64,000 nucleotides of DNA from Leptolyngbya sp. SIOISBB (GTDB lineage Bacteria; Cyanobacteriota; Cyanobacteriia; Phormidesmidales; Phormidesmidaceae): contig JAAHII010000001.1 of NCBI GenBank assembly GCA_010671905.1, positions 7,278,026-7,342,025 on the forward strand, read 5' to 3'. The position numbers were made by a program, and so were the translations under genes. The notes under the pieces are model-generated. The model was given only the letters and a program-made list of their open reading frames with translations, had not been told where the DNA came from and searched no databases. Numbering within the stretch: the stretch's first letter is position 1; each line of letters opens with the position of its first letter. This document shows positions 1 through 64,000 of the stretch, one piece after another.

Positions 1-3000
1 TCGGTTTGTGGCTCCAGGGTAACCCCCGCCAGCTGCAAACCAGCGTCTAACAAAATGGGATGCAGGTGATAGAGCTGCGCGTCGGCGAGTAGCTCATCGG
101 ATACTTGAATCTGCGCTAAGGCTTCCCCCGCCCCGAGCCAAATCTCTTGAAGCATGCGGAACTGGGGACCGTAAGTGAGTCCCCGCTGCTGGTAAGTGTC
201 GTAAACCTGATCGGCGGCGATCGACTTTACGAGTTCCTGCTGTTTGTCGGCCAGCGAAAATGGCTTGGCCGGGGGCGTGCCAGGTTCAATCCGACCTTTG
301 GCATGACGCTGCCAAGTGTCAATTGCAGGGGCAGCGGCGCTAAAGATCTCGAACTCAGCCCCCGCTGCCGATAATTGCGTAACGGCGGTTTGAACAATTA
401 CGGGCTCCGCTGTGGGTAATCTGAGCGCCTTCAGCAAGGAGACATCGCGCAGCACGGGTGTTGGGTATTGACAGGCATGGGCCGCCGCGATCGCGCCTTC
501 CAGATACCCGGCAGCAGGCATCACGACGGCACCCAACACCTGATGATCTTTCAGATAGGCGGGCGTATCGGGATGGAGTTGAGCTTGAAAGTATCGCGCT
601 GTGGTTCCGGCCAGAGGTAAGGGGGCGCCAAGCAGAGGATGAAGGGGAGAAGTGGGGGCGTAGGGGAGTGGGGGAGTGGGGGAGTGGGGGAGTTCGACCC
701 AATAGCGCTGGTGCTGGAAGGGATAGTTAGGCAACTTGACCATTTGCCGGGGATGCGATCGCTCGCAGCCAGCCCAGTCAATCGTGGCCCCTGCCACATA
801 GAGTTTGCCGAGACTCGTCAGTAGGGTTTGCCAATCGGCATCGGGGCGCAGGCTGGGCAACCACAGAGCCTCGATTGCAGGCAAACAAGCTTGGCCCATA
901 GCCGCCAGTACAGGTTTCGGGCCAATTTCGATAAAGGTGTCGTAGTGTTCTGCCGCTAACGTGGCCATCCCGGCGGCAAACTGCACCGGCTGGCGAACGT
1001 GATTGACCCAATAGTCAGCGCTGGCAACCTCGGCGGTGAGGGGTCGCCCCGTGACGTTGGACACCAGAACTATCTGAGGTGAGGCATAGTTCACCTGATT
1101 CGCCACGACTTCGAACTTCGCCAGCATCGGTTCCATCAGAGCGGAGTGAAAAGCATGAGAAACCTCCAGTACCTTGGTTTTGATGCCTTGTTCTGTCAAC
1201 AGGGCCACGACAGATTCTAAGGCTGCCAGTTCGCCAGAAATCACCGTTGCTGCCGGGCCATTGATGGCGGCGATCGCGACCCCTTCTGGCAGTATTCCAG
1301 ATACTTGCTCAGCAGCGGCCCTCACCGCGACCATGCCACCCCCGGCCGGTAAGGCCTGCATCAAGCGACCGCGGGCCGCTACTAGCCGCAGTCCGTCTTC
1401 CAGAGAAAAGACTCCGGCCAGGCAAGCCGCCACGTACTCGCCAATACTGTGACCTAGGACGCCGTCGGGTTCAATGCCCCAGGAAAGCCAAAGCTGAGCG
1501 AGGGAGTATTCCAGGGCGAAGAGGGCGGGTTGGGTATAGGCGGTGGGGTGGATGGGGAGATGGGGAGATAGGGAGATGGGGAGATGGGAAGGGTTTTCTC
1601 CTGTTTCCTGTTCCCTATGGTCTATTCCCTTGCCACCATAAAGCACTGCTAACAAGTCAACTCCCTCATCCGCCAGAATCTCGGCACAGTAGTTGATTGC
1701 CTGCCGGAAGACCGGTTCGGTGTCGTACAGTTCACGGCCCATGTGGGGATATTGAGAACCTTGCCCGGTGAACAGGAAGGCAATTTTACGCTGTGACTGG
1801 CTGGGAGCAGTCGCTGCCTTCGCCGCAGAAGAGCCACTACTTAAATAGTGTTTTAGCTGCTGGTGCAATTGAGGGAGGTCGGCGGCGACTAGCGCGAGGC
1901 GGTGGTTGAAGTGCGATCGCCCCACCCCGGCAGAAAAGCAAATATCGGGCAGGGTCTCGGTGACTCCGGCCTCTAGCCAATCGTGGTACCGCTGTACGAG
2001 CTGACACAGCGCCCCATCACTGCGGGCTGACAGGGGCAGCACATGTAGCGGACGTTGATTGATGGTCGCGCCGATATCTTCTCCGTCCTGAGGGGAAATT
2101 TTGAATTCATAATGTTGGAGAGCTTCGCTTTTCTCGCAGAGTATTGCGAATTCATTTTCAGGTGCTTCCTCCAGAACCATATGCACGTTCGTGCCGCTCA
2201 TACCAAAGGAACTGATGCCCGCCAGGCGGCTCTCTGGGGTCGCGGGCCAAGGCGTGAGTTGAGTAGGAACAGTAACGGCAAGTTGGTTCCAGGGAATATA
2301 AGGGTTGGGGGTTTGCAGATGGAGGTGGGGCGGGATTTGCTGGTGCTGCAAGGACAGAATCACTTTGATCAAACCCGCCACGCCCGCCGCCGCTTCGAGG
2401 TGGCCGATGTTGGTTTTAGCAGAGCCGATCAGCAACGGCGTGGAACGTTGCCCCATCACTTGATTGAGCGCGAGCACTTCAATCGGGTCACCAAGGCGAG
2501 TGCCAGTACCGTGAACTTCGACGTACTGCACCTGTTCTGGCTCGATCCGGGCATTGGCGATCGCCTCTTGCAGCACTGATTCCTGCGCTTTACCATTGGG
2601 GGCAGTGAGGCCGTTGCTAATGCCATCATGATTGACGGCAGACCCCCGTACCACTGCCAAAATTGGGTCTTGATTGTCAATCGCATCGGATAATCGTTTC
2701 AGCACCACGACGCCACAGCCCTCGCCGCGGCCATAGCCATCGGCAGCGGCATCAAAGGTTTTGCAGCGGCCATCCGGAGCCAAGGCTTTGAGTTTACAAA
2801 AGCCGATAGTGGGTTCTGGGGTCAGCATCAGGTTGACGCCCCCCGCTAACGCCAGGTTGGCTTCCCCATTCCGTAGACTTTGACAGGCCAGATGCACTGC
2901 CAGCAGGGACGATGAGCAGGTGGTGTCGAGCTGCATTGTCGGACCTTGCAACCCAAAGGTGTACGCTAAGCGACCCGCGACGATGCTGCGAGTATTGCCC

Positions 3001-3563
3001 AGGCTGCTGTGGGCATCAATGCGAGTCAGGTCGCCAGAGCGGACGCTGAGCTGTGCATAGTCGTCAAAACTCACGCCGACAAAAACGCCAGTACGCGTGC
3101 CGCGCAAGTCGAAGGGCGGCTGTCCGGCATTCTCTAAAGCGGTGTAGCTGACCTCTAGCAGCAGCCGCTGTTGGGGGTCGAGGCTGCGAGCCTCACGGGG
3201 CGAAATGCCAAAAAACTGCGGATCGAACTGATCAACCTGATCAATAAAGCCACCCGAGCGAGTATACATCTTACCGGGTGCTTCGGCGTCAGGGTCGTAG
3301 TGGGCCGCCACGTTCCACCGCTGCTCAGGGATGTCGGTGATGGCATCGACACCATTGCGCAGCAGTTCCCAATAGGCTTCCGGGCTGTTGGCCCCGCCGG
3401 GAAAGCGGCAGGCCATCCCCACGATCGCGATGGGTTCTGTTTGCTGCTGGCGGATGGTCTCTAACTCCGATCGCAGCGATCGCAGCTGCATGGTGGCTTC
3501 ACGCAGCAAGTCCCGGTAGTTGTTGGGCTGAGAGTCCGGTTGCTGGGCACGAGATTGAATCAT
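1..3563 (-). CDS. Type I polyketide synthase, KS-AT-DH, C-terminal part outside window
   Basis: Minus-strand frame open from the ATG at 3563 to the window edge. KS domain: active-site DTTCSS with Cys216, HGTGT with His351, NIGH with His388. AT domain: GHSIGEY with Ser706. A dehydratase domain begins HPLLG at about residue 970, with DHQVLG catalytic His1007. The AT choice and any KR/ACP/TE lie outside the visible part. The start is set by a strong AAGGAGG site just upstream and by an ATGA overlap with the FAAL gene stop, so the two are translationally coupled and the FAAL protein probably hands its acyl chain to this KS. Two in-frame low-complexity insertions sit in the KS-AT linker (about residues 645-671) and at the AT/DH junction (about 958-975). 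Product unknown. Confidence 0.95.
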   Translation of the reverse strand, partial: MIQSRAQQPDSQPNNYRDLLREATMQLRSLRSELETIRQQQTEPIAIVGMACRFPGGANSPEAYWELLRNGVDAITDIPEQRWNVAAHYDPDAEAPGKMYTRSGGFIDQVDQFDPQFFGISPREARSLDPQQRLLLEVSYTALENAGQPPFDLRGTRTGVFVGVSFDDYAQLSVRSGDLTRIDAHSSLGNTRSIVAGRLAYTFGLQGPTMQLDTTCSSSLLAVHLACQSLRNGEANLALAGGVNLMLTPEPTIGFCKLKALAPDGRCKTFDAAADGYGRGEGCGVVVLKRLSDAIDNQDPILAVVRGSAVNHDGISNGLTAPNGKAQESVLQEAIANARIEPEQVQYVEVHGTGTRLGDPIEVLALNQVMGQRSTPLLIGSAKTNIGHLEAAAGVAGLIKVILSLQHQQIPPHLHLQTPNPYIPWNQLAVTVPTQLTPWPATPESRLAGISSFGMSGTNVHMVLEEAPENEFAILCEKSEALQHYEFKISPQDGEDIGATINQRPLHVLPLSARSDGALCQLVQRYHDWLEAGVTETLPDICFSAGVGRSHFNHRLALVAADLPQLHQQLKHYLSSGSSAAKAATAPSQSQRKIAFLFTGQGSQYPHMGRELYDTEPVFRQAINYCAEILADEGVDLLAVLYGGKGIDHREQETGENPSHLPISLSPHLPIHPTAYTQPALFALEYSLAQLWLSWGIEPDGVLGHSIGEYVAACLAGVFSLEDGLRLVAARGRLMQALPAGGGMVAVRAAAEQVSGILPEGVAIAAINGPAATVISGELAALESVVALLTEQGIKTKVLEVSHAFHSALMEPMLAKFEVVANQVNYASPQIVLVSNVTGRPLTAEVASADYWVNHVRQPVQFAAGMATLAAEHYDTFIEIGPKPVLAAMGQACLPAIEALWLPSLRPDADWQTLLTSLGKLYVAGATIDWAGCERSHPRQMVKLPNYPFQHQRYWVELPHSPTPPLPYAPTSPLHPLLGAPLPLAGTTARYFQAQLHPDTPAYLKDHQVLGAVVMPAAGYLEGAIAAAHACQYPTPVLRDVSLLKALRLPTAEPVIVQTAVTQLSAAGAEFEIFSAAAPAIDTWQRHAKGRIEPGTPPAKPFSLADKQQELVKSIAADQVYDTYQQRGLTYGPQFRMLQEIWLGAGEALAQIQVSDELLADAQLYHLHPILLDAGLQLAGVTLEPQT
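663..694. repeat. Octamer minisatellite GGGGAGTG inside PKS
   Basis: Four head-to-tail copies of GGGGAGTG (the last ending in TT). They are read in frame in the PKS as a Pro/Leu/His/Ser/Thr-rich stretch just before the DH domain. The unit differs by one step from the GGGGAGAT repeat at 1554-1585. Confidence 0.85.
1554..1626. repeat. Octamer minisatellite GGGGAGAT plus CCTGTTCCCTAT tract inside PKS
   Basis: About four copies of GGGGAGAT (one degenerate), followed by a tract with CCTGTTTCCTGTTCCCTATG. The tract resembles the repeat-rich spacer at 32125-32160. The frame stays open and encodes an insertion between KS and AT that other AT linkers do not need. Confidence 0.8.
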
Positions 3564-6500
3564 GACGCCCCTCCTTTCAGGATGGCTAGTTCCGCTGCCA
3601 GCAGATCGGCCATTTCCCCTTCACTGAGATCGTCTAAATCGGGGTTGGGGAAAGGGGCGTCGGGGCGTCGGTGGGGTTGAAGATCAGCGGCCCCCCACGA
3701 TGTCCGGTCGGTTGAGGGACCGTCCGTTTCACCCCACCCAAGGGAATTTGGGGAACTTGCATGGGGGGCGAGGTGAGTCACCAGTGCCGAGATCGTGGGA
3801 AAATTCCACGCGACGGTGGCATCCAAGGGTTGTTTAAGGGCTAACAACTCCTCCAGATCTTGTGCTAACTCCACGGCCATGACGGAATCCACGCCATAGT
3901 CGGCGAAAGCTTTATCCGGATCGATCTCGGCCGGGGAGAGTTTGAGGCGATCGGCCAGCCAGCGTCCCAACCAGGGCGCTAAGGCTTTTGCCGACGCAGA
4001 GGAGGCAGGCTTTGACCAGGCAATAGACTGTTCTGCCGGCCCTTGGAGAGCAGGCTCTGGCCAGGCAACGGACGCCTCTACCGGCCCCCTAGGAGCTTTA
4101 TTTTTGCGGCTGTCTGCGGGCGGGGATGAAGGATTTCGTTCAGGTTGGGAGCTTTCAGGACTGGCACTGAACGAGCTAACCCCAGCTTTTTGCAGCCAAG
4201 GGTCAAGGCTATGCTGCTCACCTATTTGGGTTTGCTCAAGGTCACCGATGGTCTCGGCGTAACGGGCAATCCACTCAGCAGTCTCGGGGGCTCCGGCAGC
4301 GACGATTTCCTGGGGGGATGACGTCAGTGCCTGGGCCAACAACTGCTCAAAGGATAGTCGTGTCCACTCTACAGCTCGGGGGCAAGCGGTGCGCTCTACC
4401 TGCTGAATGGCCAGCAGTAGGGCGATCGCCGCCAATTTGCCTACCGCTAGATAGGCCCAGCGCCGCGCGGTCACGGCCTCGGTGTGGCGATGCTGATACC
4501 GCGCCAGTATGTCCTCTGCTGTGGTAAATAAGCGATCAGCCAGGTCAGGGGCTCCCAAATCTTCACTAAGAAATACCTTGAGGCCCGCTCCCGCATTCAA
4601 TACCTGCGCGCCCAGATGCATTGTCAGAGTTTCCGTCGGGCCTTCAAAAATACGCAGTACGCGAGCATCCCGCAGAATTTGCGGTGCTAGATTCGGTTCA
4701 ATGTAGCCTCGTCCACCCAAGCATTGCACCAGGTCATCGGCCGCCTGCCAATAAAATTCGGGAGCGAGGATTTTGCAGGCCGTGAACGCTTCAGGAATCA
4801 CCGCCGATCCCTGATCGAGCCGGGTGGCGATCCAACCCACTAGGGCTGAGAGCGCTCCAATCTGGGCTGTGAGACCGCCTAAGCCAGTCAACAGAGCCGG
4901 ATTTTCGAGGAGTCGCCCGGTGCTGATCTGGCGACGAGAACTGTAGCGCAACATCAATTGGGCACAACGCTTCATGCCCCCCACGCAAGCAGCGGCGATC
5001 GCCAGTCGGCCATACATCATGGCGTCCTGGGCCACGGCCATGCCTTGGCCAGGTTGGCCTAAAAGCTGCGCTGCTACAACGGGTACGCCCTCCAGATACA
5101 CGGTGTTTTGCACCATGCCGCGCATGCCCATCGTCAGGGCTTCGGGTCCCTGTCGCAGACCGGGTGTGCCCTTAGTAATGGCAAAGCCACTGATGCCTGA
5201 GGCTGCCGGATGTTGGACAAAGACATTCAAGATACCAGCCCACGCCGCCGACCCACTCCAGATCTTTTCACCATGAAGCCGCCAGCCGCCGTCTGTCGCG
5301 ATCGACACCTGAGATTGAATCGCGTTGGGATTAGACCCCGCCCCCGATTCCGTCAGGGCAAAGGCCGCTAACTCGCGCCCCGTGGCCAATCGCGGCAGCC
5401 AGTCGGCCTGCAAGTCGGGATGAGCAGCTTGCAGAATCGGTCGAATGCCCAGCACGTTATTTAGACCGACAAAGAGCGCCAGGGTAGGATCGATCGCCCC
5501 TAATTGCTCCAACACCCGCAGCATGTCCTGGTGACCTAGTCCCAATCCAGCATATTCGGTCGGCACCTGCATCCCCAGCAGTCCCTGGTTGCCAAAATCG
5601 AGCACGACTCCAGGAGAGAGGCATCGCCGCTCGTCCATCAATCGGGAATTCAGCGACTCGTTCGCGTACTGGCGCAGCCAGTGAATGAGGGCTTCAGTAC
5701 GAACGGGATCCCCTGGATTTGTGCATTCTGAGGAGCCATGATTGGACATGGCTGATGCCTGCCCAAGGGTCGTCGAGGGACTTTGATCAGGTTGCCCCAG
5801 CCACCATTCGGCGACGGCGTCAAATCTCTGGTTTTGCCAGGCCTCTTTACAGGCCTGGCGCTGTACCTTACCACTTGTTGTGATCGGCAAACTACCGGGT
5901 TTCAACAACATCGCCGCCGATATCTGCAGCCCATGCTGATGCGAAACGGCCGCGCGAATGGCATTAATTACAGCATCTGCATTCAGCGTCCGTAGGGTAG
6001 TCCGCTGCACTTCCTGCACGACGATCAGCTGCTCTTCTCCCTCCATCTCTATGCCGAAAGCTGCTCCGCTCTGGGCCTGTAACGCTGGGTGGCTCTGCCC
6101 GACGGTCTGCTCAATGTCCTGAGGATAGTGATTTTGCCCGCGAATAATGATCAAATCCTTGAGCCGCCCAGTGACAAACAGTTCTCCCTGCCGCAAACAG
6201 CCTAGATCGCCCGTGCGCAAAAAAGGTCCGGTGCCATTCGCGAGTTCAGCGGCAAAGGTGTCTTGGGTGGCCTCGGGCTGTTGCCAATAACCTTGGGCCA
6301 CGCTCGGGCCACGCAGCCAAATTTCGCCGATCTGTCCCTCGTCACAGGGCTGATGCGTGTGCGGATCAACGATCGCGATGGTTTGATCGGCGGCTCCTGA
6401 TCCACAACTCACCAGTGGCAGCGCTGTATCCGCCAATGACTCAATCAATTGCCCCTGAGCGATGGCCAATCGATCCACCGCGTCGATGCGGGGTGGGGTG

Positions 6501-7609
6501 GTCTTCGCACCACCTGATGCGAAGAGAGTCGCCTCTGCCAGACCGTAACAGGGGTAGAAGGCCGTTGCCCGAAAGCCACAAGTCGCAAAGGTCTCGGCAA
6601 ACTGACTGAGGGTGGCAGCGCGGATCGGTTCGGCTCCAGTAAACGCCAACTCCCAATGGCGCAAATTCAGTCCCTGCCGCTGCTCCGGCGTGATTTTTTG
6701 CAGACAGCGCTCATAGGCAAAATTCGGCCCGCCACTAGTGGTGCCACCAAAGGTGGTAATAGCCTGCAGCCAGCGAATGGGCTGACGCAAAAACGACAGT
6801 GGCGACATCAAGGTGACCGGAAAGCCGCTGTAAAGAGGTTGCAGAATGCCACCGATCAGGCCCATATCATGGTGGGGCGGCAACCAGATGACGCCGTGAC
6901 TCGCCGCAGAATGTCCAAATCGGCTGTGAATCAGCCCGAGATTATGCATCAGGTTGCTATGGCTGACCATCACCCCTCGGGGCTGACTGGTAGAGCCAGA
7001 GGTGTATTGCAAAAGCGCGATCGCAGAGCCTCGCTCAGGAAGAAGCGCGTCATTAACCAGCTTAGGAATGCAATACTCCGGTTGACCCACTGCGACCTTG
7101 GCTGAAGCCAAGGTCATTCTCGGAGCCATACAGGCAATGGGGTGGGCAATTTTCTGAGCCACTGATGCCAACTGCCGCTGCACCTTAGTCAGCTGATCGA
7201 CTGGCGTCAGGATTGCCTGAGGCTGAGCATCCACGACCATGTGCAACCAACGTGCCAAACCTTGATGCCGTCCGGGTAACGGTACGGGCACGGAGATCGC
7301 TCCCGCCTGCAAACACCCCAAAAACGCCGCCACAAAATCTAGTCCCGCAGGCAGAGCCAGCATTACTGGCTGATTGGCAAATTCTGCTAACTGCACGGCG
7401 ATCGCATCGACCCGGAGAGCCAGCTCGGCATAGCTCCATTCATGTCTAGGATTGGCAGTGATGTCATCCAACTCATCGGGCAAAAATCGATACGCTAACC
7501 GATGAGGCTGATGCGCTGCCCGCCATTGCAGAATCTCTATCAGGCTGGCGTTAGCAGACTTGAGGATTTGCTCAACCCCAGCACTTTTGCGGTCACACTC
7601 TTGCACCAT
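3560..7609 (-). CDS. Fatty acyl-AMP ligase / acyl-CoA dehydrogenase / ACP fusion (PKS starter unit protein)
   Basis: About 1349 residues. FAAL domain about 15-595: ATP-binding YTSGSTSQPRG at about 201-211, GEIWLRG, RTGD at 465-468, and GRLKDLIIIRG followed by the C-terminal SGKVQR lysine. Acyl-CoA dehydrogenase domain about 640-1000: FALTESGAGS substrate/FAD loop and RIFEGPTETL, whose Glu is at the position of the catalytic base. ACP about 1205-1285, with DSVMAVEL carrying the phosphopantetheine Ser at about 1242. The last 25 residues form a LSEGEMADLLAAEL docking-type helix. Expected role: activate a fatty acid as acyl-AMP, load it on its own ACP, introduce an alpha,beta double bond and pass it to the PKS. 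I chose the ATG at 7609 (AGGA seven bases upstream) over the TTG at 7615. The stop overlaps the PKS start as ATGA. Confidence 0.93.
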   Translation of the reverse strand: MVQECDRKSAGVEQILKSANASLIEILQWRAAHQPHRLAYRFLPDELDDITANPRHEWSYAELALRVDAIAVQLAEFANQPVMLALPAGLDFVAAFLGCLQAGAISVPVPLPGRHQGLARWLHMVVDAQPQAILTPVDQLTKVQRQLASVAQKIAHPIACMAPRMTLASAKVAVGQPEYCIPKLVNDALLPERGSAIALLQYTSGSTSQPRGVMVSHSNLMHNLGLIHSRFGHSAASHGVIWLPPHHDMGLIGGILQPLYSGFPVTLMSPLSFLRQPIRWLQAITTFGGTTSGGPNFAYERCLQKITPEQRQGLNLRHWELAFTGAEPIRAATLSQFAETFATCGFRATAFYPCYGLAEATLFASGGAKTTPPRIDAVDRLAIAQGQLIESLADTALPLVSCGSGAADQTIAIVDPHTHQPCDEGQIGEIWLRGPSVAQGYWQQPEATQDTFAAELANGTGPFLRTGDLGCLRQGELFVTGRLKDLIIIRGQNHYPQDIEQTVGQSHPALQAQSGAAFGIEMEGEEQLIVVQEVQRTTLRTLNADAVINAIRAAVSHQHGLQISAAMLLKPGSLPITTSGKVQRQACKEAWQNQRFDAVAEWWLGQPDQSPSTTLGQASAMSNHGSSECTNPGDPVRTEALIHWLRQYANESLNSRLMDERRCLSPGVVLDFGNQGLLGMQVPTEYAGLGLGHQDMLRVLEQLGAIDPTLALFVGLNNVLGIRPILQAAHPDLQADWLPRLATGRELAAFALTESGAGSNPNAIQSQVSIATDGGWRLHGEKIWSGSAAWAGILNVFVQHPAASGISGFAITKGTPGLRQGPEALTMGMRGMVQNTVYLEGVPVVAAQLLGQPGQGMAVAQDAMMYGRLAIAAACVGGMKRCAQLMLRYSSRRQISTGRLLENPALLTGLGGLTAQIGALSALVGWIATRLDQGSAVIPEAFTACKILAPEFYWQAADDLVQCLGGRGYIEPNLAPQILRDARVLRIFEGPTETLTMHLGAQVLNAGAGLKVFLSEDLGAPDLADRLFTTAEDILARYQHRHTEAVTARRWAYLAVGKLAAIALLLAIQQVERTACPRAVEWTRLSFEQLLAQALTSSPQEIVAAGAPETAEWIARYAETIGDLEQTQIGEQHSLDPWLQKAGVSSFSASPESSQPERNPSSPPADSRKNKAPRGPVEASVAWPEPALQGPAEQSIAWSKPASSASAKALAPWLGRWLADRLKLSPAEIDPDKAFADYGVDSVMAVELAQDLEELLALKQPLDATVAWNFPTISALVTHLAPHASSPNSLGWGETDGPSTDRTSWGAADLQPHRRPDAPFPNPDLDDLSEGEMADLLAAELAILKGGAS

Positions 7610-7680
7610 AGACAATCCTAAAAAGCTATCTTTTATTGAATTCTATGCTCAATAAAGATCGACAAAAAGTTGGATCTTAT

Positions 7681-7695
7681 TAAAAACTATTCTCA
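7681..7695 (-). promoter_or_regulatory. Possible Fur-type box next to the FAAL promoter
   Basis: Minus strand TGAGAATAGTTTTTA, a weak match to the 7-1-7 pattern TGAnAAT-n-ATTnTCA. It lies just downstream of the proposed -10, where a bound repressor would block transcription. The left half is identical to the stronger boxes before the receptor and tonB genes; the right half is degenerate. Confidence 0.22.
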
Positions 7696-7697
7696 AC

Positions 7698-7725
7698 AGT
7701 ATAGGGGATTCGCAGGTTATGTAAA
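7698..7725 (-). promoter_or_regulatory. Putative sigma70-type promoter of the FAAL-PKS operon
   Basis: On the minus strand, TTTACA (7725-7720), a 16-bp spacer and TATACT (7703-7698), about 90 bp upstream of the FAAL ATG at 7609. It is the best -35/-10 pair I see in the spacer. Confidence 0.4.
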
Positions 7726-8004
7726 GCCTCTATGAAGGAATTGAAGTCTCCTACGTAGAGATGAATTTTAAATCTGTAGAAATCCTTAGATGTCAAAGCA
7801 GATAGCTAATTCAGCCTAAATCCCCCTGAAAGGGAAAATGCGTTGCTGTAAACACAGGTGATATTGGCCAGATTTAACTGACGCTGCTGAACGCTCATGT
7901 CCTGCCTTTCCATTAAAATCCAGTATTAGCAGAACTAGACTGGGTGTTGTCTCTATTTGAGAAGTGGTTTCATCTACACGAAACTGAACCGAAAACGTCA
8001 GTGC
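7726..8004. other. Spacer between PPTase and FAAL genes
   Basis: No coding frame or strong hairpin recognised. AT-rich, upstream of the proposed FAAL promoter. Confidence 0.5.
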
Positions 8005-8829
8005 TCAATCCTGGCGCTGCACAATGTCTCGACTACTGATGCAAGAAAAACGGGTGGCCTGACCAGCCCGGCCAGGGATAGACCAGCCAAACTGTATCTG
8101 TAGCGAAGTCTCCAGGTGGGTAGCCACGGCCATACAGTGCTGAGGTGTGGGGTTTAGCGAAGTAAACTTCCAGGCTGTGGCCGAGGCCGGGTCCAGCAGC
8201 GACTCAAACTGAATCATCTCACCAGCATTCAGATGCGGTTGAAACTGAAACCGCATTTGCTGCAGCGGTATTGACAACCCTTTTCCTTGAGCTTTGACGT
8301 AGGCCTCCTTCAATGTCCATAAGCTAAAGAAACGCTGACTCCAAGCAGTGCCCGATAATTGCTGCAATGCCGCGAGTTCATCAGGCGTGCAACTCATATC
8401 CGCGATCGCTGCCAAATCGCCCGCCCGCGTCATCCACTCCACGTCGATACCGACATCCGCTGACTGGGTAATCGCGCAGGCCACCAGCCCCGTGGTATGA
8501 GACAGGTTAAACCGTAGGGGTGGCTGTCCTCGCTCTGTGGCAAGCTCTGGGCGACCATGAGCGTTTGTGGTAAATCGCCAAGCGGCGGGGGCACAGTCAC
8601 TGTAGCGAGATAAGCTGCTGCGGAGCAGCGCATGGGCAACGAGGTACTCATGGCGGTGCTGGGGAAAGTGAAAGCGGTTATACCGCGATCGCTCTTGTTC
8701 ATCTAACCAGGAAACATATTGGCTGATCAGTTCCGGCTGACAGCACCGATGGGGTTCCGCCATCCACACATGGACGGCGTCGGTTCCTGGCCCGGGGGCT
8801 TTGCGGCCTGCTGCAGGCGGGTTGCTCAT
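8005..8829 (-). CDS. Sfp-type 4'-phosphopantetheinyl transferase
   Basis: Transfers the phosphopantetheine arm of CoA to carrier-protein serines. It is the expected activator of the ACP in the neighbouring FAAL fusion and of the PKS carrier domains. Diagnostic motifs: a FNLSHT box, GIDVEW (Mg-binding Asp/Glu), and WTLKEAYVKAQGKGLS in the C-terminal half. About 274 residues from the ATG at 8829, usual for the Sfp class. A GTG at 8856 would add nine residues and cannot be excluded, since neither start has a clear ribosome site. Same strand as FAAL-PKS, but separated by about 395 bp with its own candidate promoter, so probably a separate transcript. Confidence 0.93.
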   Translation of the reverse strand: MSNPPAAGRKAPGPGTDAVHVWMAEPHRCCQPELISQYVSWLDEQERSRYNRFHFPQHRHEYLVAHALLRSSLSRYSDCAPAAWRFTTNAHGRPELATERGQPPLRFNLSHTTGLVACAITQSADVGIDVEWMTRAGDLAAIADMSCTPDELAALQQLSGTAWSQRFFSLWTLKEAYVKAQGKGLSIPLQQMRFQFQPHLNAGEMIQFESLLDPASATAWKFTSLNPTPQHCMAVATHLETSLQIQFGWSIPGRAGQATRFSCISSRDIVQRQD

Positions 8830-9016
8830 TTCTGACTCTGCCTTTGGCACCTCCACAATCCGGGTGCGATCGTTGCATAATGATTAGACATCGCCTAATA
8901 ATACAAAAAGTCATTAACGCTGTGGGTGGTTACTCGCTTTCTCCACTGAATGGATGAATGCTGGCTTGCGCGTTCAAAAGATTTCAACTTCACTCTAGAT
9001 TCATGGCCGGTTGCTT

Positions 9017-9859
9017 ATGGAATGGCTTGCTGCCCCACTCGGCTTCGCAAAATATGTACTAACGGGTTTGGTCATGTATGGCTGCTTTATGGTGGCCGAG
9101 CGAGTCCGTCCTGCCGAACCTCATCAGCCCTTGTCTCATATCTGGTTTAATCTCCGATGGTATGTGGCTTACAGCTTAATTGTCGTGCTCATACAGGCAC
9201 TCGGCATAGGGGTCGCCGTCACTTGGATACAGGAATTTCTTGGAGCTCCTTTAATATCGCTGCCGATCCCTCAAAATATTTGGGGCTATGGTCTCCTATC
9301 GTTGCTGTATTTACTGGTTACTGATTTTTTCTATTATTGGTTTCATCGGTGCCAGCACCAAGTTCCCTTCTTGTGGGAGCAACACAAATTTCACCATAGC
9401 GAAGTTTCTTTGAATGTCACCAGTACCCGCCGAGTTCATTGGTTAGAAGATCCTTTGATCGTGATTTTCCTAGTCCTCCCGATGGGCCTGTTATTTGAGT
9501 TCAACGGCTTGCCACTCGGCATTTTGGCATTTGTACAAGTGCTTTGGCTACAGTTTATTCATCTCAACCTACGGCTGAATTTGCGATCGCTGTCGCCAAT
9601 TGTTGCCGGGCCACAATATCACCGGATTCACCACTCCTTTCAGTCAGAGCATTTAGACAAGAACTTCTCAGCTTTTTTCCCTTTTTGGGATATTCTGTTT
9701 GGCACTTATCATCATCCAAGATGTGACGAATTTCCCGCTACTGGCCTGGTTGAAAACGAAGACTATAACAATATTTTTGTGGCCAGCTCACTTCCCTTTA
9801 AAGAGTGGATAAGTCCGCGCTATTTTGGGAAGTATCTTAAGAAGTCGCTGAGGTCATGA
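9017..9859 (+). CDS. Membrane di-iron fatty acid hydroxylase / sterol desaturase family protein
   Basis: 280 residues from the ATG at 9017 (the frame also contains a TTG six bases earlier). The three histidine clusters of the FA_hydroxylase superfamily are present: HRCQH (110-114), QHKFHH (122-127) and YHRIHH (201-206), set among about four hydrophobic segments (roughly 10-30, 50-72, 90-108, 145-175). It should insert oxygen or a double bond into a lipid or carotenoid substrate at the membrane. It is divergent from the PPTase gene across 187 bp. A role in tailoring the FAAL/PKS lipid is attractive but is inference from position only. Confidence 0.88.
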   Translation: MEWLAAPLGFAKYVLTGLVMYGCFMVAERVRPAEPHQPLSHIWFNLRWYVAYSLIVVLIQALGIGVAVTWIQEFLGAPLISLPIPQNIWGYGLLSLLYLLVTDFFYYWFHRCQHQVPFLWEQHKFHHSEVSLNVTSTRRVHWLEDPLIVIFLVLPMGLLFEFNGLPLGILAFVQVLWLQFIHLNLRLNLRSLSPIVAGPQYHRIHHSFQSEHLDKNFSAFFPFWDILFGTYHHPRCDEFPATGLVENEDYNNIFVASSLPFKEWISPRYFGKYLKKSLRS

Positions 9860-10190
9860 ATTGTCTTGGAAAAAGACAAAATTCCAGTTTTATCGTACGA
9901 CGGTAGGCATCACCTGATGATCGCTAAATCAGCCTAATAGTCGCAATATTGCCTCCTCCCAAAGACTGGCTACTGGACTTACAACCTACCCTTAGGATTC
10001 ATAGGGCTAGCATCTCCCAAGCAGTGGGGGCCACTATCGCATCGCCCCTCACAGCCTGATCGGGAGCCTTCCTGCGAGTGCTGGGCGTTGAATGTAAAGT
10101 TTAGAAGTATCTCAACCTGTGAGTTACCATAATTGATGGATTGGGTAATTTAATGTTAGAACCCAGTCTTATTTCTAAAACTTAATTCCC
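9860..10190. other. Spacer upstream of DUF3102 gene
   Basis: No gene or convincing terminator seen. It probably holds the promoter of the gene at 10191. Confidence 0.45.
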
Positions 10191-11180
10191 ATGTCGGCAA
10201 TGAGTGGCCCGAACGATCCGGTTCAACTATCTACGTTTTTCGATTATGAAAGTCTTGACCGAGCACAACGTCAGGTCATTCAAGAACATACGGGTGAAAT
10301 TCGGAAGCGGTTACGCCGTTCGGCTCAGGATGTGTGGGAGATTGGTCAGCGCTTAGCCGATGTGCGATCGCGCCTGAAGTACGGGCAGTTTCTGACTTGG
10401 CTGAAAGCAGAATTTGGTTGGAGTCAGCGCACAGCCTATAATTTCATCAACGTCTATGAGACCTTTGGCGATAGATTTGCAAAACTTGCAAAAGTTGACA
10501 TTGCCACTTCAGTGCTGTATCAACTGGCGGCCCCCTCAGTGCCAGAAGAGTTGAGAACCGAAGTCCTGCAGGCCGCCGCTAGCGGCCAGAAGATCACCCA
10601 TAAGTCAATCAAGTCAGCGATTAAGCAGAGCAAGCAAACCACTAACACCGCCAGCATCGCGCCTGAAACTCAGGAGCCCGCGGTCAAGAAGCCGGAAATT
10701 ATCACGGTGATTCCCAAATCGGTTGAGCTGGCCAACCCATCGCGCGCGGCTGAGCCAGAGCCGGAGTTGGAAATTACCGCTGGCTGGTATCAACTCGGAG
10801 CTCAACATCTGTTTTGCGGTGATACCGCGACCCCTAGCTTTGTTAACGCGATATCCCAGGCGAAGCTGGCGATCGCAGTCACCGCTGAAGATTGGGCCCA
10901 CGACTGGCTGATCGACCAAGTCGATAGCGTCGTTGTTTTGCCGCAGGAAAAATTTACGATAGGCACTTTGAAAGAACTGCTGGGCTTACTTTCTCGGACG
11001 GGAGACACGGTCGTTTTTCCCTGGTTGCCCCTGCCAGAGATGATTGCGACGGCCCACAGTTTGGGGCGACTGGTGTATGCGGGCGACCCGAGTAAACAGC
11101 GTTGCCAACGAGCGATCGCGGCGACTGGCCTGCAGGTTCAGCCCCTTGCTAGCGAACCGGCTGTCACTTTGGCCGGATAA
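10191..11180 (+). CDS. DUF3102-domain protein with methyltransferase-like C-terminal remnant
   Basis: 329 residues. Residues about 25-150 match the DUF3102 type: a basic helical stretch, then WEIGQRLADVRSRLKYGQF, WLKAEFGWSQRTAYNFINVY and a predicted helix-turn-helix, consistent with DNA binding. A Pro/Glu linker (155-195) leads to WYQLGAQHLFCGDTATPS (199-216). This closely resembles the segment (W.LG.H.L.CGD) that precedes the catalytic domain in ParB-linked and phage DNA N-methyltransferases. The rest (217-329) has no DPPY/NPPY catalytic motif. The methylase half is therefore degenerate or repurposed, and a DNA-binding regulator is the safest reading. An internal TTTGCAAAACTTGCAAAA tract (10475-10494) resembles intergenic motifs at 19692 and 45026. 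Confidence 0.8.
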   Translation: MSAMSGPNDPVQLSTFFDYESLDRAQRQVIQEHTGEIRKRLRRSAQDVWEIGQRLADVRSRLKYGQFLTWLKAEFGWSQRTAYNFINVYETFGDRFAKLAKVDIATSVLYQLAAPSVPEELRTEVLQAAASGQKITHKSIKSAIKQSKQTTNTASIAPETQEPAVKKPEIITVIPKSVELANPSRAAEPEPELEITAGWYQLGAQHLFCGDTATPSFVNAISQAKLAIAVTAEDWAHDWLIDQVDSVVVLPQEKFTIGTLKELLGLLSRTGDTVVFPWLPLPEMIATAHSLGRLVYAGDPSKQRCQRAIAATGLQVQPLASEPAVTLAG

Positions 11181-11331
11181 ACCCGGTCAAGTATCGAGGG
11201 CGTGTCATCCATTAAACTCAGGCGCTTTTAAGATCAAACACTGCCACGCCCGCACTCCCCTAACCAGTCGGGGGCTGCGTCCCTTCTGTTGAGAGGATTT
11301 GACTACTAAATTATGAGAGCCCCTAGCCAAT

Positions 11332-12081
11332 ATGCCGCTGCCAACTTCCCCCTGGCTCAGTTGTCCTACCCCAAACTCGCAAGCTCGCCTCAGGATGTTT
11401 TGCTTCCCCTATGCGGGCGGGGCGGCTCAGATCTACCGACACTGGTCAGTTGCCTTACCACCTGTTGTTGAAGTTTGCGCGATCGAATTACCCGGACATG
11501 GTCGACGCATCGCCGAACCCCCGATGACTCAATTAGCTCAGCTCGTTGACCATTTAGGCACAACCTTGTTATCGGGGTTGAATCAACCCTTCATTTTCTT
11601 TGGGCACAGTCTGGGTGCGCTGATTGCCTTTGAGCTGACGCGATGGCTGCGATCGCGTCAATTGCCGCTGCCAGACTTGCTGGTGGTATCTGCGGCCCGC
11701 GCACCCCATCTGGCCTTAACTGAGCCGCCGCTGCACCAACTGCCGAAAGCGGACTTTCTAACTGAATTAAATCGTTATGGTGGCACCCCTCAGACTGTCA
11801 TCCAAAATGATGAGCTGATGGAGCTGTTGCTGCCCACACTGAGGGCGGATTTTGCCCTGTTAGAAACCTATCGCTATCAAGCTCAGGCACTGTTGTCGTG
11901 TGCGATCGCAGCCATTGGTAGTAAGCAGGATGCGATCGTGAGTCTTGACGAAGTGAAATCTTGGCAGACTCATACGGCGGCAAAATTTTCGCTAGATGAG
12001 ATTAGCGGCGATCATTTCTTTGTTCATCAGCCCCAGCTTTTACCCCTAATTGCCAGCAAACTAGAGCACCTCGTCCGTTAG
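11332..12081 (+). CDS. Type II thioesterase (alpha/beta hydrolase, GrsT-like)
   Basis: 249 residues. Start segment FCFPYAGG (24-30), ELPGHGRR (52-59), nucleophile elbow GHSLGA with Ser93, and C-terminal SGDHFF with catalytic His228, all typical of stand-alone editing thioesterases of PKS/NRPS clusters. It removes stalled or wrong acyl groups from carrier proteins and is therefore expected to act on the FAAL-ACP/PKS line encoded upstream on the opposite strand. ATG at 11332 with a plausible GAG-rich leader. Transcribed alone; the 151-bp gap to the DUF3102 gene leaves co-transcription open. Confidence 0.92.
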   Translation: MPLPTSPWLSCPTPNSQARLRMFCFPYAGGAAQIYRHWSVALPPVVEVCAIELPGHGRRIAEPPMTQLAQLVDHLGTTLLSGLNQPFIFFGHSLGALIAFELTRWLRSRQLPLPDLLVVSAARAPHLALTEPPLHQLPKADFLTELNRYGGTPQTVIQNDELMELLLPTLRADFALLETYRYQAQALLSCAIAAIGSKQDAIVSLDEVKSWQTHTAAKFSLDEISGDHFFVHQPQLLPLIASKLEHLVR

Positions 12082-12409
12082 ACATTGGAAACAACTTCTA
12101 GACGGGTCTGTCAAGCAGATGTGATTTCTTCAACCTTTGAAAGGAGGTCCCACAGCCGCCTATGACCAGGGTTTTGAAAACCGCTTAAGACCGATTCTCT
12201 AAACTCCGACTACACATCCTGCCCCCTTCGCACTCTTGCCCCCATAGCCCTCCACTAAAATCTGTAGCTCTATTCTGGAGAACTGGTATAGCGCCTTCTA
12301 AAAACCATCATGCCTGCATGTCCCCCTTCAGGAAGAGCTATACAGGCATGATTCTGGTCTCAAACGAACGTCAACGACCCTCTATCGGCCGTTTATTTCG
12401 AGGTGGCGA
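12082..12409. other. Convergent spacer between thioesterase and first giant exoprotein
   Basis: Convergent gene ends. It holds the hairpin described at 12308-12352 and no gene. Confidence 0.5.
12303..12352 (-). terminator. Terminator of the 12410-18877 gene
   Basis: Arms ATCATGCCTG and CAGGCATGAT (12308-12317 / 12343-12352). On the minus strand they are followed by GGTTTTTAG. It lies about 60 bp after the stop of the giant exoprotein gene. Confidence 0.6.
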
Positions 12410-15400
12410 CTAGGCGAAAATCGTTGAGTCAACACCCGTCACGCCCTGCAACGCCCCTAACAATTCGTTGCTTTGCGTGAGCACGAGGGTATTGTCACCA
12501 GACTCGAGTAGCTGTACACCTTCTGGTGTTAGACCACCCAACGAGATCGTATCAATGCCAATCTCAAAGTCAGTGACAATGTCAACGCCTTGACCTAAGC
12601 CAAAGACAAATTGATCGGCGCCAACCCCACCGGTATAGGTATCGTCGCCATCGCCACCATTGAGGAAGTCATCACCGCTAAGGCCCAAAATGATGTCATC
12701 TCCCCCGAGTCCGTTGATGACATCGTTAGATTGACTAAAGCCTCGAATGGTATTGTCCAAGTCATTCAAGAAGGTGACCGTGTCGCGATTCCAGAGATGG
12801 CTCTGGGTGGAATCGGCATTGAACACGTCAAAGCTATCGGCAAAGTTAGCCTCGCCGTCAAACAAAATGTTGCCGCGATCGACGCTGCCCCCCCTCTGTT
12901 TCAGAAGATTGTCTAGGTTATCCAGCGCAAAATCTTCTAGAACAACTTGAGTGCCGGTGACATCCCCTACAAAGGTGATTTCGAGATTTTCACCAGCTTG
13001 CGTCAATCGCAAGTTTTCTGGCGTTAACCCGGCCCCCATGAACTTGATCGTATCCAGTTCATTGATGATGGTATCGTCGGGACGTGCTCCTAGGCCCACG
13101 CCGCCAAAGTCAGTAATGGTGATAACTTCACCAGCTGCCACATCAAACTGAACCTGTCCTCCCAAGCCAGAGAGAGCACCACCGCCCGTCGTGCCATCTT
13201 CGATCGTGACTTCGATGGTGCTCGCGGCGGGGTCAACTTCGTAGGCTTCTCCATCAATGAGTTCGAAGGGCAACACTTCAGTGCCTTCGGCCACATCATC
13301 TTGGAACACGGGGACCGTCACTGTCGCGGTGGGGTCAGTAATGCGGAAGAACAGTGAACCAGCCACTTCATCGGTACCGACAATGTTGCCGCCCGTGACG
13401 ACCACGCCTTCGACGACCGTCTCGTCTTCGGGTAGACGAGGATTAGTGGCGTTGACATCAAACTCAGCGATCGCCCTTGGTGGTCCGGCCAACTGCACCA
13501 CCAAGCCGTCTGCGGGAATGTCACCCGTGACGTCAAAGGTGACTTCGATAACCGTTTGGTCAGATTCCACTAGCGTCGTGGGTGTCGCCGTCACGCCCAC
13601 CGTGGGACTGGTCGCTGGGGGCACCCCATCGGTCACGGTAAAGGTGCCACTATTAGCGGTCGGGTCAACCGTGTAGCCTTCGCCTGCGGTCAAGGTGTAG
13701 GTGTAGGTCTGGTCGGCCTCTTGGACCAGGTCATCCGCTACCGGCAGCGTGATACTGGCGGTTGACTCGGTGATGGTGAAGCTAAAGTTACTGAGGAAGC
13801 CCGTGCCGGCAGCGGCGGGGTCGGAGTTGTCTTCAGCGGGGTCACCATCTTCGAGGGCAAAGACGTCCAGAGTGCCCCCCACAATATTGCCAAAGTTATC
13901 GTTATCGGCCTCAAACGAGGTGTCGAAGCGATACAGGATGTTGCCTTCATCCGTGACACGAGTTTGCACCGCGCCATCGCCATCCGGAGCCAAGAACTGT
14001 TGCAGAATCTCCGCAATATCTCCTTCCAAGTTGACGGTGATGCCCTCGGGAGGAATCTCGCCGTCCACCGCGAAGTTCAGGACCAAGGCGGTGCCATCGG
14101 CTTCGCTAATTAGCCCCGGTGTCGTGCTAAAGCTCACGACGGGGGCATCGCCACCACCTGTCGTGTCGTCTTCCAGCAGAGCGTCGATGCGAGCATCCCC
14201 AACGTCGGCCCCCGCAAGATCCGGGAGTCCCAGAGCGGTAGCCACTTCTGGGGACAGCAGCAAGTCAGCATCGCTAATTTCAAACTCGTCGCCGGAGACC
14301 GATACCGTTCCGGGATTGCTGATATCAAATAAGACCTCTAGACCCAGCGGATCATCGAGCGTATCAGCCACAAAGAAACCACTGGCGGTGTCGGTAACCC
14401 GACTGGGGTCAAAGCCGATCGAGAATTCACCGACGGTGGCTTGAGCCCCACCCAGCCCCAAAGTCAGAGTACCGTCGTGCTCAATGGAGCCTCCCAGCGG
14501 CGTAAACGGTACGGGGGCAAAGGTAAAATCAGTGTCATCAGTGATGGCAAAGCCCACCTGGAAATTGTCAGAAAATGGGGGCGTATCACTGTCAACACCG
14601 ACTAGGGTGAGGCCAGCGGCAGACTCTAACAAAGGCAGGTCTAAGAATACGCTAGTAACCCCAGATTCGACTTCAAAGACGGCGTCTTCACCCCCATCGT
14701 TAATCGTGATGGCCACCTCGCTGGCATCTGGGTTGATATCGTAGTTTTCTCCATCGAGCACCGCAAACTCAAACAGTTCTGAACCTTCATTTGCCCCATC
14801 ATCGAAGACATCGAAGCTGATGGTGGCGGTGTTGTCAGTCATGATAACTGTGAAGCCGCTGCCATCTTCGTTGGGAGCGGGAAAGCCTGCTAGTCCCTCA
14901 AACGCAACGTTAGGATTGCCCGTTTCGTCGTCAACAGTGATAAATTCACCGATCGCCCCCACGGTGGGACTATCCACAAAGACCTCGATGCCCCCATCTG
15001 AGATATCGCCCTGAGCCGTCAGGGTGATGGTCAAAGGCTCACCTTCATCCACTTCTGTGGAGTCAACCGCGAGGCTGACGACCGGACCGCCGACCCCTTC
15101 TACACCGTCGGTGACCGAAATGGTGGCAGAGGTGGCCTCTGGGTTCAGCACATAGCCTTCACCAGGCAAGAGGCCAGTGGTAAAGGTGCTGTCAGGCTCA
15201 GCCAAATTGTCATCAAACACGGCGACCTTGATAAAGGCGTCGGGCTGAGTCAAGTGCCAGTCGATCAAGAACTGCCCAGTTGCGATTTCTTCAAATCCAA
15301 AGAATTCGAGCCCGCTAATGACTTCGGGGTTCTCAAAGTCGAGCAGGTTGAAGTCCAGCTGAGTATTGGGGAAGAAATTGGCGTCCGTGCGAATCACCAG

Positions 15401-18400
15401 TCCATCTTCAGGAAACTCGCCGTCTACCGAGAAATTGAAAGTGATCGGGGTACCTTCCGCTTCGTTCAGACTGTCGGGAGTTGCTGTGAAGCTGACGACG
15501 GGATCGCCACCACCCGTCGTGCCATCTTCGATCGTGACTTCGATGGTGCTGGCAGTAGGGTCGACTTCGTAGGCTTCTCCATCAATGAGTTCGAAGGGCA
15601 ACACTTCAGTGCCTTCGGCCACATCATCTTGGAAAACGGGCACCGTCACTGTCGCGGTGGGGTCAGTAATGCGGAAGAAGAGCGAACCGGCCACTTCATC
15701 AGTACCGACAATGTTGCCGCCCGTGACGACCACCCCTTCGACGACCGTCTCGTCTTCAGGTAGACGAGGATTAGTGGCGTTGACATCAAACTCAGCGATC
15801 GCCCTCGGGGGTCCAGCCAACTGCACCACTAAGCCGTCTGCGGGAATGTCACCCGTGACGTCAAAGGTGACTTCGATAACCGTTTGGTCAGATTCCACTA
15901 GCGTCGTGGGTGTCGCCGTCACGCCCACCGTGGGACTGGTCGCTGGGGGCACCCCATCGGTCACGGTAAAGGTGCCACTATTAGCGGTCGGGTCAACCGT
16001 GTAGCCTTCGCCTGCGGTCAAGGTGTAGGTGTAGGTCTGGTCGGCCTCTTGGACCAGGTCATCCGCTACCGGCAGCGTGATACTGGCGGTTGACTCGGTG
16101 ATGGTGAAGCTAAAGTTACTGAGGAAGCCCGTGCCGGCAGCGGCGGGGTCGGAGTTGTCTTCAGCGGGGTCACCATCTTCGAGGGCAAAGACGTCCAGAG
16201 TGCCCCCCACAATATTGCCAAAGTTATCGTTATCGGCCTCAAACGAGGTGTCGAAGCGATACAGGATGTTGCCTTCATCCGTGACACGAGTTTGCACCGC
16301 GCCATCGCCATCCGGAGCCAAGAACTGTTGCAGAATCTCCGCAATATCTCCTTCCAAGTTGACGGTGATGCCCTCGGGAGGAATCTCGCCGTCCACCGCG
16401 AAGTTCAGGACCAAGGCGGTGCCATCGGCTTCGCTAATTAGCCCCGGTGTCGTGCTAAAGCTCACGACGGGGGCATCGCCTCCCGTCATGCCGTCAGCAT
16501 CCTCAATGGATAACGTCACTGCGCTAGCAGCACTATCAACCACGTAGCCATCACCCGCCTGTACGGTGTAGGTGATCGCTTCGACCCCTTCATCCAGGTC
16601 ATCATCAAAGACCGGCAGCGCGATCGTGGCAGTCGGGTCGGTGACATTGATCGTAAAACCGCTAGCGTCGGCGTTGGCACTCACTAGTTGCGCGCCGGTA
16701 AAGACAGCGGCACCGACATCAAATTCGGCTAAAGAACCGGGGATATCGCTATCAATGGTGACGTTAATCCCTTCTGCGGGGGGGGCTCCGCTGAGACTAA
16801 CTGTCAGAGTAGTCACGGTGCTGTCTTCTTCGACGAGGGCGGTGGGGCTCGCATTAATACCAACGACGAGGTCATCAGGCGGTGGTGGATCACCAACGGT
16901 CACCGTCACCGTCGCGGTATCGGTGCCACCCTCTCCATCACTCACAGTGTAGCTAAAGCTATCGTCACCACTGAAGCCCGCATTCGGTGTATAGGTAAAC
17001 GAGCCATCGTCACTGAGGTTCACCGTGCCGTCGCTGGGATCGGTCGCAATGGCGGCAGTCAGTGCATCACCATCCGCATCTGTGTCACCGTCTAGCACAC
17101 CACTGGTGGCATCAATCGTGAGTGGCGTGTCAAAGGCGGTGCTGTAGCTATCGTCATCAGCCACTGGCGGGGTATTGACCACGTTGGTATCTTTGATCGT
17201 TAGCGTCACATCCCCTTGCGTAGAACTAATGGTGTAACCCTCTCCTGCCAAGACCGAGAAAGTAGTCTGCTCTTCGCCGATATCATCGTTCCGCAGCGGG
17301 CCATCCGGATCCGTGACGGCTCCATTTTCAGTGCGATCCGGATCATCAAATACAGGCAATGTGATCGTGGCAGTTTGCGCTAAAACGGCAAAGGTAAAGC
17401 CGCTATTATCGGCAAATCCGGCCACCAACTGGCCACCGGTAGCAGAAGCTTGTGGCGGCGGTGGAAAGATATCAAAGTCCCCCAGGGCAAAGGTTTTACC
17501 AGTGCCGATATCAACCAACAGGCCGCCAGCCGGGGGGGGCTCACTCAGGCTAATGGTTAAGGTGACCTCTGTCCCCTCATCTTCCACAAGAGTAGTGATA
17601 TCAGACGTCAGACTTACTTCAGGCAAGGCGGGCGGGGCACCGACGGCCACGGTTACCGTCGCGGCGTTGGAGTTGGCAGTCCCATCATTTGCCTGATATG
17701 TGAAACTATCGTTGCCGCTGAAGCCCGCATTGGGGGTATAGGTAAAGGAACCATTGCTGTTGAGGGTGACGCTGCCATTACCGGGGCCACTGATCAGAGC
17801 GGCGGTGAGCGCATCGCCATCCGCATCGGTATCGCCATTCAGCACGCCGTTACCAGCATCAATTGTGAGCGCCGTATCAAAGTCGGTGGCGTAGCTGTCA
17901 CTGTCTGCGACCGGAGCCGTATTGGCGGCGGGCACTTCACTAGGGTCATCGTAGATTGTTGTCGTCGTCGAACCGACAATGTTGACAGTGGTCCCGGGTG
18001 AAACGGCAGAAGCCGTCCAGGTGTAAGCATCCGGACTGTCATTCTGAAAGTCGTTAAACACTGGCAGGCTAATGCTGGCAGTCGGCGCAATGATGGTCAC
18101 TTCGAAGGCCGAGAAATCCAGATTAGGCGAAACATCGACGGGTTGACCGGCCAAACCTGTGAACGTCAGCGCAAAAAGGTTCCATTGATTAATGGCTTGT
18201 GGGCGATCGGCCTCAAAGCGGACGACGCTGCCGCCAGGCGGAATGGGGCCATCAACGCTAAAGTTAAAGCTGAAAGGGGTGCCTTCACTTTCGATCAGCG
18301 TGTTGGTACTGACACTGAAGTTAACCGTCTCAAAATGAGCGGGATAGCTGGCTTGTAGGGTCTCGGAGAAGATCAGTGGGGTTTGCACCTGCCCATAGTG

Positions 18401-18877
18401 AGTTTCTAACACCCAGTTGGTTTGGTCTGCCGTCTGTCCCACCCGCTGCTCAGAAGCCGCCAGGTTAGCGCCGGTCAGCTGGTGCAGTTGCTGGAGGAAA
18501 AGCTGACCCAAGGCCCCTTGGGCAACCTGACAGCCGTACAGCAAAATATCGCGGCCTTGCAGCACAGTGGCCCAAGTCTGTAGCTGCTGAGCATAGTGGT
18601 TCGTCGTGGCGAGGGAAAGCTGGCTGCTGCCAAGCTGCAGACCACCGGCGGTGCCGTGGGACACAATGTGCAGGCTGGAGACTGATTGCCGAGCTTGCAA
18701 CGCGGCGGTAATTTGGGTGATGCCATCGGCTGACGCATCGAGCACGAGCCAGTCTACTGAGGATAAATCAGCCAGTAGCTGAGGCAAATAATCGACACTT
18801 GCATCCAAAATAACAAGGGCCTGATCAGCGGGGCGATCGCCCCTCAACTGGGTCGATGTAGGTGAAGTCAAAAGCAT
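12410..18877 (-). CDS. Giant Calx-beta exoprotein with N-terminal DUF4347
   Basis: 2155 residues from the ATG at 18877 (GGAC upstream; the longer frame to 18979 starts only with TTG). Order: DUF4347 (about 20-180; HIVSHGTAGGLQLG and LLYGCQVAQG, as in cyanobacterial outer proteins), then repeated Calx-beta modules, two cadherin/Ig-like domains each containing FTYTPNAGFSG (about 320-410 and 570-660), a GVTSVFLDLPLLES domain also found in two neighbours, and a C-terminal RTX stretch (GLGGDDIILG, GGDGDDTYTGG) ending in the module shared by all five giant proteins. There is no N-terminal signal peptide, so type I secretion with a C-terminal signal is the likely route. Probable calcium-binding surface or matrix protein. 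An internal 973-bp near-perfect duplication is listed separately. Confidence 0.9.
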   Translation of the reverse strand: MLLTSPTSTQLRGDRPADQALVILDASVDYLPQLLADLSSVDWLVLDASADGITQITAALQARQSVSSLHIVSHGTAGGLQLGSSQLSLATTNHYAQQLQTWATVLQGRDILLYGCQVAQGALGQLFLQQLHQLTGANLAASEQRVGQTADQTNWVLETHYGQVQTPLIFSETLQASYPAHFETVNFSVSTNTLIESEGTPFSFNFSVDGPIPPGGSVVRFEADRPQAINQWNLFALTFTGLAGQPVDVSPNLDFSAFEVTIIAPTASISLPVFNDFQNDSPDAYTWTASAVSPGTTVNIVGSTTTTIYDDPSEVPAANTAPVADSDSYATDFDTALTIDAGNGVLNGDTDADGDALTAALISGPGNGSVTLNSNGSFTYTPNAGFSGNDSFTYQANDGTANSNAATVTVAVGAPPALPEVSLTSDITTLVEDEGTEVTLTISLSEPPPAGGLLVDIGTGKTFALGDFDIFPPPPQASATGGQLVAGFADNSGFTFAVLAQTATITLPVFDDPDRTENGAVTDPDGPLRNDDIGEEQTTFSVLAGEGYTISSTQGDVTLTIKDTNVVNTPPVADDDSYSTAFDTPLTIDATSGVLDGDTDADGDALTAAIATDPSDGTVNLSDDGSFTYTPNAGFSGDDSFSYTVSDGEGGTDTATVTVTVGDPPPPDDLVVGINASPTALVEEDSTVTTLTVSLSGAPPAEGINVTIDSDIPGSLAEFDVGAAVFTGAQLVSANADASGFTINVTDPTATIALPVFDDDLDEGVEAITYTVQAGDGYVVDSAASAVTLSIEDADGMTGGDAPVVSFSTTPGLISEADGTALVLNFAVDGEIPPEGITVNLEGDIAEILQQFLAPDGDGAVQTRVTDEGNILYRFDTSFEADNDNFGNIVGGTLDVFALEDGDPAEDNSDPAAAGTGFLSNFSFTITESTASITLPVADDLVQEADQTYTYTLTAGEGYTVDPTANSGTFTVTDGVPPATSPTVGVTATPTTLVESDQTVIEVTFDVTGDIPADGLVVQLAGPPRAIAEFDVNATNPRLPEDETVVEGVVVTGGNIVGTDEVAGSLFFRITDPTATVTVPVFQDDVAEGTEVLPFELIDGEAYEVDPTASTIEVTIEDGTTGGGDPVVSFTATPDSLNEAEGTPITFNFSVDGEFPEDGLVIRTDANFFPNTQLDFNLLDFENPEVISGLEFFGFEEIATGQFLIDWHLTQPDAFIKVAVFDDNLAEPDSTFTTGLLPGEGYVLNPEATSATISVTDGVEGVGGPVVSLAVDSTEVDEGEPLTITLTAQGDISDGGIEVFVDSPTVGAIGEFITVDDETGNPNVAFEGLAGFPAPNEDGSGFTVIMTDNTATISFDVFDDGANEGSELFEFAVLDGENYDINPDASEVAITINDGGEDAVFEVESGVTSVFLDLPLLESAAGLTLVGVDSDTPPFSDNFQVGFAITDDTDFTFAPVPFTPLGGSIEHDGTLTLGLGGAQATVGEFSIGFDPSRVTDTASGFFVADTLDDPLGLEVLFDISNPGTVSVSGDEFEISDADLLLSPEVATALGLPDLAGADVGDARIDALLEDDTTGGGDAPVVSFSTTPGLISEADGTALVLNFAVDGEIPPEGITVNLEGDIAEILQQFLAPDGDGAVQTRVTDEGNILYRFDTSFEADNDNFGNIVGGTLDVFALEDGDPAEDNSDPAAAGTGFLSNFSFTITESTASITLPVADDLVQEADQTYTYTLTAGEGYTVDPTANSGTFTVTDGVPPATSPTVGVTATPTTLVESDQTVIEVTFDVTGDIPADGLVVQLAGPPRAIAEFDVNATNPRLPEDETVVEGVVVTGGNIVGTDEVAGSLFFRITDPTATVTVPVFQDDVAEGTEVLPFELIDGEAYEVDPAASTIEVTIEDGTTGGGALSGLGGQVQFDVAAGEVITITDFGGVGLGARPDDTIINELDTIKFMGAGLTPENLRLTQAGENLEITFVGDVTGTQVVLEDFALDNLDNLLKQRGGSVDRGNILFDGEANFADSFDVFNADSTQSHLWNRDTVTFLNDLDNTIRGFSQSNDVINGLGGDDIILGLSGDDFLNGGDGDDTYTGGVGADQFVFGLGQGVDIVTDFEIGIDTISLGGLTPEGVQLLESGDNTLVLTQSNELLGALQGVTGVDSTIFA
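13180..14152. repeat. Intragenic duplication, copy 1
   Basis: Near-identical to 15508-16480 at a constant offset of 2328 bp, with only scattered substitutions and no indels. It encodes two Calx-beta modules of the giant exoprotein. Confidence 0.92.
15508..16480. repeat. Intragenic duplication, copy 2
   Basis: Partner of 13180-14152. The flanking Calx-beta sequence diverges abruptly at both ends, marking the limits. Confidence 0.92.
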
Positions 18878-19596
18878 CAAAATTAAGTCCTGACTAAAGT
18901 GACTAAGGGGTAATGAAATCGAAACTGAACGAACGGGTTTAACAGCTTGTTGGCTGCATGTGGACAACTGAAGACGCAAAAATCCCTAGAGTTGGGCCAA
19001 TCGATTAACCATCAGCATCAACTTGTTGTGAGACAAAAGGTTGGGCATCTAAAGGGATAGGCGCGATCGCATCTGCGGAGATTGCAGCTTCGAGCGGCAC
19101 CTAGCCACTAACTTGAATCACCCAATCAATATGCTGAGAGTGACCTTTTGCAAGCGGACTTGTTGGCATCAAGCGCAAAAAGGCTTAGGCCATCACCGGG
19201 CAACTCATGAGCGATCGCTGCTACAGCAATGACATGCAACGCCATTGGGATAAACACCCTGAATCCTGAAACTCTTAAAAACCAGAAAAATGGGTGCGTA
19301 TAAAACCCCACAAGCTATTCAAAATCGACCAGGGATCCAAATTGCACCCAAACAGCACTCAGACGAACGGGAATTTGGGAATCCACCTCCTTATTAGGAG
19401 TAGCTCTCAATAATTTCATATAAATGCTATCACGGCATTTTCGAATCCTCAAATGAGATGTGTAAAGTTATAGTGAAGTTCTGCGTATATCCACAGGGTA
19501 GCAACTGTTAGGGAAAAGTGCTTGAAGTGTCTTTGATTTCTGGGATTTTTACTAAGACCCATACCCCACCAAAAAGTTCCGGACATGGAAAGCAAA
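18878..19596. other. Long leader of the giant exoprotein gene
   Basis: Upstream region of the 18877 gene. No further gene recognised; short frames are not supported. It should contain the promoter of the DUF4347 exoprotein. Confidence 0.45.
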
Positions 19597-19631
19597 ACTC
19601 CAGGTTCATGAAAAAATCATGAACCTGGAGT
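19591..19631 (-). terminator. Strong hairpin terminator after the 19795-24324 gene
   Basis: Perfect 15-bp stem (19597-19611 / 19617-19631, arms ACTCCAGGTTCATGA and complement) around an A5 loop. On the minus strand a TTTTGC run follows. It sits about 165 bp after the stop. Confidence 0.65.
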
Positions 19632-19691
19632 CAAGATAATCACTCCTATTGAGTTTTTTTCTTATTTGTTGAGTGGCTTTGATGACTTGGT

Positions 19692-19712
19692 GACTTTTGC
19701 AAATTTTGCAAA
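19692..19712. repeat. TTTTGCAAATTTTGCAAA motif, copy 1
   Basis: GACTTTTGCAAATTTTGCAAA, near-palindromic. The same motif occurs at 45026-45047. Confidence 0.6.
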
Positions 19713-19794
19713 TTAGCGATATTGCCCTCTCCAGAGATGCAACGCGGGTAATGATGACTGCAGACATGCCTACCCGATATCGCTCAGCCGTCTT

Positions 19795-22700
19795 CTAGGC
19801 AAACACGCTGCTGTCAAGCCCTGTAACACCTTGCACGACACCAATCAGCTCGTTACTCGCGGTCAGCACTAGGGTATCGCTACTCAGCTCAAAGAACTGG
19901 ACGCCCTCAGGAGTCAACCCGCCGAGGCTAATTTGATCCACCCCAACCTCAAAGTCGGTAATGGTATCCACGCCTTGGGCGAGGGCAAAGACGAATTGGT
20001 CGGCCCCGGCCCCGCCGGTATAAGTGTCATCCCCCAGCAGTCCGTCTAGGAGATTATCACCGTCGTCACCAACGAGCATATCGGCCGCATCAGTCCCTGT
20101 TAGGGTTTGATTTTCGCCAAAATTGCTCCCATCAACCATGTCAGCCTGGACGTTCTGTAAAACTGCCATTACATCTTCGGTACCGGTGAGAGAAATCACG
20201 GTATCGTCACCGTCTTGAGCAATGGTGACATCGCTGAAGCCAATAGACCCTGACAAATCAGGTTTAAAACCGACGAGTTCAAAGCGATCGCTGTCATCAA
20301 AATTGGTGATGGTGACAACGCCTTCGCCCGCCCCCAGTCTAAAGGTGTCACTGCCGCTGCCGGTGGTCACTGTGGTTTGACCAACGGATGTGAGCAAAAC
20401 GTTCTGGGCCACGATGGTGTTGACGGTGTTCTCACCCTCTCCCAACACAAGCGTGTTGTTGCCACCCCCTGCGTAAACAATGTCATCTCCCGAGCCTGTG
20501 ATGATGATGTCATCGCCATCACCAGAGGTGACATGATTATCGCCCTCACCTAAAGTGGCAATCAAATTGCCCTGCACCAGGTTGACGGTGTCGTTGCCGC
20601 TGCCCGCAGTGACCACCATCGAGCCATCGCTAGCAGCGACAAAATTAGTGCCTTCACCCAGGTCAACTACGCCGCTGCCAATGCTGAGAATGTCGTCGCC
20701 ATCACCGGCTACGATAGTCTGATTCAGGCCCCGCGCGGTGACGGTATTGTTGCCCTCACCTAACAAGAAGGTGTTGTTATAGCCGCTAACGACATACAAA
20801 TCATCTTCTGCTGTGCCCTCAAAGATCTGATTGCCACCAGGGTCTGGAATATCCACATCGGCGGCAACTTCGACCTTGCCAAAGACGCCATCACCGCCAT
20901 TTTTGCCAAGATCGTTACCGGCGGCAAAGTAGAGGTCATTAGTTTCGCCCAGGCTGCCGCCGTTGCCAAAGGTCAAGCCCCAAAGACCGTCGATCACGAT
21001 CGCGTCGCCATTGCCATCCCGCAGGTAATCAACCGCAGTGCGCGTCTCGGGGTCAAAGGCCACAATGGTGCCGTCGCCAAAGTTGGACACCAGCAACATA
21101 TTGCTGTATTCCCCAAAGTTGTCAGGGGCCATGACAAATCCCCACGGGGCATCTACCAGGCCGCCATCGTCCCAGGTGGTAATGAGGTTACCGTCGAGGT
21201 CAAACTCAGCAATGCCCCCCAGCCCTTCTTCGACGATTTCATCTCCTGGCAGCTCAGGATTAGGCGCGGCGTAAGCGACCAGTAACGAATCGTCAATCAG
21301 CTGAATGTTGTATTCGGCGTAGCCTTCATCTAAGAAGGGATTGGTAAAGGCAAAGTCGCTGGTAATTTCATTGAAACTACCGTCGTAGACTTCAATCTCG
21401 GGCGTGGCGCCAAAATCGGCAAGGTAGAGGCGATTGTCGCTCTCAAAGTTGGTAATGGCGACCCCGTAGTAGATCGAGTCGAGAAACTTATCGATCACCA
21501 CTTCGGAGACCAGTGGCCGGTCAACGGTACCATCTTCATTGCGGCGCTCAGTCCAGCCCGAAACACCGCCATCAGTTGCGACAAAGATGAACTTACTGGG
21601 GGCAGTGATGTCGCCGTTGGGATGCTCTTGAGTAACGACAAAATCGCTGGTGCCATTGAAGACCTGTCCCGTCGGACCGGAAATGCCAAAGATATTATTA
21701 GCAGTTGGGGTGACGTCAACAATTTTCAGGTCATCTTGATAGATCGGCACCCCGCCGACATCGCCCACGTATTCGGTGCTGGTGCCGGTCCCGCTAGCGC
21801 TAATCCAGAAGTGACCGCCTAGTCCAGCGGGGCGAATGGCAATGCCCCAGCCCAAGCTGAGATAAGGATCCAGCAAGAGCGGATCGTATTGGGCATCATT
21901 AGCCGCCAGATTGGTCACGACATAACCGGTCTCATCTGATGGGGTAGAGAAGGTGGCTTGATAGGCTCCGGGTTCTGCCACGCCCGCAATCGTCCAGCCG
22001 CTACCACTAGCGATCACAGTGGGATCGTAATCATCGTTGCCTAAAACACTGATACCCGCGTAGTAGGTACCGGTTGTATCCGCCGTAAAGGTAACCTCAG
22101 CTTCCCCCGCTCCGGGGGTAATCGCATCAAGGGTGTCGACCTGACCGACAGAGTCGAGTTCGTTACCGTCAGCGTCAAAAATTCGCAGCACTGGCTGCAG
22201 CAAAGACTCGGAACCATCGGGGGCAACCGCATCAACATCCACGGTGATGGCCTCTCCGGCCGCTAGCTCAAACGAGTAGAGATCAACATCTTCGGAGATA
22301 TCGATCACCACTGGGGGGAAGGTGGAGAAATCAGGGGTAAATTTAGCTTCTCCAGAGATCACCACCGGGTTGCCTGAAGTGAGATCAACGGCGATCGCAT
22401 TCTCCAGCGTATCGTTTACCTCCACCTCTACCGGCGATGGCGGCACGTCTGCAGGCGTATCGGCAATTTGGAAACTGCCCTCCTCTGCCAGGGGAGAGAT
22501 CTGATAGGCATCACTGGAATTGAGGGTAAATGTGGCCGTTTCCAAACCTTCTGCGACGCCATCATTAGCAACCGGCAAGCTAATGGTGGCCGTCGCCTCG
22601 GTCATTGTAAAGATGAGCTGAGGCGGGTCACTGAACGTAACGGAAACCTCACCCGTAATCCCGGTGGTTTCTAAGCTATCCAAGTCAAACTCTTCAAGCC

Positions 22701-24324
22701 CGGCAGCGGTCACCGAGACCTCCACCCCTTCAGGTGGGGGATTGGTGCTGAGATTAAAGGTGTGGACTGAGACCGTGTTCTCAGATTCAACCAGGGTCGG
22801 CGGGGTCACACTTAAGCCCAGCTGAGGCAGCGATGTGGCCGTATCTGCTGTGGTGACCACTACCGCACTAGCAGCCGGCTCAATCTGATAGCCAGCGCTC
22901 TCTTCCAAGAAAAACTGAAACTCTTGAATGCCCTCTATTTCAGCATCGGGGAAGGCAGCAGCGGTAATCGTCGCGGTTTGTTCCGTAATCTTGAAATAAA
23001 ACCCACTGGAGGTGAAGTTGGGGGCGGGGAAGGCACCGCCGCTAATCTCAGCGTTGAAAATATCGAATTGCCCCAGCCCTTGAAATGCCTGTCCTGCTGG
23101 AGAAGCACTGGGGGTAGTGGTGTTGACATAAACAATCACCCCTTCGGCTGGCGGCGGCTCACTTAGGGTAAAGGTAAAGGTAGCCGTATTACCCTCTGAT
23201 TCCACCAGAGCACTATTATCGACCGTAAAGCCGACCACTGGCTCCACACTGGGGGCGGGAACGTCTGCAGCCGTGTCATAGACAGTGATGGTAGACGCGC
23301 CAGCATCGGGATTAATCGTAACGCCGGGATTGTCTTCTAAGGTAAAGGTAATCTGTTCTGGCCCGTCGGTCTCGGGTTCAGGCTTATCCAACAGGGTTAA
23401 ATTGAGCAATGCCCGATTCTGAGTGAGATTCAGACGCAGACCTGACGGGTTACCATCCGCATCTAACACCGGACCTAGGACCTCTGCCCCGACAATAAAG
23501 GGCTCATTGGTAAAAACATAGTCGGCTAAATTTGCCCCTGTATTCACAGCGACTTCCACGCCTGAGGCCGGAATCTCACCCTCAGTAGTGAGTAATAGCG
23601 TAATGGCAGCCCCACCCAGACCGTTAATGGGATCTAGGCCCAAATCATTAACCGTTTCCACCACCGCTGGCGCAACCACCGACTCATCTAAGATGTAGGT
23701 ACCGGCAATGGTTTCTAGGGAAATCTGCGGCGGTGCGTCAGATGCCGGAATCTCAGGGGCGCTACTGGGCGGTGAGGTACTATCGCTGACCAGCTCAAGG
23801 CCCAACGTATAGTCACCAAAACCATTGAAGTCAAAGGCATCAAACGTAGTACCGCTGCCAGAGCCTGCCGTAAACGGATCATATGCCAGATTAAACGTGG
23901 CACTGACGCCCGCATAGTAGGTGCCAGCTGCGGTGGCTGTGAACTCAATGTAGGGAAGAAAAGACGAAAAGGCGTCATCCGGACCGGGATTGGCAAAACT
24001 ACCCACGGCCAGATTGTTGCCCGCACTGTCAAACAGAATCAGTTCGGCCAGGTCGACGGGCATGGTGTCGCCAGCGGCATCTAGATCAAGCCGAATGGTA
24101 TCGCCGGCGGCTAACTCAAAAGCATAGAAGTCAACATCTTCTGTCGCATCAACATCGCGGTTGTTGTCAAAGTCAAAGTTAATGCTGCCGCTAACGATCG
24201 CATGGGGCAGCTCGGGGGTCAGCGCCACGGGGATCGCGGTATCAATCGTGTCGTTGGCTTCAGTTTCGATGAGGTCGACAGCGGTTGAGTCGAGCGTATT
24301 CGTGGCGGTTGGGGTAGATTCCAT
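19795..24324 (-). CDS. Large exoprotein: PPC domains, Calx-beta, TIGR03118 domain, RTX-like repeats
   Basis: 1509 residues from the ATG at 24324 (AAGGA upstream; a TTG just before is ignored). Residues about 15-185: a pre-peptidase C-terminal-like domain (EDVDFYAFELAAGD, GTYYAGVS). Then about four Calx-beta modules (200-630), a second PPC domain (640-790), and a roughly 370-residue region starting YVVTNLAANDAQYDP and containing LGWGIAIRPAG. I recognise that region as the TIGR03118 family, a probable beta-propeller. Next come imperfect Gly/Asp-rich repeats (GDGDDILSIG, GSGDDIVYAG; about 1180-1400) and the shared C-terminal module ending LDSSVFA. No signal peptide. Likely calcium-dependent, type-I-secreted. 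Confidence 0.88.
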   Translation of the reverse strand: MESTPTATNTLDSTAVDLIETEANDTIDTAIPVALTPELPHAIVSGSINFDFDNNRDVDATEDVDFYAFELAAGDTIRLDLDAAGDTMPVDLAELILFDSAGNNLAVGSFANPGPDDAFSSFLPYIEFTATAAGTYYAGVSATFNLAYDPFTAGSGSGTTFDAFDFNGFGDYTLGLELVSDSTSPPSSAPEIPASDAPPQISLETIAGTYILDESVVAPAVVETVNDLGLDPINGLGGAAITLLLTTEGEIPASGVEVAVNTGANLADYVFTNEPFIVGAEVLGPVLDADGNPSGLRLNLTQNRALLNLTLLDKPEPETDGPEQITFTLEDNPGVTINPDAGASTITVYDTAADVPAPSVEPVVGFTVDNSALVESEGNTATFTFTLSEPPPAEGVIVYVNTTTPSASPAGQAFQGLGQFDIFNAEISGGAFPAPNFTSSGFYFKITEQTATITAAAFPDAEIEGIQEFQFFLEESAGYQIEPAASAVVVTTADTATSLPQLGLSVTPPTLVESENTVSVHTFNLSTNPPPEGVEVSVTAAGLEEFDLDSLETTGITGEVSVTFSDPPQLIFTMTEATATISLPVANDGVAEGLETATFTLNSSDAYQISPLAEEGSFQIADTPADVPPSPVEVEVNDTLENAIAVDLTSGNPVVISGEAKFTPDFSTFPPVVIDISEDVDLYSFELAAGEAITVDVDAVAPDGSESLLQPVLRIFDADGNELDSVGQVDTLDAITPGAGEAEVTFTADTTGTYYAGISVLGNDDYDPTVIASGSGWTIAGVAEPGAYQATFSTPSDETGYVVTNLAANDAQYDPLLLDPYLSLGWGIAIRPAGLGGHFWISASGTGTSTEYVGDVGGVPIYQDDLKIVDVTPTANNIFGISGPTGQVFNGTSDFVVTQEHPNGDITAPSKFIFVATDGGVSGWTERRNEDGTVDRPLVSEVVIDKFLDSIYYGVAITNFESDNRLYLADFGATPEIEVYDGSFNEITSDFAFTNPFLDEGYAEYNIQLIDDSLLVAYAAPNPELPGDEIVEEGLGGIAEFDLDGNLITTWDDGGLVDAPWGFVMAPDNFGEYSNMLLVSNFGDGTIVAFDPETRTAVDYLRDGNGDAIVIDGLWGLTFGNGGSLGETNDLYFAAGNDLGKNGGDGVFGKVEVAADVDIPDPGGNQIFEGTAEDDLYVVSGYNNTFLLGEGNNTVTARGLNQTIVAGDGDDILSIGSGVVDLGEGTNFVAASDGSMVVTAGSGNDTVNLVQGNLIATLGEGDNHVTSGDGDDIIITGSGDDIVYAGGGNNTLVLGEGENTVNTIVAQNVLLTSVGQTTVTTGSGSDTFRLGAGEGVVTITNFDDSDRFELVGFKPDLSGSIGFSDVTIAQDGDDTVISLTGTEDVMAVLQNVQADMVDGSNFGENQTLTGTDAADMLVGDDGDNLLDGLLGDDTYTGGAGADQFVFALAQGVDTITDFEVGVDQISLGGLTPEGVQFFELSSDTLVLTASNELIGVVQGVTGLDSSVFA

Positions 24325-25059
24325 CAAACGGATCGTCCTTAAACAAAGTGGGGCAAATAGTCAGCAAGACAACGTCACCGGTCACCGCCGCGATCGCCAG
24401 GGCACCAGAAGTAATCTTGCCGGTGTGAGCGATCACGGGGTGATGTCAGTGTTTAATGCCACTCTGCCAATGCAGAGCTAGCGTCTCCCAGGCGATCAAT
24501 ACGCGCTGGCAGCAACTGGGCATGAGTCATGAAGATGGAGGTAAACCTGGGCGGACGGATTGAGATATGCCGCCCGGAGCTACCAGAAACCAGTGTCGTT
24601 GTCTGATCTAGAAGGCCTCGCAGCTTAGAGCAGCTGCGGAACCTCTGTACATTGCAAAGATACCTTTAGCGGCAGTTAACTACCTGACTGCTGGCATGAA
24701 TAGTACCTTGTCTCGAAAGCCAGAAGGATCGCGATCGCGACTTTTTTGATCACTCTAGCGACAGTTTTGAGCCGTTTTTGATGATCCGCGATCGCGGATC
24801 CGAGTTTTTGACCGGATCTTGAGGAGACAGACTGAGAGACTCACCAAAAAATCCGACTGCCTCAAGCGAGCACAGCCGGATGCATGGTTTAAGTTAGTCT
24901 GAGGGCGTCAATAGAGATCGCAACCTTGATCTCAACTAATATCGGAAACGAAAGGAACGCGATCGCGGACGGCTGGGGTTGGGCTGGAGCGTGCGATCGC
25001 ATCCTTACTAAACCCATTAAGTCTTCTTTCCTTATACCTCCAGCGCCCAACTCGTTGCC
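24325..25059. other. Spacer with methyltransferase terminator and HIP1 palindromes
   Basis: No gene recognised. It contains the terminator at 24845-24881, the palindrome GATCCGCGATCGCGGATC at 24783-24800 and other HIP1 sites. It must hold the promoter of the 24324 gene. Confidence 0.5.
24845..24881 (-). terminator. Rho-independent terminator, copy A of a repeated terminator
   Basis: On the minus strand, the stem ATCCGGCTG...CAGTCGGAT is followed by TTTTTT, about 180 bp after the methyltransferase stop. Almost the same hairpin recurs at 32023-32058. Confidence 0.7.
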
Positions 25060-25896
25060 TTACTCAGCAGCGTCGACCACAAAGCGATTGAGCCGATAGC
25101 CCTCCAGCCTGCCGCGAATCAGCCAGGGCACCCACTGGGCAAAAAAGCGGATTTGCCAGGGCACCTGTTTCATCAAATCCGGGCTGGCGTCTAGAAACGT
25201 CCGCGACTCGACCAGCCGTAAGTTGCCCCAGTCTTCGATCTCGTGGGGGTCATTGCAGACCCAGCGAAACCAGCTGTCTGGCGACAAATGTCGCATCGCA
25301 TCGTGGGTGGCTTGGCTATCCACCATTTTTTGGGCCGTGGTGTCGATGAGCAACCACGCACCGGGAAAGCGATCGGCAATTTGGGTAATGGCCTGCCGGG
25401 CCTGGGCCGCTTCTAGATAAATAATCACCGCTTCGGAAATAAAACACCAGGGGCCGCCGGTAGCGGCAACTGGCTCCATCCAGTCGGTGTCTAAAACGCT
25501 GGCTTCGAGCATGGTGCGGCGGGGCTCGTCTTGAAAGAATTGTCGCCGCAGCGCAATCGAATCCGGCAGATCCAAATCAAACCAACGGACTTGGCCATTA
25601 TCCAAGCGCTCAAACCGGGTATTGAGGCCGCAGCCAATTTCAACGATGGTGCCGGTGGGATGTTTGGCTAAAAAGGCTTGCACATACTGGTCATACATGC
25701 GGGTGCGTAAGGTGGCCCCCGCTAACGCTTGGGACTTTTGCCACTTAGAAAAGTCATAATCCAGAGCTGCGACAATCTCGACGGCTTTGTCATCTTGGAT
25801 CAAGCCATTCGCTTTTTGGGTTTCTGCCGCTCGCCCCAGCAGGGGAATCAGCAGGGTTTCTTGGACAGGGCCGAGGTCAACTGCAATGAGGGACAT
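25060..25896 (-). CDS. Class I SAM-dependent methyltransferase, LCMT/TcmP type
   Basis: 278 residues from the ATG at 25896 (GGAG about ten bases upstream; the longer frame to 25989 has a low-complexity lead). The SAM-binding VEIGCGLNTRFERLD motif is followed by WFDLDLPD, the hallmark of the leucine carboxyl methyltransferase fold that includes the polyketide O-methyltransferase TcmP. SEAVIIYLE is motif IV-like. It probably methylates a carboxyl or hydroxyl group of a small molecule. It sits upstream of the PchR-like regulator genes on the same strand. Tailoring of the PKS product is possible but unproven. Confidence 0.85.
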   Translation of the reverse strand: MSLIAVDLGPVQETLLIPLLGRAAETQKANGLIQDDKAVEIVAALDYDFSKWQKSQALAGATLRTRMYDQYVQAFLAKHPTGTIVEIGCGLNTRFERLDNGQVRWFDLDLPDSIALRRQFFQDEPRRTMLEASVLDTDWMEPVAATGGPWCFISEAVIIYLEAAQARQAITQIADRFPGAWLLIDTTAQKMVDSQATHDAMRHLSPDSWFRWVCNDPHEIEDWGNLRLVESRTFLDASPDLMKQVPWQIRFFAQWVPWLIRGRLEGYRLNRFVVDAAE

Positions 25897-26056
25897 GGTG
25901 ACGATACTCCGTTGAACGGTGACAATCGCGAGCTGTGTTGCCATGATAGCCAGCCGGAGCCGGAGTGATGATCGCGATCGCGTCAGCAATGATCACTGAT
26001 CCGACGCTGATTGGAAAATCAACGGTGACGCGATCGCTGTAGCCCCGGTCAGACAA

Positions 26057-27067
26057 CTATCTCAAGCGTTTTAAATAAGTTCTGGGAGTACTGCCAAATT
26101 TGCGCTTAAAGGCACTGGCAAAATAGCCCCGGTGAGCAATGCCCACGGTGTTAGCGATCGCTTCAATCGTCATTTCATCCGCCTCTAAGAGCTGGCGGGC
26201 CTGTTCCATGCGGTGATCGTGTAGCAGCCCAAACACCGTGGTGCCAAATATCTGCTGAAATCCTCGCTGTAACTTGCGCTCGTTCAGGCCAACTTGTTGC
26301 GCTAGCGCCGCGAGTGAAGGGGGATTCGTGATGTTTTGCAGCAAAATGGTTTTAGCGTGATGCAACGCCTCCACGTCTTTAGGTTTTACCCAACTGGATG
26401 GGGCCGCCTTCGAGCAATGGGACGTCAGCTGAGTAATGCAAAAGGTCAGTAACTCTAAGGCCTTGGCCTCTAAATAGAGCCGTCGAATGCCACCTTGGTG
26501 AGGACAGTGGAGAATGAGTTGAAGAATGCGGGCCATCTCGGGAGTGGTATAGATGGACTGTAAACAGAGATGAGAAGCCGCATTTCGCAGCTTTTGGTGC
26601 CAGTCTGGGGAAAATTTATTGAGATCATTTTCTAATAACTTCAGTAATAATTTGGGCACGATGGCTAAAGCCACCACCGTGATTTTTTGACCGGCGATTA
26701 ATTCACTCGTCGTGGCGGCATCGGGAATCGTGGCAAAGACGGTTTGCCCCGCAGTGAAATCAAGCCGAGATTTGCAGCCAGGGATGCGGCTGCTCATTCT
26801 GCCCGACACATAGAAGGTGAAAGCAGTGAACGAGTGCTGAGTTGCTTGGTTGCAAAAGTCAACGATGAGGTCTTGTTGAAGCGCATATTCATAGATCAAG
26901 AGCTCTAAACCGTCGCGCAAGTTAATGCTTCGTAGGTAGCCTTGCCCCAAGGGAAGCGTTAAAAATAAGGCAGTTTCGTTGTCGCCAAACTGACAATTGC
27001 CGCCAGTCTGTTGTTGAAATTCTTGTGTGGCACGCTGGATATTGGTAGAGGAAATGCTAACCTTCAT
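26057..27067 (-). CDS. AraC-family regulator, PchR-like, copy 1
   Basis: 336 residues. The N-terminal 220 form a ligand-sensing region without a recognised fold signature. The C-terminal about 100 residues carry two helix-turn-helices (LAALAQQVGLNERKLQRGFQQIFG and IEAIANTVGIAHRGYFASAFKRKFG). The pattern matches PchR/YbtA-type activators that sense a ferric siderophore and switch on receptor and transport genes. It is a tandem paralogue of 27467-28477, identical at many N- and C-terminal positions. The ribosome site is weak. In context the targets could be the receptor/ABC genes near 49383 and 60147. Confidence 0.9.
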   Translation of the reverse strand: MKVSISSTNIQRATQEFQQQTGGNCQFGDNETALFLTLPLGQGYLRSINLRDGLELLIYEYALQQDLIVDFCNQATQHSFTAFTFYVSGRMSSRIPGCKSRLDFTAGQTVFATIPDAATTSELIAGQKITVVALAIVPKLLLKLLENDLNKFSPDWHQKLRNAASHLCLQSIYTTPEMARILQLILHCPHQGGIRRLYLEAKALELLTFCITQLTSHCSKAAPSSWVKPKDVEALHHAKTILLQNITNPPSLAALAQQVGLNERKLQRGFQQIFGTTVFGLLHDHRMEQARQLLEADEMTIEAIANTVGIAHRGYFASAFKRKFGSTPRTYLKRLR

Positions 27068-27313
27068 ATCATTAATTTACCTAGGCTAAAAACCTGCGAT
27101 AGTCACCGGTGAAATCGCTTTGTAAGGGGAAGTGAGTTTGAGGTTCCTCATGAGGATTTCGGGTTTCTCCAACCACTGCAAACCGTTAGGGCGCGTCATC
27201 AATTAATCCCAGAAGCCTTTGCGGCTAAGCACACCCGCGTCCGCATTGACTCCACCGGCTAGGCACTGTCGTCCCTTTGCTGCAAGGATTTGACCGCGAC
27301 CGGATGACAGCCC

Positions 27314-27436
27314 CTAACGCTCCCAAGGGTTGCTTGGGAGCAGGTCATGAATGAAGATGCTCCAGGCGATCGCGGTTGTAATCGGTGACAAAATTAGCAA
27401 GAGTCGTAAGTCAATTAAATTAAACAGATTAAGCAT
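27314..27436 (-). CDS. Single-span membrane mini-protein, PsbY-like
   Basis: 40 codons, ATG at 27436 with an excellent AGGAG six bases upstream, TAG at 27316. It begins MLNLFNLIDLRLLLILSPIT and ends in a charged NPWER tail, with one hydrophobic span of about 20 residues. The order Asp-x-Arg, hydrophobics, Pro, then AxxWxxF is that of the small photosystem II subunit PsbY, but the usual C-terminal part is different and shorter, so the family call is tentative. It lies between the two AraC paralogues on the same strand and ends in a GCTCCCAAG...CTTGGGAGC hairpin (27320-27342) that may act as its terminator. Confidence 0.5.
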   Translation of the reverse strand: MLNLFNLIDLRLLLILSPITTAIAWSIFIHDLLPSNPWER

Positions 27437-27466
27437 CACGGTCTCCTTATGAACAGTTGTTGGAGC

Positions 27467-28477
27467 CTATCTCAAGCGTTTTAAATAGGTGCGAGGGGTG
27501 CTGCCAAATTTGCGCTTAAAGGCACTCGCAAAGTAGCCTCGGTGGGCAATGCCAATAGTGTTAGCGATCGCCTCAATCGTCATTTGATCAGCTTCTAGCA
27601 ATTGTCGAGCCTGTTCCATCCGGTAGTCGTGTAAAACCCCAAAGACGGTGGTCCCAAAAAGCTGCTGAAACCCTCGCTGTAACTTGCGTTCATTAAGGCC
27701 AACCTGTCGCGCTAACTCAGCGAGCGCAGGGGGATTCGTGATGTTTTGCAGCAAAATGTTTTTCGCCCGATGCAAGGCCTCAATGTCTTTGGGTTTGACG
27801 CCACCTAACGGTGCAGGGTCAGAGAAATAATTCGTGAGCTGAGAAATACAAATCGCCAGTAGCTCTAAGGCTTTGGCCTCTAAATAAAGCCGTCGAACCC
27901 CAGCTTGATGAGGGCAATGGAGGATGAGTTGGAGGATGTTCGCGATTTCAGGCGTTGTATAACTGGGTTGAAAGTAAGGGGTCGATGCGGCATTGCGAAA
28001 TCTTTGCTGCCAGTCTAGGGAAAATTTATTTAGATCGTTTTCTAGTAGCGTCAGGAATAAATGGGGGGCGATCGCCAAGCTGACGACCAGAATTTTTTGA
28101 CCGGCGAGTAATTCAGTGATGCCTGCGGCATCAGGAATCGTGGCAAAGACGGTTTGACCAGCGGCGACACTCAATTTTGACTTGAGCCCAGGCATACTGC
28201 CCCTGGTGTTGCCAGAGAGACAGAAGGTGAAATCGAGCAGTGAATACTGAGTGGATAACTGCGTAAAATCGAGGCTCAGATCTTGCTTGAGCTCAAATTC
28301 GTAAATGAAGAGATCCAAGCCATCGCGTAAGTTCAGGCCGCGCAGGTAGCCTTGCCCTAAAGTGGCGGGTAAACATAAGACCGTTTCCCCGATACTCAGT
28401 TGGCGATCGCCCCCAGCCTGCTGCTGAAATTCTTGTGTGGCCTGTTGGATATCGGTAAATGAAAGCGCAACCTTCAT
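27467..28477 (-). CDS. AraC-family regulator, PchR-like, copy 2
   Basis: 336 residues, the same length as copy 1. Shared start MKVxxSxTxIQxATQEFQQQ and shared ending KFGSTPRTYLKRLR; the middle ligand region is more divergent. It has the two AraC helix-turn-helices (LAELARQVGLNERKLQRGF and IEAIANTIGIAHRGYFASAF). The two genes stand 399 bp apart, head to tail, with the mini-gene at 27314-27436 between them. Divergence of the sensor half suggests that the copies respond to different ligands while reading similar DNA sites (inference). Confidence 0.9.
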   Translation of the reverse strand: MKVALSFTDIQQATQEFQQQAGGDRQLSIGETVLCLPATLGQGYLRGLNLRDGLDLFIYEFELKQDLSLDFTQLSTQYSLLDFTFCLSGNTRGSMPGLKSKLSVAAGQTVFATIPDAAGITELLAGQKILVVSLAIAPHLFLTLLENDLNKFSLDWQQRFRNAASTPYFQPSYTTPEIANILQLILHCPHQAGVRRLYLEAKALELLAICISQLTNYFSDPAPLGGVKPKDIEALHRAKNILLQNITNPPALAELARQVGLNERKLQRGFQQLFGTTVFGVLHDYRMEQARQLLEADQMTIEAIANTIGIAHRGYFASAFKRKFGSTPRTYLKRLR

Positions 28478-28589
28478 ACTTCATCATTAAGCTGAAAGAC
28501 GTCGAGCCATTACTTGGCAAAAGATCTGTAAGCGGTGGATAGAGCTAGTTGACGCGAACCCTTCACTTTCCACGACGGCACTGCCTGCA

Positions 28590-31500
28590 TTAGGCAAACA
28601 CGCTGCTATCCAACCCCGTGACGCCCTGCACCACGCCGATGAGTTCGTTGCTGTTGGTGAGTACTAGGGTGCCACCACTCAGTTCTGAGAACCTGACCCC
28701 GTCCGGCGTGAGGCCACCGAGACTAATCTGATCGATGCCGACTTCAAAATCGGTGATGGTGTCGATGCCTTGTCCCAAAGCCAACACAAAGCGATCGGCC
28801 CCGGCCCCGCCAGTGTAAATGTCGTCGCCCAAGAGGCCGTCGAATAAATCATCGCCAGCGGTGCCCGTAAGCTCATCGTTGCCATCAGTGCCGATGAATT
28901 CGCCGGGTGGCGGCCCCAGCAACGGGACAAACTCAGCATCAACGCGCGTATCCCCCACATCAGTGCCCGCTGCCTCGCTCAAGCCTAAGGCGTCGGCAAA
29001 TTCTGGAGCAAGCAACAAATCAGCCTCCGCCAGGGTCAGCTCGTCGTTTTCCACCACCAAACTACCGGGAACGCTGATGTCAAAGAGAATATCCGTGACC
29101 AAGGCATTCTCTAAGGTATCGGCCACAAAGAAGCCGCTGGTCGTGTCGCTGACGCGATCGCCATCAAAGCCGATCGAGAAATCCCCAATGGTCACCAGGG
29201 CATCACCGCCGATGAGGAAACTAATATCGCCGATATGTTCAATGCTGCCACCCGTCGGGGTAAAGGGCGTCGAGTCAAACTGGAAGTCAGTGCTATCAGC
29301 GATTTCAAACCCGAACTGAAACTGATCGGAGAAAGGCGGGGCGGTGGGTGTCGCCGCTTCAAAAGCGAGACCGGCGGTGGCAAAAAACGCGGTATCTAGA
29401 GCGAGGCTGGTAACCCCAGCGACGACCTGAGAATCACCAAGGGGATTCGGTGGCGGATCTAGCAGCGGTATCAAGTCGGCATCAACGCGGGTATCCCCAA
29501 TATCGGTACCGACTGCCTCACCGAGGCCCAAGACTGCAGCCAGTTCTGGGGCGAGTAGCAAATCCGCATCGGCCAGGGTCAGGTCACCATCGGCGGCGAG
29601 CAGGCGACCAGGGTTGCTGATGTCGAAGAGGATATCGATGCCCAGACCGTCTTCTAAGGTGTCGGCAACGAAGAAGCCACTGTTGATATCACTGGCCCGT
29701 GCAGCATCAAACCCGACGGTAAAATCACCAATCGTCAGCAGGGTGTTCCCCCCGACCAAGAAAGTGATGTCGCCCGTGTGGTTAATCGTGCCGCTGATGG
29801 GAGCAAACGGTACCGACTCAAACTGCAAGTCAGTACTGTCAGCAATTGCAAACCCGAGCTGAAACTGATTTGAGAATGGCGTTGCCGTCGGGGTCGCGTC
29901 TTGAATGACCAGACCTGCCGACTCAAACAGCGAAAAGTTGAGGAATAAGCTGGTCACCCCAGCCCCCACCTGAAAGCTGCCAGGGTCATTGGGGGGTGGC
30001 GATACAGTGATGCGGCTACCCAGTTCCTCCAGCCCAGCCTGAGGATTATCGACATAGGTCTCGCCGACTCGGCCCGTAGCAATCAGCTCAGCCGTGGTGC
30101 GAGTGGGAAAGGCCACGTCTTCGTGGGAGCTAAAGCCGATGGGATAGCCAAATTCATCAGCCCAGTCATCAATGTGGAGATGGGGGGCGGCACTTGACCT
30201 TGAGAGTTGAATTCGGGGCGCGACCAAAAATTGAGACCGCTGAACCCGTCACCCACCGCAGTTTTTTCTCCGGCATTAAACCCATCCGGCGCAAGGAAAT
30301 AGCCGTCTTGCAGAATCTCTTGGGTATTGATGTCAAAAGCAAAGTTGAATTCCGGGAAGGTGAGGTGATTGTCTTCGTAGGTGCGCAGTAGGATGCCGTC
30401 AGGGTCAAAGAACGAGATATCGAAGCTGATCAGGTCTGCTTCGCGAACGATGCCGTCCTCAAACAATTGGCTAGCGTCATAGCTGAACTTCCCCTCGACG
30501 CTAAAGCCCGCAATTTGCCCCGTCCAGTCAAACTCGTAGGTCACGGGGTCGGGTGTTGGTGGCTGAATGGTGCGGCGATAGGTGGGTAGCAGGTCGCTAA
30601 CCAGGTTGGTGCTGGAGCGGCCGTTGAGCAGTTCCACATAGGTGATCTCTTCCAACGGGGAATACCACAGGTTCGAGCGGAAGCCTAAGGTTTGGCCCCG
30701 GTGGGCATACCAGAAGCGATTGGGCGACTCCAGAGTGCCAATCCCCAGTCCATAGGAATCGTAGTTGGGTGAATTGACTGGAATTGTGTCAAGCATTGCG
30801 TCCAGCGTCTCGGGCTGGAGTAGTGCGTCGTCTACCAGCAGGGCATCAAAAAAGTCAGCTAGGTCTTCCGTGTTCGAAATGATCGAGCCCGCCGAGCCCG
30901 TCCATGACAGATTGGTGATGCTGAGGTCGTCGAGTCCGCCATCGCCATTGAAGTCCCAATAGCTGTTGATGTAGCCGCCGGGAATTTCTTCTTCGCCGAA
31001 GACAAAGGTGTTGTCGAGATCGAGGGGATCGAGGATGCGATCGCGAATCTCTTGTCCATAGCTATTGCCCGTGACAGCCTCAATTACCAAACCCGCCAGA
31101 ATATAGTTGGTGTTGGAATACTGCCAGTCAGTACCGGGGGCAAAGAACGGCTCTACCCCATCCACAAAACCGACTAGCTGCTCCGCTTCCCAATCTTGCA
31201 AAAAGAGGAGCGGGTTAGAGGAAGCCTGAGCCGTGAGTACGTCTAAATAATCGGTAATGCCGCTGGTGTGGTTGAGAATTTGCTCAATCGTAATGTCGCC
31301 AGCATTGGGAATCAGCGCCGTGACCTCTGGAGCAAGCCAGTCGGTCAGGGTGTTGGCCAAGGAGAGCTGGCCGGTTTCGGTGAGTTGCAGAATCGTGGTA
31401 GCCACAAAGGTTTTGGTAATGCTGCCCGCCTCGAAGCGATCGCCCGCCTCTAGAGGCACGTCATTGACCAGGTCAGAAACACCACTGGCCCCAAACCACT

Positions 31501-31606
31501 CGCCTTCTGGGGTCAAAATGGCCACAGCGGCCCCGGGCACCTCTGGCGGCAGGTTGCTATCCAAGGCATTGTCAAGGGCAGTAATGACGCGATCGGGCAG
31601 TGACAT
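28590..31606 (-). pseudogene. Serine hydrolase (class C beta-lactamase fold) fused to exoprotein modules, frameshifted
   Basis: Read as one gene with one base missing from the G6 at 30182-30187; adding one base joins both halves and matches the homologous stretch at 36515-37990. Part 1: serine hydrolase of the beta-lactamase/DD-peptidase family, SITK (nucleophile Ser at about 62), YSNTNY, and third motif HRG. Part 2: a WTGQIAGFSVEGKFSYD domain and the HLHIDDW segment. Part 3: two copies of the GVTS domain (GVTSLFLNFSLFESAGL, GVTSLALDTAFFATAGL). Part 4: GDDIYTGGAGADRF and the common C-terminal module ending LDSSVFA. No signal peptide, so the hydrolase would leave by type I secretion. As read, the products are 507 residues (stop at 30083) and an unlinked 545-codon frame. 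Confidence 0.8.
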
Positions 31607-31768
31607 GGGGGTATTTTCCTCTGAGTCGATAATGGTGAGCGTGCTGACTTGCGCAGCGGGATTGACCGTGTAGCCAGTACCAGGTTGAAGCTGAGGGTCG
31701 CCACGGTACCCTCACCCTCGATCAGGGTGATCGGAGCTGGTAGAAGCAGACAAGCTCACTTGGGGCAT
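31607..31768 (-). pseudogene. Calx-beta remnant upstream of the serine hydrolase gene
   Basis: Minus strand from the ATG at 31768 reads MPQVSLSAST, like the start of the giant protein at 44223 (MVQVSLSTST). It then shifts frame near GATCACC to ITLIEGEGTVATLSFNL, and after a loss of about 60 residues continues in a third register as PGTGYTVNPAAQVSTLTI up to the hydrolase ATG. A decayed module: the ancestral gene probably started here. Confidence 0.65.
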
Positions 31769-32022
31769 ACATTTCAAGGTCTAGGGTTCTAAGGCGAAAA
31801 CTGTCTAGCAATGGCAGCAAGATTCAGTGGGGAACGGTAGCCTGCACAATGGTCATAGACTGGTCCTCGGAACCAACGCCCCCCAGCTGCTGTGCTCGCT
31901 GGTATGCGAACAAATCTATGATGCAATGTATCATCTTCTTGCAAAAAATTGTCATTAAGGTTGATGCTAAGAAGCCTCTGAGGGCGATCGGTGGCTGGCC
32001 AGAGATCGCTCGCCACTCATAC

Positions 32023-32058
32023 AAAAAATCCGACTGCCTCGAATGAGCACAGCCGGAT
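32023..32058 (-). terminator. Rho-independent terminator, copy B of a repeated terminator
   Basis: On the minus strand, the stem ATCCGGCTGTGCTC...GAGGCAGTCGGAT is followed by TTTTTT, 111 bp after the stop of the 32170-36297 gene. Copy A is at 24845-24881. Confidence 0.7.
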
Positions 32059-32083
32059 GGATGATTCAAGTCAATCTTAGAGA

Positions 32084-32124
32084 ACAGGTGACAGGTGACA
32101 GGTGACAGGTGACAGGTGACAGGC
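32084..32124. repeat. Short tandem heptamer repeat (ACAGGTG)
   Basis: Five perfect copies of ACAGGTG plus a partial one. It is of the short-tandem-repeat kind common in filamentous cyanobacteria. Confidence 0.9.
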
Positions 32125-32169
32125 AAGACTAACTCCCTGTTCCCTATTCCCTATCCTCTAATTCCATAA

Positions 32170-35100
32170 CTAGGCAAACACGGTGTTATCTAACCCGGTT
32201 ACTCCCTGCACGATCCCCAGTAGTTCATTGCTAGTCGTTAGCACCAAGGTGTCACTCCCGACCTCAAAGGTTCTCACCCCATCAGGCGTGAGGCCACCCA
32301 GGCTGATCTGGTCAACCCCCAGCTCAAAATCGGTAATGGTGTCAACGCCTTGGGCGATCGCGAAGACAAACTGGTCAGCGCCGCCCCCACCCGTATAGGT
32401 ATCGTCGCCGAGTCCACCATCCAGGATGTTGTCGCCAAAATTCCCGATCAGGTCATCATCCCCATCGGTGCCAGTGATTTCTGGATTGAGCAAGGCTTGC
32501 GCTTCCTCAATGTTAGAGACATCGGGCACGATGACAAAGCTACTGGCATCCAGGTCAGTCGCCTCGACGCCATTGAGAACGGCCAAGATTTCACCACTGT
32601 CGGCAACGCCCAACAAGGTACTGGTGCCGTCTTGGGTCAGGGTCACATCCTCAAAGGTGAGTTCGCCGTCAACGAGACCGATTCGATCGACCCCAGGGGT
32701 AAAGTCGATCACCGTATCGGTGCCGTCGCCGTTGCCAAAGACAAAGATGTCGTGACCGTCACCGGGGAAGAACATGTCACCCACCAGCACATCGTTGCCG
32801 GTGACTCCCATAAGAATGTCGTTGCCCGGGCCACCGACCACTAGGTCGTTGCCCGAGGCCCCGCTGACAATATCGTCTCCAGCGTCACCGCGCACGCGAT
32901 CGCTGCCTTCACCGCCGAAGACAATATCGCGGCCCGCGCCACCCGAGATGATGTCGTTGCCCCGGAACCCTTCCAAAATGTCGTTTTCGTCAGTGCCCTC
33001 GATCAGGTCATCGGTCCCTGGATCGCCGACGGTCAGCGTTGCCTCGATCGTGTATTCACCGGTATTGATGCCAAATCTGGGGAAGACTCGACCGCTGCCA
33101 CTACCGGCCTCCATCGGATCATAGGCTCGGTTGCTGAGTAGGGCGACCCCGGCATAATAGGTGCCGGTCTCAGTGGCGGTGAACTCCAGGTAGGCATCGC
33201 GCCCCGACTCAAACAGCTCTCCTGGCGCGGGCGCTTCGGTATTGAGCAGCAACTCTTCACCTGCTGCGTTGAAGAGGCGCAGTTCAGTATCAACTCGCTG
33301 TTCGCGATCAACCCCGTCGATCATGTACGGAAGCGAGTCGATGTCAATCGCGATCGTATCGCCAGCCACCAGATCAAAGGCATACATATCAACGTCTTCG
33401 GTGGCGTCGATCAGGTTGCGCGTCTGTCGGGTTGAATCAATCTCGGCCTGCATGACAAAGGAGAGTTGATCGGTGCTGAGGCCGGTGTCGGTCGCGTCCG
33501 TGATCGTATCGTTGAGTTCCGTTTCAAAGGGAATGCCGGAGTCGTCACCACCCCCGCCAGTGTTATCGCCGTCGTCGGGAATCACAACGGAATCGGGATT
33601 GTCGGCAATGGTGACGGTGACGGCATCAGCGTCTGGCGCGATCGCATACCCCACCCCCGGATTGAGCGTAAAGGTCAGCTCATCAATGCCTTCTAGCGCG
33701 TCTTCTGGCGCGATCGCTGGATTCGTGGTCTCATCAAAGGCTGACAGCGTAATGGTCGCCGTTTGCTCGGTGATGGTGAAGAAGAAACCGCTCGCCCGGA
33801 AGTTGGGGGAGGGGAAATTGCCGCCGACGATTTCAGCGTCAAACACATTGAATTCCCCCAGCGCCGCCCGTACGCCGCTATCGAGATTGACGGTCACGCC
33901 CTCAGCCGGTGGGGGCGAGTCCAGCGTGAAGGTGAGTGTCGTGGTGTTGCCCTCAGACTCAACCAGCGCGGTTTCGCTGACGGAAATGCCCACCGTGGGC
34001 ACCGTGGGCAAGGCTGGCACATCGTCCAGAGTGTCATAAATGAGGGTGGAGAAGGTGTCGTCCCCAACGACGTAGCCCGCCGCCGCCTCTAGGGTAAAGG
34101 AAATGGTTTCCGCGCCATCGGTGGGGGCCTCATCCGGATCGTCAAGGTTGAGGTTGATAAAGCTGCTACTGGCGGTCAGGTTGACCTTGAGCCCCACAGG
34201 CTCACCGACATCGTTAAAGACGGCTCCTAGCACTTCTACCCCCTCGGAGCTGAACGGGGCGCGGGCACTAAATACGCTAGAAAGGTCGATGTTGCTGGTG
34301 AGAAAGACTTCGACGCCGCCCTCTGGAATCGCCCCCTCAACATCCAGGCCAAGGGTCAAAATCGAGGCGGTGCGGCGCTCGGGCGTATACTGCACCAGCG
34401 CGTTGGAAATCAGGTTGTCGCTGCTGTCGTAGGTGGCAGGCGTGGCCGACAGCGAAACGGTGGGGCCGTCCCCTGTGCTGGCCGGAATCTCAGTGGCTCC
34501 GGCTGTGAAGTCCTCATTGAGCTTGAGGTTCAGAATATAGTCACCATAGCTGCGCCCGGTACCGCTGCCAGCGACGTTCGGATCGTAGGGATTGTTGTCA
34601 AACCCAAACTCACCGTTACCAAAGCTGCTAACGCCGACATAGTAGGTACCATCAGCTTCCGGCGTGAACTCGACGTAAGAATCTTGACGACCCGGACCAA
34701 AGAGCTCATCCGGGGCAAAGTTGTCGTCGCTCTGGGCGAGTTGATTACCGTGGGCGTCAAACACGCGCAAAATCGTGTCGGGACTTTCTGAACTGTCAAA
34801 AATGGCCCGCGCGTCGGTGTCGATGCGCAGCACATCCCCGGCGGCGAGATGAACCGAGTACATGTCGACATCTTCGGTGCGATCGACGGCTGGATTGCGC
34901 TGCTGGGCCAACTCACCCGTGATCGACACCGAACTGTTGTCAGCAGTTAAGCCCGTGGCCACTGCCGTTGCAATCGTGTCATTGCTTTCGGAGTCGCTAG
35001 GAGGCGACGCAATGGGCGTATCGCTCAGGGTGAATTCGCCGCCGTCATCGTTAGGGCTGACCAGATAACCCGCGCCCGGCTGCAACGTAAATGAGGCCGT

Positions 35101-36297
35101 TTCAATGCCTTCCTCCACGCCATCAGCAGCGATCGGCAGCTCAATCGTGGCGGTCTGATCGGTAATGGTGAAATCGAAGCCCGTGCCAGCGGCATTGACA
35201 CCGGCGATCGCCCCGCCAGTGACCGCAATCTGCGAGAGGTCAAATTCGCTCAAGTTGGGAGCGTCCACGGTGACGGTGATCCCATCAGCCGGAGGGGCCG
35301 TGCTGACCTCAAAGGTATGGACTGACACGGTGCCTTCCGCCTCGACCAGAACGTCCGGGGAGGTGCTGAGGCTAACCAACGGCACGGCAGCGGCATCGTC
35401 GGCAATGGTGTAGCTGACTGCGGCGGCAGCGGCATCAATGGTATAGCCGGGGCCTTCCACAATGGAGAAGGTAAAGCTTTCGATCCCCTCGACGGCATTG
35501 GCTGGATCGATCTGAGGATTCAGCGTTTCATCCAAGACCGTCAGCTTAATGCTGGCCCCCGCTTCTAAGACGGTGAAATAGAAGCCACTGGCGGCAAAGT
35601 TGGGCGGGGGCAAAATCCCGCCGTTCACCTCGGCCCCAAAGATGTTGAACTCACCGACAGCCGCGCGGACGCCGCTATCGATATAGACCAATACGCCGCC
35701 GTCGGGAATGTCACCCTCGACATCAAAGGTGAGGGTCAGTTCGGTACCATCCGTTTCGATCAGGGCAGTTTGATCAATGTTCAATCCGACCTGCGGCCCG
35801 GCGCCTAAATCAGGCACATCGGCCAGGGTGTCGTAGAAGGTCACCGTGGAAGCGGTAGCAGCTGGGTCAAGGCTGTAGCCATCGCCCTCGGCCAGAGAAA
35901 ATTCCAGGGTTTCTGGCCCATCGGTTTCCGCCTCATCGGTTTCGGCCACGTTCAGCGAAAAGAGCGCATTGGGGCTGGTCAGCAAAACCTTGATACCGGT
36001 AGGAGTGACGCCATCTTCGGCATACACGGCCCCCAACACTTCGCCGCCGCCGCCAAAGGGCGATCGCCCCAGCCGCGTAAAGTAGTCGGCAAAGTTGCTA
36101 TCCACATTGAGCACCACTTCGACGCCGCCAGCGGGCATCTCGCCAGCCACAGTGAACGCTAAGTTGAGGACGCTGGCACCGGGCTGATCGCCCAGAAATT
36201 CCACCAGTTCAGGTGCGAGAATGCGATCGCGATTCTCATCCCGTCGACCGTCAAACGTACCGGCAACGGTCTGAAATGATACGACTGGAGTCGTCAT
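32170..36297 (-). CDS. Large Calx-beta/PPC exoprotein with RTX nonapeptides
   Basis: 1375 residues, ATG at 36297 with AAGGTAT upstream. About three Calx-beta modules (1-415), a PPC-like domain (EDVDMYSVHLAAGD, GTYYVGVSSFGNG; 420-570), two more Calx-beta modules (585-860), a second PPC domain (EDVDMYAFDLVAGD; 880-1030), then classical RTX nonapeptides (GGAGRDIVFGGEGSD, GASGNDLVVGGPGND; 1040-1115) and the common C-terminal module ending LDNTVFA. The module order matches the neighbour reconstructed at 36515-44223, so the two arose by gene duplication. No signal peptide; calcium-binding and type I secretion are likely. Confidence 0.9.
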   Translation of the reverse strand: MTTPVVSFQTVAGTFDGRRDENRDRILAPELVEFLGDQPGASVLNLAFTVAGEMPAGGVEVVLNVDSNFADYFTRLGRSPFGGGGEVLGAVYAEDGVTPTGIKVLLTSPNALFSLNVAETDEAETDGPETLEFSLAEGDGYSLDPAATASTVTFYDTLADVPDLGAGPQVGLNIDQTALIETDGTELTLTFDVEGDIPDGGVLVYIDSGVRAAVGEFNIFGAEVNGGILPPPNFAASGFYFTVLEAGASIKLTVLDETLNPQIDPANAVEGIESFTFSIVEGPGYTIDAAAAAVSYTIADDAAAVPLVSLSTSPDVLVEAEGTVSVHTFEVSTAPPADGITVTVDAPNLSEFDLSQIAVTGGAIAGVNAAGTGFDFTITDQTATIELPIAADGVEEGIETASFTLQPGAGYLVSPNDDGGEFTLSDTPIASPPSDSESNDTIATAVATGLTADNSSVSITGELAQQRNPAVDRTEDVDMYSVHLAAGDVLRIDTDARAIFDSSESPDTILRVFDAHGNQLAQSDDNFAPDELFGPGRQDSYVEFTPEADGTYYVGVSSFGNGEFGFDNNPYDPNVAGSGTGRSYGDYILNLKLNEDFTAGATEIPASTGDGPTVSLSATPATYDSSDNLISNALVQYTPERRTASILTLGLDVEGAIPEGGVEVFLTSNIDLSSVFSARAPFSSEGVEVLGAVFNDVGEPVGLKVNLTASSSFINLNLDDPDEAPTDGAETISFTLEAAAGYVVGDDTFSTLIYDTLDDVPALPTVPTVGISVSETALVESEGNTTTLTFTLDSPPPAEGVTVNLDSGVRAALGEFNVFDAEIVGGNFPSPNFRASGFFFTITEQTATITLSAFDETTNPAIAPEDALEGIDELTFTLNPGVGYAIAPDADAVTVTIADNPDSVVIPDDGDNTGGGGDDSGIPFETELNDTITDATDTGLSTDQLSFVMQAEIDSTRQTRNLIDATEDVDMYAFDLVAGDTIAIDIDSLPYMIDGVDREQRVDTELRLFNAAGEELLLNTEAPAPGELFESGRDAYLEFTATETGTYYAGVALLSNRAYDPMEAGSGSGRVFPRFGINTGEYTIEATLTVGDPGTDDLIEGTDENDILEGFRGNDIISGGAGRDIVFGGEGSDRVRGDAGDDIVSGASGNDLVVGGPGNDILMGVTGNDVLVGDMFFPGDGHDIFVFGNGDGTDTVIDFTPGVDRIGLVDGELTFEDVTLTQDGTSTLLGVADSGEILAVLNGVEATDLDASSFVIVPDVSNIEEAQALLNPEITGTDGDDDLIGNFGDNILDGGLGDDTYTGGGGADQFVFAIAQGVDTITDFELGVDQISLGGLTPDGVRTFEVGSDTLVLTTSNELLGIVQGVTGLDNTVFA

Positions 36298-36376
36298 GAT
36301 TTTGATACCTTATAGACAACGGTGAAACGTTTCCTGGCTGCTTTGCTGCAAACTCGGCACCAGGAATTCATCGGGC

Positions 36377-36408
36377 AGCCAATGCTCCTGACAGAGCATT
36401 GGCTTTTT
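36377..36408 (+). terminator. Hairpin with T-run, plus-strand orientation, no matching gene
   Basis: 11-bp stem AGCCAATGCTC / GAGCATTGGCT (36377-36387 / 36394-36404) followed by TTTTT on the plus strand. It looks like an intrinsic terminator, but no plus-strand gene lies upstream. On the minus strand it would be a hairpin in the leader of the 36297 gene. Confidence 0.45.
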
Positions 36409-36463
36409 AGTTGGTTCGGGAAATGGCTAACGAAAACTTGGCTCGTAGAACTCACTTCCCCAC

Positions 36464-36493
36464 CGCAGAGGGGCCATTGATGGCCCCTCTGCG
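36464..36493 (-). terminator. Perfect hairpin after the 36515-44223 gene
   Basis: 13-bp perfect stem CGCAGAGGGGCCA / TGGCCCCTCTGCG around TTGA, 22 bases after the stop at 36515. It has no T-run, so termination strength is uncertain. Confidence 0.45.
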
Positions 36494-36514
36494 AGCTCTC
36501 ATAAACCGCTTGCG

Positions 36515-39500
36515 TTAAGCAAAGACGGTGTTATCAAGACTGGTAACGCCCTGGACAACTCCCAGCAGCTCGTTGCTGTTAGTCAGCACCAGCGTGTCGT
36601 TACCCAGCTCAAAAAACTTCACCCCGTCGGGCGTCAGGCCACCAAGACTAATCTGGTCAACGCCAAACTCAAAATCGGTAATGGTGTCAACGCCCTGAGC
36701 CAAGTCAAAGACAAACTGATCGGCCCCGGCCCCACCGGTATAGGTGTCATCACCTCGCAGGCCATCCAAGAAGTCATTGCCGTCGGTGCCCACCAATTCA
36801 TCGTCACCATCGGTGCTCGTGTCGGGGTTAGGAGGACCGCCAGCCGTCAGCGAGACCAACGCATCGACCTGAGCATCACCGACATCAGCACCTGCTAAGT
36901 CAGACAAGCCCAGTGCCCCAGCTAACTCTGGAGCCAGCAGCAGGTCAGCACCGCTGATTTCCAGCTCATTGTTAGAGACGACAGCAGTGCCAGGGGCGCT
37001 AAGGTCAAACAGAATCTCCAGACCGAGCGGATCATCTAAGGTGTCAGCCACAAAGAAGCCGCTGGCGGTATCCGAAATCCGGCTGGGGTCGAAGCCGATG
37101 GAGAACTCACCAATGGTGGCTTCCGCGCCGCCTAAGCCTAGTGTGATAGTGCCGGAGTGCTCAATCGTGCCACCTAACGGAGTAAAGGGCACCGGTGCAA
37201 AGCTGAAGTCAGTATCATCGGTGATGGCAAAGCCCACTTGGTATGGTTCTAGGAAGGAAGGCCTTTTAGCCGGGGTGGCATCACTGTCTGCACTTACCAG
37301 GGTCAAGCCAGCGGCGGCTTCTAGCAGCGGCAGATCGAGGAAGACACTGGTGACGCCTGACTCAACAGCAAAGACCGCAGCTTCACCACCGTCATTGATT
37401 GTGAGTTCAACCTTGCCCGCTGAACCTCTCTCAGAGACAGTCGCTACAACGGGATTGCCGAATTCCTCTAACCTGTCTTGGATCTGGTCAAGATAAGTCT
37501 CACCCACCTTGCCGTTATCAATTAGATCAGCAACGGTGAGGGTCGGGAAAGAAACATCCTCGCGGGTACTGTAGCCGATGGGGAAGCCCAAGGCGTCATC
37601 CCAGTCATCCACATGTAGGTGGGGTAGCTTGTCATCTGAAGGGCGAGTCCAGAAGGCAAGTCCTGACTGCACGCCGATTTCGCCTCTGAGGTCTGGATTC
37701 CCCTCGCCGAGCATGAAGCCATTCCTTTCCAGATTGACATCGTCGTCTACATCCCAAGTACCGTCTTGTAAGATCTCTCCGGTCTCAGTATCGAAGGCAA
37801 AGTTAACGGTTGGATACAGACTCTGGTCTTGAGCGTCGGTGTAGGTGCGTAATAAGTTGCCATCCGGGTCAAAGAAAGATACATCGAGTGATAACAGGTC
37901 GTCTTCCCGAACAATCCCAGCTTCATAGGATTGGCTAGCATCGTAGCTAAACTCACCCTCAATGCTGAATCCGGCAATTTGGCCCGTCCAATTAAAAGTC
38001 GTAGGTGACAACGGAACTCACTTCGTACTGCTCACCATCAAGCAGCTCAAAGGTGAATGATTCTGGACCTTCCGTAGGACCATCATCAAAGACTGATAGC
38101 TTGATGGAGGCTTGATTTTCGGTGATGGTGGCAAAGAACCCCCCCGCATCGTTGTCGGGTTCAGGCAAGCCAGCTAGTCCCACAATATCGGTGTCTGGGT
38201 CAATGCCATCGTCGCCAAAGATGTTGAACTCACTGAGACTAGCGGCAGGGCCATCCACAAAAACAGTGAGCCCCCCATCGGGAATATCGCCCTCGACATC
38301 GAAGTTGACGGTGAATTCATCTCCTTCAGCCACGTCGGTTTCGCTCACAGAGAGGCTAACCGTCGGCCCGACCCCGCCAGGCACCCCGTCAGTAAACGTC
38401 ACTGTTTGCAGAGCACTGTCTGGGTCAACCAAATAGCCGTCGCCCTCCAATAAGGTGAAGGTATAGTCGGTATCGGGCTCTTCCAGAATGTCATCAAAGA
38501 TCGGCAACCTGAAGCTCACCTCTGAGGCAAATAGCCGCACCAGAAGCTCGCCATTGGGGCCAAAGCCATCGGCGGTGATCCCCCCCTCTGGCACAATCTC
38601 AAAGAAGCGATTATTATCCGTAATCCGGTTGGCGGGGTCTAGCAAGAAACCCGCATCGCCGCCGATCGCGACGACCAGTCCATCTGCGGGAATTTCGCCC
38701 GCCACCGCAAAGACCGCTGTCAGGATGGGGGCATCATCCGCTTCACTAACGACCTCAGGCAACGATACACTCACCGTGGGTAACGTTGGCGTGGTTGCCA
38801 GGGTCGCCTCTAGGCGGTATTCGCCGGGCTCAAAGCGATCGTTAAAAGTCCAGCCGCTGCCGCTGCCCGCGACGTTGGGGTCATAGGAGTTGTTGCCCAG
38901 GTTGCTAATGCCCGCATAGTAGGTGCCGGTTGCGGGGGCGGTGAATTCGATGTAGGTGTCACCGTTGGCCTGGAAGACCTCATCGGGCGCGCCCGCGTTG
39001 TCGACGATGGCGAGTTCGTTACCTGTGGCGTCAAAGATGCGCAGGATATTGTCCAGCAGAGAACCTGCAACCCCGGCATCGCCAGTGCCGCCACCATCGA
39101 CATCCAGAATCAGGGTTTGTCCTGCTTCGAGGTCAAAGGCATACATATCGATATCTTCAGAACGGTCGATCAGGTTGCGGGTGGCCCGAGTCGTGCCAAT
39201 TTCGCCCTCAATCACGATGGTTGAACCATCGAGAGGCCGCTCAATGACATTCGCATCGGCAATGGTGTCATTCAACTCCATTTCCATCGGCGGCATCTCG
39301 TCGCCATCGCCGCTGTCATCGCCATCATCGCCGGGCAGGGGCACTGAGTCAGGATTATCGGCAATGGTAACGGTGACGGCGCTCGCGTCAGGGGCGATCG
39401 CATACCCGACCCCAGGCTGCACCGTAAAGGTGAATTCCTCAATGCCTTCTAGAGCATCCTCAGCGGGAATCTGATCATTGGTGGTTTCATCAAACGCCGC

Positions 39501-42500
39501 CAGGGTAATGGTGGCGGTTTGCTCCGTAATCCGGAAGAAGAAACCGCTGGCCTGGAAGTTAGGGGACGGGAAGTCACCCCCCGTAATCTCAGCGTTAAAG
39601 ACATCAAATTCACCCAGCGCCGCTCGCACACCGCTATCCATATTGATCAACACGCCCTCGGCGGGGGGCGGGCCATCTAGCGTGAAGGTCAGCGTCGTGA
39701 GATTGCCTGCTGATTCCACCAGGGCTGTCTCACTGATGGCCACCCCCACGGTGGGCACATTGGGCATGACGGGGACATCCGCTAGGGTGTCGTAAATCTC
39801 TGTCGAGAACGTGCTGTCATTGCTCACCTGATAGCCAGCGCTGGGTTCTAGGGTAAAGGTCACCGTTTCTACCCCATCGGTCGGAGCCTCATCGGGACTA
39901 TCCAGATTGAGGTTCAGAACCGCCGTATTGCTGGTGAGGTTAATCCGCAGTCCTATCGGTGTCCCGGCATCATCAAAGACTGCTCCCAACACTTCAGCGC
40001 CACCAGGGCTAAAGGGCGCACCCGTGTCGAACGCGGTGGACAAATCGAGGCTGCTGGTGAGGAACACCTCAAGGCCGTCTGCTGGGATGTCTCCTTCTGT
40101 GGTCAACCCCACGGTCAGAATTGAAGCACCATCTTCCACAAACTGCACGAGCGCGCTCGCGGTCAGATTGTCGTCGCTGTCGTAGGTGGCCGGTGAGGCC
40201 GACAGCGAAACCGTTGGCCCTGCTCCTGTACTCGCAGGAATATCAGTCGCTTCAGCGACAAACTCCTCATTCAATTTTAGATTTAGGGTATAGTCGCCAA
40301 AGCTGCGACCGGTGCCGCTGCCCGCCACATTGGGATCGTAGGGGGCATTGGTAGGATTGCCATCATCATCCAAAAAGAAGTCAAAGAAGCCGTTGCCAAA
40401 GCTGCTAATGCCAACGTAATAAGTCCCCGCATCGGTGGCAGTGAACTCAATGTAAGAATCTAGGCCACCCGGCGCAAATAGCTCGTCGGGGGCAAAGTTG
40501 TCATCGCTCTGGGCGAGCTGTTCGCCATGGGCATCAAAGACCCGCAAAATCGGATCTAATCCCGAGTCGAACACGTCGGCGTCCGCATCAATCCGGATGG
40601 TATCGCCCGCGGCCATGACGAAGGAGTACATGTCGACATCTTCAGTCTGGTCGACTTCGCGATTCCGGAAGCTAAAGGAGATCGCCCCGTCAATGGAGAC
40701 AGAACGGTTGTCAGGGCCGAGGCCAGTCGAGATCGCCGTCGCGATCGTGTCATTCGACTCAGCATCGGTAGCGGGGATCTGCTTCACGGTATCCACGATT
40801 TGGAAACTGGCCGACCCCGCCTCGGGATCAACCTGATAGCCGTCACCGGCAGCTACGCTAAAGGAAATTTCTTCCAGTCCTTCAGAGACGCCATCGTCGA
40901 CTACGGGCAAAGTGACCGTGGCCGATTGACCCAAGATCACGAGATCAAATCCCCCTGGGCGAATGGCCGAAATGCCGCCGTTTTCGACCTGGAGGTCCAA
41001 GAGATCCAACTCAGTCAGACCAGGGGCCTCAACCGTCACGGTTAATTGGCCATCCGCTGGCGGTGCACTCAAATTAAAGGTATGAACCGCCGCCGTGCCT
41101 GCTGTCTCAACTAGCACGTCTGAAGAGGCCTCAACACTCACCTGCAGGATCGAACTGGCATCATCCTGAAGTAGCACCGAGATTTCTCCCGCCCCCTCAG
41201 CAATGGTATAGCCGGGTAGCGCTTGCAATGCCAGCGGCACCTGCTCTAACCCTTCAACCGCTTCGTCGGCCCGCACATCAAGGGTAATGCTGGCCGTCGG
41301 CTCAGTGATTTTGAAGTAAAATCCTCCCGCGTTCCCATCGGGAGCCGGGAAGGAACCGCCCGTCACCTGCGCATTCAACAGGTCAAAGTCCACCAGTCCA
41401 GCAAAGGCATTGTTGCTGACGTAGACCAACACCCCTGCCGCCGGGATATCACCAGCCAAGGCAAAGTTCACCGTGACAGTATCACTGCCCTCTACAAAGG
41501 GACCGGAATCGGCCAGGGACATGCTGACTTCCGGGATACTAGTGGCGGCGGGCACCTGATCAAGAGTGTCGTAGACGGTAATGGCCGCTATGTCAGCGGC
41601 AGCGGTGTAGCCTTCGCCCGCTTCCACAAAGAAGTTGACGGTCTGCGGGTCAGTGGCTGCCAGACCCACACCGGGGAAGTTGATTACCGCATTTTGGGAC
41701 TCTAGACGGAGCTGCAGACCGGTGGCCGTGCCGCTGTCGTTGTAGATTGCGCCGAGCACATCGCCGCCAAAGCTGGGGGGCACAAAGTTTGACCCCGCAA
41801 TAAACTCAGTGATGTCAGCCAGGTCGGTGTTGATATTCACCACCAAACCGTCTTCGGGGGATCGGGCCATCAGCACTGACCACAATGCTGAGAATCGGCG
41901 TCCCGCTGCCCGATTCCACCAGATTGGGCGTCACCAGGGTGTCTTCGTCGCTAAAGGTGCCGCCAATCACATCGAGCGAAATGACCGGCTCACCGCCCCC
42001 AGCGTCAGCAACATCCACAATATTGAGCGTGATGCTGCTAGCCTCGGGGGCGACTTCGTAGGCTTCGCCATCAATCACCTCAAAGGTGAACTGCTCTAGG
42101 GCTTCGTCTTCGTCGGCCCCTTCATCAAACGCTGCGAGGGTAATGGTGGCCGTCGGTTCTGTGATTGTGACGAAGAAGCCACTGTCGCCATCGGCGGGCA
42201 AGGGGGTGCCGCTAATGCCAGTGGTCTCTAGATTAAAGACATCAAATTCAGTCAGGCTGTGCTGACCGCTTTGGACACTGGCGATATCGTTGATCAAGAC
42301 TTGCAGCCCCTCGGTGGGAATGTCCCCGTCGACAGTCAGGGTTAGGGTCAGGTCTTCCCCTTCAATTACCGTGGTTTTATTGACTGTTAGTCCCACTGTT
42401 GGGTCCACGGGCTGGGGCTCATCGACGATGGTCAAAGTCGCGCTACCGGCCGCAGCGGCGACCTCATATTCTTCACCGTTCGCCAGGCTGAAGTTGATAT

Positions 42501-44223
42501 CCAGAGGCTCTTCCGCCACGATGTCATCAAACACATTGAGGGAAATCGTGGCGATGGGCTCGGTAATGGTGACAAAGAAGCTGCCGCCGCCGCCATCACC
42601 CACGGTCGGCAGACCAGCAATGCCAGTGGTGGAGATATTGCCCAAATCAGCGAGGTCAAACTGGCCCAAAGACCCTGGCACATCACTCTGCACCAGCACT
42701 TGTACTCCATCGGCGGGGATATCACCCTCTACCGTGAAGGTCACCGTGAGGGGATCGCCCTCAGCTAGGTTGGTTTCAGAAACAGCTAGTCCAACGGTCG
42801 GGCCCACGCCCGGGCCACCGTTATCGTCATTGATGGTGAGCAGCGTTGAATTTTGATTGGGATCGACGGTGTAGCCTTCGCCTGTGGCTAATTGGAACTC
42901 AAATGTTTGAGCCCCTTCTTCTAAAATGTCGTTGATGATGGGCAGCACGAAGTTGCCGTCAGGAGCGGAGAGTAAAATTTGCAGGCGACCGGTCGCTTCA
43001 TCAAATCCAACAATCTCAGCGTTATTGAATTCCGGCTCGCGATCGGCAGCAAACTGCTCGGTAAAGGCAATCACATCGTTGTCACCCAGCGTGTCGAAAT
43101 TGACGGTGATACCTTCAGTGGGAAAGTCGCCCGTTACCGTCCATTGCCAGACCGCCTGAGCGTCAGGGGTTTCTTCTGAAACGGTGGCCGGAATCGCCTC
43201 AAAACTCACGACGGGCAAGTCACCAGTCGGAGGCGGTGTGACAGTTGCCTCACCGACATTAAAGGCGAGGGTATAGTCGCTCGGGCCATCTAGTTGCTGG
43301 ACGGCGAAGGTATAGGTCCCCGCCGGGAGTGGGCCAGAAAACCCTTGCCCCCCAAAGCCAGGGCCGTTAGAGCCATTGCCAATGTTGTCCAAAATATCGG
43401 TGCCAACCGCACTAATGCCAAACAGGGAGTAACCCAGAAATTCGCCCAGTGTGGCGCTATTGTCTAAGGGCTCGGTAAAGGTCGCGCCTTCCTGAACCCC
43501 AATAAAGGAGACATCGGACGGAGAGTACGCCTCTAGCAGGATGGACTCTAACTGAAACCCGTCGGGAACAGTGACGGTCACATACTCTTGATCCCCTCCA
43601 CCGGTAGAAGCTGATAAGCGGGTTGTCCCTTCAGACAGCGGCAAACCGAGGGGATTAGTGGGATCATCAGAGATATCGCCGCTCACCGCTTCGTCGTAGC
43701 CGTTGGTCGGCGGTGGAGGGCCTGGCAACTGGCTCACATCATCAGCAAAGAGGACGGTGCTGGTGGCGGCATCAGGGTCGATAGTATAGTCGTCAACTCC
43801 CGTAATGCTGGTCTGGTCTTCTGGCGCAATTTGGTCAGCCGTCACGAGCGCAAAGACAGCTTCGACCAGACCGTCGAAGGTCTCTGGCAAAAACGTATCG
43901 GGCTCGGGATTATCAAAGATATCGAGAGTAATGGTGGCAAAAGTTGCTCCCCCGGCGATTTCAACGGCCAGGCCGGAGTTATCGAAATTGGTCTGAGTCG
44001 CAAGGAGGTTGAGATTTTCAAACTGCGGATTGGCGATCGCCGCCGGCAAATCTAACCGGTTGATAATTTGCTCAATGTCGCTGTCAATATAGACCTTGAG
44101 ACCACTGGCAGGGGCGGGTTCGTCTAGATCGAAGCGGACCGTTAGGGCGGTGCCTTGATCTTCGACCAGAGCGTTGAGGTCGCCGTCAAAGTCGGTGGAG
44201 GTGGACAGACTAACTTGAACCAT
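36515..44223 (-). pseudogene. Giant Calx-beta/PPC exoprotein broken by two homopolymer frameshifts
   Basis: Three overlapping minus-strand frames (41815-44223, 37992-41885, 36515-38011) form one ancestral gene of about 2570 codons. Join 1: an extra base in the G5 at 41856-41860; with one fewer the protein reads ADGPIP-EDGLVV. Join 2: an extra base in the A4 at 37994-37997; with one fewer it reads VVTYDF-NWTGQIAGFS, exactly as in the hydrolase gene at 30540. Content: Calx-beta modules (MVQVSLSTST start at 44223, GGAG upstream), PPC-type domains (EDVDMYSFVMAAGD, EDIDMYAFDLEAGQ), the WTGQIAGFS domain with HLHVDDW, one GVTS domain, and the shared C-terminal module ending LDNTVFA. If the indels are real, only fragments are made, and only the last carries the presumed secretion signal. 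Confidence 0.8.
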
Positions 44224-44425
44224 GGGGAGATTACTCCAGTGTGTAATGTCGTGAAGGGCGACAAGGATTGGGGTGGCCCATGACCGGAACGCAGCGGCGA
44301 TCGCGGCCCCTTGCCTAAAAACGGATAAACCGGCTTGCAACTAATCAGACAAACATCCAAAAGCCAGACGAATCGAACCCACTGGGCGGAGCCAGTGGGC
44401 AGGCGCGTTGGCACTAGCAAAGCTA

Positions 44426-44466
44426 TGCCGAGAGGCGATCGCCCTTAGGGCGATCGCCTCTCGGCA
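44426..44466. repeat. Perfect palindrome with two HIP1 sites
   Basis: 19-bp perfect arms (44426-44444 / 44448-44466) starting TGCCGAGAGGCGATCGCCC, with loop TTA. It lies about 200 bp upstream of the ATG at 44223. It could be a terminator for read-through from the MFS gene or a leader structure. Confidence 0.8.
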
Positions 44467-45025
44467 AGAGAATCGCCCCAGAGCCCAGTTATCGCCAGCA
44501 ACTGAGGTGACGACACCGAGTCATCGCGCTAAAGCGCTTAAATCCACCCCCCTACTAGCCCAGAGCTTGCTCATCAGGGCATGCAGCAATTGTCGTAGCC
44601 ACGACTAAAGCAGCCTGAGACTTCGTTATGGGGGTTAGGAAATGGCTGGCTAGCGACTTACCCAGTCGTGCTTGGTTAGAAACCGCCTCGTTTAGTCGAT
44701 TTTTGGCAGCATTTAATGAGATAGAGTCTCATTAAGCTACAGACGGATAGTACCATCCGTTCTGGGTTTAAACACAGTAACTTTATAAAGATAATTGAAA
44801 TTAATCTGTAAATACCCAGAGAGCCTGAGGCCGCAATTAACGACTTACTAGGCGCGTCAAGCTCGCCAAAAGGCTGGAGAGCTAGGGGATACTCAACTTT
44901 CGCTAGGATCATCAGCACCGCCTGCTAGGTAAGCTTTATCAGAATTTTATACAGAAAAGTTATCGACCAGTCATTGCTTATTGATTATTTGTCTCAATAA
45001 ATTGATGATCGTAAAGCGACTGCCA

Positions 45026-45047
45026 ACTTTTGCAAATTTTGCAAAAG
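45026..45047. repeat. TTTTGCAAATTTTGCAAA motif, copy 2
   Basis: ACTTTTGCAAATTTTGCAAAAG. It shares its core with 19692-19712 and abuts the hairpin at 45047. Confidence 0.6.
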
Positions 45048-45107
45048 CTCGAGGTTGTCATCCGGCCACGGCCAAATGCTTTCAGCACAGGCACGACAAC
45101 CCCGAGC
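45041..45107 (-). terminator. Probable terminator of the MFS exporter gene
   Basis: 13-bp stem with one mismatch (GCTCGAGGTTGTC 45047-45059 / GACAACCCCGAGC 45095-45107). On the minus strand TTTTGC follows. It is 100 bp after the stop at 45207. Confidence 0.45.
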
Positions 45108-45206
45108 CTGTGGCGTGAATGCGGGCGCGGTCATGCTTGCCCCCAAAGGCTGCTGGGATTAATTGATAACGCGCTCTAGTATTGTTGAGATTATGGCTGC
45201 GGCAGC

Positions 45207-46514
45207 CTATTCGATGAGGCGAGTTTCGATCGCATGATCAGGCAGTAGCGTTTCCACTGAGCGCAACGTGCGAAAGCTATAGCCCGCTAATCCCACAACT
45301 ACCATTAATGCCGCCATCAGTACGTAGAGCAGCGCAATCCCTGCTCCGGCCCCAGTGCCCACCAGTGGACCAAAAACGCCTGCGAGGGCACCCTCTGGCT
45401 GCATCGCGGGCTCAAATACAAAATCAGCGAGCGGCCCAGCGAGCAGGGGGGCGATCGCGCCAATTCCCAAACCCACCATCTGATCAGCCGCGAGCACCCG
45501 GCCCTGTAGTGCGGGGGGCACTTTGGCATACCAAATCGCATTGCTGGAGCTGTAGTAAAGCGGAATCAGCAGGGTAGCCGCAAAGTGGGCGGGGATCCAG
45601 ATCCAGGCGGTTTGGCCCAGGCCCAAGACGATTTTGCACAGGCCCGTACCGGCAAATCCCAGCAGCATGCCGTGAATCCGCTGCTTGAATCCCCCTTGCC
45701 AACTGAGAAAGAGTGCCCCCACCACGCCCCCGAGGCCTGCCGCCGTAGTGACAGCCCCGAGAATTTGTTCGCTGCCCCCCGATCGCGCCAAAATCATTGG
45801 GTTGTACAACGCCCTGCCAATATCGCTAGGCATCGCAAAGCACGAGAAGGCGATCATCATGGCCAACAAGCCTGGGGTTTTGAGAATGTGGCGTAAGCCA
45901 AAGGTGAGGTTGGCCCAGCTCACATTAGGGCCTGTGGTTTCGGCTGCGTCGCCGCTAGGCTGCGGAATTTTGGCCACCAGCAGAATGCCAAAGGCGATTA
46001 AGAACGTAGTCAGATCGATCAAGATAATGCCTTTGAGCCCGATGAGCGGATAGAGGCTACCGGCCAGAATGGGAGAAAAGATCGCGCCACTGTAGTTAAC
46101 GGCGGCGACCATGCTTTCGGCGCGGGTGTAGTTGTCTTTTTCGACGAGCAGCGCAATCGATGTGGAATATGCCAGGGTCTGGAGTTGCCCAAAGCAGCCA
46201 TAGACTGCCACCGCCGTGTACAGATGCCAGATTTGGAGCTGATCGCCCCAATACAGCAGCGCGATCGCGATCGTGCAGAGCATGGCCACGACATCGCCCA
46301 GAATCATCAACTGTTTGCGTGGCCAGCGATCAACCGCGATCCCCGCTAGCGGCGTCACCACCAGGCGCGGCAGTTGTGAAAAAAAGGTCACCAGGGCCAA
46401 ACTGGTCGCGGAGCCCGTCACCTCCCACACCCAAAAAATCAGGGCAAAGACGGTCATATAGCTGCCGATGGTCGAGACGAGTTGCCCCGCCCAAATTCTT
46501 AGAAACGTCCGCAT
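45207..46514 (-). CDS. MFS exporter, EntS-like
   Basis: 435 residues from the ATG at 46514, four bases after the TonB-receptor stop, so the two are co-transcribed. An upstream start at 46562 would overlap the receptor by 44 bp and is less likely. About twelve hydrophobic segments. Start MRTFLRIWAGQLVSTIGSYM and DRWPRKQLMILGD are typical of the MFS_3/EntS exporters that release siderophores such as enterobactin. Coupling with a TonB-dependent receptor strongly supports a siderophore-export role. Substrate unknown. Confidence 0.88.
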   Translation of the reverse strand: MRTFLRIWAGQLVSTIGSYMTVFALIFWVWEVTGSATSLALVTFFSQLPRLVVTPLAGIAVDRWPRKQLMILGDVVAMLCTIAIALLYWGDQLQIWHLYTAVAVYGCFGQLQTLAYSTSIALLVEKDNYTRAESMVAAVNYSGAIFSPILAGSLYPLIGLKGIILIDLTTFLIAFGILLVAKIPQPSGDAAETTGPNVSWANLTFGLRHILKTPGLLAMMIAFSCFAMPSDIGRALYNPMILARSGGSEQILGAVTTAAGLGGVVGALFLSWQGGFKQRIHGMLLGFAGTGLCKIVLGLGQTAWIWIPAHFAATLLIPLYYSSSNAIWYAKVPPALQGRVLAADQMVGLGIGAIAPLLAGPLADFVFEPAMQPEGALAGVFGPLVGTGAGAGIALLYVLMAALMVVVGLAGYSFRTLRSVETLLPDHAIETRLIE

Positions 46515-46518
46515 TGAC

Positions 46519-49383
46519 CTAAAACTCCCAACCGACAGTGCCAAAAATGGTGAAGGGGGCACCAGGCATTACCCGAAACTGATCCCGCGCCCCTTCGAAA
46601 TAGCGGACATCAAACAGATTTTGAAAATTGAGTTGCGCCTGAAACTGGTCTCGGCGATAGAAGAAGGACGCATCGGTACGCACATAGCTCGGCAGGGTAA
46701 AGGGGGTAAACAGATCACCATTCCGTTCCCCTTGAAAATAAACTCCTAGCCCTAAGCCCAACCCTTCCAGAGCACCCGCCTGAATTTCGTAAGAGGTCCA
46801 CAAACTGGCGGCATGCTCCGGCACATTTTGGAGTCGCAATCCTTCGGAAAACTGGTTGTCTTCGCTAATGCGGGCATCGGTGTAGGCATAGGTGGCAATA
46901 ATATTCCAGCCGGGGAGCAGTTCTCCCGCAATATCCAGCTCTACACCGTCGCTGGCTTGCTCGCCCACCTGCACTTGAAACCCCGTATTGTCAGGATCTT
47001 GGGTCGATACATTGGTGCGGCGCAACTGGTAGTAGGCTAAGGTAGCCGAGAGGCGATCGTCCAGCAAATCAGCTTTCACTCCGACCTCAAATTGGTTGCC
47101 TCGCTCTGGGACAAATACTTCACCGTCCTGAGACTGACCAATTACGGGATTAAAAGACTCCGTATAGCTGGCATAGAGCGAGACGTTTTCGAGCGGTTTG
47201 TAGACAATCCCGACACGGGGACTAAAAGCCGTGTCAGAGGTTTCAATCGGGTCGGGATTTCTCAGGTTCGCCGCATCGACAAAGAACTGATCGGCAAAGT
47301 CAACCCGCCCGCCCACTAACACAATCAGATTGTCAAACAGGTTGAGTTGCGACTGACCGTATAAGCCAATCGTGCGGCGACGAGTAAAGCTGTCCGATCG
47401 CAGGGCAAAAGCAAAATCGGGATTATTTTCTGGAAAAAACCGCTGCGGATCATAATTGGGTTCAAAAATATTAAACGGTTCGACATTAGGATCCAAAAAA
47501 GGCAAGAATTGCCGCGAAAACAGCTGATCCTCTTGGGTTTCTTGAAACCACTCCACCCCGAGCAGAAGGGTTTGATCCATCCCGGCAATGGCAAAATCGC
47601 CGACGACGTTGGTGTTTAACGTGTAAGCTTCCCGGTTACTCGGGTTATCCAGCCACAGGCGATTGAGGCGATTAAAGTCGATTTGTCCTCGCGATTGAAA
47701 GAAGCCCACCCCGGCCACAAAACTGTCTTCAGCCGTATTCTGAAAAGAGGCCAAAAACTCGTTTCTCACCTGCCAGGTGTCATTGATTTGGTGGTCTAGC
47801 CGGTAGCTAATGCGAGAAATATTGCTTTCCGTACGGCTAATCTCGGGTTCGCCGGAGTTGGTGCGAATATCCAGCGTACCGGCCCGAGCGATATCGTCCT
47901 CTGAGAAGGCGTCTCCTTCTAGAAATCGATCCGCCAGGGAATTGTTGTCCAGGCCGATGGCCGAAATTGCCGGTAAACCGGATGAGCTGCCCGACGAACG
48001 ATTATAGAGATACTCAACATCCACAATTAAGCTGGTTTGCTCAGTATCGATGATTTGCAGCGTGGGGGCAAAAAACAGAAATTCGCTTTCCTCAAAATCA
48101 ATGAAGCTGCCGCGATTTTCATAGGCCAGGTTGGTGCGGTAGCTGCTGTATTCATCCAGGGGCCCCGTAAAATCGAGGGCGGTGCCATAAGTCGCATAAT
48201 TCCCCGCTGTCAGTTCAATGTCATAGCGCGGGGTGCGCAGGGGCACCTCGGTCACCAAATTCACAGTGCCGCCCAGATTGCCGGAGCCAAAAAGTACCGA
48301 GGCCGGACCTTTCAGCACTTCAATGCGGTCAATATTGGTGATGCCAGAGCCGAGGCGTAACGTGTCGTCTCGCAGGCCATTGCGCAGGATATTGTTGGTT
48401 TCAAATCCGCGCAGGATGGGGGTGGTGGCCCGTGAACCACTCTCTGCTCGCCCAGTGAAGGCCCCACTGACGTTTTGCAACGCCTGCCCCAGGCTGTCTG
48501 TCCCCTGATCTTCTAGCACCGCTTGCGGAATCACCTGAATCCCCTGCGGAATGTCGAGAATATCGGCGTCGGTTCGAGTCCCCGCACTGGCGGTAGGGAC
48601 CTGATAACGCGGCAGCGGAGATGCCGCCACGATAATGCGCAGGTTATTACCAAACTGGAGGTCTGCGGCGTCAGTGGACTCTCCTGGCGGCGTAGTGGCA
48701 ATATCGAGAATGAGTGATTCAGCGGCCCGCTCTAGATAGGCATTGGGGGCGGTATCCGTGGCCGCGTTCACCGTAATCTGCACATCGGATGCCGTCACCT
48801 GCTCGATCGCAATCGAGGCGACTGTGGGCACCGGATTGTCTTGTTGGAAGCGATCGCCCTCGGGTAGCGCTAACTGCGCCCCCACAATATCGACCACCAA
48901 CGTATTGCCCGCCTGAAACTGCAAGATTTCTGGGGCGGTCGGATCACTGGTCACCAGTACCACCTGCAGGCCATCGGCGATCGGCACGAGTTGGATTTGC
49001 GTAATTTGCACTACCGGCCCTGTCGGGCTATCTTCAGTGTCCGGTCGCGTCGGAACATCCTCGACCTCTGGTTGGTCGGGGTCGCTCAGAAGATCAGGAT
49101 CAGGGCGATCCGGCGCTGCCAGATCGGGGCTACCTTGCCCCAATGACGGTGGCTGAACTGCTGGCTCTTCACGCGCTTCCATAGGCTGTTCCGCAGGCAG
49201 TTCAATCGCGGCGGCCTCTAGACCGGCAATCTCTTCAGCGGCGGGGGGCAACGACAGTTGGACAGCAGCGCTAGTTTGGCGATGAGGTCGAGTAGAAAGG
49301 GGGTGAGCCAGACCCGGCAAAACCATGCAGAATGGGGCACTGCCCGCGATCGCTAGGCTGATTAATCCAGTAACGTGATGCAT
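46519..49383 (-). CDS. TonB-dependent siderophore receptor with N-terminal AMIN domain
   Basis: 954 residues. Hydrophobic N-terminus (LISLAIAGSAPFCMVLPGLAHP) as signal peptide, then a Pro/Asp-rich linker (50-120) and an AMIN domain (about 125-235; QLVPIADGLQVVLVT), the usual cyanobacterial addition thought to hold the receptor to peptidoglycan. Plug about 270-385: IPQGIQVIPQAVLEDQ, RGFETNNILRNGLRDD, IEVLKGPASVLFGSG. A 22-strand-type barrel follows, with conserved LYASYTESFNPVIG and C-terminal Phe (VGWEF). It belongs to the FhuA/ferrichrome-type group. ATG at 49383. It leads an operon with the MFS exporter and has a Fur-type box about 70 bp upstream. Confidence 0.94.
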   Translation of the reverse strand: MHHVTGLISLAIAGSAPFCMVLPGLAHPLSTRPHRQTSAAVQLSLPPAAEEIAGLEAAAIELPAEQPMEAREEPAVQPPSLGQGSPDLAAPDRPDPDLLSDPDQPEVEDVPTRPDTEDSPTGPVVQITQIQLVPIADGLQVVLVTSDPTAPEILQFQAGNTLVVDIVGAQLALPEGDRFQQDNPVPTVASIAIEQVTASDVQITVNAATDTAPNAYLERAAESLILDIATTPPGESTDAADLQFGNNLRIIVAASPLPRYQVPTASAGTRTDADILDIPQGIQVIPQAVLEDQGTDSLGQALQNVSGAFTGRAESGSRATTPILRGFETNNILRNGLRDDTLRLGSGITNIDRIEVLKGPASVLFGSGNLGGTVNLVTEVPLRTPRYDIELTAGNYATYGTALDFTGPLDEYSSYRTNLAYENRGSFIDFEESEFLFFAPTLQIIDTEQTSLIVDVEYLYNRSSGSSSGLPAISAIGLDNNSLADRFLEGDAFSEDDIARAGTLDIRTNSGEPEISRTESNISRISYRLDHQINDTWQVRNEFLASFQNTAEDSFVAGVGFFQSRGQIDFNRLNRLWLDNPSNREAYTLNTNVVGDFAIAGMDQTLLLGVEWFQETQEDQLFSRQFLPFLDPNVEPFNIFEPNYDPQRFFPENNPDFAFALRSDSFTRRRTIGLYGQSQLNLFDNLIVLVGGRVDFADQFFVDAANLRNPDPIETSDTAFSPRVGIVYKPLENVSLYASYTESFNPVIGQSQDGEVFVPERGNQFEVGVKADLLDDRLSATLAYYQLRRTNVSTQDPDNTGFQVQVGEQASDGVELDIAGELLPGWNIIATYAYTDARISEDNQFSEGLRLQNVPEHAASLWTSYEIQAGALEGLGLGLGVYFQGERNGDLFTPFTLPSYVRTDASFFYRRDQFQAQLNFQNLFDVRYFEGARDQFRVMPGAPFTIFGTVGWEF

Positions 49384-49449
49384 TCAAATCCTACAGTTAG
49401 AGACGATGGCGTCAGCGACCCCTAAGCAAGTCAGCATTTTACAGCTTAT

Positions 49450-49464
49450 TGAGAATTGAAATCA
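49450..49464 (-). promoter_or_regulatory. Putative Fur box upstream of the receptor operon
   Basis: TGAGAATTGAAATCA fits the left half of the TGAnAAT-n-ATTnTCA pattern and part of the right half, 67-81 bp before the ATG at 49383. Confidence 0.4.
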
Positions 49465-49663
49465 ATAGAGCTGGATAATCGCTGGGCGATCGCAAAAGCC
49501 GCCAAGTACCGCAGCTCTGACCGAGTGACGCTCCTTAATTCACTGAATCGTCAAGCTTTTGGCAGATTGGCCGATGTCGTGATCGTCGAGTTGGCGGTCG
49601 CGATCGCTGACCGATAAGTGAGGCTCTCAAGCAACAGCATCTTTCGTCGGTCGATCAGACTTT

Positions 49664-49916
49664 ACCGTAACCTGAGTTCGGGATAATACTGTCAACGGTA
49701 TACCAGAAGATTTGAGGACAAAATCCCCTCCTAGGAGGGGATTTTGTAGGACGGGGTGGGTCTCTCTGCGGACTTGAACCCACCCCGTCGTCCCCTCCCA
49801 GGAGGGGATTTTGTAGGACGGGGTGGGTCTCTCTGCGGACTTGAACCCACCCCGTCGTCCCCTCCCAGGAGGGGACAGTAATGGGTTTACCCTTAACCCG
49901 AACTGACGTTACCGTA
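49664..49916. mobile_element. MITE-like element, family 1 copy 1
   Basis: Imperfect terminal inverted repeats: left AACCTGAGTTCGGGATAA, right complement AACGTCAGTTCGGGTTAA, 19 of 23 matching with flanks. Inside are a perfect 30-bp palindrome (49718-49747) and two exact 67-bp tandem units (49734-49800, 49801-49867), each with a GACGGGGTGGGT hairpin. No coding capacity. Its right end supplies the stop codon of the EamA gene at 49909. Confidence 0.65.
49734..49874. repeat. 67-bp tandem repeat (2.1 copies)
   Basis: Exact period 67; the third copy breaks off after GGAGGGG. Each unit folds as GACGGGGTGGGT...ACCCACCCCGTC. On the minus strand GGTTCAAGTCCGC resembles a tRNA T-arm. Confidence 0.9.
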
Positions 49917-50329
49917 GCAAAATCAGCGTCCCTGATACCATCAAGCTAGTGCCTAACACCGCTTGCCAGGTAAACGGCTCACCTAAAAATACGGTTGAAA
50001 AAATCAAAATTAGCACCAAGCCTGACTTGTCAATGGGGGCTACCAATGACGCTGGCCCTAGCTGCAATGCTCGAAAATAGCACAGCCAGGACAGCCCTGT
50101 CGCCAGTCCCGACAGCAGCAAAAACCACAGGGTCTTGTGAGGAATCCCTGCCCAGCCCGGCCATTCTCCTCTAGCCCACACAATCCCCCCAGGCCACCAC
50201 CAAAATCACGACTGTACGAATCGCCGTCGCCACATTAGAACTCACCGACTCCACACCAATCTTGCCAAAGATCGTCGTCAGGGCCGCGAACACGGCCGAT
50301 AATAACGCAAAAATCCTAATCTCGGTCAC
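49909..50329 (-). pseudogene. EamA-family half-size transporter, one-base frameshift
   Basis: From a GTG at 50329 the minus strand reads VTEIRIFALLSAVFAALTTI, then a stop caused by an extra base in the C6 at 50185-50190. With five bases it continues VVAWGIVWARGEW into the C-terminal part (residues 1-90 from 50181: AVLGTSLMVSGTLILLR). The repaired protein is about 140 residues with five hydrophobic segments, the size of the small EamA/DMT proteins. Function unknown; drug/metabolite exporter fold. The stop codon lies within the terminal repeat of the element at 49664-49916. Confidence 0.75.
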
Positions 50330-50664
50330 GCGTCTGCTCCCGCTGCCGCCCTTAGTCCAAGCGGCATACCGAGCGATGTCCTAGCAACCGACTCGCCCCC
50401 CATTTCACAGCCCACCTTCAATACTTCTGGCACAAGCACTCCCGTCATGACGCCCTTAAGGACTTTCCTACGCATTAATTATTTGATCCCGCCAGACGCA
50501 TACTCAGCAGATACGAAGCGATGAACATGATTCGCAAAGATTCGGATCAAAGGGGCTGAATGCTGACTAAAGATGTCGGGGAACCGCTCGCCGTCATCAA
50601 CCAACGCTTGAGGATGGCGGCATCATGCAAGCGATCGCAATGGGGGACTTGTCGCGTTGACTAT
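50330..50664. other. Spacer between EamA and tonB genes
   Basis: Nothing recognised. Downstream of the tonB stop; no convincing terminator. Confidence 0.4.
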
Positions 50665-51939
50665 TCACAGTTCATCTATAGACTCCGCTTCTAGGGGCTC
50701 AACCGCTTCGGTTGCCGGTTTACTCACTGGCGGCTCAAGTGGGTCTTCTGATGGCGTTGGCGGATCTGGGAACGGTGCCTCTAACGCCTCTTCTGGATCA
50801 GGGACACTGTCGGTATCGGGGGCGATCGCCTCGCCATTTCCCTCGACCGCTGCCGGGGAGATTTCCTCGCGATCGCGCCGGTCTCCATCCAGTTCTATCC
50901 CCAGGTCTTCTAGAGATTCAGCCGATGCCGGGTTGGGCTCATCCTCAGCAGGCATCTCTGCATCCGTTTCTGCAGTAGCGGGTGGAGCCGTTTCCACAGC
51001 GGGCTCCCGTTCCTCCGCAGGCGATGCCGCCGTCCCTGGGGGCGTGACCGGCACAATAGATTGCTGCACGGGCAGCTCAATCGCTTCTCGACGGCCTGCT
51101 GCGGTGGCGGCGTCAAACTGCTCGGAGCCTTCGATCACGAAGTTCACCTCTACCGAGACCTGCCCGCCCAGCCCATACGGATCTCGGAACTGCCAGTTGG
51201 CTTGGGCTTCGGCGAGTGCGGCCTGATCAAAGGCGGCGTTGCCACTAGAGCGCTCAATCACGGCTTCGACGATATTGCCACTGGCATCAAAGATGACATT
51301 AATGACGGGTTGACCTTCAATATCTTCTCGCCGTTCTGACAGCGGATAGTCCGGCGACGAACAGGGGGCACACGTTACCAGGCGAGCGGCGGGGGGACTG
51401 GCCCGCGCGACTTCCGGTACAGGCTCCCGCTGTCGCACATTGGGTGGCCCTACGGGAGCGGTCGGATCGCCTTCCAGGCTGCCATCGCCGCTAATCAAAC
51501 CGATAGTATCGGCATTCCCAGCGGCCCCTTGACCGCCAGCGACGCCATCTTCAGTGGCGATCTCCGACTCGGTGGCGATCGTATCGATCGACTCAGCCGT
51601 CGGCGGCGTGGGAATCACGGACTCTGAGGTTTTGAGGGGCGGGGCGGAATCTTCTGCGGCTGATGCCGCTGGTTCGTTGTCGATCGCTGCTGCCGACGGC
51701 GGGGGCGGCGTTACTGGAGTTTCGAGTTCTGGTACGGCTTCATCCACCACGAAGAACTCAATGGCGTCATCGACTAACTCCACCTCCAAGTCGCCAAACA
51801 TCCCATTCACCAGCTGCATCACCCAGGGAGCTGATGACAGGTGCAGGCCCGTAGCGGCGATCACGGCCCCCACGATGACCCGCCGAAAGATGCGCAGTTC
51901 TCGTCGTCGTCCCTCAGCGGAGGATTTGGAAAACCCCAT
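50665..51939 (-). CDS. tonB: TonB energy-transducing protein with long acidic tail
   Basis: 424 residues from the ATG at 51939. N-terminal membrane anchor (IVGAVIAATGLHL, about 22-34), a Pro/Thr/Ala-rich periplasmic spacer, and the TonB C-terminal domain at about 197-273 (SERREDIEGQPVINVIFDAS, SSGNAAFDQAALAEAQANW). Unusually, about 150 more residues follow, rich in Glu, Pro and Ala, without a recognised fold; most TonB proteins end with this domain. It should transmit proton-motive force to the receptor at 46519-49383. A Fur-type box lies 27-41 bp upstream. Confidence 0.88.
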   Translation of the reverse strand: MGFSKSSAEGRRRELRIFRRVIVGAVIAATGLHLSSAPWVMQLVNGMFGDLEVELVDDAIEFFVVDEAVPELETPVTPPPPSAAAIDNEPAASAAEDSAPPLKTSESVIPTPPTAESIDTIATESEIATEDGVAGGQGAAGNADTIGLISGDGSLEGDPTAPVGPPNVRQREPVPEVARASPPAARLVTCAPCSSPDYPLSERREDIEGQPVINVIFDASGNIVEAVIERSSGNAAFDQAALAEAQANWQFRDPYGLGGQVSVEVNFVIEGSEQFDAATAAGRREAIELPVQQSIVPVTPPGTAASPAEEREPAVETAPPATAETDAEMPAEDEPNPASAESLEDLGIELDGDRRDREEISPAAVEGNGEAIAPDTDSVPDPEEALEAPFPDPPTPSEDPLEPPVSKPATEAVEPLEAESIDEL

Positions 51940-51965
51940 AGTCAATTCGCCTATTCAAATTTTGT

Positions 51966-51980
51966 TGAGAATATTTGTCA
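51966..51980 (-). promoter_or_regulatory. Putative Fur box upstream of tonB
   Basis: TGAGAATATTTGTCA, an almost full match to TGAnAAT-n-ATTnTCA. It shares its first eight bases with the FAAL box and its first seven with the receptor box. Confidence 0.45.
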
Positions 51981-52084
51981 TCTTAGTGCAATCTACCGGA
52001 GCTGACCGAACGGAGCAAACACCGGTTGCCACATCATATAAGCGGCGATCGCATCGGCTGCCTGCTTAATATCCTGACCTTTCT

Positions 52085-52250
52085 AACCTGAGTTCGGGAT
52101 AGGGATTATCAGAATAACCAGAGCGCCAAATCCTCTACAGCGGAGGGGTGGCCGCAGGACGAGGTGACCTTACGGCGGCTTACCCACCCCATTAGCCCCT
52201 CCAGCGGAGGGGAAAGTAACGGGTTTTGCTTAACCCGAACTGACGTTTTC
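52085..52250. mobile_element. MITE-like element, family 1 copy 2
   Basis: Left end AACCTGAGTTCGGGATA (52085-52101), right end TTAACCCGAACTGACGTT (52230-52247), both as in copy 1. The core is shorter and lacks the 67-bp units, but keeps paired GGAGGGG / CCCCTCC blocks. Confidence 0.6.
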
Positions 52251-52272
52251 TAGGACCACCATCCAAATCCAG

Positions 52273-53262
52273 TCATTCAAACGGTGAGCTCAATTGCGGA
52301 TTGGTCAAAAACGTTTCATCCGTCAGGCTGCGGAGAAACGCCAGCAGATCTTGCTTTTCGGTATCGGTCAGGGTGAAGCCCTGGATAAAGTGACTCTTTA
52401 AGGGATTTTGACTGCCAATGCCCGCATCGGGGCCGGTTTCGATGGTGCGACCCCCGGCCGCATAGTGGGCGATCGCGGCTTCGAGCGTGGCCACACTGCC
52501 ATCGTGCATGTAGGGTGCAGTCACCTCGATATTGCGCAGAGTGGGGGCTCTAAATTTGCCCATATCTGCAGCTTCGTGGGTAATCTCCTTGACGCCGATA
52601 TTGTCTGGCGGATAGGCCCCATTGCCGTCAAGGTTGTAAAGCCCGGTATTGTGAAAGGCCATCTCGATAAAGCCCGATCGCTCATGACGGGCCGAGTCGC
52701 TGAAATTGAGCCCGCTATGACAATGAAAACATTCCAGCCGCTCGCTGTTAAAGAGGACTTCTCCTCGCTTAGCAGCATTGGAAATGGCTGTGGTATCACC
52801 GCCGTAGCGATAGCGATCATAGGGAGAATCAAAGGAATTGAGGGTGCGCTCAAAGGCCGCGATCGCCACTCGTCCCTCAGCCCATTTCACCCCTGACTGC
52901 ACCCGCCAGAGCTTGGCATAGACTCCATCTTGGGCAAGCAGTTCATCGTGGGTGCCTTGCTCTACAATCTGGCCCTTGTCCATCACGTATATACGGTCGG
53001 CCTGGCGAATGGTTGAAAGGCGATGGGCGATCGCGATCATCGGCCTTCCCTGAGTAATTCGAGCGAGCGAGCGCTGAATCGCCGCTGCCGTTTCGTTGTC
53101 TACTGCTGAGGTAGCTTCATCAAGCACCAGAATGGGCGGTTCTTTGAGCAGGGCGCGGGCGATCGCTAGCCGCTGCCGCTGCCCACCAGACAGTTTCTGC
53201 CCCCGTTCCCCCACAATCGTGTCATACCCCTGAGGCAGCTGGTCAATAAATTCATGGGCTTC
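52273..53262 (-). pseudogene. Chimera: ABC ATPase C-terminal half joined to cytochrome c peroxidase C-terminal half
   Basis: Single open frame. 53262-52888 is the end of an ABC transporter ATPase (EAHEFI...[26 protein letters not shown], Walker [11 protein letters not shown]-loop IAHRLSTIR, ending LWRVQSGV). It lacks Walker A. Directly afterwards 52887-52273 is the second half of a di-haem cytochrome c peroxidase/MauG protein ([19 protein letters not shown], haem motif CFHCH, axial APYMHDG). The first haem domain and signal peptide are absent, so neither half can work in its usual way. The ABC sequence begins exactly at the edge of the inverted-repeat element at 53263. A deletion-born fusion remnant; expression is possible but no function is evident. 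Confidence 0.82.
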
Positions 53263-53463
53263 GGTAGGGCAAACGCATACTCGGAATGGTAATATGGGGG
53301 GGGGTGTGCGTTAGGTATTAGGGCAAACAGACACTCCAATATTTTCTCAACAAGGCGGCCTTAAGTTGCCCTTATTGCGAAAAATGGAGAGCATTTACAG
53401 ATTACTGATCGCGGAAACCCTTATTCCTTCATCAGGCTCAAATTAGTATGCGTTTGCCCTACC
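53263..53463. mobile_element. 201-bp MITE-like element with perfect 19-bp terminal inverted repeats
   Basis: Ends GGTAGGGCAAACGCATACT (53263-53281) and its exact complement (53445-53463). It has no coding capacity and contains a G-run and internal copies of GGGCAAAC. It abuts the truncated ABC sequence, and the IS256-type element starts 45 bp further on. I see no matching transposase in the window. Confidence 0.75.
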
Positions 53464-53507
53464 ACTGGGAAGCAAACTGTTTATTCCCTGCTGCAAATGC
53501 AGTATTC

Positions 53508-54890
53508 GTTAGTGTCCTAAGTTATTCGCCACGAACAGCGAGGATGCCCAAGCCCGCTAGAAGTAGATTACTGCCGATAAGGAGTGATTTACCATGCCCA
53601 CGATTGCCGAGCGCACCGAGGAAATTCGACGGGTTCAAAATCAAACGTTTCAGCAATCGCTGAACGAGGCACTGGCGGCTGAATTACGCCGGAATGTAGT
53701 CCAGACAGTTCAGACGGTGTTGGAAACCGCGTTGGTCGAAGAACTGAAGCAGGACTTGTCCGCCTTTGAAACGGCTCCACCGCGTCGTTCGGGCTATTAC
53801 GGTCGGGTGGTCGATACCCAGTATGGCCGCATTGAGGCGCTGCGGGTGCCGAAATTGCGGGAGCGTAATCGGGAGCGGCAGTGGCACATCCTGTCGCGGT
53901 ATCAACGGGGACTTCAGGGCGATCTCGATTGGGTGTGCTATCTGTATGTGCTGGGGCTTTCGCTGCGGGACTTGCAGGTGCTTCTATCCTGGCAGTTGGG
54001 TCAGGTGTTGTCGCGCAACGCCGTCAACCAAGTGACGTTGAGGGTGCATGAGCGGATGACAGCGGCGTGTCAAGCCCGGATTGAAGCCACACCTAGCGTG
54101 CTGATGGTCGATGGGGTGTGGGTGACGATTCAGTCTGCCACCGAGGCCATCAAAAATCGACCGGGCGGGTCATCAGCGCCCGGTGCGCCAGGCCGAAGAC
54201 CGCGTCATCTTGGCGGTGATGGCGGTCTGGCCCGATGGGAACCATGAACTGCTGCATTATGAAATCGCTCAGCAAGAGTCAACAGACACTTGGCAGCAGC
54301 TCATAGAACACTTGATAGCTCGTGGCTTAGACCCCGAAGCGGTGCAAATCGTGGTCAGTGATGGCACCAAAGGATTGCTCGCGGCCCTGGCCAAAACGCT
54401 GCCTCAGGCCCAGCAGCAGCGATGCATCACCCACAAGGTCCGGGGGTTGGAGGACTACCTAGAAGATCGACAGTTGCCGACCAGCGATGAGCAAGGGCGT
54501 CCTCTCGACCGCCCCACTGCCAAGCGGCAGCGCAAATCGGCGCTCTTCAACGATGCCTATGACATCGACGAGGCCCCCACCTACGAAGCCGCTCAGGCGC
54601 GTCGTCAGGCTTTTGTCGAAAAGTGGCAAGACCTCGAACCGAAGGCGATCCGGAACTTTCAACGGGGTCTCGAGCGCACGTTAACCTTTTATCAGCTTGA
54701 TGACACCTGGCATCGCTCCATGCGCACGACCAACGCCCTCGAACGATTTTTTCGCGAATTTCGAGCCAAGGCTGACGAAATCGGCGCTTTCCCCAATGAA
54801 CAAAGTTGTCTCACTCTATTCTTTCTCGTTAAGCAGCTAGAACATGCCAAACACAACCGTTCTCCCTTGGCGAATAAATCGGGACACTAA
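53508..54890 (+). mobile_element. IS256-family insertion sequence
   Basis: Inverted ends: left GTTAGTGTCCTAAGTTATTCGCC, right complement TTAGTGTCCCGATTTATTCGCC, flanked by an identical 8-bp direct repeat CAGTATTC (53500-53507 and 54891-54898). 1383 bp, within the usual range, with one transposase gene. The intact target duplication suggests a fairly recent insertion. Confidence 0.9.
53594..54890 (+). pseudogene. IS256-family (mutator-type) transposase, one-base frameshift
   Basis: Two overlapping plus-strand frames (53594-54247 and 54183-54890). Removing one A from the A5 at 54152-54156 gives a continuous protein through KIDRAGHQRPVRQAEDRVI, about 430 residues, the full family length. Catalytic triad: Asp in VLMVDGVWV, Asp in IVVSDGTKGLLAAL, Glu in TTNALERFFREF. 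The stop lies inside the right inverted end. IS256 members do not normally use programmed frameshifting, so I read this as a mutation or a sequence error. Confidence 0.85.
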
Positions 54891-55151
54891 CAGTATTCGA
54901 GAAATCAACCATGCCAAATATGGCGTTGGTTAACTCATGCCGAAAGGGGCCAAAGCCTACCGATAAGAGAAAAGTCGCCGGTCTTGGCCGCCTCTAAACT
55001 GACATTGACGCCCCTCTAATCCAACGGCCTCTAACCTCTCCTGAAGGCAGTAAACTGGAGGTACTGTGGGGCAGTTGCGCCTTGTTCAGGATGAGGATGG
55101 CGATCTCTGCCCCTGGCCCAAAGCGTTCGATGCAAACAGTTCGGATTTACG

Positions 55152-55694
55152 ATGATGCCTTATTTACAACGGGCGATCGCCCCCGGTCTGCTAGCCGTGC
55201 TCACTCTCACAGCCATTGCCTGCTCAAATCGCTCGGTGACCTTACAGCCTAATTCACCAAGCGATTCCCCGTCCGATGACCAAACAGCAGTTGCGGCTCC
55301 GCTAAACGGGCAGTTTGCTGAGGTGGTTGGGGTTGAGGCCCAACCTCAAGCTGCGGATAGCTACATGTTTGCTGTCACCGTTCAAAGCCCTGACACCGGC
55401 TGCGAACAGTATGCCAACTGGTGGGAAGTCGTCACCGAAGAGGGGGAACTCCTCTATCGCCGCATCCTGATTCACAGCCATGTTGACGAACAGCCCTTTG
55501 AACGATCGGGTGGGCCGGTCAGTTTGCCACCTGAGCAAACGGTCATTGTGCGTGCTCATATGAACTCGTCAGGTTATGGAACTCAGGCCATGCAGGGCAC
55601 CATCGCCACGGGGTTTGAGGAAACGACTTTGCCTAAAGACTTCGCCGCCGCCTTAGCCACAGCAGCCCCCCAACCCGGCGACTGCCCCTATTAA
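55152..55694 (+). CDS. Predicted lipoprotein, function unknown
   Basis: 180 residues. Signal sequence LLAVLTLTAIAC with a lipobox cysteine at about 24, so it is lipid-anchored. A Ser/Pro/Asp linker (30-45) and one globular domain follow, with three further cysteines (CEQYANWWEVV, C-terminal GDCPY). I do not recognise the family. ATG at 55152 (a second ATG at 55155). It stands alone between the IS element and the convergent ABC gene. Confidence 0.75.
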   Translation: MMPYLQRAIAPGLLAVLTLTAIACSNRSVTLQPNSPSDSPSDDQTAVAAPLNGQFAEVVGVEAQPQAADSYMFAVTVQSPDTGCEQYANWWEVVTEEGELLYRRILIHSHVDEQPFERSGGPVSLPPEQTVIVRAHMNSSGYGTQAMQGTIATGFEETTLPKDFAAALATAAPQPGDCPY

Positions 55695-55881
55695 AACTTG
55701 AGCCAGTTGATCTCGAGGTGAGTTTGGGAACTGTGCTGGTACTGACGGGAAGGCTTGTGCTGAGTTTTTGAGATGCTGGAGGTTTTGCTCTCAGGAGATT
55801 TCTAGCAATGAATGTACCGTCGTAGGTTGACGTCGCGAAAAGTTGGCTGCGCTAAGGGCTGATGCCTTCGCTGCGCGAATG

Positions 55882-58800
55882 TCAGCGGCAATGAACCAAC
55901 AGTCTTCGCGCTTTTACCTGGTTGGGTTTCCTGACGTCAACCGCAATCGGCCACATACATTTTCTGGGTAATTTCTTTTTCAGAGATCTTCTTGGAGTAT
56001 ACTGCCCCCTTACACCGCGATTTTCCAGCCGTGAGACTGTGCCTTCACATCCCACAATCGCGCATACAGTCCCCCCCTGCTCGACCAGCGTCGGATGCCG
56101 TCCCTGTTCCACAACCCGGCCCTGATCCAGCACCAAAATCTGATCGGCAGCGGCGATGGTGGTCAGCCGATGGGCAATGACGATCAGCGTTTTCTGGACA
56201 CTTAGCGCCTGAATTGCCTGTTGAATCAGCCGTTCATTCTCAGGGTCAATGGAGGCTGTGGCTTCATCTAGCAGCACAATCGGTGCATCTTTAAGCATGG
56301 CGCGAGCAATGGATATGCGCTGCTTTTCACCCCCCGACAGGGTCGCGCCGCCTTCGCCCACCATCGTCTGATAGCCCTCTGACAAGCGGGTAATGAACTC
56401 GTGGCACTGAGCGGCTTGGGCTGCTGCCATCACCTGAGCTTCCGTCGCCTCTGGGTTACCAAACCGAATGTTTTCAAAAATGGTGTCGTTAAACAGATAC
56501 ACATTTTGAAAGACCATCGTCATCTGGGCCAACAGGGTGTTCGTGGGAATCTGCCGTACATCCACCCCGCCTAGGGTGACGGCCCCCGCATTGACATCCC
56601 AAAAGCGGGCAATCAGGTTAGTAATCGTTGTTTTGCCCGAACCGCTGGGGCCAACTAACGCCGTCATCGAACCAGGGGGAATCTGGAAACTGACCTGGTC
56701 AAGCACGGTCTCGCCGCCATAGCTAAAGCTGACGTTTTGGAATTCAATCGCGGTATCGCGCAGCGGCTGAGGCGTTGAGGCCGACGGTAACAATGGTGCC
56801 TGCAAAAACTCATTCAGATTGCGCACGCAGTTTTGCATAATGCGGTACAGCTCTGACATGTCAGCCATGGCCATCAGCGGCGTGTAAAAGGCCAACCCCA
56901 ACACCATAAAAAAGAGGAAGCGATCGCCCGCAAGACTGCCATTCACAAAGAACGCCGCCCCGACCACCAACAGCAATGCAAAGCCTAGTTCCAGGGTGGA
57001 CAAAAAGAGGATCATTGCCGGAACGATTTGCGTCACCGTATCGAGACTGGCGGTGCGATACTGCTGCAACCCAGAGCGAAACTGCTGCAGGCGATCGCCG
57101 CCGAGATTAAACGCCCGAATGATCGCAATGCCCTGAATGTATTCCACCATGCGAGTGTTCGCCTGCACCCGCGCGGCGGCTTGCAGTCGCCACACCCGCG
57201 CAAACACCTGCTCGGCATACCGCAGCGCCCAGATCGCCAAGGGCACACTAGAGGCCAGCACCAGCGCCAGTCGCCAATCATACATCAGCATGACCACAAA
57301 AATCAGCAAGGGCGTCACCACCGCACTAATCAAGCTCTCTAGAACGTGATGGGGTTCTAGGTACATGATGTTGGTGGTGAAGAGGGCATCAATGGTGCCC
57401 GTTTCATGCCGGGTAAAAAAGCCTAAGGGCAACCGCCGGAGATAGTCCGCCAAAAATACTCGCAGTCGCGTTTGGACGGCGATAGTCAAGGCGTAGGCCT
57501 GGGTATTGGCTCGATAGCCGAAGCCAATTTGCGCCAGACAAAGAACGAAAATCGCGATCGCATAACCCCACAGTTGGCCCGTATCGGCGGGCTCCCCCTC
57601 GGTAGCCTGAAACAGCGCCACTAAAACCAAATACACCAGGTAACTGGTAGATCCAATGGCCATACCCTCGACCCAACGCCAGCGCACCGCCCGCCAAAAA
57701 TAATGCTCTACCCCCGGCGGAATCAGCTTGCGCATCATCGTCCAGACAGTATCCGTTTCATCCAGCACGCGATACGGATTCTCTAAGGGCTCATCAATTT
57801 CCGACGCACTGGTAAGGGTAGAAGTGTGGTTTCGACTGCGCTCAACCACCATTTGCGATCCGAGCGCAGCCGAATCATCGTTTGTTTGGAGCCTGTGCTC
57901 CGTCGAAGGTTGCAACCTGAGCGTAGCCGTTGGCTGGGGCCTGAGCGTAGCCGTTGGCTTTGCCGCCCCAGAGGGGCTAGGCAACTGCCAATCCCGCGCC
58001 GTCATGTGCGCCTGCCACTGGGCGCGATACAAGTCGCAGGTTTCTAGCAGCGACGCGTGGCTGCCATTGGCCACAATCTGCCCCTGATCGATGACTAAGA
58101 TTTGGTCGGCTTCGGTGATGGTAGAAAGGCGGTGGGCCACCACAATCAGAGTTTTGTTACCTCCAGCCAACAGCCCTGCTAGGGCTGCCTGCACCAACGC
58201 TTCATTTTCCGGATCAACATAGGCGGTGGCTTCATCCAGCACAATAATTGGCGCGTCTTTAAGAATGGCGCGGGCAATGGAAAGCCGCTGCCGCTGTCCG
58301 CCGCTGAGGCTGCCGCCGTTTTCCCCAACAGGAGTGTCGTAGCCCTGGGGGAAGGCCTCGATAAACTCATGACAGCGGGCCGTTTTGGCCGCTGCGATAA
58401 TCGCGTCGCGACTGGCCGTGGGGTTACCAATGCGGATGTTTTCCAGAATGGTGTCGTTAAACAAAAACACATCCTGAAACACAAACGAAACCCGGTTCAT
58501 CAGCTGTTCAACCGCGATGTCCTTGACATTGACCCCACCGATCGCGATCGCCCCGTCATCGACATCCCAAAAGCGCGGAATCAGCTTAGCGATGGTACTT
58601 TTGCCTGCCCCCGATGGCCCCACCAACGCCGTCACGCTGCCCGCCGGAGCCGTAAAGCTGATATTTTTCAGGACGGTCGTATCGCCATAGCCAAAGCCGA
58701 CATTGTGAAAGGCGATCGCATTGCCTTGGGGGATTTGAGGCTGCTCCGGATCGGCCAAATCCGGCTGGTTAAATACCGCCGCAATGCGCTGAGAGGCGGC

Positions 58801-60147
58801 ATTCACCTGATAGAACCCAGTAAAACCATGAAACAGCACCGCCATAATGGGACGATTAAAGCCAATGCCCATCACCACAAACAACACGAATGTCGGCAGG
58901 CTGAGGGAGCCCATTAGATACAGGGCAATGCCAGCTGGCACCACCGTCACTGCGGCGGAGCGCATTAGGGTGAGCATAATGGCCGACGGTAGCGCCGAGA
59001 GGCGGGTGGTGCGCACATAGACCTGGCGCATTTCCTCCACCACATCCTGCAGTTGAGCAAAAGAAAAGTCCGTACGGGTAAAGGCTTTCACCACCTTCAT
59101 GCCGTTGATATACTGGATCACGACCCCGTTCATTCTGGCCAGCAGGGCGTTGTAGGCACTCATGTCAAAGCGCGCCATCATGAAGCCGAAGAAGCCTAGG
59201 GCGATCGCCGCACTCGCCAGGGTCGCCAGGGTCATGCGCCAATCCACCAGCACCAGCAAGATCCCAGCTAACAGCGGCACCGTCACCCCAGCCACCACGT
59301 CGGGGATGATGTGAGCTAACCCCTGTTCCAACTGCTCCACATCCTCATGAATGATCTTTTTGACCTCACCGGTGGTGCGGCTAGTGAAATAGCCCAAGGG
59401 CAACCGACCGAGCTTACGGGCCAGCTCAATGCGCAGGTCATAGAGAATCGTGTAGGCCGCAATGTGAGATAGTCGCGTCGAGAGTCCATTGCAGATACCT
59501 TTGCCTACCACGGCACCCACCGCCCACCAGGCTAATTGCCAGATATATTGAGTATCCAGCGGGACCGAGGACGAGCCAAACACCTGCAGACTGACCAGGT
59601 AGATCAGGTAATAGGGCACCAGGCCTAACGCGGCCCCGATCGCCGCCAACAGTCCTGACAAGGCTAGAGGTAAGCGCTGTTGTAGCACCACGTGCCGAAA
59701 AGACATGGCCGTGGGGGAGGTCGCTGCGGCGATGGCTAGATCCAACCGCTCCGCCGCCCAGCTCTTCGCCTCATCCAGAGACCCAAACACTCTGCCCGGG
59801 CAGCCGTACATATTTTGGGTGACCGTCGCCACCATCGGCCCCCAGAGGGCCAGTAATTTGGGGGAGTCGGGCACCATCGCCACCCCAGCACAATACTGCG
59901 AGATTTCTGGCTTGTGAAGCTTCGTCCAGGCGATACCCTCTTTGCGCATTTGCTTCGCAACCGGCGATCGCTTCCCCTGCTCCTCAGCGGCTTCAGCATC
60001 ATCTCGCTGGAAAATCAGCGCAAATCGCTCTCGTTTCGCCAACCACGATTCAAACTGACTGTAGAAACGGGTCATCTCATCGGGGGTGCCCATACCCTGA
60101 ATCCGAACGGATACCAAGGGCCAACGACTTTCATCAATAGTTACCAT
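55882..60147 (-). CDS. Fused tandem ABC transporter (TMD-NBD-TMD-NBD), siderophore type, C-terminal frameshift
   Basis: 1421 residues as read, ATG at 60147. N-terminal domain about 1-130 without membrane segments (VTIDESRWPLVSVRIQGMG..., one CPG); family not recognised. Half 1: six-helix ABC_membrane about 150-430, Walker A GPSGAGKST (about 509), LSGGQ (615). A linker with repeats follows, then half 2: membrane about 780-1050, Walker A GPSGSGKTT (about 1165), LSGGE (1270), IAHRLTTI. YbtP/YbtQ and IrtA/IrtB are the half-transporters that import siderophores; here both are one chain. The last 45 residues are out of frame: removing one base from the C7 at 56071-56077 gives GGLYARLWDVKAQSHGW and a stop at 56010, the normal ending. 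Likely cytoplasmic-membrane partner of the TonB receptor system. Confidence 0.85.
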   Translation of the reverse strand: MVTIDESRWPLVSVRIQGMGTPDEMTRFYSQFESWLAKRERFALIFQRDDAEAAEEQGKRSPVAKQMRKEGIAWTKLHKPEISQYCAGVAMVPDSPKLLALWGPMVATVTQNMYGCPGRVFGSLDEAKSWAAERLDLAIAAATSPTAMSFRHVVLQQRLPLALSGLLAAIGAALGLVPYYLIYLVSLQVFGSSSVPLDTQYIWQLAWWAVGAVVGKGICNGLSTRLSHIAAYTILYDLRIELARKLGRLPLGYFTSRTTGEVKKIIHEDVEQLEQGLAHIIPDVVAGVTVPLLAGILLVLVDWRMTLATLASAAIALGFFGFMMARFDMSAYNALLARMNGVVIQYINGMKVVKAFTRTDFSFAQLQDVVEEMRQVYVRTTRLSALPSAIMLTLMRSAAVTVVPAGIALYLMGSLSLPTFVLFVVMGIGFNRPIMAVLFHGFTGFYQVNAASQRIAAVFNQPDLADPEQPQIPQGNAIAFHNVGFGYGDTTVLKNISFTAPAGSVTALVGPSGAGKSTIAKLIPRFWDVDDGAIAIGGVNVKDIAVEQLMNRVSFVFQDVFLFNDTILENIRIGNPTASRDAIIAAAKTARCHEFIEAFPQGYDTPVGENGGSLSGGQRQRLSIARAILKDAPIIVLDEATAYVDPENEALVQAALAGLLAGGNKTLIVVAHRLSTITEADQILVIDQGQIVANGSHASLLETCDLYRAQWQAHMTARDWQLPSPSGAAKPTATLRPQPTATLRLQPSTEHRLQTNDDSAALGSQMVVERSRNHTSTLTSASEIDEPLENPYRVLDETDTVWTMMRKLIPPGVEHYFWRAVRWRWVEGMAIGSTSYLVYLVLVALFQATEGEPADTGQLWGYAIAIFVLCLAQIGFGYRANTQAYALTIAVQTRLRVFLADYLRRLPLGFFTRHETGTIDALFTTNIMYLEPHHVLESLISAVVTPLLIFVVMLMYDWRLALVLASSVPLAIWALRYAEQVFARVWRLQAAARVQANTRMVEYIQGIAIIRAFNLGGDRLQQFRSGLQQYRTASLDTVTQIVPAMILFLSTLELGFALLLVVGAAFFVNGSLAGDRFLFFMVLGLAFYTPLMAMADMSELYRIMQNCVRNLNEFLQAPLLPSASTPQPLRDTAIEFQNVSFSYGGETVLDQVSFQIPPGSMTALVGPSGSGKTTITNLIARFWDVNAGAVTLGGVDVRQIPTNTLLAQMTMVFQNVYLFNDTIFENIRFGNPEATEAQVMAAAQAAQCHEFITRLSEGYQTMVGEGGATLSGGEKQRISIARAMLKDAPIVLLDEATASIDPENERLIQQAIQALSVQKTLIVIAHRLTTIAAADQILVLDQGRVVEQGRHPTLVEQGGTVCAIVGCEGTVSRLENRGVRGQYTPRRSLKKKLPRKCMWPIAVDVRKPNQVKARRLLVHCR
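57830..57960. repeat. REP-like and 24-bp tandem repeats in the ABC interdomain linker
   Basis: TTTCGACTGCGCTCAACCACC and related CGAGCGCAGCCGAA blocks occur widely as interspersed repeats. Two copies of CCTGAGCGTAGCCGTTGGCT (57916-57935, 57940-57959; period 24) encode PTATLRPQPTATLRLQPS. The reading frame is kept. Confidence 0.75.
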
Positions 60148-60320
60148 GAAGAGTCTGCTCCACAACAGTGAATAAGGATTCCAAGCCAATCAATCAAAGT
60201 AGATGAGTTGTAATTCTGGATTCTAAAAGTCAGCTATAAGCTAATTGGTAGCCTGACTTTTGAGTGACGGTATGGTAGAAAGACAGAACAATTTTTTCGA
60301 CAGTCTTAACATCTTTACTG

Positions 60321-60339
60321 TGAGAAAATGGTTTTCTCA
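60321..60339. promoter_or_regulatory. Perfect inverted repeat upstream of the ABC transporter gene
   Basis: TGAGAAAATGGTTTTCTCA, arms of eight bases, about 175 bp before the ATG at 60147. Halves resemble Fur half-sites, but the spacing is not the 7-1-7 form. Confidence 0.35.
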
Positions 60340-60381
60340 AAGACTCCAAGGATAAAGATTTTCCTCGCTTTTACAGCTCTA

Positions 60382-60411
60382 TAAACGGAATTTTTTGACC
60401 CCTAAACGGAA
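60382..60411. promoter_or_regulatory. Direct repeats with 21-bp period, possible AraC/PchR operator
   Basis: TAAACGGAA at 60382-60390 and again at 60403-60411, each followed by CTTTT or TTTTT, exactly two helical turns apart. This is the layout AraC-family activators bind. It lies upstream of the ABC gene. Confidence 0.35.
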
Positions 60412-60639
60412 CTTTTGCGATCGCCCCCAGCCTTTCCTTGCTAAGTGAAGTCGGCGGCTTGAGGCGAGATCGTGATTTCAGTGCGATTTTGACTCCTCAC
60501 TCGCTTCAGAAACCCTGTAGACACCTTCTAAGCATCTCGAACGTAGCTAATGGGAATTAATTGCAATAACTGTGTTTCATTCTAGCTTGCTCATGACTAA
60601 CTCGTGTTCCTCTGGTGGGTGCTGGTCATCGTGGTGCGC

Positions 60640-61083
60640 TTAGAACTTGGCTCTGACCTGCACGCCAAAGGTTCTGGGAGCGCCGAAAGTTCCGACCGTA
60701 CCTGTACCCAGTGCAAACGCTTGAGTCACATACTCGGTGTCAAACAAATTGTTAGCAAATGCATAGAAGCCATAGTCCTCGTATTCATACCCCAAACGCA
60801 GATTCGCTAGGGCAAACGCCTCTTGTTCAATCGTATTTAGGTCATCAAAAAACGTATTGCCGAACCCAATGACCTCCAATCGCCCGAAGAAACCAGTTTC
60901 ACTACGATATTGAGCGGCCACGTTATAGGTCAGATTGGGGGTAAACGGGGTGCGGTTGCCTTCTAGGGGAATGCCGGTAAAGGCATCGGTACCGTTGCGA
61001 AATTTGGCATTGAGCAGACCCACTCCGGCAATCACCTCTAGCCCCAACACCGGACGCGCAATCACCTCTAGCTCACCGCCCAT
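60640..61083 (-). pseudogene. C-terminal fragment of a TonB-dependent receptor
   Basis: 147 codons of barrel end: GLLNAKFRNG, FTPNLTYNVAAQYRSETGFF, NLFDTEYVTQAF and terminal VQVRAKF. Plug, signal peptide and most of the barrel are missing; homology stops at about 61083 and the MFS gene begins 51 bp further on. A remnant of a second receptor, probably removed by rearrangement in this element-rich region. Confidence 0.8.
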
Positions 61084-61133
61084 GGCGCGAGTATCGGCTC
61101 ATCCTGCTGATCATTGATAGTTTCAACGATCGA

Positions 61134-62339
61134 TTATTTGATGGTAGATTCAATCCTGGTAGCGAGTGGGGTTGGTTGCACTATTCGCAATAGCAGTGCG
61201 GCGATCGCGGCGATCGCCGCACTGAGATAAAACGGTGCCGCGACGCCCACCTGAGTGTAGAGCCAGCCCGCCACCAAACTCGCCGGTAGCGCCACCAGCC
61301 CTACCACTAGATAAAAGGTGCCAATTTCCGCGCCGCGCCGTTCGGGGTGAACGAGATCGGCCACAAAGGCTTTTTGCACTCCCCGCGTCAGGGTGGAATA
61401 GAGCCCATAGAGCATGAACAGCGGCCAGATGACGGCGGCACTGGGCGCGATCGCAAAGCCTAAGTACACCAGAGCAAAGACGAGATAACCACTTGCCAGC
61501 AGTGGGCGTCTTCCTACCCGATCAGATAAATTACCAGCCGCTAACCCCAGGGACATTTCAACCAGGTTAAACACCGCATAGAGCAAAAGCACCTGGCTAC
61601 TGGCAAAGCCCAATTCCTGCGCTCGCAGAAGTAGAAAAGCATCGGACGAATTGCCCAAGCCAAATAACCCCACGACCAGCAAAAACCGTCGATAGGTTGG
61701 CGATAGACCTTGGAAAGTGAACTGAGGTCGCGATCGCGCAGCTTGACGCGGCGATCGCGGTTCTTTTACCAGCGCGAGCAGCACCAAAACGCTGAGCAAC
61801 GCTGGGATGAAGGCGATCGCAAATACCCCCCGATAGTTTTCGGGAAATTGCCACAGTAACCAAAATCCGGCCAAGGGGCCAACAATTTCACCAATTGTCT
61901 CTAAGCTGTGGTGCAGCCCAAATGCCTGTCCGCGCTGCTGGGGCAAACAGTTTTCGGCAATCAGGGCATCGCGGGGCGCGGCTCGTAAACCTTTACCCAC
62001 GCGATCGATCAGGCGCGCCCCCAGCACATGCCCCCAACCGAGCGAGACCGCTAGCCCCAACTTTGATAATGCTCCCAACCCATAGCCCATTACCGCAAAG
62101 GGCTTACGCTGCCCCACGCGATCGGACAGCCAGCCCGAATAGAGCTTAAGAATACTGGCGGTACTTTCAGCAATGCCCTCCACGACGCCCACCGTCCAGG
62201 CCGGTGCCCCTAATACTCCCGTCAAAAAGATGGGCGTTAGGGGATACACCATTTTGCTGGCCAAGTCACTCAAAAGACTGACCAAGCCCAGGGCTGAAAC
62301 CGTACGATTGAGCCTCTGCACCGAATCAGAGTGTTTCAT
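61134..62339 (-). CDS. MFS transporter, second copy
   Basis: 401 residues from the ATG at 62339 (MKHSDSVQRLNRTVSALGLV); the longer frame to 62426 has an unlikely leader. About twelve membrane segments. MFS motif A-type GWLSDRVGQRKPFAVMGY and a second GNLSDRVGRRPLLASGY mark the two halves. Different subfamily from the EntS-like protein at 45207. Substrate unknown. Its closeness to receptor and ABC genes suggests export of a related compound. Confidence 0.85.
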   Translation of the reverse strand: MKHSDSVQRLNRTVSALGLVSLLSDLASKMVYPLTPIFLTGVLGAPAWTVGVVEGIAESTASILKLYSGWLSDRVGQRKPFAVMGYGLGALSKLGLAVSLGWGHVLGARLIDRVGKGLRAAPRDALIAENCLPQQRGQAFGLHHSLETIGEIVGPLAGFWLLWQFPENYRGVFAIAFIPALLSVLVLLALVKEPRSPRQAARSRPQFTFQGLSPTYRRFLLVVGLFGLGNSSDAFLLLRAQELGFASSQVLLLYAVFNLVEMSLGLAAGNLSDRVGRRPLLASGYLVFALVYLGFAIAPSAAVIWPLFMLYGLYSTLTRGVQKAFVADLVHPERRGAEIGTFYLVVGLVALPASLVAGWLYTQVGVAAPFYLSAAIAAIAALLLRIVQPTPLATRIESTIK

Positions 62340-62606
62340 AAATTCGCGATCTGCAGTACAGCGCTGATGAAAATTGCTCTCAAAAATAACCCAGACCGAT
62401 CCTGAAGCAGGACTCTCCAGCAGCAATATAACAGCCCTTACGCATTAGAGGTATCTTTTCTGGAATTGTCTAGAGCCCTTTACTCTAAGCCTTTGACCTT
62501 AATTTTCATGCTCAACCGCTTGCCCAAGCCAGTTGCCGAATCTTTTTGTACTAATAGGAAATCATTGCAATAAGATTAGAGTGAAATCATTGATGAGATG
62601 TAACGC

Positions 62607-63095
62607 ATGACAACTCTCACCCCTCGCCAACCGCCCAATATCCTAGTTCGGCTTCTCTTTCAATCCTTGACCAACGAAAGTCTTTGGCTCCAAGTCTTCT
62701 GGCTCTTGATCAGGGTCAGTGCGGGTGGGTTGATGATTCACAATGGCCTGGATAAGTTAGCTGATGTTCAAGGCTTTGCTGACAATGTGGTGACCTATAT
62801 CGGCCTGCCCTATCCGGTATTTTTCACCTACTGCGCTGCTTACACCGAGATCGTCGGGGCCATTTTACTCGCGTTGGGTTTACTGACTCGTCCGAGTGCG
62901 GCGGCGCTGCTGGGCACCATGCTGGTCGCCATTTTCTTCCACATTAAAGGGAATGGGCTGAAAGTCACGCCGCTCGAAACAGCGGCTCTCTATGCCTCGT
63001 TTTATCTGTTCTTTTTGGTCAATGGTCCGGGCAAGTTCGCGATCGATACGTGGCTGTGGCAAAAGCTGACCCTCACCCCATCACCTAATTCATAA
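62607..63095 (+). CDS. DoxX-family membrane protein
   Basis: 162 residues with four hydrophobic segments and the DoxX signature (LLIRVSAGGLMIHNGLDKL, FTYCAAYTEIVGAILLALGLLTR). The family includes small quinone-reductase-associated membrane subunits; the role here is unknown. It is divergent from the MFS gene and followed six bases later by 63102, so probably a two-gene operon. Confidence 0.85.
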   Translation: MTTLTPRQPPNILVRLLFQSLTNESLWLQVFWLLIRVSAGGLMIHNGLDKLADVQGFADNVVTYIGLPYPVFFTYCAAYTEIVGAILLALGLLTRPSAAALLGTMLVAIFFHIKGNGLKVTPLETAALYASFYLFFLVNGPGKFAIDTWLWQKLTLTPSPNS

Positions 63096-63101
63096 GCTGC
63101 T

Positions 63102-63440
63102 ATGGCACAACTCTGGGTTTCGCATACGCTATTGATTGTAAGTATCATTCTCGGCCCAGTGTCTTGGTGCTGTGTGATGCTGTGGTTTGCCAGCCTCGCC
63201 TTGCAGGGACTGCATCGCCAGTTTGTGCAGATCCGGCAGATTCAGACCATCCCCTGTTATCGCTGTGCTTATTTTTCCGGAGATGAACAGCTGCGGTGTG
63301 CGGTCCATCCTTACTCCGCCCTGACTGCGTCAGCTAAAGACTGTCGAGACTTTACGCCAGCGACCTCACCCCAAGACGTTACCTGGATGATCACCCGCTT
63401 TAGTACAACTAACCCAGCAAATAATCCATTCAGCTCATAA
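63102..63440 (+). CDS. Small membrane-anchored protein with four-cysteine motif
   Basis: 112 residues. One N-terminal span (about 8-35), then CYRCAYFSGDEQLRCAVHP and CRDF, four Cys in CxxC-x11-C-x14-C spacing, suggestive of metal binding. Conserved-hypothetical in appearance; I do not recognise a named family. Six bases after doxX. Confidence 0.7.
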   Translation: MAQLWVSHTLLIVSIILGPVSWCCVMLWFASLALQGLHRQFVQIRQIQTIPCYRCAYFSGDEQLRCAVHPYSALTASAKDCRDFTPATSPQDVTWMITRFSTTNPANNPFSS

Positions 63441-63573
63441 CCCAGAGAGCTTTCAGATGTTCCGTTGGCGAACATAAATCAGCCCTGTTGTTTCAGGGGG
63501 TTGGGAAATCGCCACGTCAATTCTATGTGTAGTTCATTCAGGGAATTGGGATTACGCAGCGTTCCGCTTAAAT

Positions 63574-63646
63574 CCTTCCTTGCTGGGGAACTGTGACTCC
63601 GGTATTCCCCAGCAAGGAAGGGAACGGGGTTAACCCGAAGTCAGCG
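63574..63646. mobile_element. Family 1 element, truncated third copy
   Basis: Perfect 17-bp stem (63574-63590 / 63605-63621, CCTTCCTTGCTGGGGAA) followed by TTAACCCGAAGTCAGCG (63630-63646), the same right end as the copies at 49664 and 52085. The left end is not clear. Confidence 0.5.
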
Positions 63647-63697
63647 GCATCAGTCCTGCCGAGACAATAAGGATGTGTTATCCTACGAACAAATTAT

Positions 63698-63712
63698 TGA
63701 GAAATATTGTCA
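63698..63712 (+). promoter_or_regulatory. Putative Fur box upstream of the Crp/Fnr-family gene
   Basis: TGAGAAATATTGTCA, strong match to the TGAnAAT-n-ATTnTCA pattern, about 95 bp before the ATG at 63808. Confidence 0.4.
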
Positions 63713-63807
63713 ATAGAAGCCGTCGGCATCGACTCAACTTTGTCCCTGAGGTGCTTGAACAATCGTTCTTACCTTAAGCAGTTTGCTCACAGTCAATCAT
63801 TCGTTCC

Positions 63808-64000
63808 ATGCATGATTCCACGCTCACCTTGTTACCGCCGAAACCAGCCTCAGTAAAGACATTCAAACGCCGAGACTATATTCCACTGCAAAAAGATACG
63901 CTGTGGCAGATTCGGACCGGTGCCGTGCGACTATGCGCGATCGCTGAAGACGGGGCGATCATTACGCTGGGCTTTTGGAGTACAGGCGATTTGGTGGGTC
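63808..64000 (+). CDS. Crp/Fnr-family transcription regulator, N-terminal part
   Basis: 64 codons visible, continues past the window. FKRRDYIPLQKDTLWQIRTG and AVRLCAIAEDGAIITLGFWSTGDLVG are the beta-roll of a cyclic-nucleotide-binding-like sensor domain, in the form seen in cyanobacterial NtcA-related regulators. The DNA-binding half and the ligand identity are not visible. Confidence 0.8.
   Translation, partial: MHDSTLTLLPPKPASVKTFKRRDYIPLQKDTLWQIRTGAVRLCAIAEDGAIITLGFWSTGDLVG

Follow-up and report, generated by a model that had tools for sequence, protein, structure and literature searches.

A predicted lipopeptide siderophore locus with a FAAL-ACAD-ACP starter protein in Leptolyngbya sp. 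SIOISBB and other cyanobacteria

Results and Discussion

The 64,000-nucleotide stretch of Leptolyngbya sp. SIOISBB DNA analysed here (the window) belongs, with high probability, to a siderophore locus. Its lipopeptide assembly line would end in a Dmaq-type catechol, and its product would be exported by an MFS protein and taken up through a TonB system. The window would hold the starter end of this locus together with its transport side. The initial annotation had raised the idea of a lipid metallophore. This is supported by a Dmaq-type set of release genes, by orthologous TonB receptor and MFS genes beside FAAL-ACAD in many relatives, and by the published siderophore role of an Anabaena PCC 7120 cluster that is very probably the same one. 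We infer the product, its Dmaq end and its iron binding from the sequences.

Starter end of the assembly line

The following features were assigned at the left side of the window:
3560..7615, (-), starter protein FAAL-ACAD-ACP, 1351 aa (Pfam; orthologous fusions in other cyanobacteria)
5786..7552, (-), FAAL domain (Pfam, residues 29-600)
4166..5701, (-), ACAD domain with VLCAD/ACAD9-like C-terminal extension (Pfam, residues 641-1005)
3746..4000, (-), ACP domain, Ser1244 (Pfam, residues 1220-1282)
1..3563 (Pfam-scanned ORF 3-3563), (-), N-terminal part of PKS1, KS-AT-DH (Pfam; remainder left of the window)

Pfam domains and active-site motifs bear out the FAAL-ACAD-ACP starter protein claimed earlier, and the PKS claimed next to it was found by Pfam as KS-AT-DH that continues leftwards beyond the window. 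The full PKS1 is a protein of 2624 aa with the order KS-AT-DH-cMT-ER-KR-ACP, which ends outside the window at G000:C1:7273714 (G000 is the window genome). Its motifs are intact, and the AT is of the malonyl type (HAFH). The N, M and C domains of the ACAD family were all found by Pfam, and the closest structural relatives are ACAD9/VLCAD. The catalytic Glu991, located within IFEG, is invariant across 9 aligned fusions. Desaturation of the starter by the built-in ACAD is plausible because this residue is retained: the FAAL would load a fatty acid, and the ACAD would render the acyl group 2,3-unsaturated on the ACP. No relative of the ACAD was found in viral contigs. A 2025 review of FAALs mentions neither the fusion of a FAAL with an acyl dehydrogenase and ACP nor that of a CmlA hydroxylase with a thioester reductase.

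Assembly line left of the window

Extension to the left, which had been proposed as a check, recovered the remaining PKS, NRPS and release modules; they did not match a known non-chelating product. The line is collinear and spans about 77 kb, with PKS1 at one end. It consists of FAAL-ACAD-ACP, four PKS and ten NRPS modules, and the release genes. First come two modules of the order KS-AT-DH-cMT-ER-KR-ACP, then a KS-AT-KR-ACP module that has a luciferase-like monooxygenase (LLM). Four NRPS modules follow, and after a further KS-AT-KR-ACP module the line continues with six more NRPS modules, of which one bears Cy and oxidase domains. The terminal genes encode a fusion of a CmlA hydroxylase with a thioester reductase, along with a methyltransferase, an aminotransferase of class III and a pair of small proteins. 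The polyketide product proposed in the initial annotation is incomplete: the line is one for a PKS-NRPS lipopeptide containing some ten amino acids. Polyketide-only and microginin-like readings were dropped with the finding of NRPS modules downstream.

The PKS modules would add two reduced units that carry an alpha-methyl group and a single unit with a beta-hydroxy group, the last possibly alpha-hydroxylated by the LLM. The NRPS modules would then add Asn(D)-Gly-Val(D)-Gly-[C2 unit]-Ala-thiazole-Gly-Ala(D)-Ser-Tyr/DOPA, with the residues tentatively assigned from the specificity codes of the A domains.

Several NRPS genes are split by frameshifts in the present assembly, as would be expected if the cluster had decayed and fallen silent in Leptolyngbya sp. 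SIOISBB. We regard such decay as unlikely. Alignment with a close relative, where possible, showed most of the breaks to be single-base insertions in homopolymer runs, the kind of error expected from long-read assembly, and a relative with 90% identity reads through the majority of them. The split frames look like errors of assembly.

Conservation across cyanobacteria

The ten A-domain codes are identical and in the same order in the window genome, a Nodularia genome (G284) and G042. Nine codes agree in order in G391, as do the codes on all partial contigs of the same cluster type. The order of all ten codes is held across cyanobacterial orders. The starter/PKS and NRPS parts form one collinear run both in the window genome and on a plasmid of Gloeocapsa PCC 7428. 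In Nodularia (G284) and G042, they lie on opposite strands, about 27-39 kb apart. The latter arrangement would suit a separate, unusual branched-fatty-acid pathway formed by FAAL-ACAD and the first two PKS independently of the NRPS. The Nodularia genome paper likewise lists the two parts as separate clusters and treats the FAAL-ACAD/PKS part as an iterative PKS of unknown role (PMC3610870). We give this explanation hardly any weight, in view of the collinear run in two genomes and the co-occurrence of the parts in 14 of the 14 genomes tested. A single line joining both parts is the reading that we retain.

Release genes

A thioester reductase, a SAM methyltransferase and a class-III aminotransferase adjoin the last module and form a reductive release set. 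Compared with a cluster of Agrobacterium vitis, identity was 47% for the methyltransferase, 57% for the aminotransferase, 50% for the reductase, 61% for the LLM and 51% over 1020 aa for the last module. For the two small proteins, identity to their A. vitis counterparts was 52% and 31%, with profile E-values of 7.5e-72 and 8.2e-26; the A. vitis homologues stood in for FbnL/FbnM, for which no match was found among NCBIfam models. The A. vitis cluster also carries a FAAL, an LLM, a ferric reductase and a TonB receptor. The A. vitis cluster and all relatives share the last A-domain code, DAPTLGAVNK, whose putative assignment to Tyr/DOPA is made through this A. vitis match only. The fusion of CmlA with the reductase was present in all 14 genomes having the FAAL-ACAD and cMT-PKS starter type (14/14), and CmlA_N in 10 of 386 cyanobacteria.

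Marker genes for Dmaq and the alpha-hydroxylating FbnE have been described (PMC12971057). We infer that the release genes serve to make Dmaq, the chelating catechol that occurs in anachelin and fabrubactin. The reductase would free an aldehyde, the aminotransferase would convert it to an amine, the methyltransferase would dimethylate the amine, and ring closure would give the Dmaq-type catechol.

Comparison with known siderophore systems

In Anabaena PCC 7120, the cluster all2641-all2649 with alr2679/alr2680 is required for siderophores (Jeanjean 2008) and is under FurA control. According to a 2019 review, the structure of this NRPS-PKS siderophore is not known (PMC6562677). Nodularia CCY9414 clusters that match the present family were stated to occur in PCC 7120 (PMC3610870). 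The PCC 7120 cluster is very probably the same as the one described here, a link made through the published Nodularia CCY9414 clusters and a gene census of G042. Like G042, it has seven NRPS genes together with PKS genes on one strand and has PKS genes on the opposite strand as well, whereas the window genome has the entire line collinear on one strand.

The fabrubactins of Agrobacterium, compared by way of the A. vitis pAt cluster, share the FAAL start, the LLM, reductive release and the methyltransferase, as well as the class-III aminotransferase, the two small proteins, the TonB receptor and the last A-domain code. The A. vitis cluster differs in lacking the ACAD and the CmlA fusion, in having far fewer modules and in its peptide core. 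Anachelin of Anabaena cylindrica shares the C-terminal Dmaq logic of reductase, methyltransferase and aminotransferase (PMC4247773) and a Ser before the terminal residue, but it starts with salicylate and is a tripeptide, whereas the present line begins with a fatty acyl group and incorporates ten residues. Cyanochelins are likewise FAAL-initiated PKS-NRPS lipopeptide siderophores of cyanobacteria, but they chelate through beta-hydroxyaspartate; no Asp code was found among the A domains, and no TauD/AspH domain in the cluster ORFs scanned with Pfam. As candidate products, we rejected fatuamide (salicylate starter with TauD), the lusichelins (salicylate with thiazolines) and cyanochelin B (beta-OH-Asp).

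Transport genes and Fur-like sites

The siderophore-type transport genes noted earlier at 35-60 kb from the starter are real:
45207..46562, (-), MFS exporter (60-67% identity to the MFS proteins encoded next to FAAL-ACAD in relatives)
46519..49383, (-), TonB-dependent siderophore receptor (TIGR01783, 348 bits, cut-off 223.5)
49444..49462, (-), FurA-like box ATTTCAATTCTCAATAAGC, upstream of the TonB receptor (score reached by 3/200 shuffles)
50665..51945, (-), TonB protein (FurA-like box at 51960)

The receptor and the MFS of the window, which lie 38 kb from the FAAL, are orthologous to those beside FAAL-ACAD in relatives. At least 15 relatives have a siderophore-type TonB receptor next to FAAL-ACAD, in most cases accompanied by an MFS exporter. 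It was found upstream of the FAAL at 12 of the 19 cMT-type loci with enough flank and at none of about 40 other FAAL-ACAD loci; the linkage was additionally seen in G284, G042 and Gloeocapsa. The MFS would send the lipopeptide out, and the TonB receptor would retrieve the metal complex, most likely that of ferric iron. The cluster of Crocosphaera watsonii is present without a TonB receptor. This, and the membrane activity frequent in long amphipathic lipopeptides, would fit an antimicrobial or allelopathic lipopeptide for which the TonB/MFS genes are bystanders or serve self-protection. We consider such a role distinctly improbable: across distant genomes, the linkage of receptor and exporter is specific to loci of the cMT starter type, and the Dmaq genes have been published as a marker of metallophores.

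Support for Fur in the window is weak. The weak Fur-like site reported next to the FAAL promoter proved to be at chance level (53/200 shuffles scored as well), and the site at the receptor promoter is slightly above chance. In relatives, 1 to 97 of 100 shuffles reached the site score. A palindrome upstream of the FAAL, TTTATTGA-N9-TCAATAAA, is not retained in Halomicronema relatives.

Predictable catechol and alpha-hydroxy donors would number one or two only, so full coordination of iron is unaccounted for. A metallophore mainly for copper or another metal, or one serving metal tolerance instead of iron uptake, would have a precedent in fatuamide A, a cyanobacterial PKS-NRPS metallophore that prefers copper and whose cluster has MFS and TonB genes; the thiazole nitrogen is a plausible soft donor. 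The catechol (Dmaq) and alpha-hydroxy donors nevertheless favour Fe(III), the TonB receptor is of the siderophore type, and the probable PCC 7120 counterpart is FurA-regulated, which makes this alternative improbable. An iron siderophore is the reading that we prefer.

Neighbouring genes

Between the starter gene and the transport genes, the window contains:
8005..8856, (-), Sfp/HetI-type phosphopantetheinyl transferase, PPTase (Pfam; motifs GIDVE/WTLKEAY)
9011..9859, (+), fatty acid hydroxylase superfamily protein (Pfam; conserved within the relatives' cluster)
10191..11180, (+), DUF3102 protein (Pfam; conserved in or near the relatives' cluster)
11332..12081, (+), type II thioesterase (Pfam; motif GHSLG; conserved in the relatives' cluster)
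12410..18979, (-), large secreted protein with Calx-beta-like repeats (in relatives, similar proteins are encoded between TonB receptor/MFS and FAAL)
19795..24327, (-), PPC/RTX secreted protein (PPC proteins at the equivalent place on the Gloeocapsa PCC 7428 plasmid)
26057..27067, (-), AraC-type regulator (AraC gene also near the Gloeocapsa cluster)
27467-28477, second AraC-type regulator
30083..31606, (-), serine hydrolase, beta-lactamase family (in Gloeocapsa, a serine hydrolase between PPC proteins and MFS)
32170..36297, (-), PPC/RTX secreted protein

The PPTase, type II thioesterase and lipid hydroxylase of the initial annotation were all confirmed by Pfam, with the expected motifs in the first two; the DUF3102 gene had been overlooked. 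The PPTase is retained in Halomicronema MAGs, and no PPTase adjoining the cluster was seen in more distant relatives. The fatty acid hydroxylase showed 58% identity in G284 and 79% in Oscillatoria CS-180.

Implications

Our broadest proposal, to which we lend a little less than even confidence, is that several cyanobacterial orders make one and the same lipopeptide siderophore, whose ten-residue core is unchanged among them. Its lipid tail would come from FAAL-ACAD/cMT-PKS genes so far filed as a separate branched-fatty-acid pathway, it would be the NRPS siderophore of Anabaena PCC 7120 whose structure is unsolved, and the secreted Calx-beta/PPC/RTX proteins may hold or present the metal complex extracellularly. 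The PCC 7120 NRPS-PKS cluster is tentatively joined here to the lipid-starter PKS listed apart in the Nodularia genome paper, and a testable predicted structure is now offered for a siderophore of unsolved structure: an unsaturated, dimethylated and dihydroxylated acyl tail, ten residues, one thiazole and a catechol end. If one molecule is truly so widely conserved, it could serve cyanobacteria as a common iron currency.

Starter Genes and Extent of the Assembly Line

Each gene that the initial annotation had named at the left end of the window (FAAL-ACAD-ACP, PKS, PPTase, hydroxylase, and type II thioesterase) was recovered with Pfam, together with a DUF3102 gene that it lacked.

Genes at the starter end of the assembly line (window positions, strand, Pfam assignment)
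3-3563, minus strand, PKS1 (beginning of the gene)
3560-7615, minus strand, FAAL-ACAD-ACP starter protein
8005-8856, minus strand, PPTase
9011-9859, plus strand, fatty acid hydroxylase
10191-11180, plus strand, DUF3102 gene
11332-12081, plus strand, type II thioesterase (TEII)

Among solved structures, those nearest in sequence to the ACAD domain of the starter protein are ACAD9 and VLCAD. All 9 aligned fusions keep its catalytic Glu (E991, in IFEG), and the motifs of the ACP serine, TEII, PPTase, and PKS1/PKS2 are intact. The corresponding locus of another cyanobacterial relative (G042) includes TEII, hydroxylase, and DUF3102, which indicates that these neighbours of FAAL in the window are part of the cluster. 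The PPTase is retained in close relatives only.

It had also been proposed that the remaining modules be sought to the left. The line was found to run on to ~7209203 of the contig, ~69 kb past the window, and contains both PKS and NRPS modules. The starter protein is followed by PKS1 and PKS2 (both KS-AT-DH-cMT-ER-KR-ACP), PKS3 (KS-AT-KR-ACP), a TIGR04020 luciferase-like monooxygenase (LLM), NRPS modules 1-4, PKS4 (KS-AT-KR-ACP), and NRPS modules 5-10. TIGR01720 epimerisation domains stand after modules 1, 3, and 8. Module 6 contains Cy and a nitroreductase-like oxidase, and on these domains its product should be a thiazole. The line ends with a CmlA-TubC_N-thioester reductase, a methyltransferase, a class-III aminotransferase, and two small proteins; ExbB/ExbD-like genes lie ~6 kb to its left.

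A-domain codes of the NRPS modules
Modules 1-4, before PKS4: DATKIGEVGK, DILQLGLIWK, DAFWLGGTFK, DILQLGLIWK
Modules 5-7, after PKS4: DLFNNALTYK, DLYNLSLIWK, DILQLGLIWK
Modules 8-10: DLFNNALTYK, DVWHISLIDK, DAPTLGAVNK

Going by published specificity codes, modules 1-10 would take up, in order, Asn, Gly, Val, Gly, Ala, Cys, Gly, Ala, Ser, and, last, an aromatic residue. The codes of modules 7 and 9 were read manually over frame breaks; such breaks interrupt a number of NRPS genes in this assembly of the 8.34 Mb genome. The nearest named relatives of the genome are uncultured Halomicronema MAGs (~85% DNA identity). Alignment of the breaks in modules 9-10 to a ~89-90%-identical relative showed mostly one-base insertions in homopolymers; for these modules, long-read assembly error is a likelier cause of the split frames than decay. 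Short cyanobacterial repeats, translated 'GNREQGIGNREQ...' and 'SPTPPLPHSPTPLLP', occur at contig positions 7211836-7259598 (NRPS linkers) and window positions 1-3563; they are present in almost all NRPS A-domain linkers, mostly at the same two positions.

Release Genes and the Predicted Dmaq Group

A comparable cluster lies on a plasmid of Agrobacterium vitis. It has FAAL, PKS, and LLM genes, an NRPS that terminates in a reductase, and genes for a methyltransferase, a class-III aminotransferase, MbtH, and two small proteins, of which one bears the annotation 'siderophore biosynthesis protein'; it also encodes a ferric reductase and a TonB receptor. The Leptolyngbya proteins are 47% (methyltransferase), 57% (aminotransferase), 61% (LLM), and 50% (reductase) identical to their counterparts there; identity is 51% across 1020 aa for the last NRPS module, and 52% and 31% for the two small proteins. 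The last A-domain code, DAPTLGAVNK, is common to both. CmlA enzymes are known for beta-hydroxylation of the last residue, and the CmlA domain here may act in this way. Among NCBIfam models, the release methyltransferase comes closest, though below cut-off, to the daptide N-methyltransferase; this agrees with a role in dimethylating a terminal amine.

The fabrubactin proteins FbnL and FbnM form a two-protein heme peroxidase that converts Tyr to L-DOPA, the first step in the synthesis of the Dmaq catechol, and their joint presence is a marker of metallophore clusters; FbnE, a flavin monooxygenase, is the proposed maker of alpha-hydroxycarboxylate donors (PMC12971057). Judged by its A. vitis homologues, the small-protein pair here would have the role of FbnL and FbnM. 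Relatives of the smaller protein occur in 13 of 386 cyanobacterial genomes.

Conservation across Cyanobacteria

The CmlA-reductase was present in all 14 genomes with a cMT-type starter (one feeding KS-AT-DH-cMT-ER-KR-ACP PKSs), and in an even sample of 386 cyanobacterial genomes CmlA_N occurred in 10. All ten codes occur in the same order in G042. Nine complete codes and a truncated first one (DAT...) agree in Nodularia spumigena CCY9414, and in the part of Phormidesmis priestleyi covered here nine follow this order, with three differences of one position each. Calothrix parasitica has the same codes apart from small substitutions, as do all partial contigs of the cMT type. Gloeocapsa PCC 7428 carries the line on a plasmid, likewise on one strand and in the order seen here. 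A variant cluster (G125:C1:338256-390000) shares the last module with its code and CmlA; several residues differ, among them Thr and one with a Lys/Orn-like code, and it has its own TonB receptor. It is probably a sister siderophore cluster. One Halomicronema MAG holds two distinct cluster-edge copies (L074 and L104), each ~90% identical to the window, which are either paralogous clusters or two strains.

In Nodularia CCY9414, nsp26910-27060 is a large NRPS-PKS cluster of unknown product, to which Anabaena PCC 7120 has a 'very similar' counterpart; the PKS genes nsp26710-26730 are listed apart, PCC 7120 also has one of two uncharacterised Nodularia PKS clusters, and nsp26750 is a ferrichrome-type receptor (PMC3610870). 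The latter corresponds to the receptor seen beside FAAL in that genome. The Nodularia cluster is described as orthologous to the siderophore cluster of PCC 7120 (PMC4247773). According to a review (PMC6562677), deleting the PCC 7120 cluster lowers siderophore production, and the structure of the siderophore is not known. FurA targets in PCC 7120 include all2641-2649 and the PKS genes alr2679/alr2680. On this path through Nodularia, the cluster studied here is very probably the counterpart of the one that makes the PCC 7120 siderophore.

Transport Genes and Fur Sites

The TonB receptor of the window scores above the TIGR01783 siderophore-receptor cut-off. In relatives, orthologues of the receptor (39-56% identity) and of the MFS protein (48-78%) adjoin FAAL in divergent orientation, a linkage also seen in Nodularia CCY9414, G042, and Gloeocapsa. 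A TonB receptor lies upstream of FAAL in 12 of the 19 cMT-type loci with sufficient flank, and at none of ~40 loci whose FAAL-ACAD is of another type. Crocosphaera watsonii departs from this pattern, having the cluster but no receptor. Nodularia has only 4 TonB receptors genome-wide, and another genome (G390) only 2, both within the cluster locus. Between FAAL and the receptor, window positions 12410-44340 hold a series of secreted proteins of large size, of the Calx-beta, PPC, and RTX kinds. Since Calx-beta-like or PPC secreted proteins recur at this place in relatives, they may belong to the siderophore locus. Near its right end (53594-54890), a Mutator-type transposase is split between two frames.

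Fur sites were sought in five regions with a matrix from published FurA boxes, scored against shuffles. The Fur-like site suspected at the FAAL promoter found no support, its best score being equalled by 53 of 200 shuffles. The score at the receptor promoter (49444) was reached by 3 of 200, a modest result with five regions tested, and a further FurA-like site lies at 51960, directly upstream of TonB. At the FAAL promoters of relatives, 1 to 97 of 100 shuffles matched; some sites were good (Calothrix, 3/100; Calothrix CSU_2_0, 2/100) and most were not.

Other FAAL-ACAD Loci

In one genome (locus L016, G382), FAAL-ACAD-ACP extends into an alpha-oxoamine synthase domain, which puts the starter protein to another use. 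At L065, L072, L088, and L107, Planktothrix paucivesiculata among them, a thioester reductase directly follows; such loci may make unsaturated fatty aldehydes. Burkholderia and Trinickia clusters have FAAL-ACAD too (L091-L116 for Burkholderia; L102, L105), some with KS-AT-aminotransferase.

Proposed Product

Domain order, motifs, homologies, and linkage were read from sequence, and the chemistry and transport steps are proposed on that basis. FAAL would load a fatty acid, into which ACAD would introduce a 2,3 double bond. PKS1-2 would add two methyl-branched reduced units, PKS3 with LLM would give a 2,3-dihydroxy acyl group, and the NRPS would then build the peptide. Reductive release, amination, and dimethylation would yield a Dmaq-type catechol. 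The product would be exported by the MFS protein and its iron complex recovered by the TonB receptor. The product is very probably a Dmaq-type lipopeptide siderophore. The cluster has two unusual fusions, and its core is strikingly conserved.
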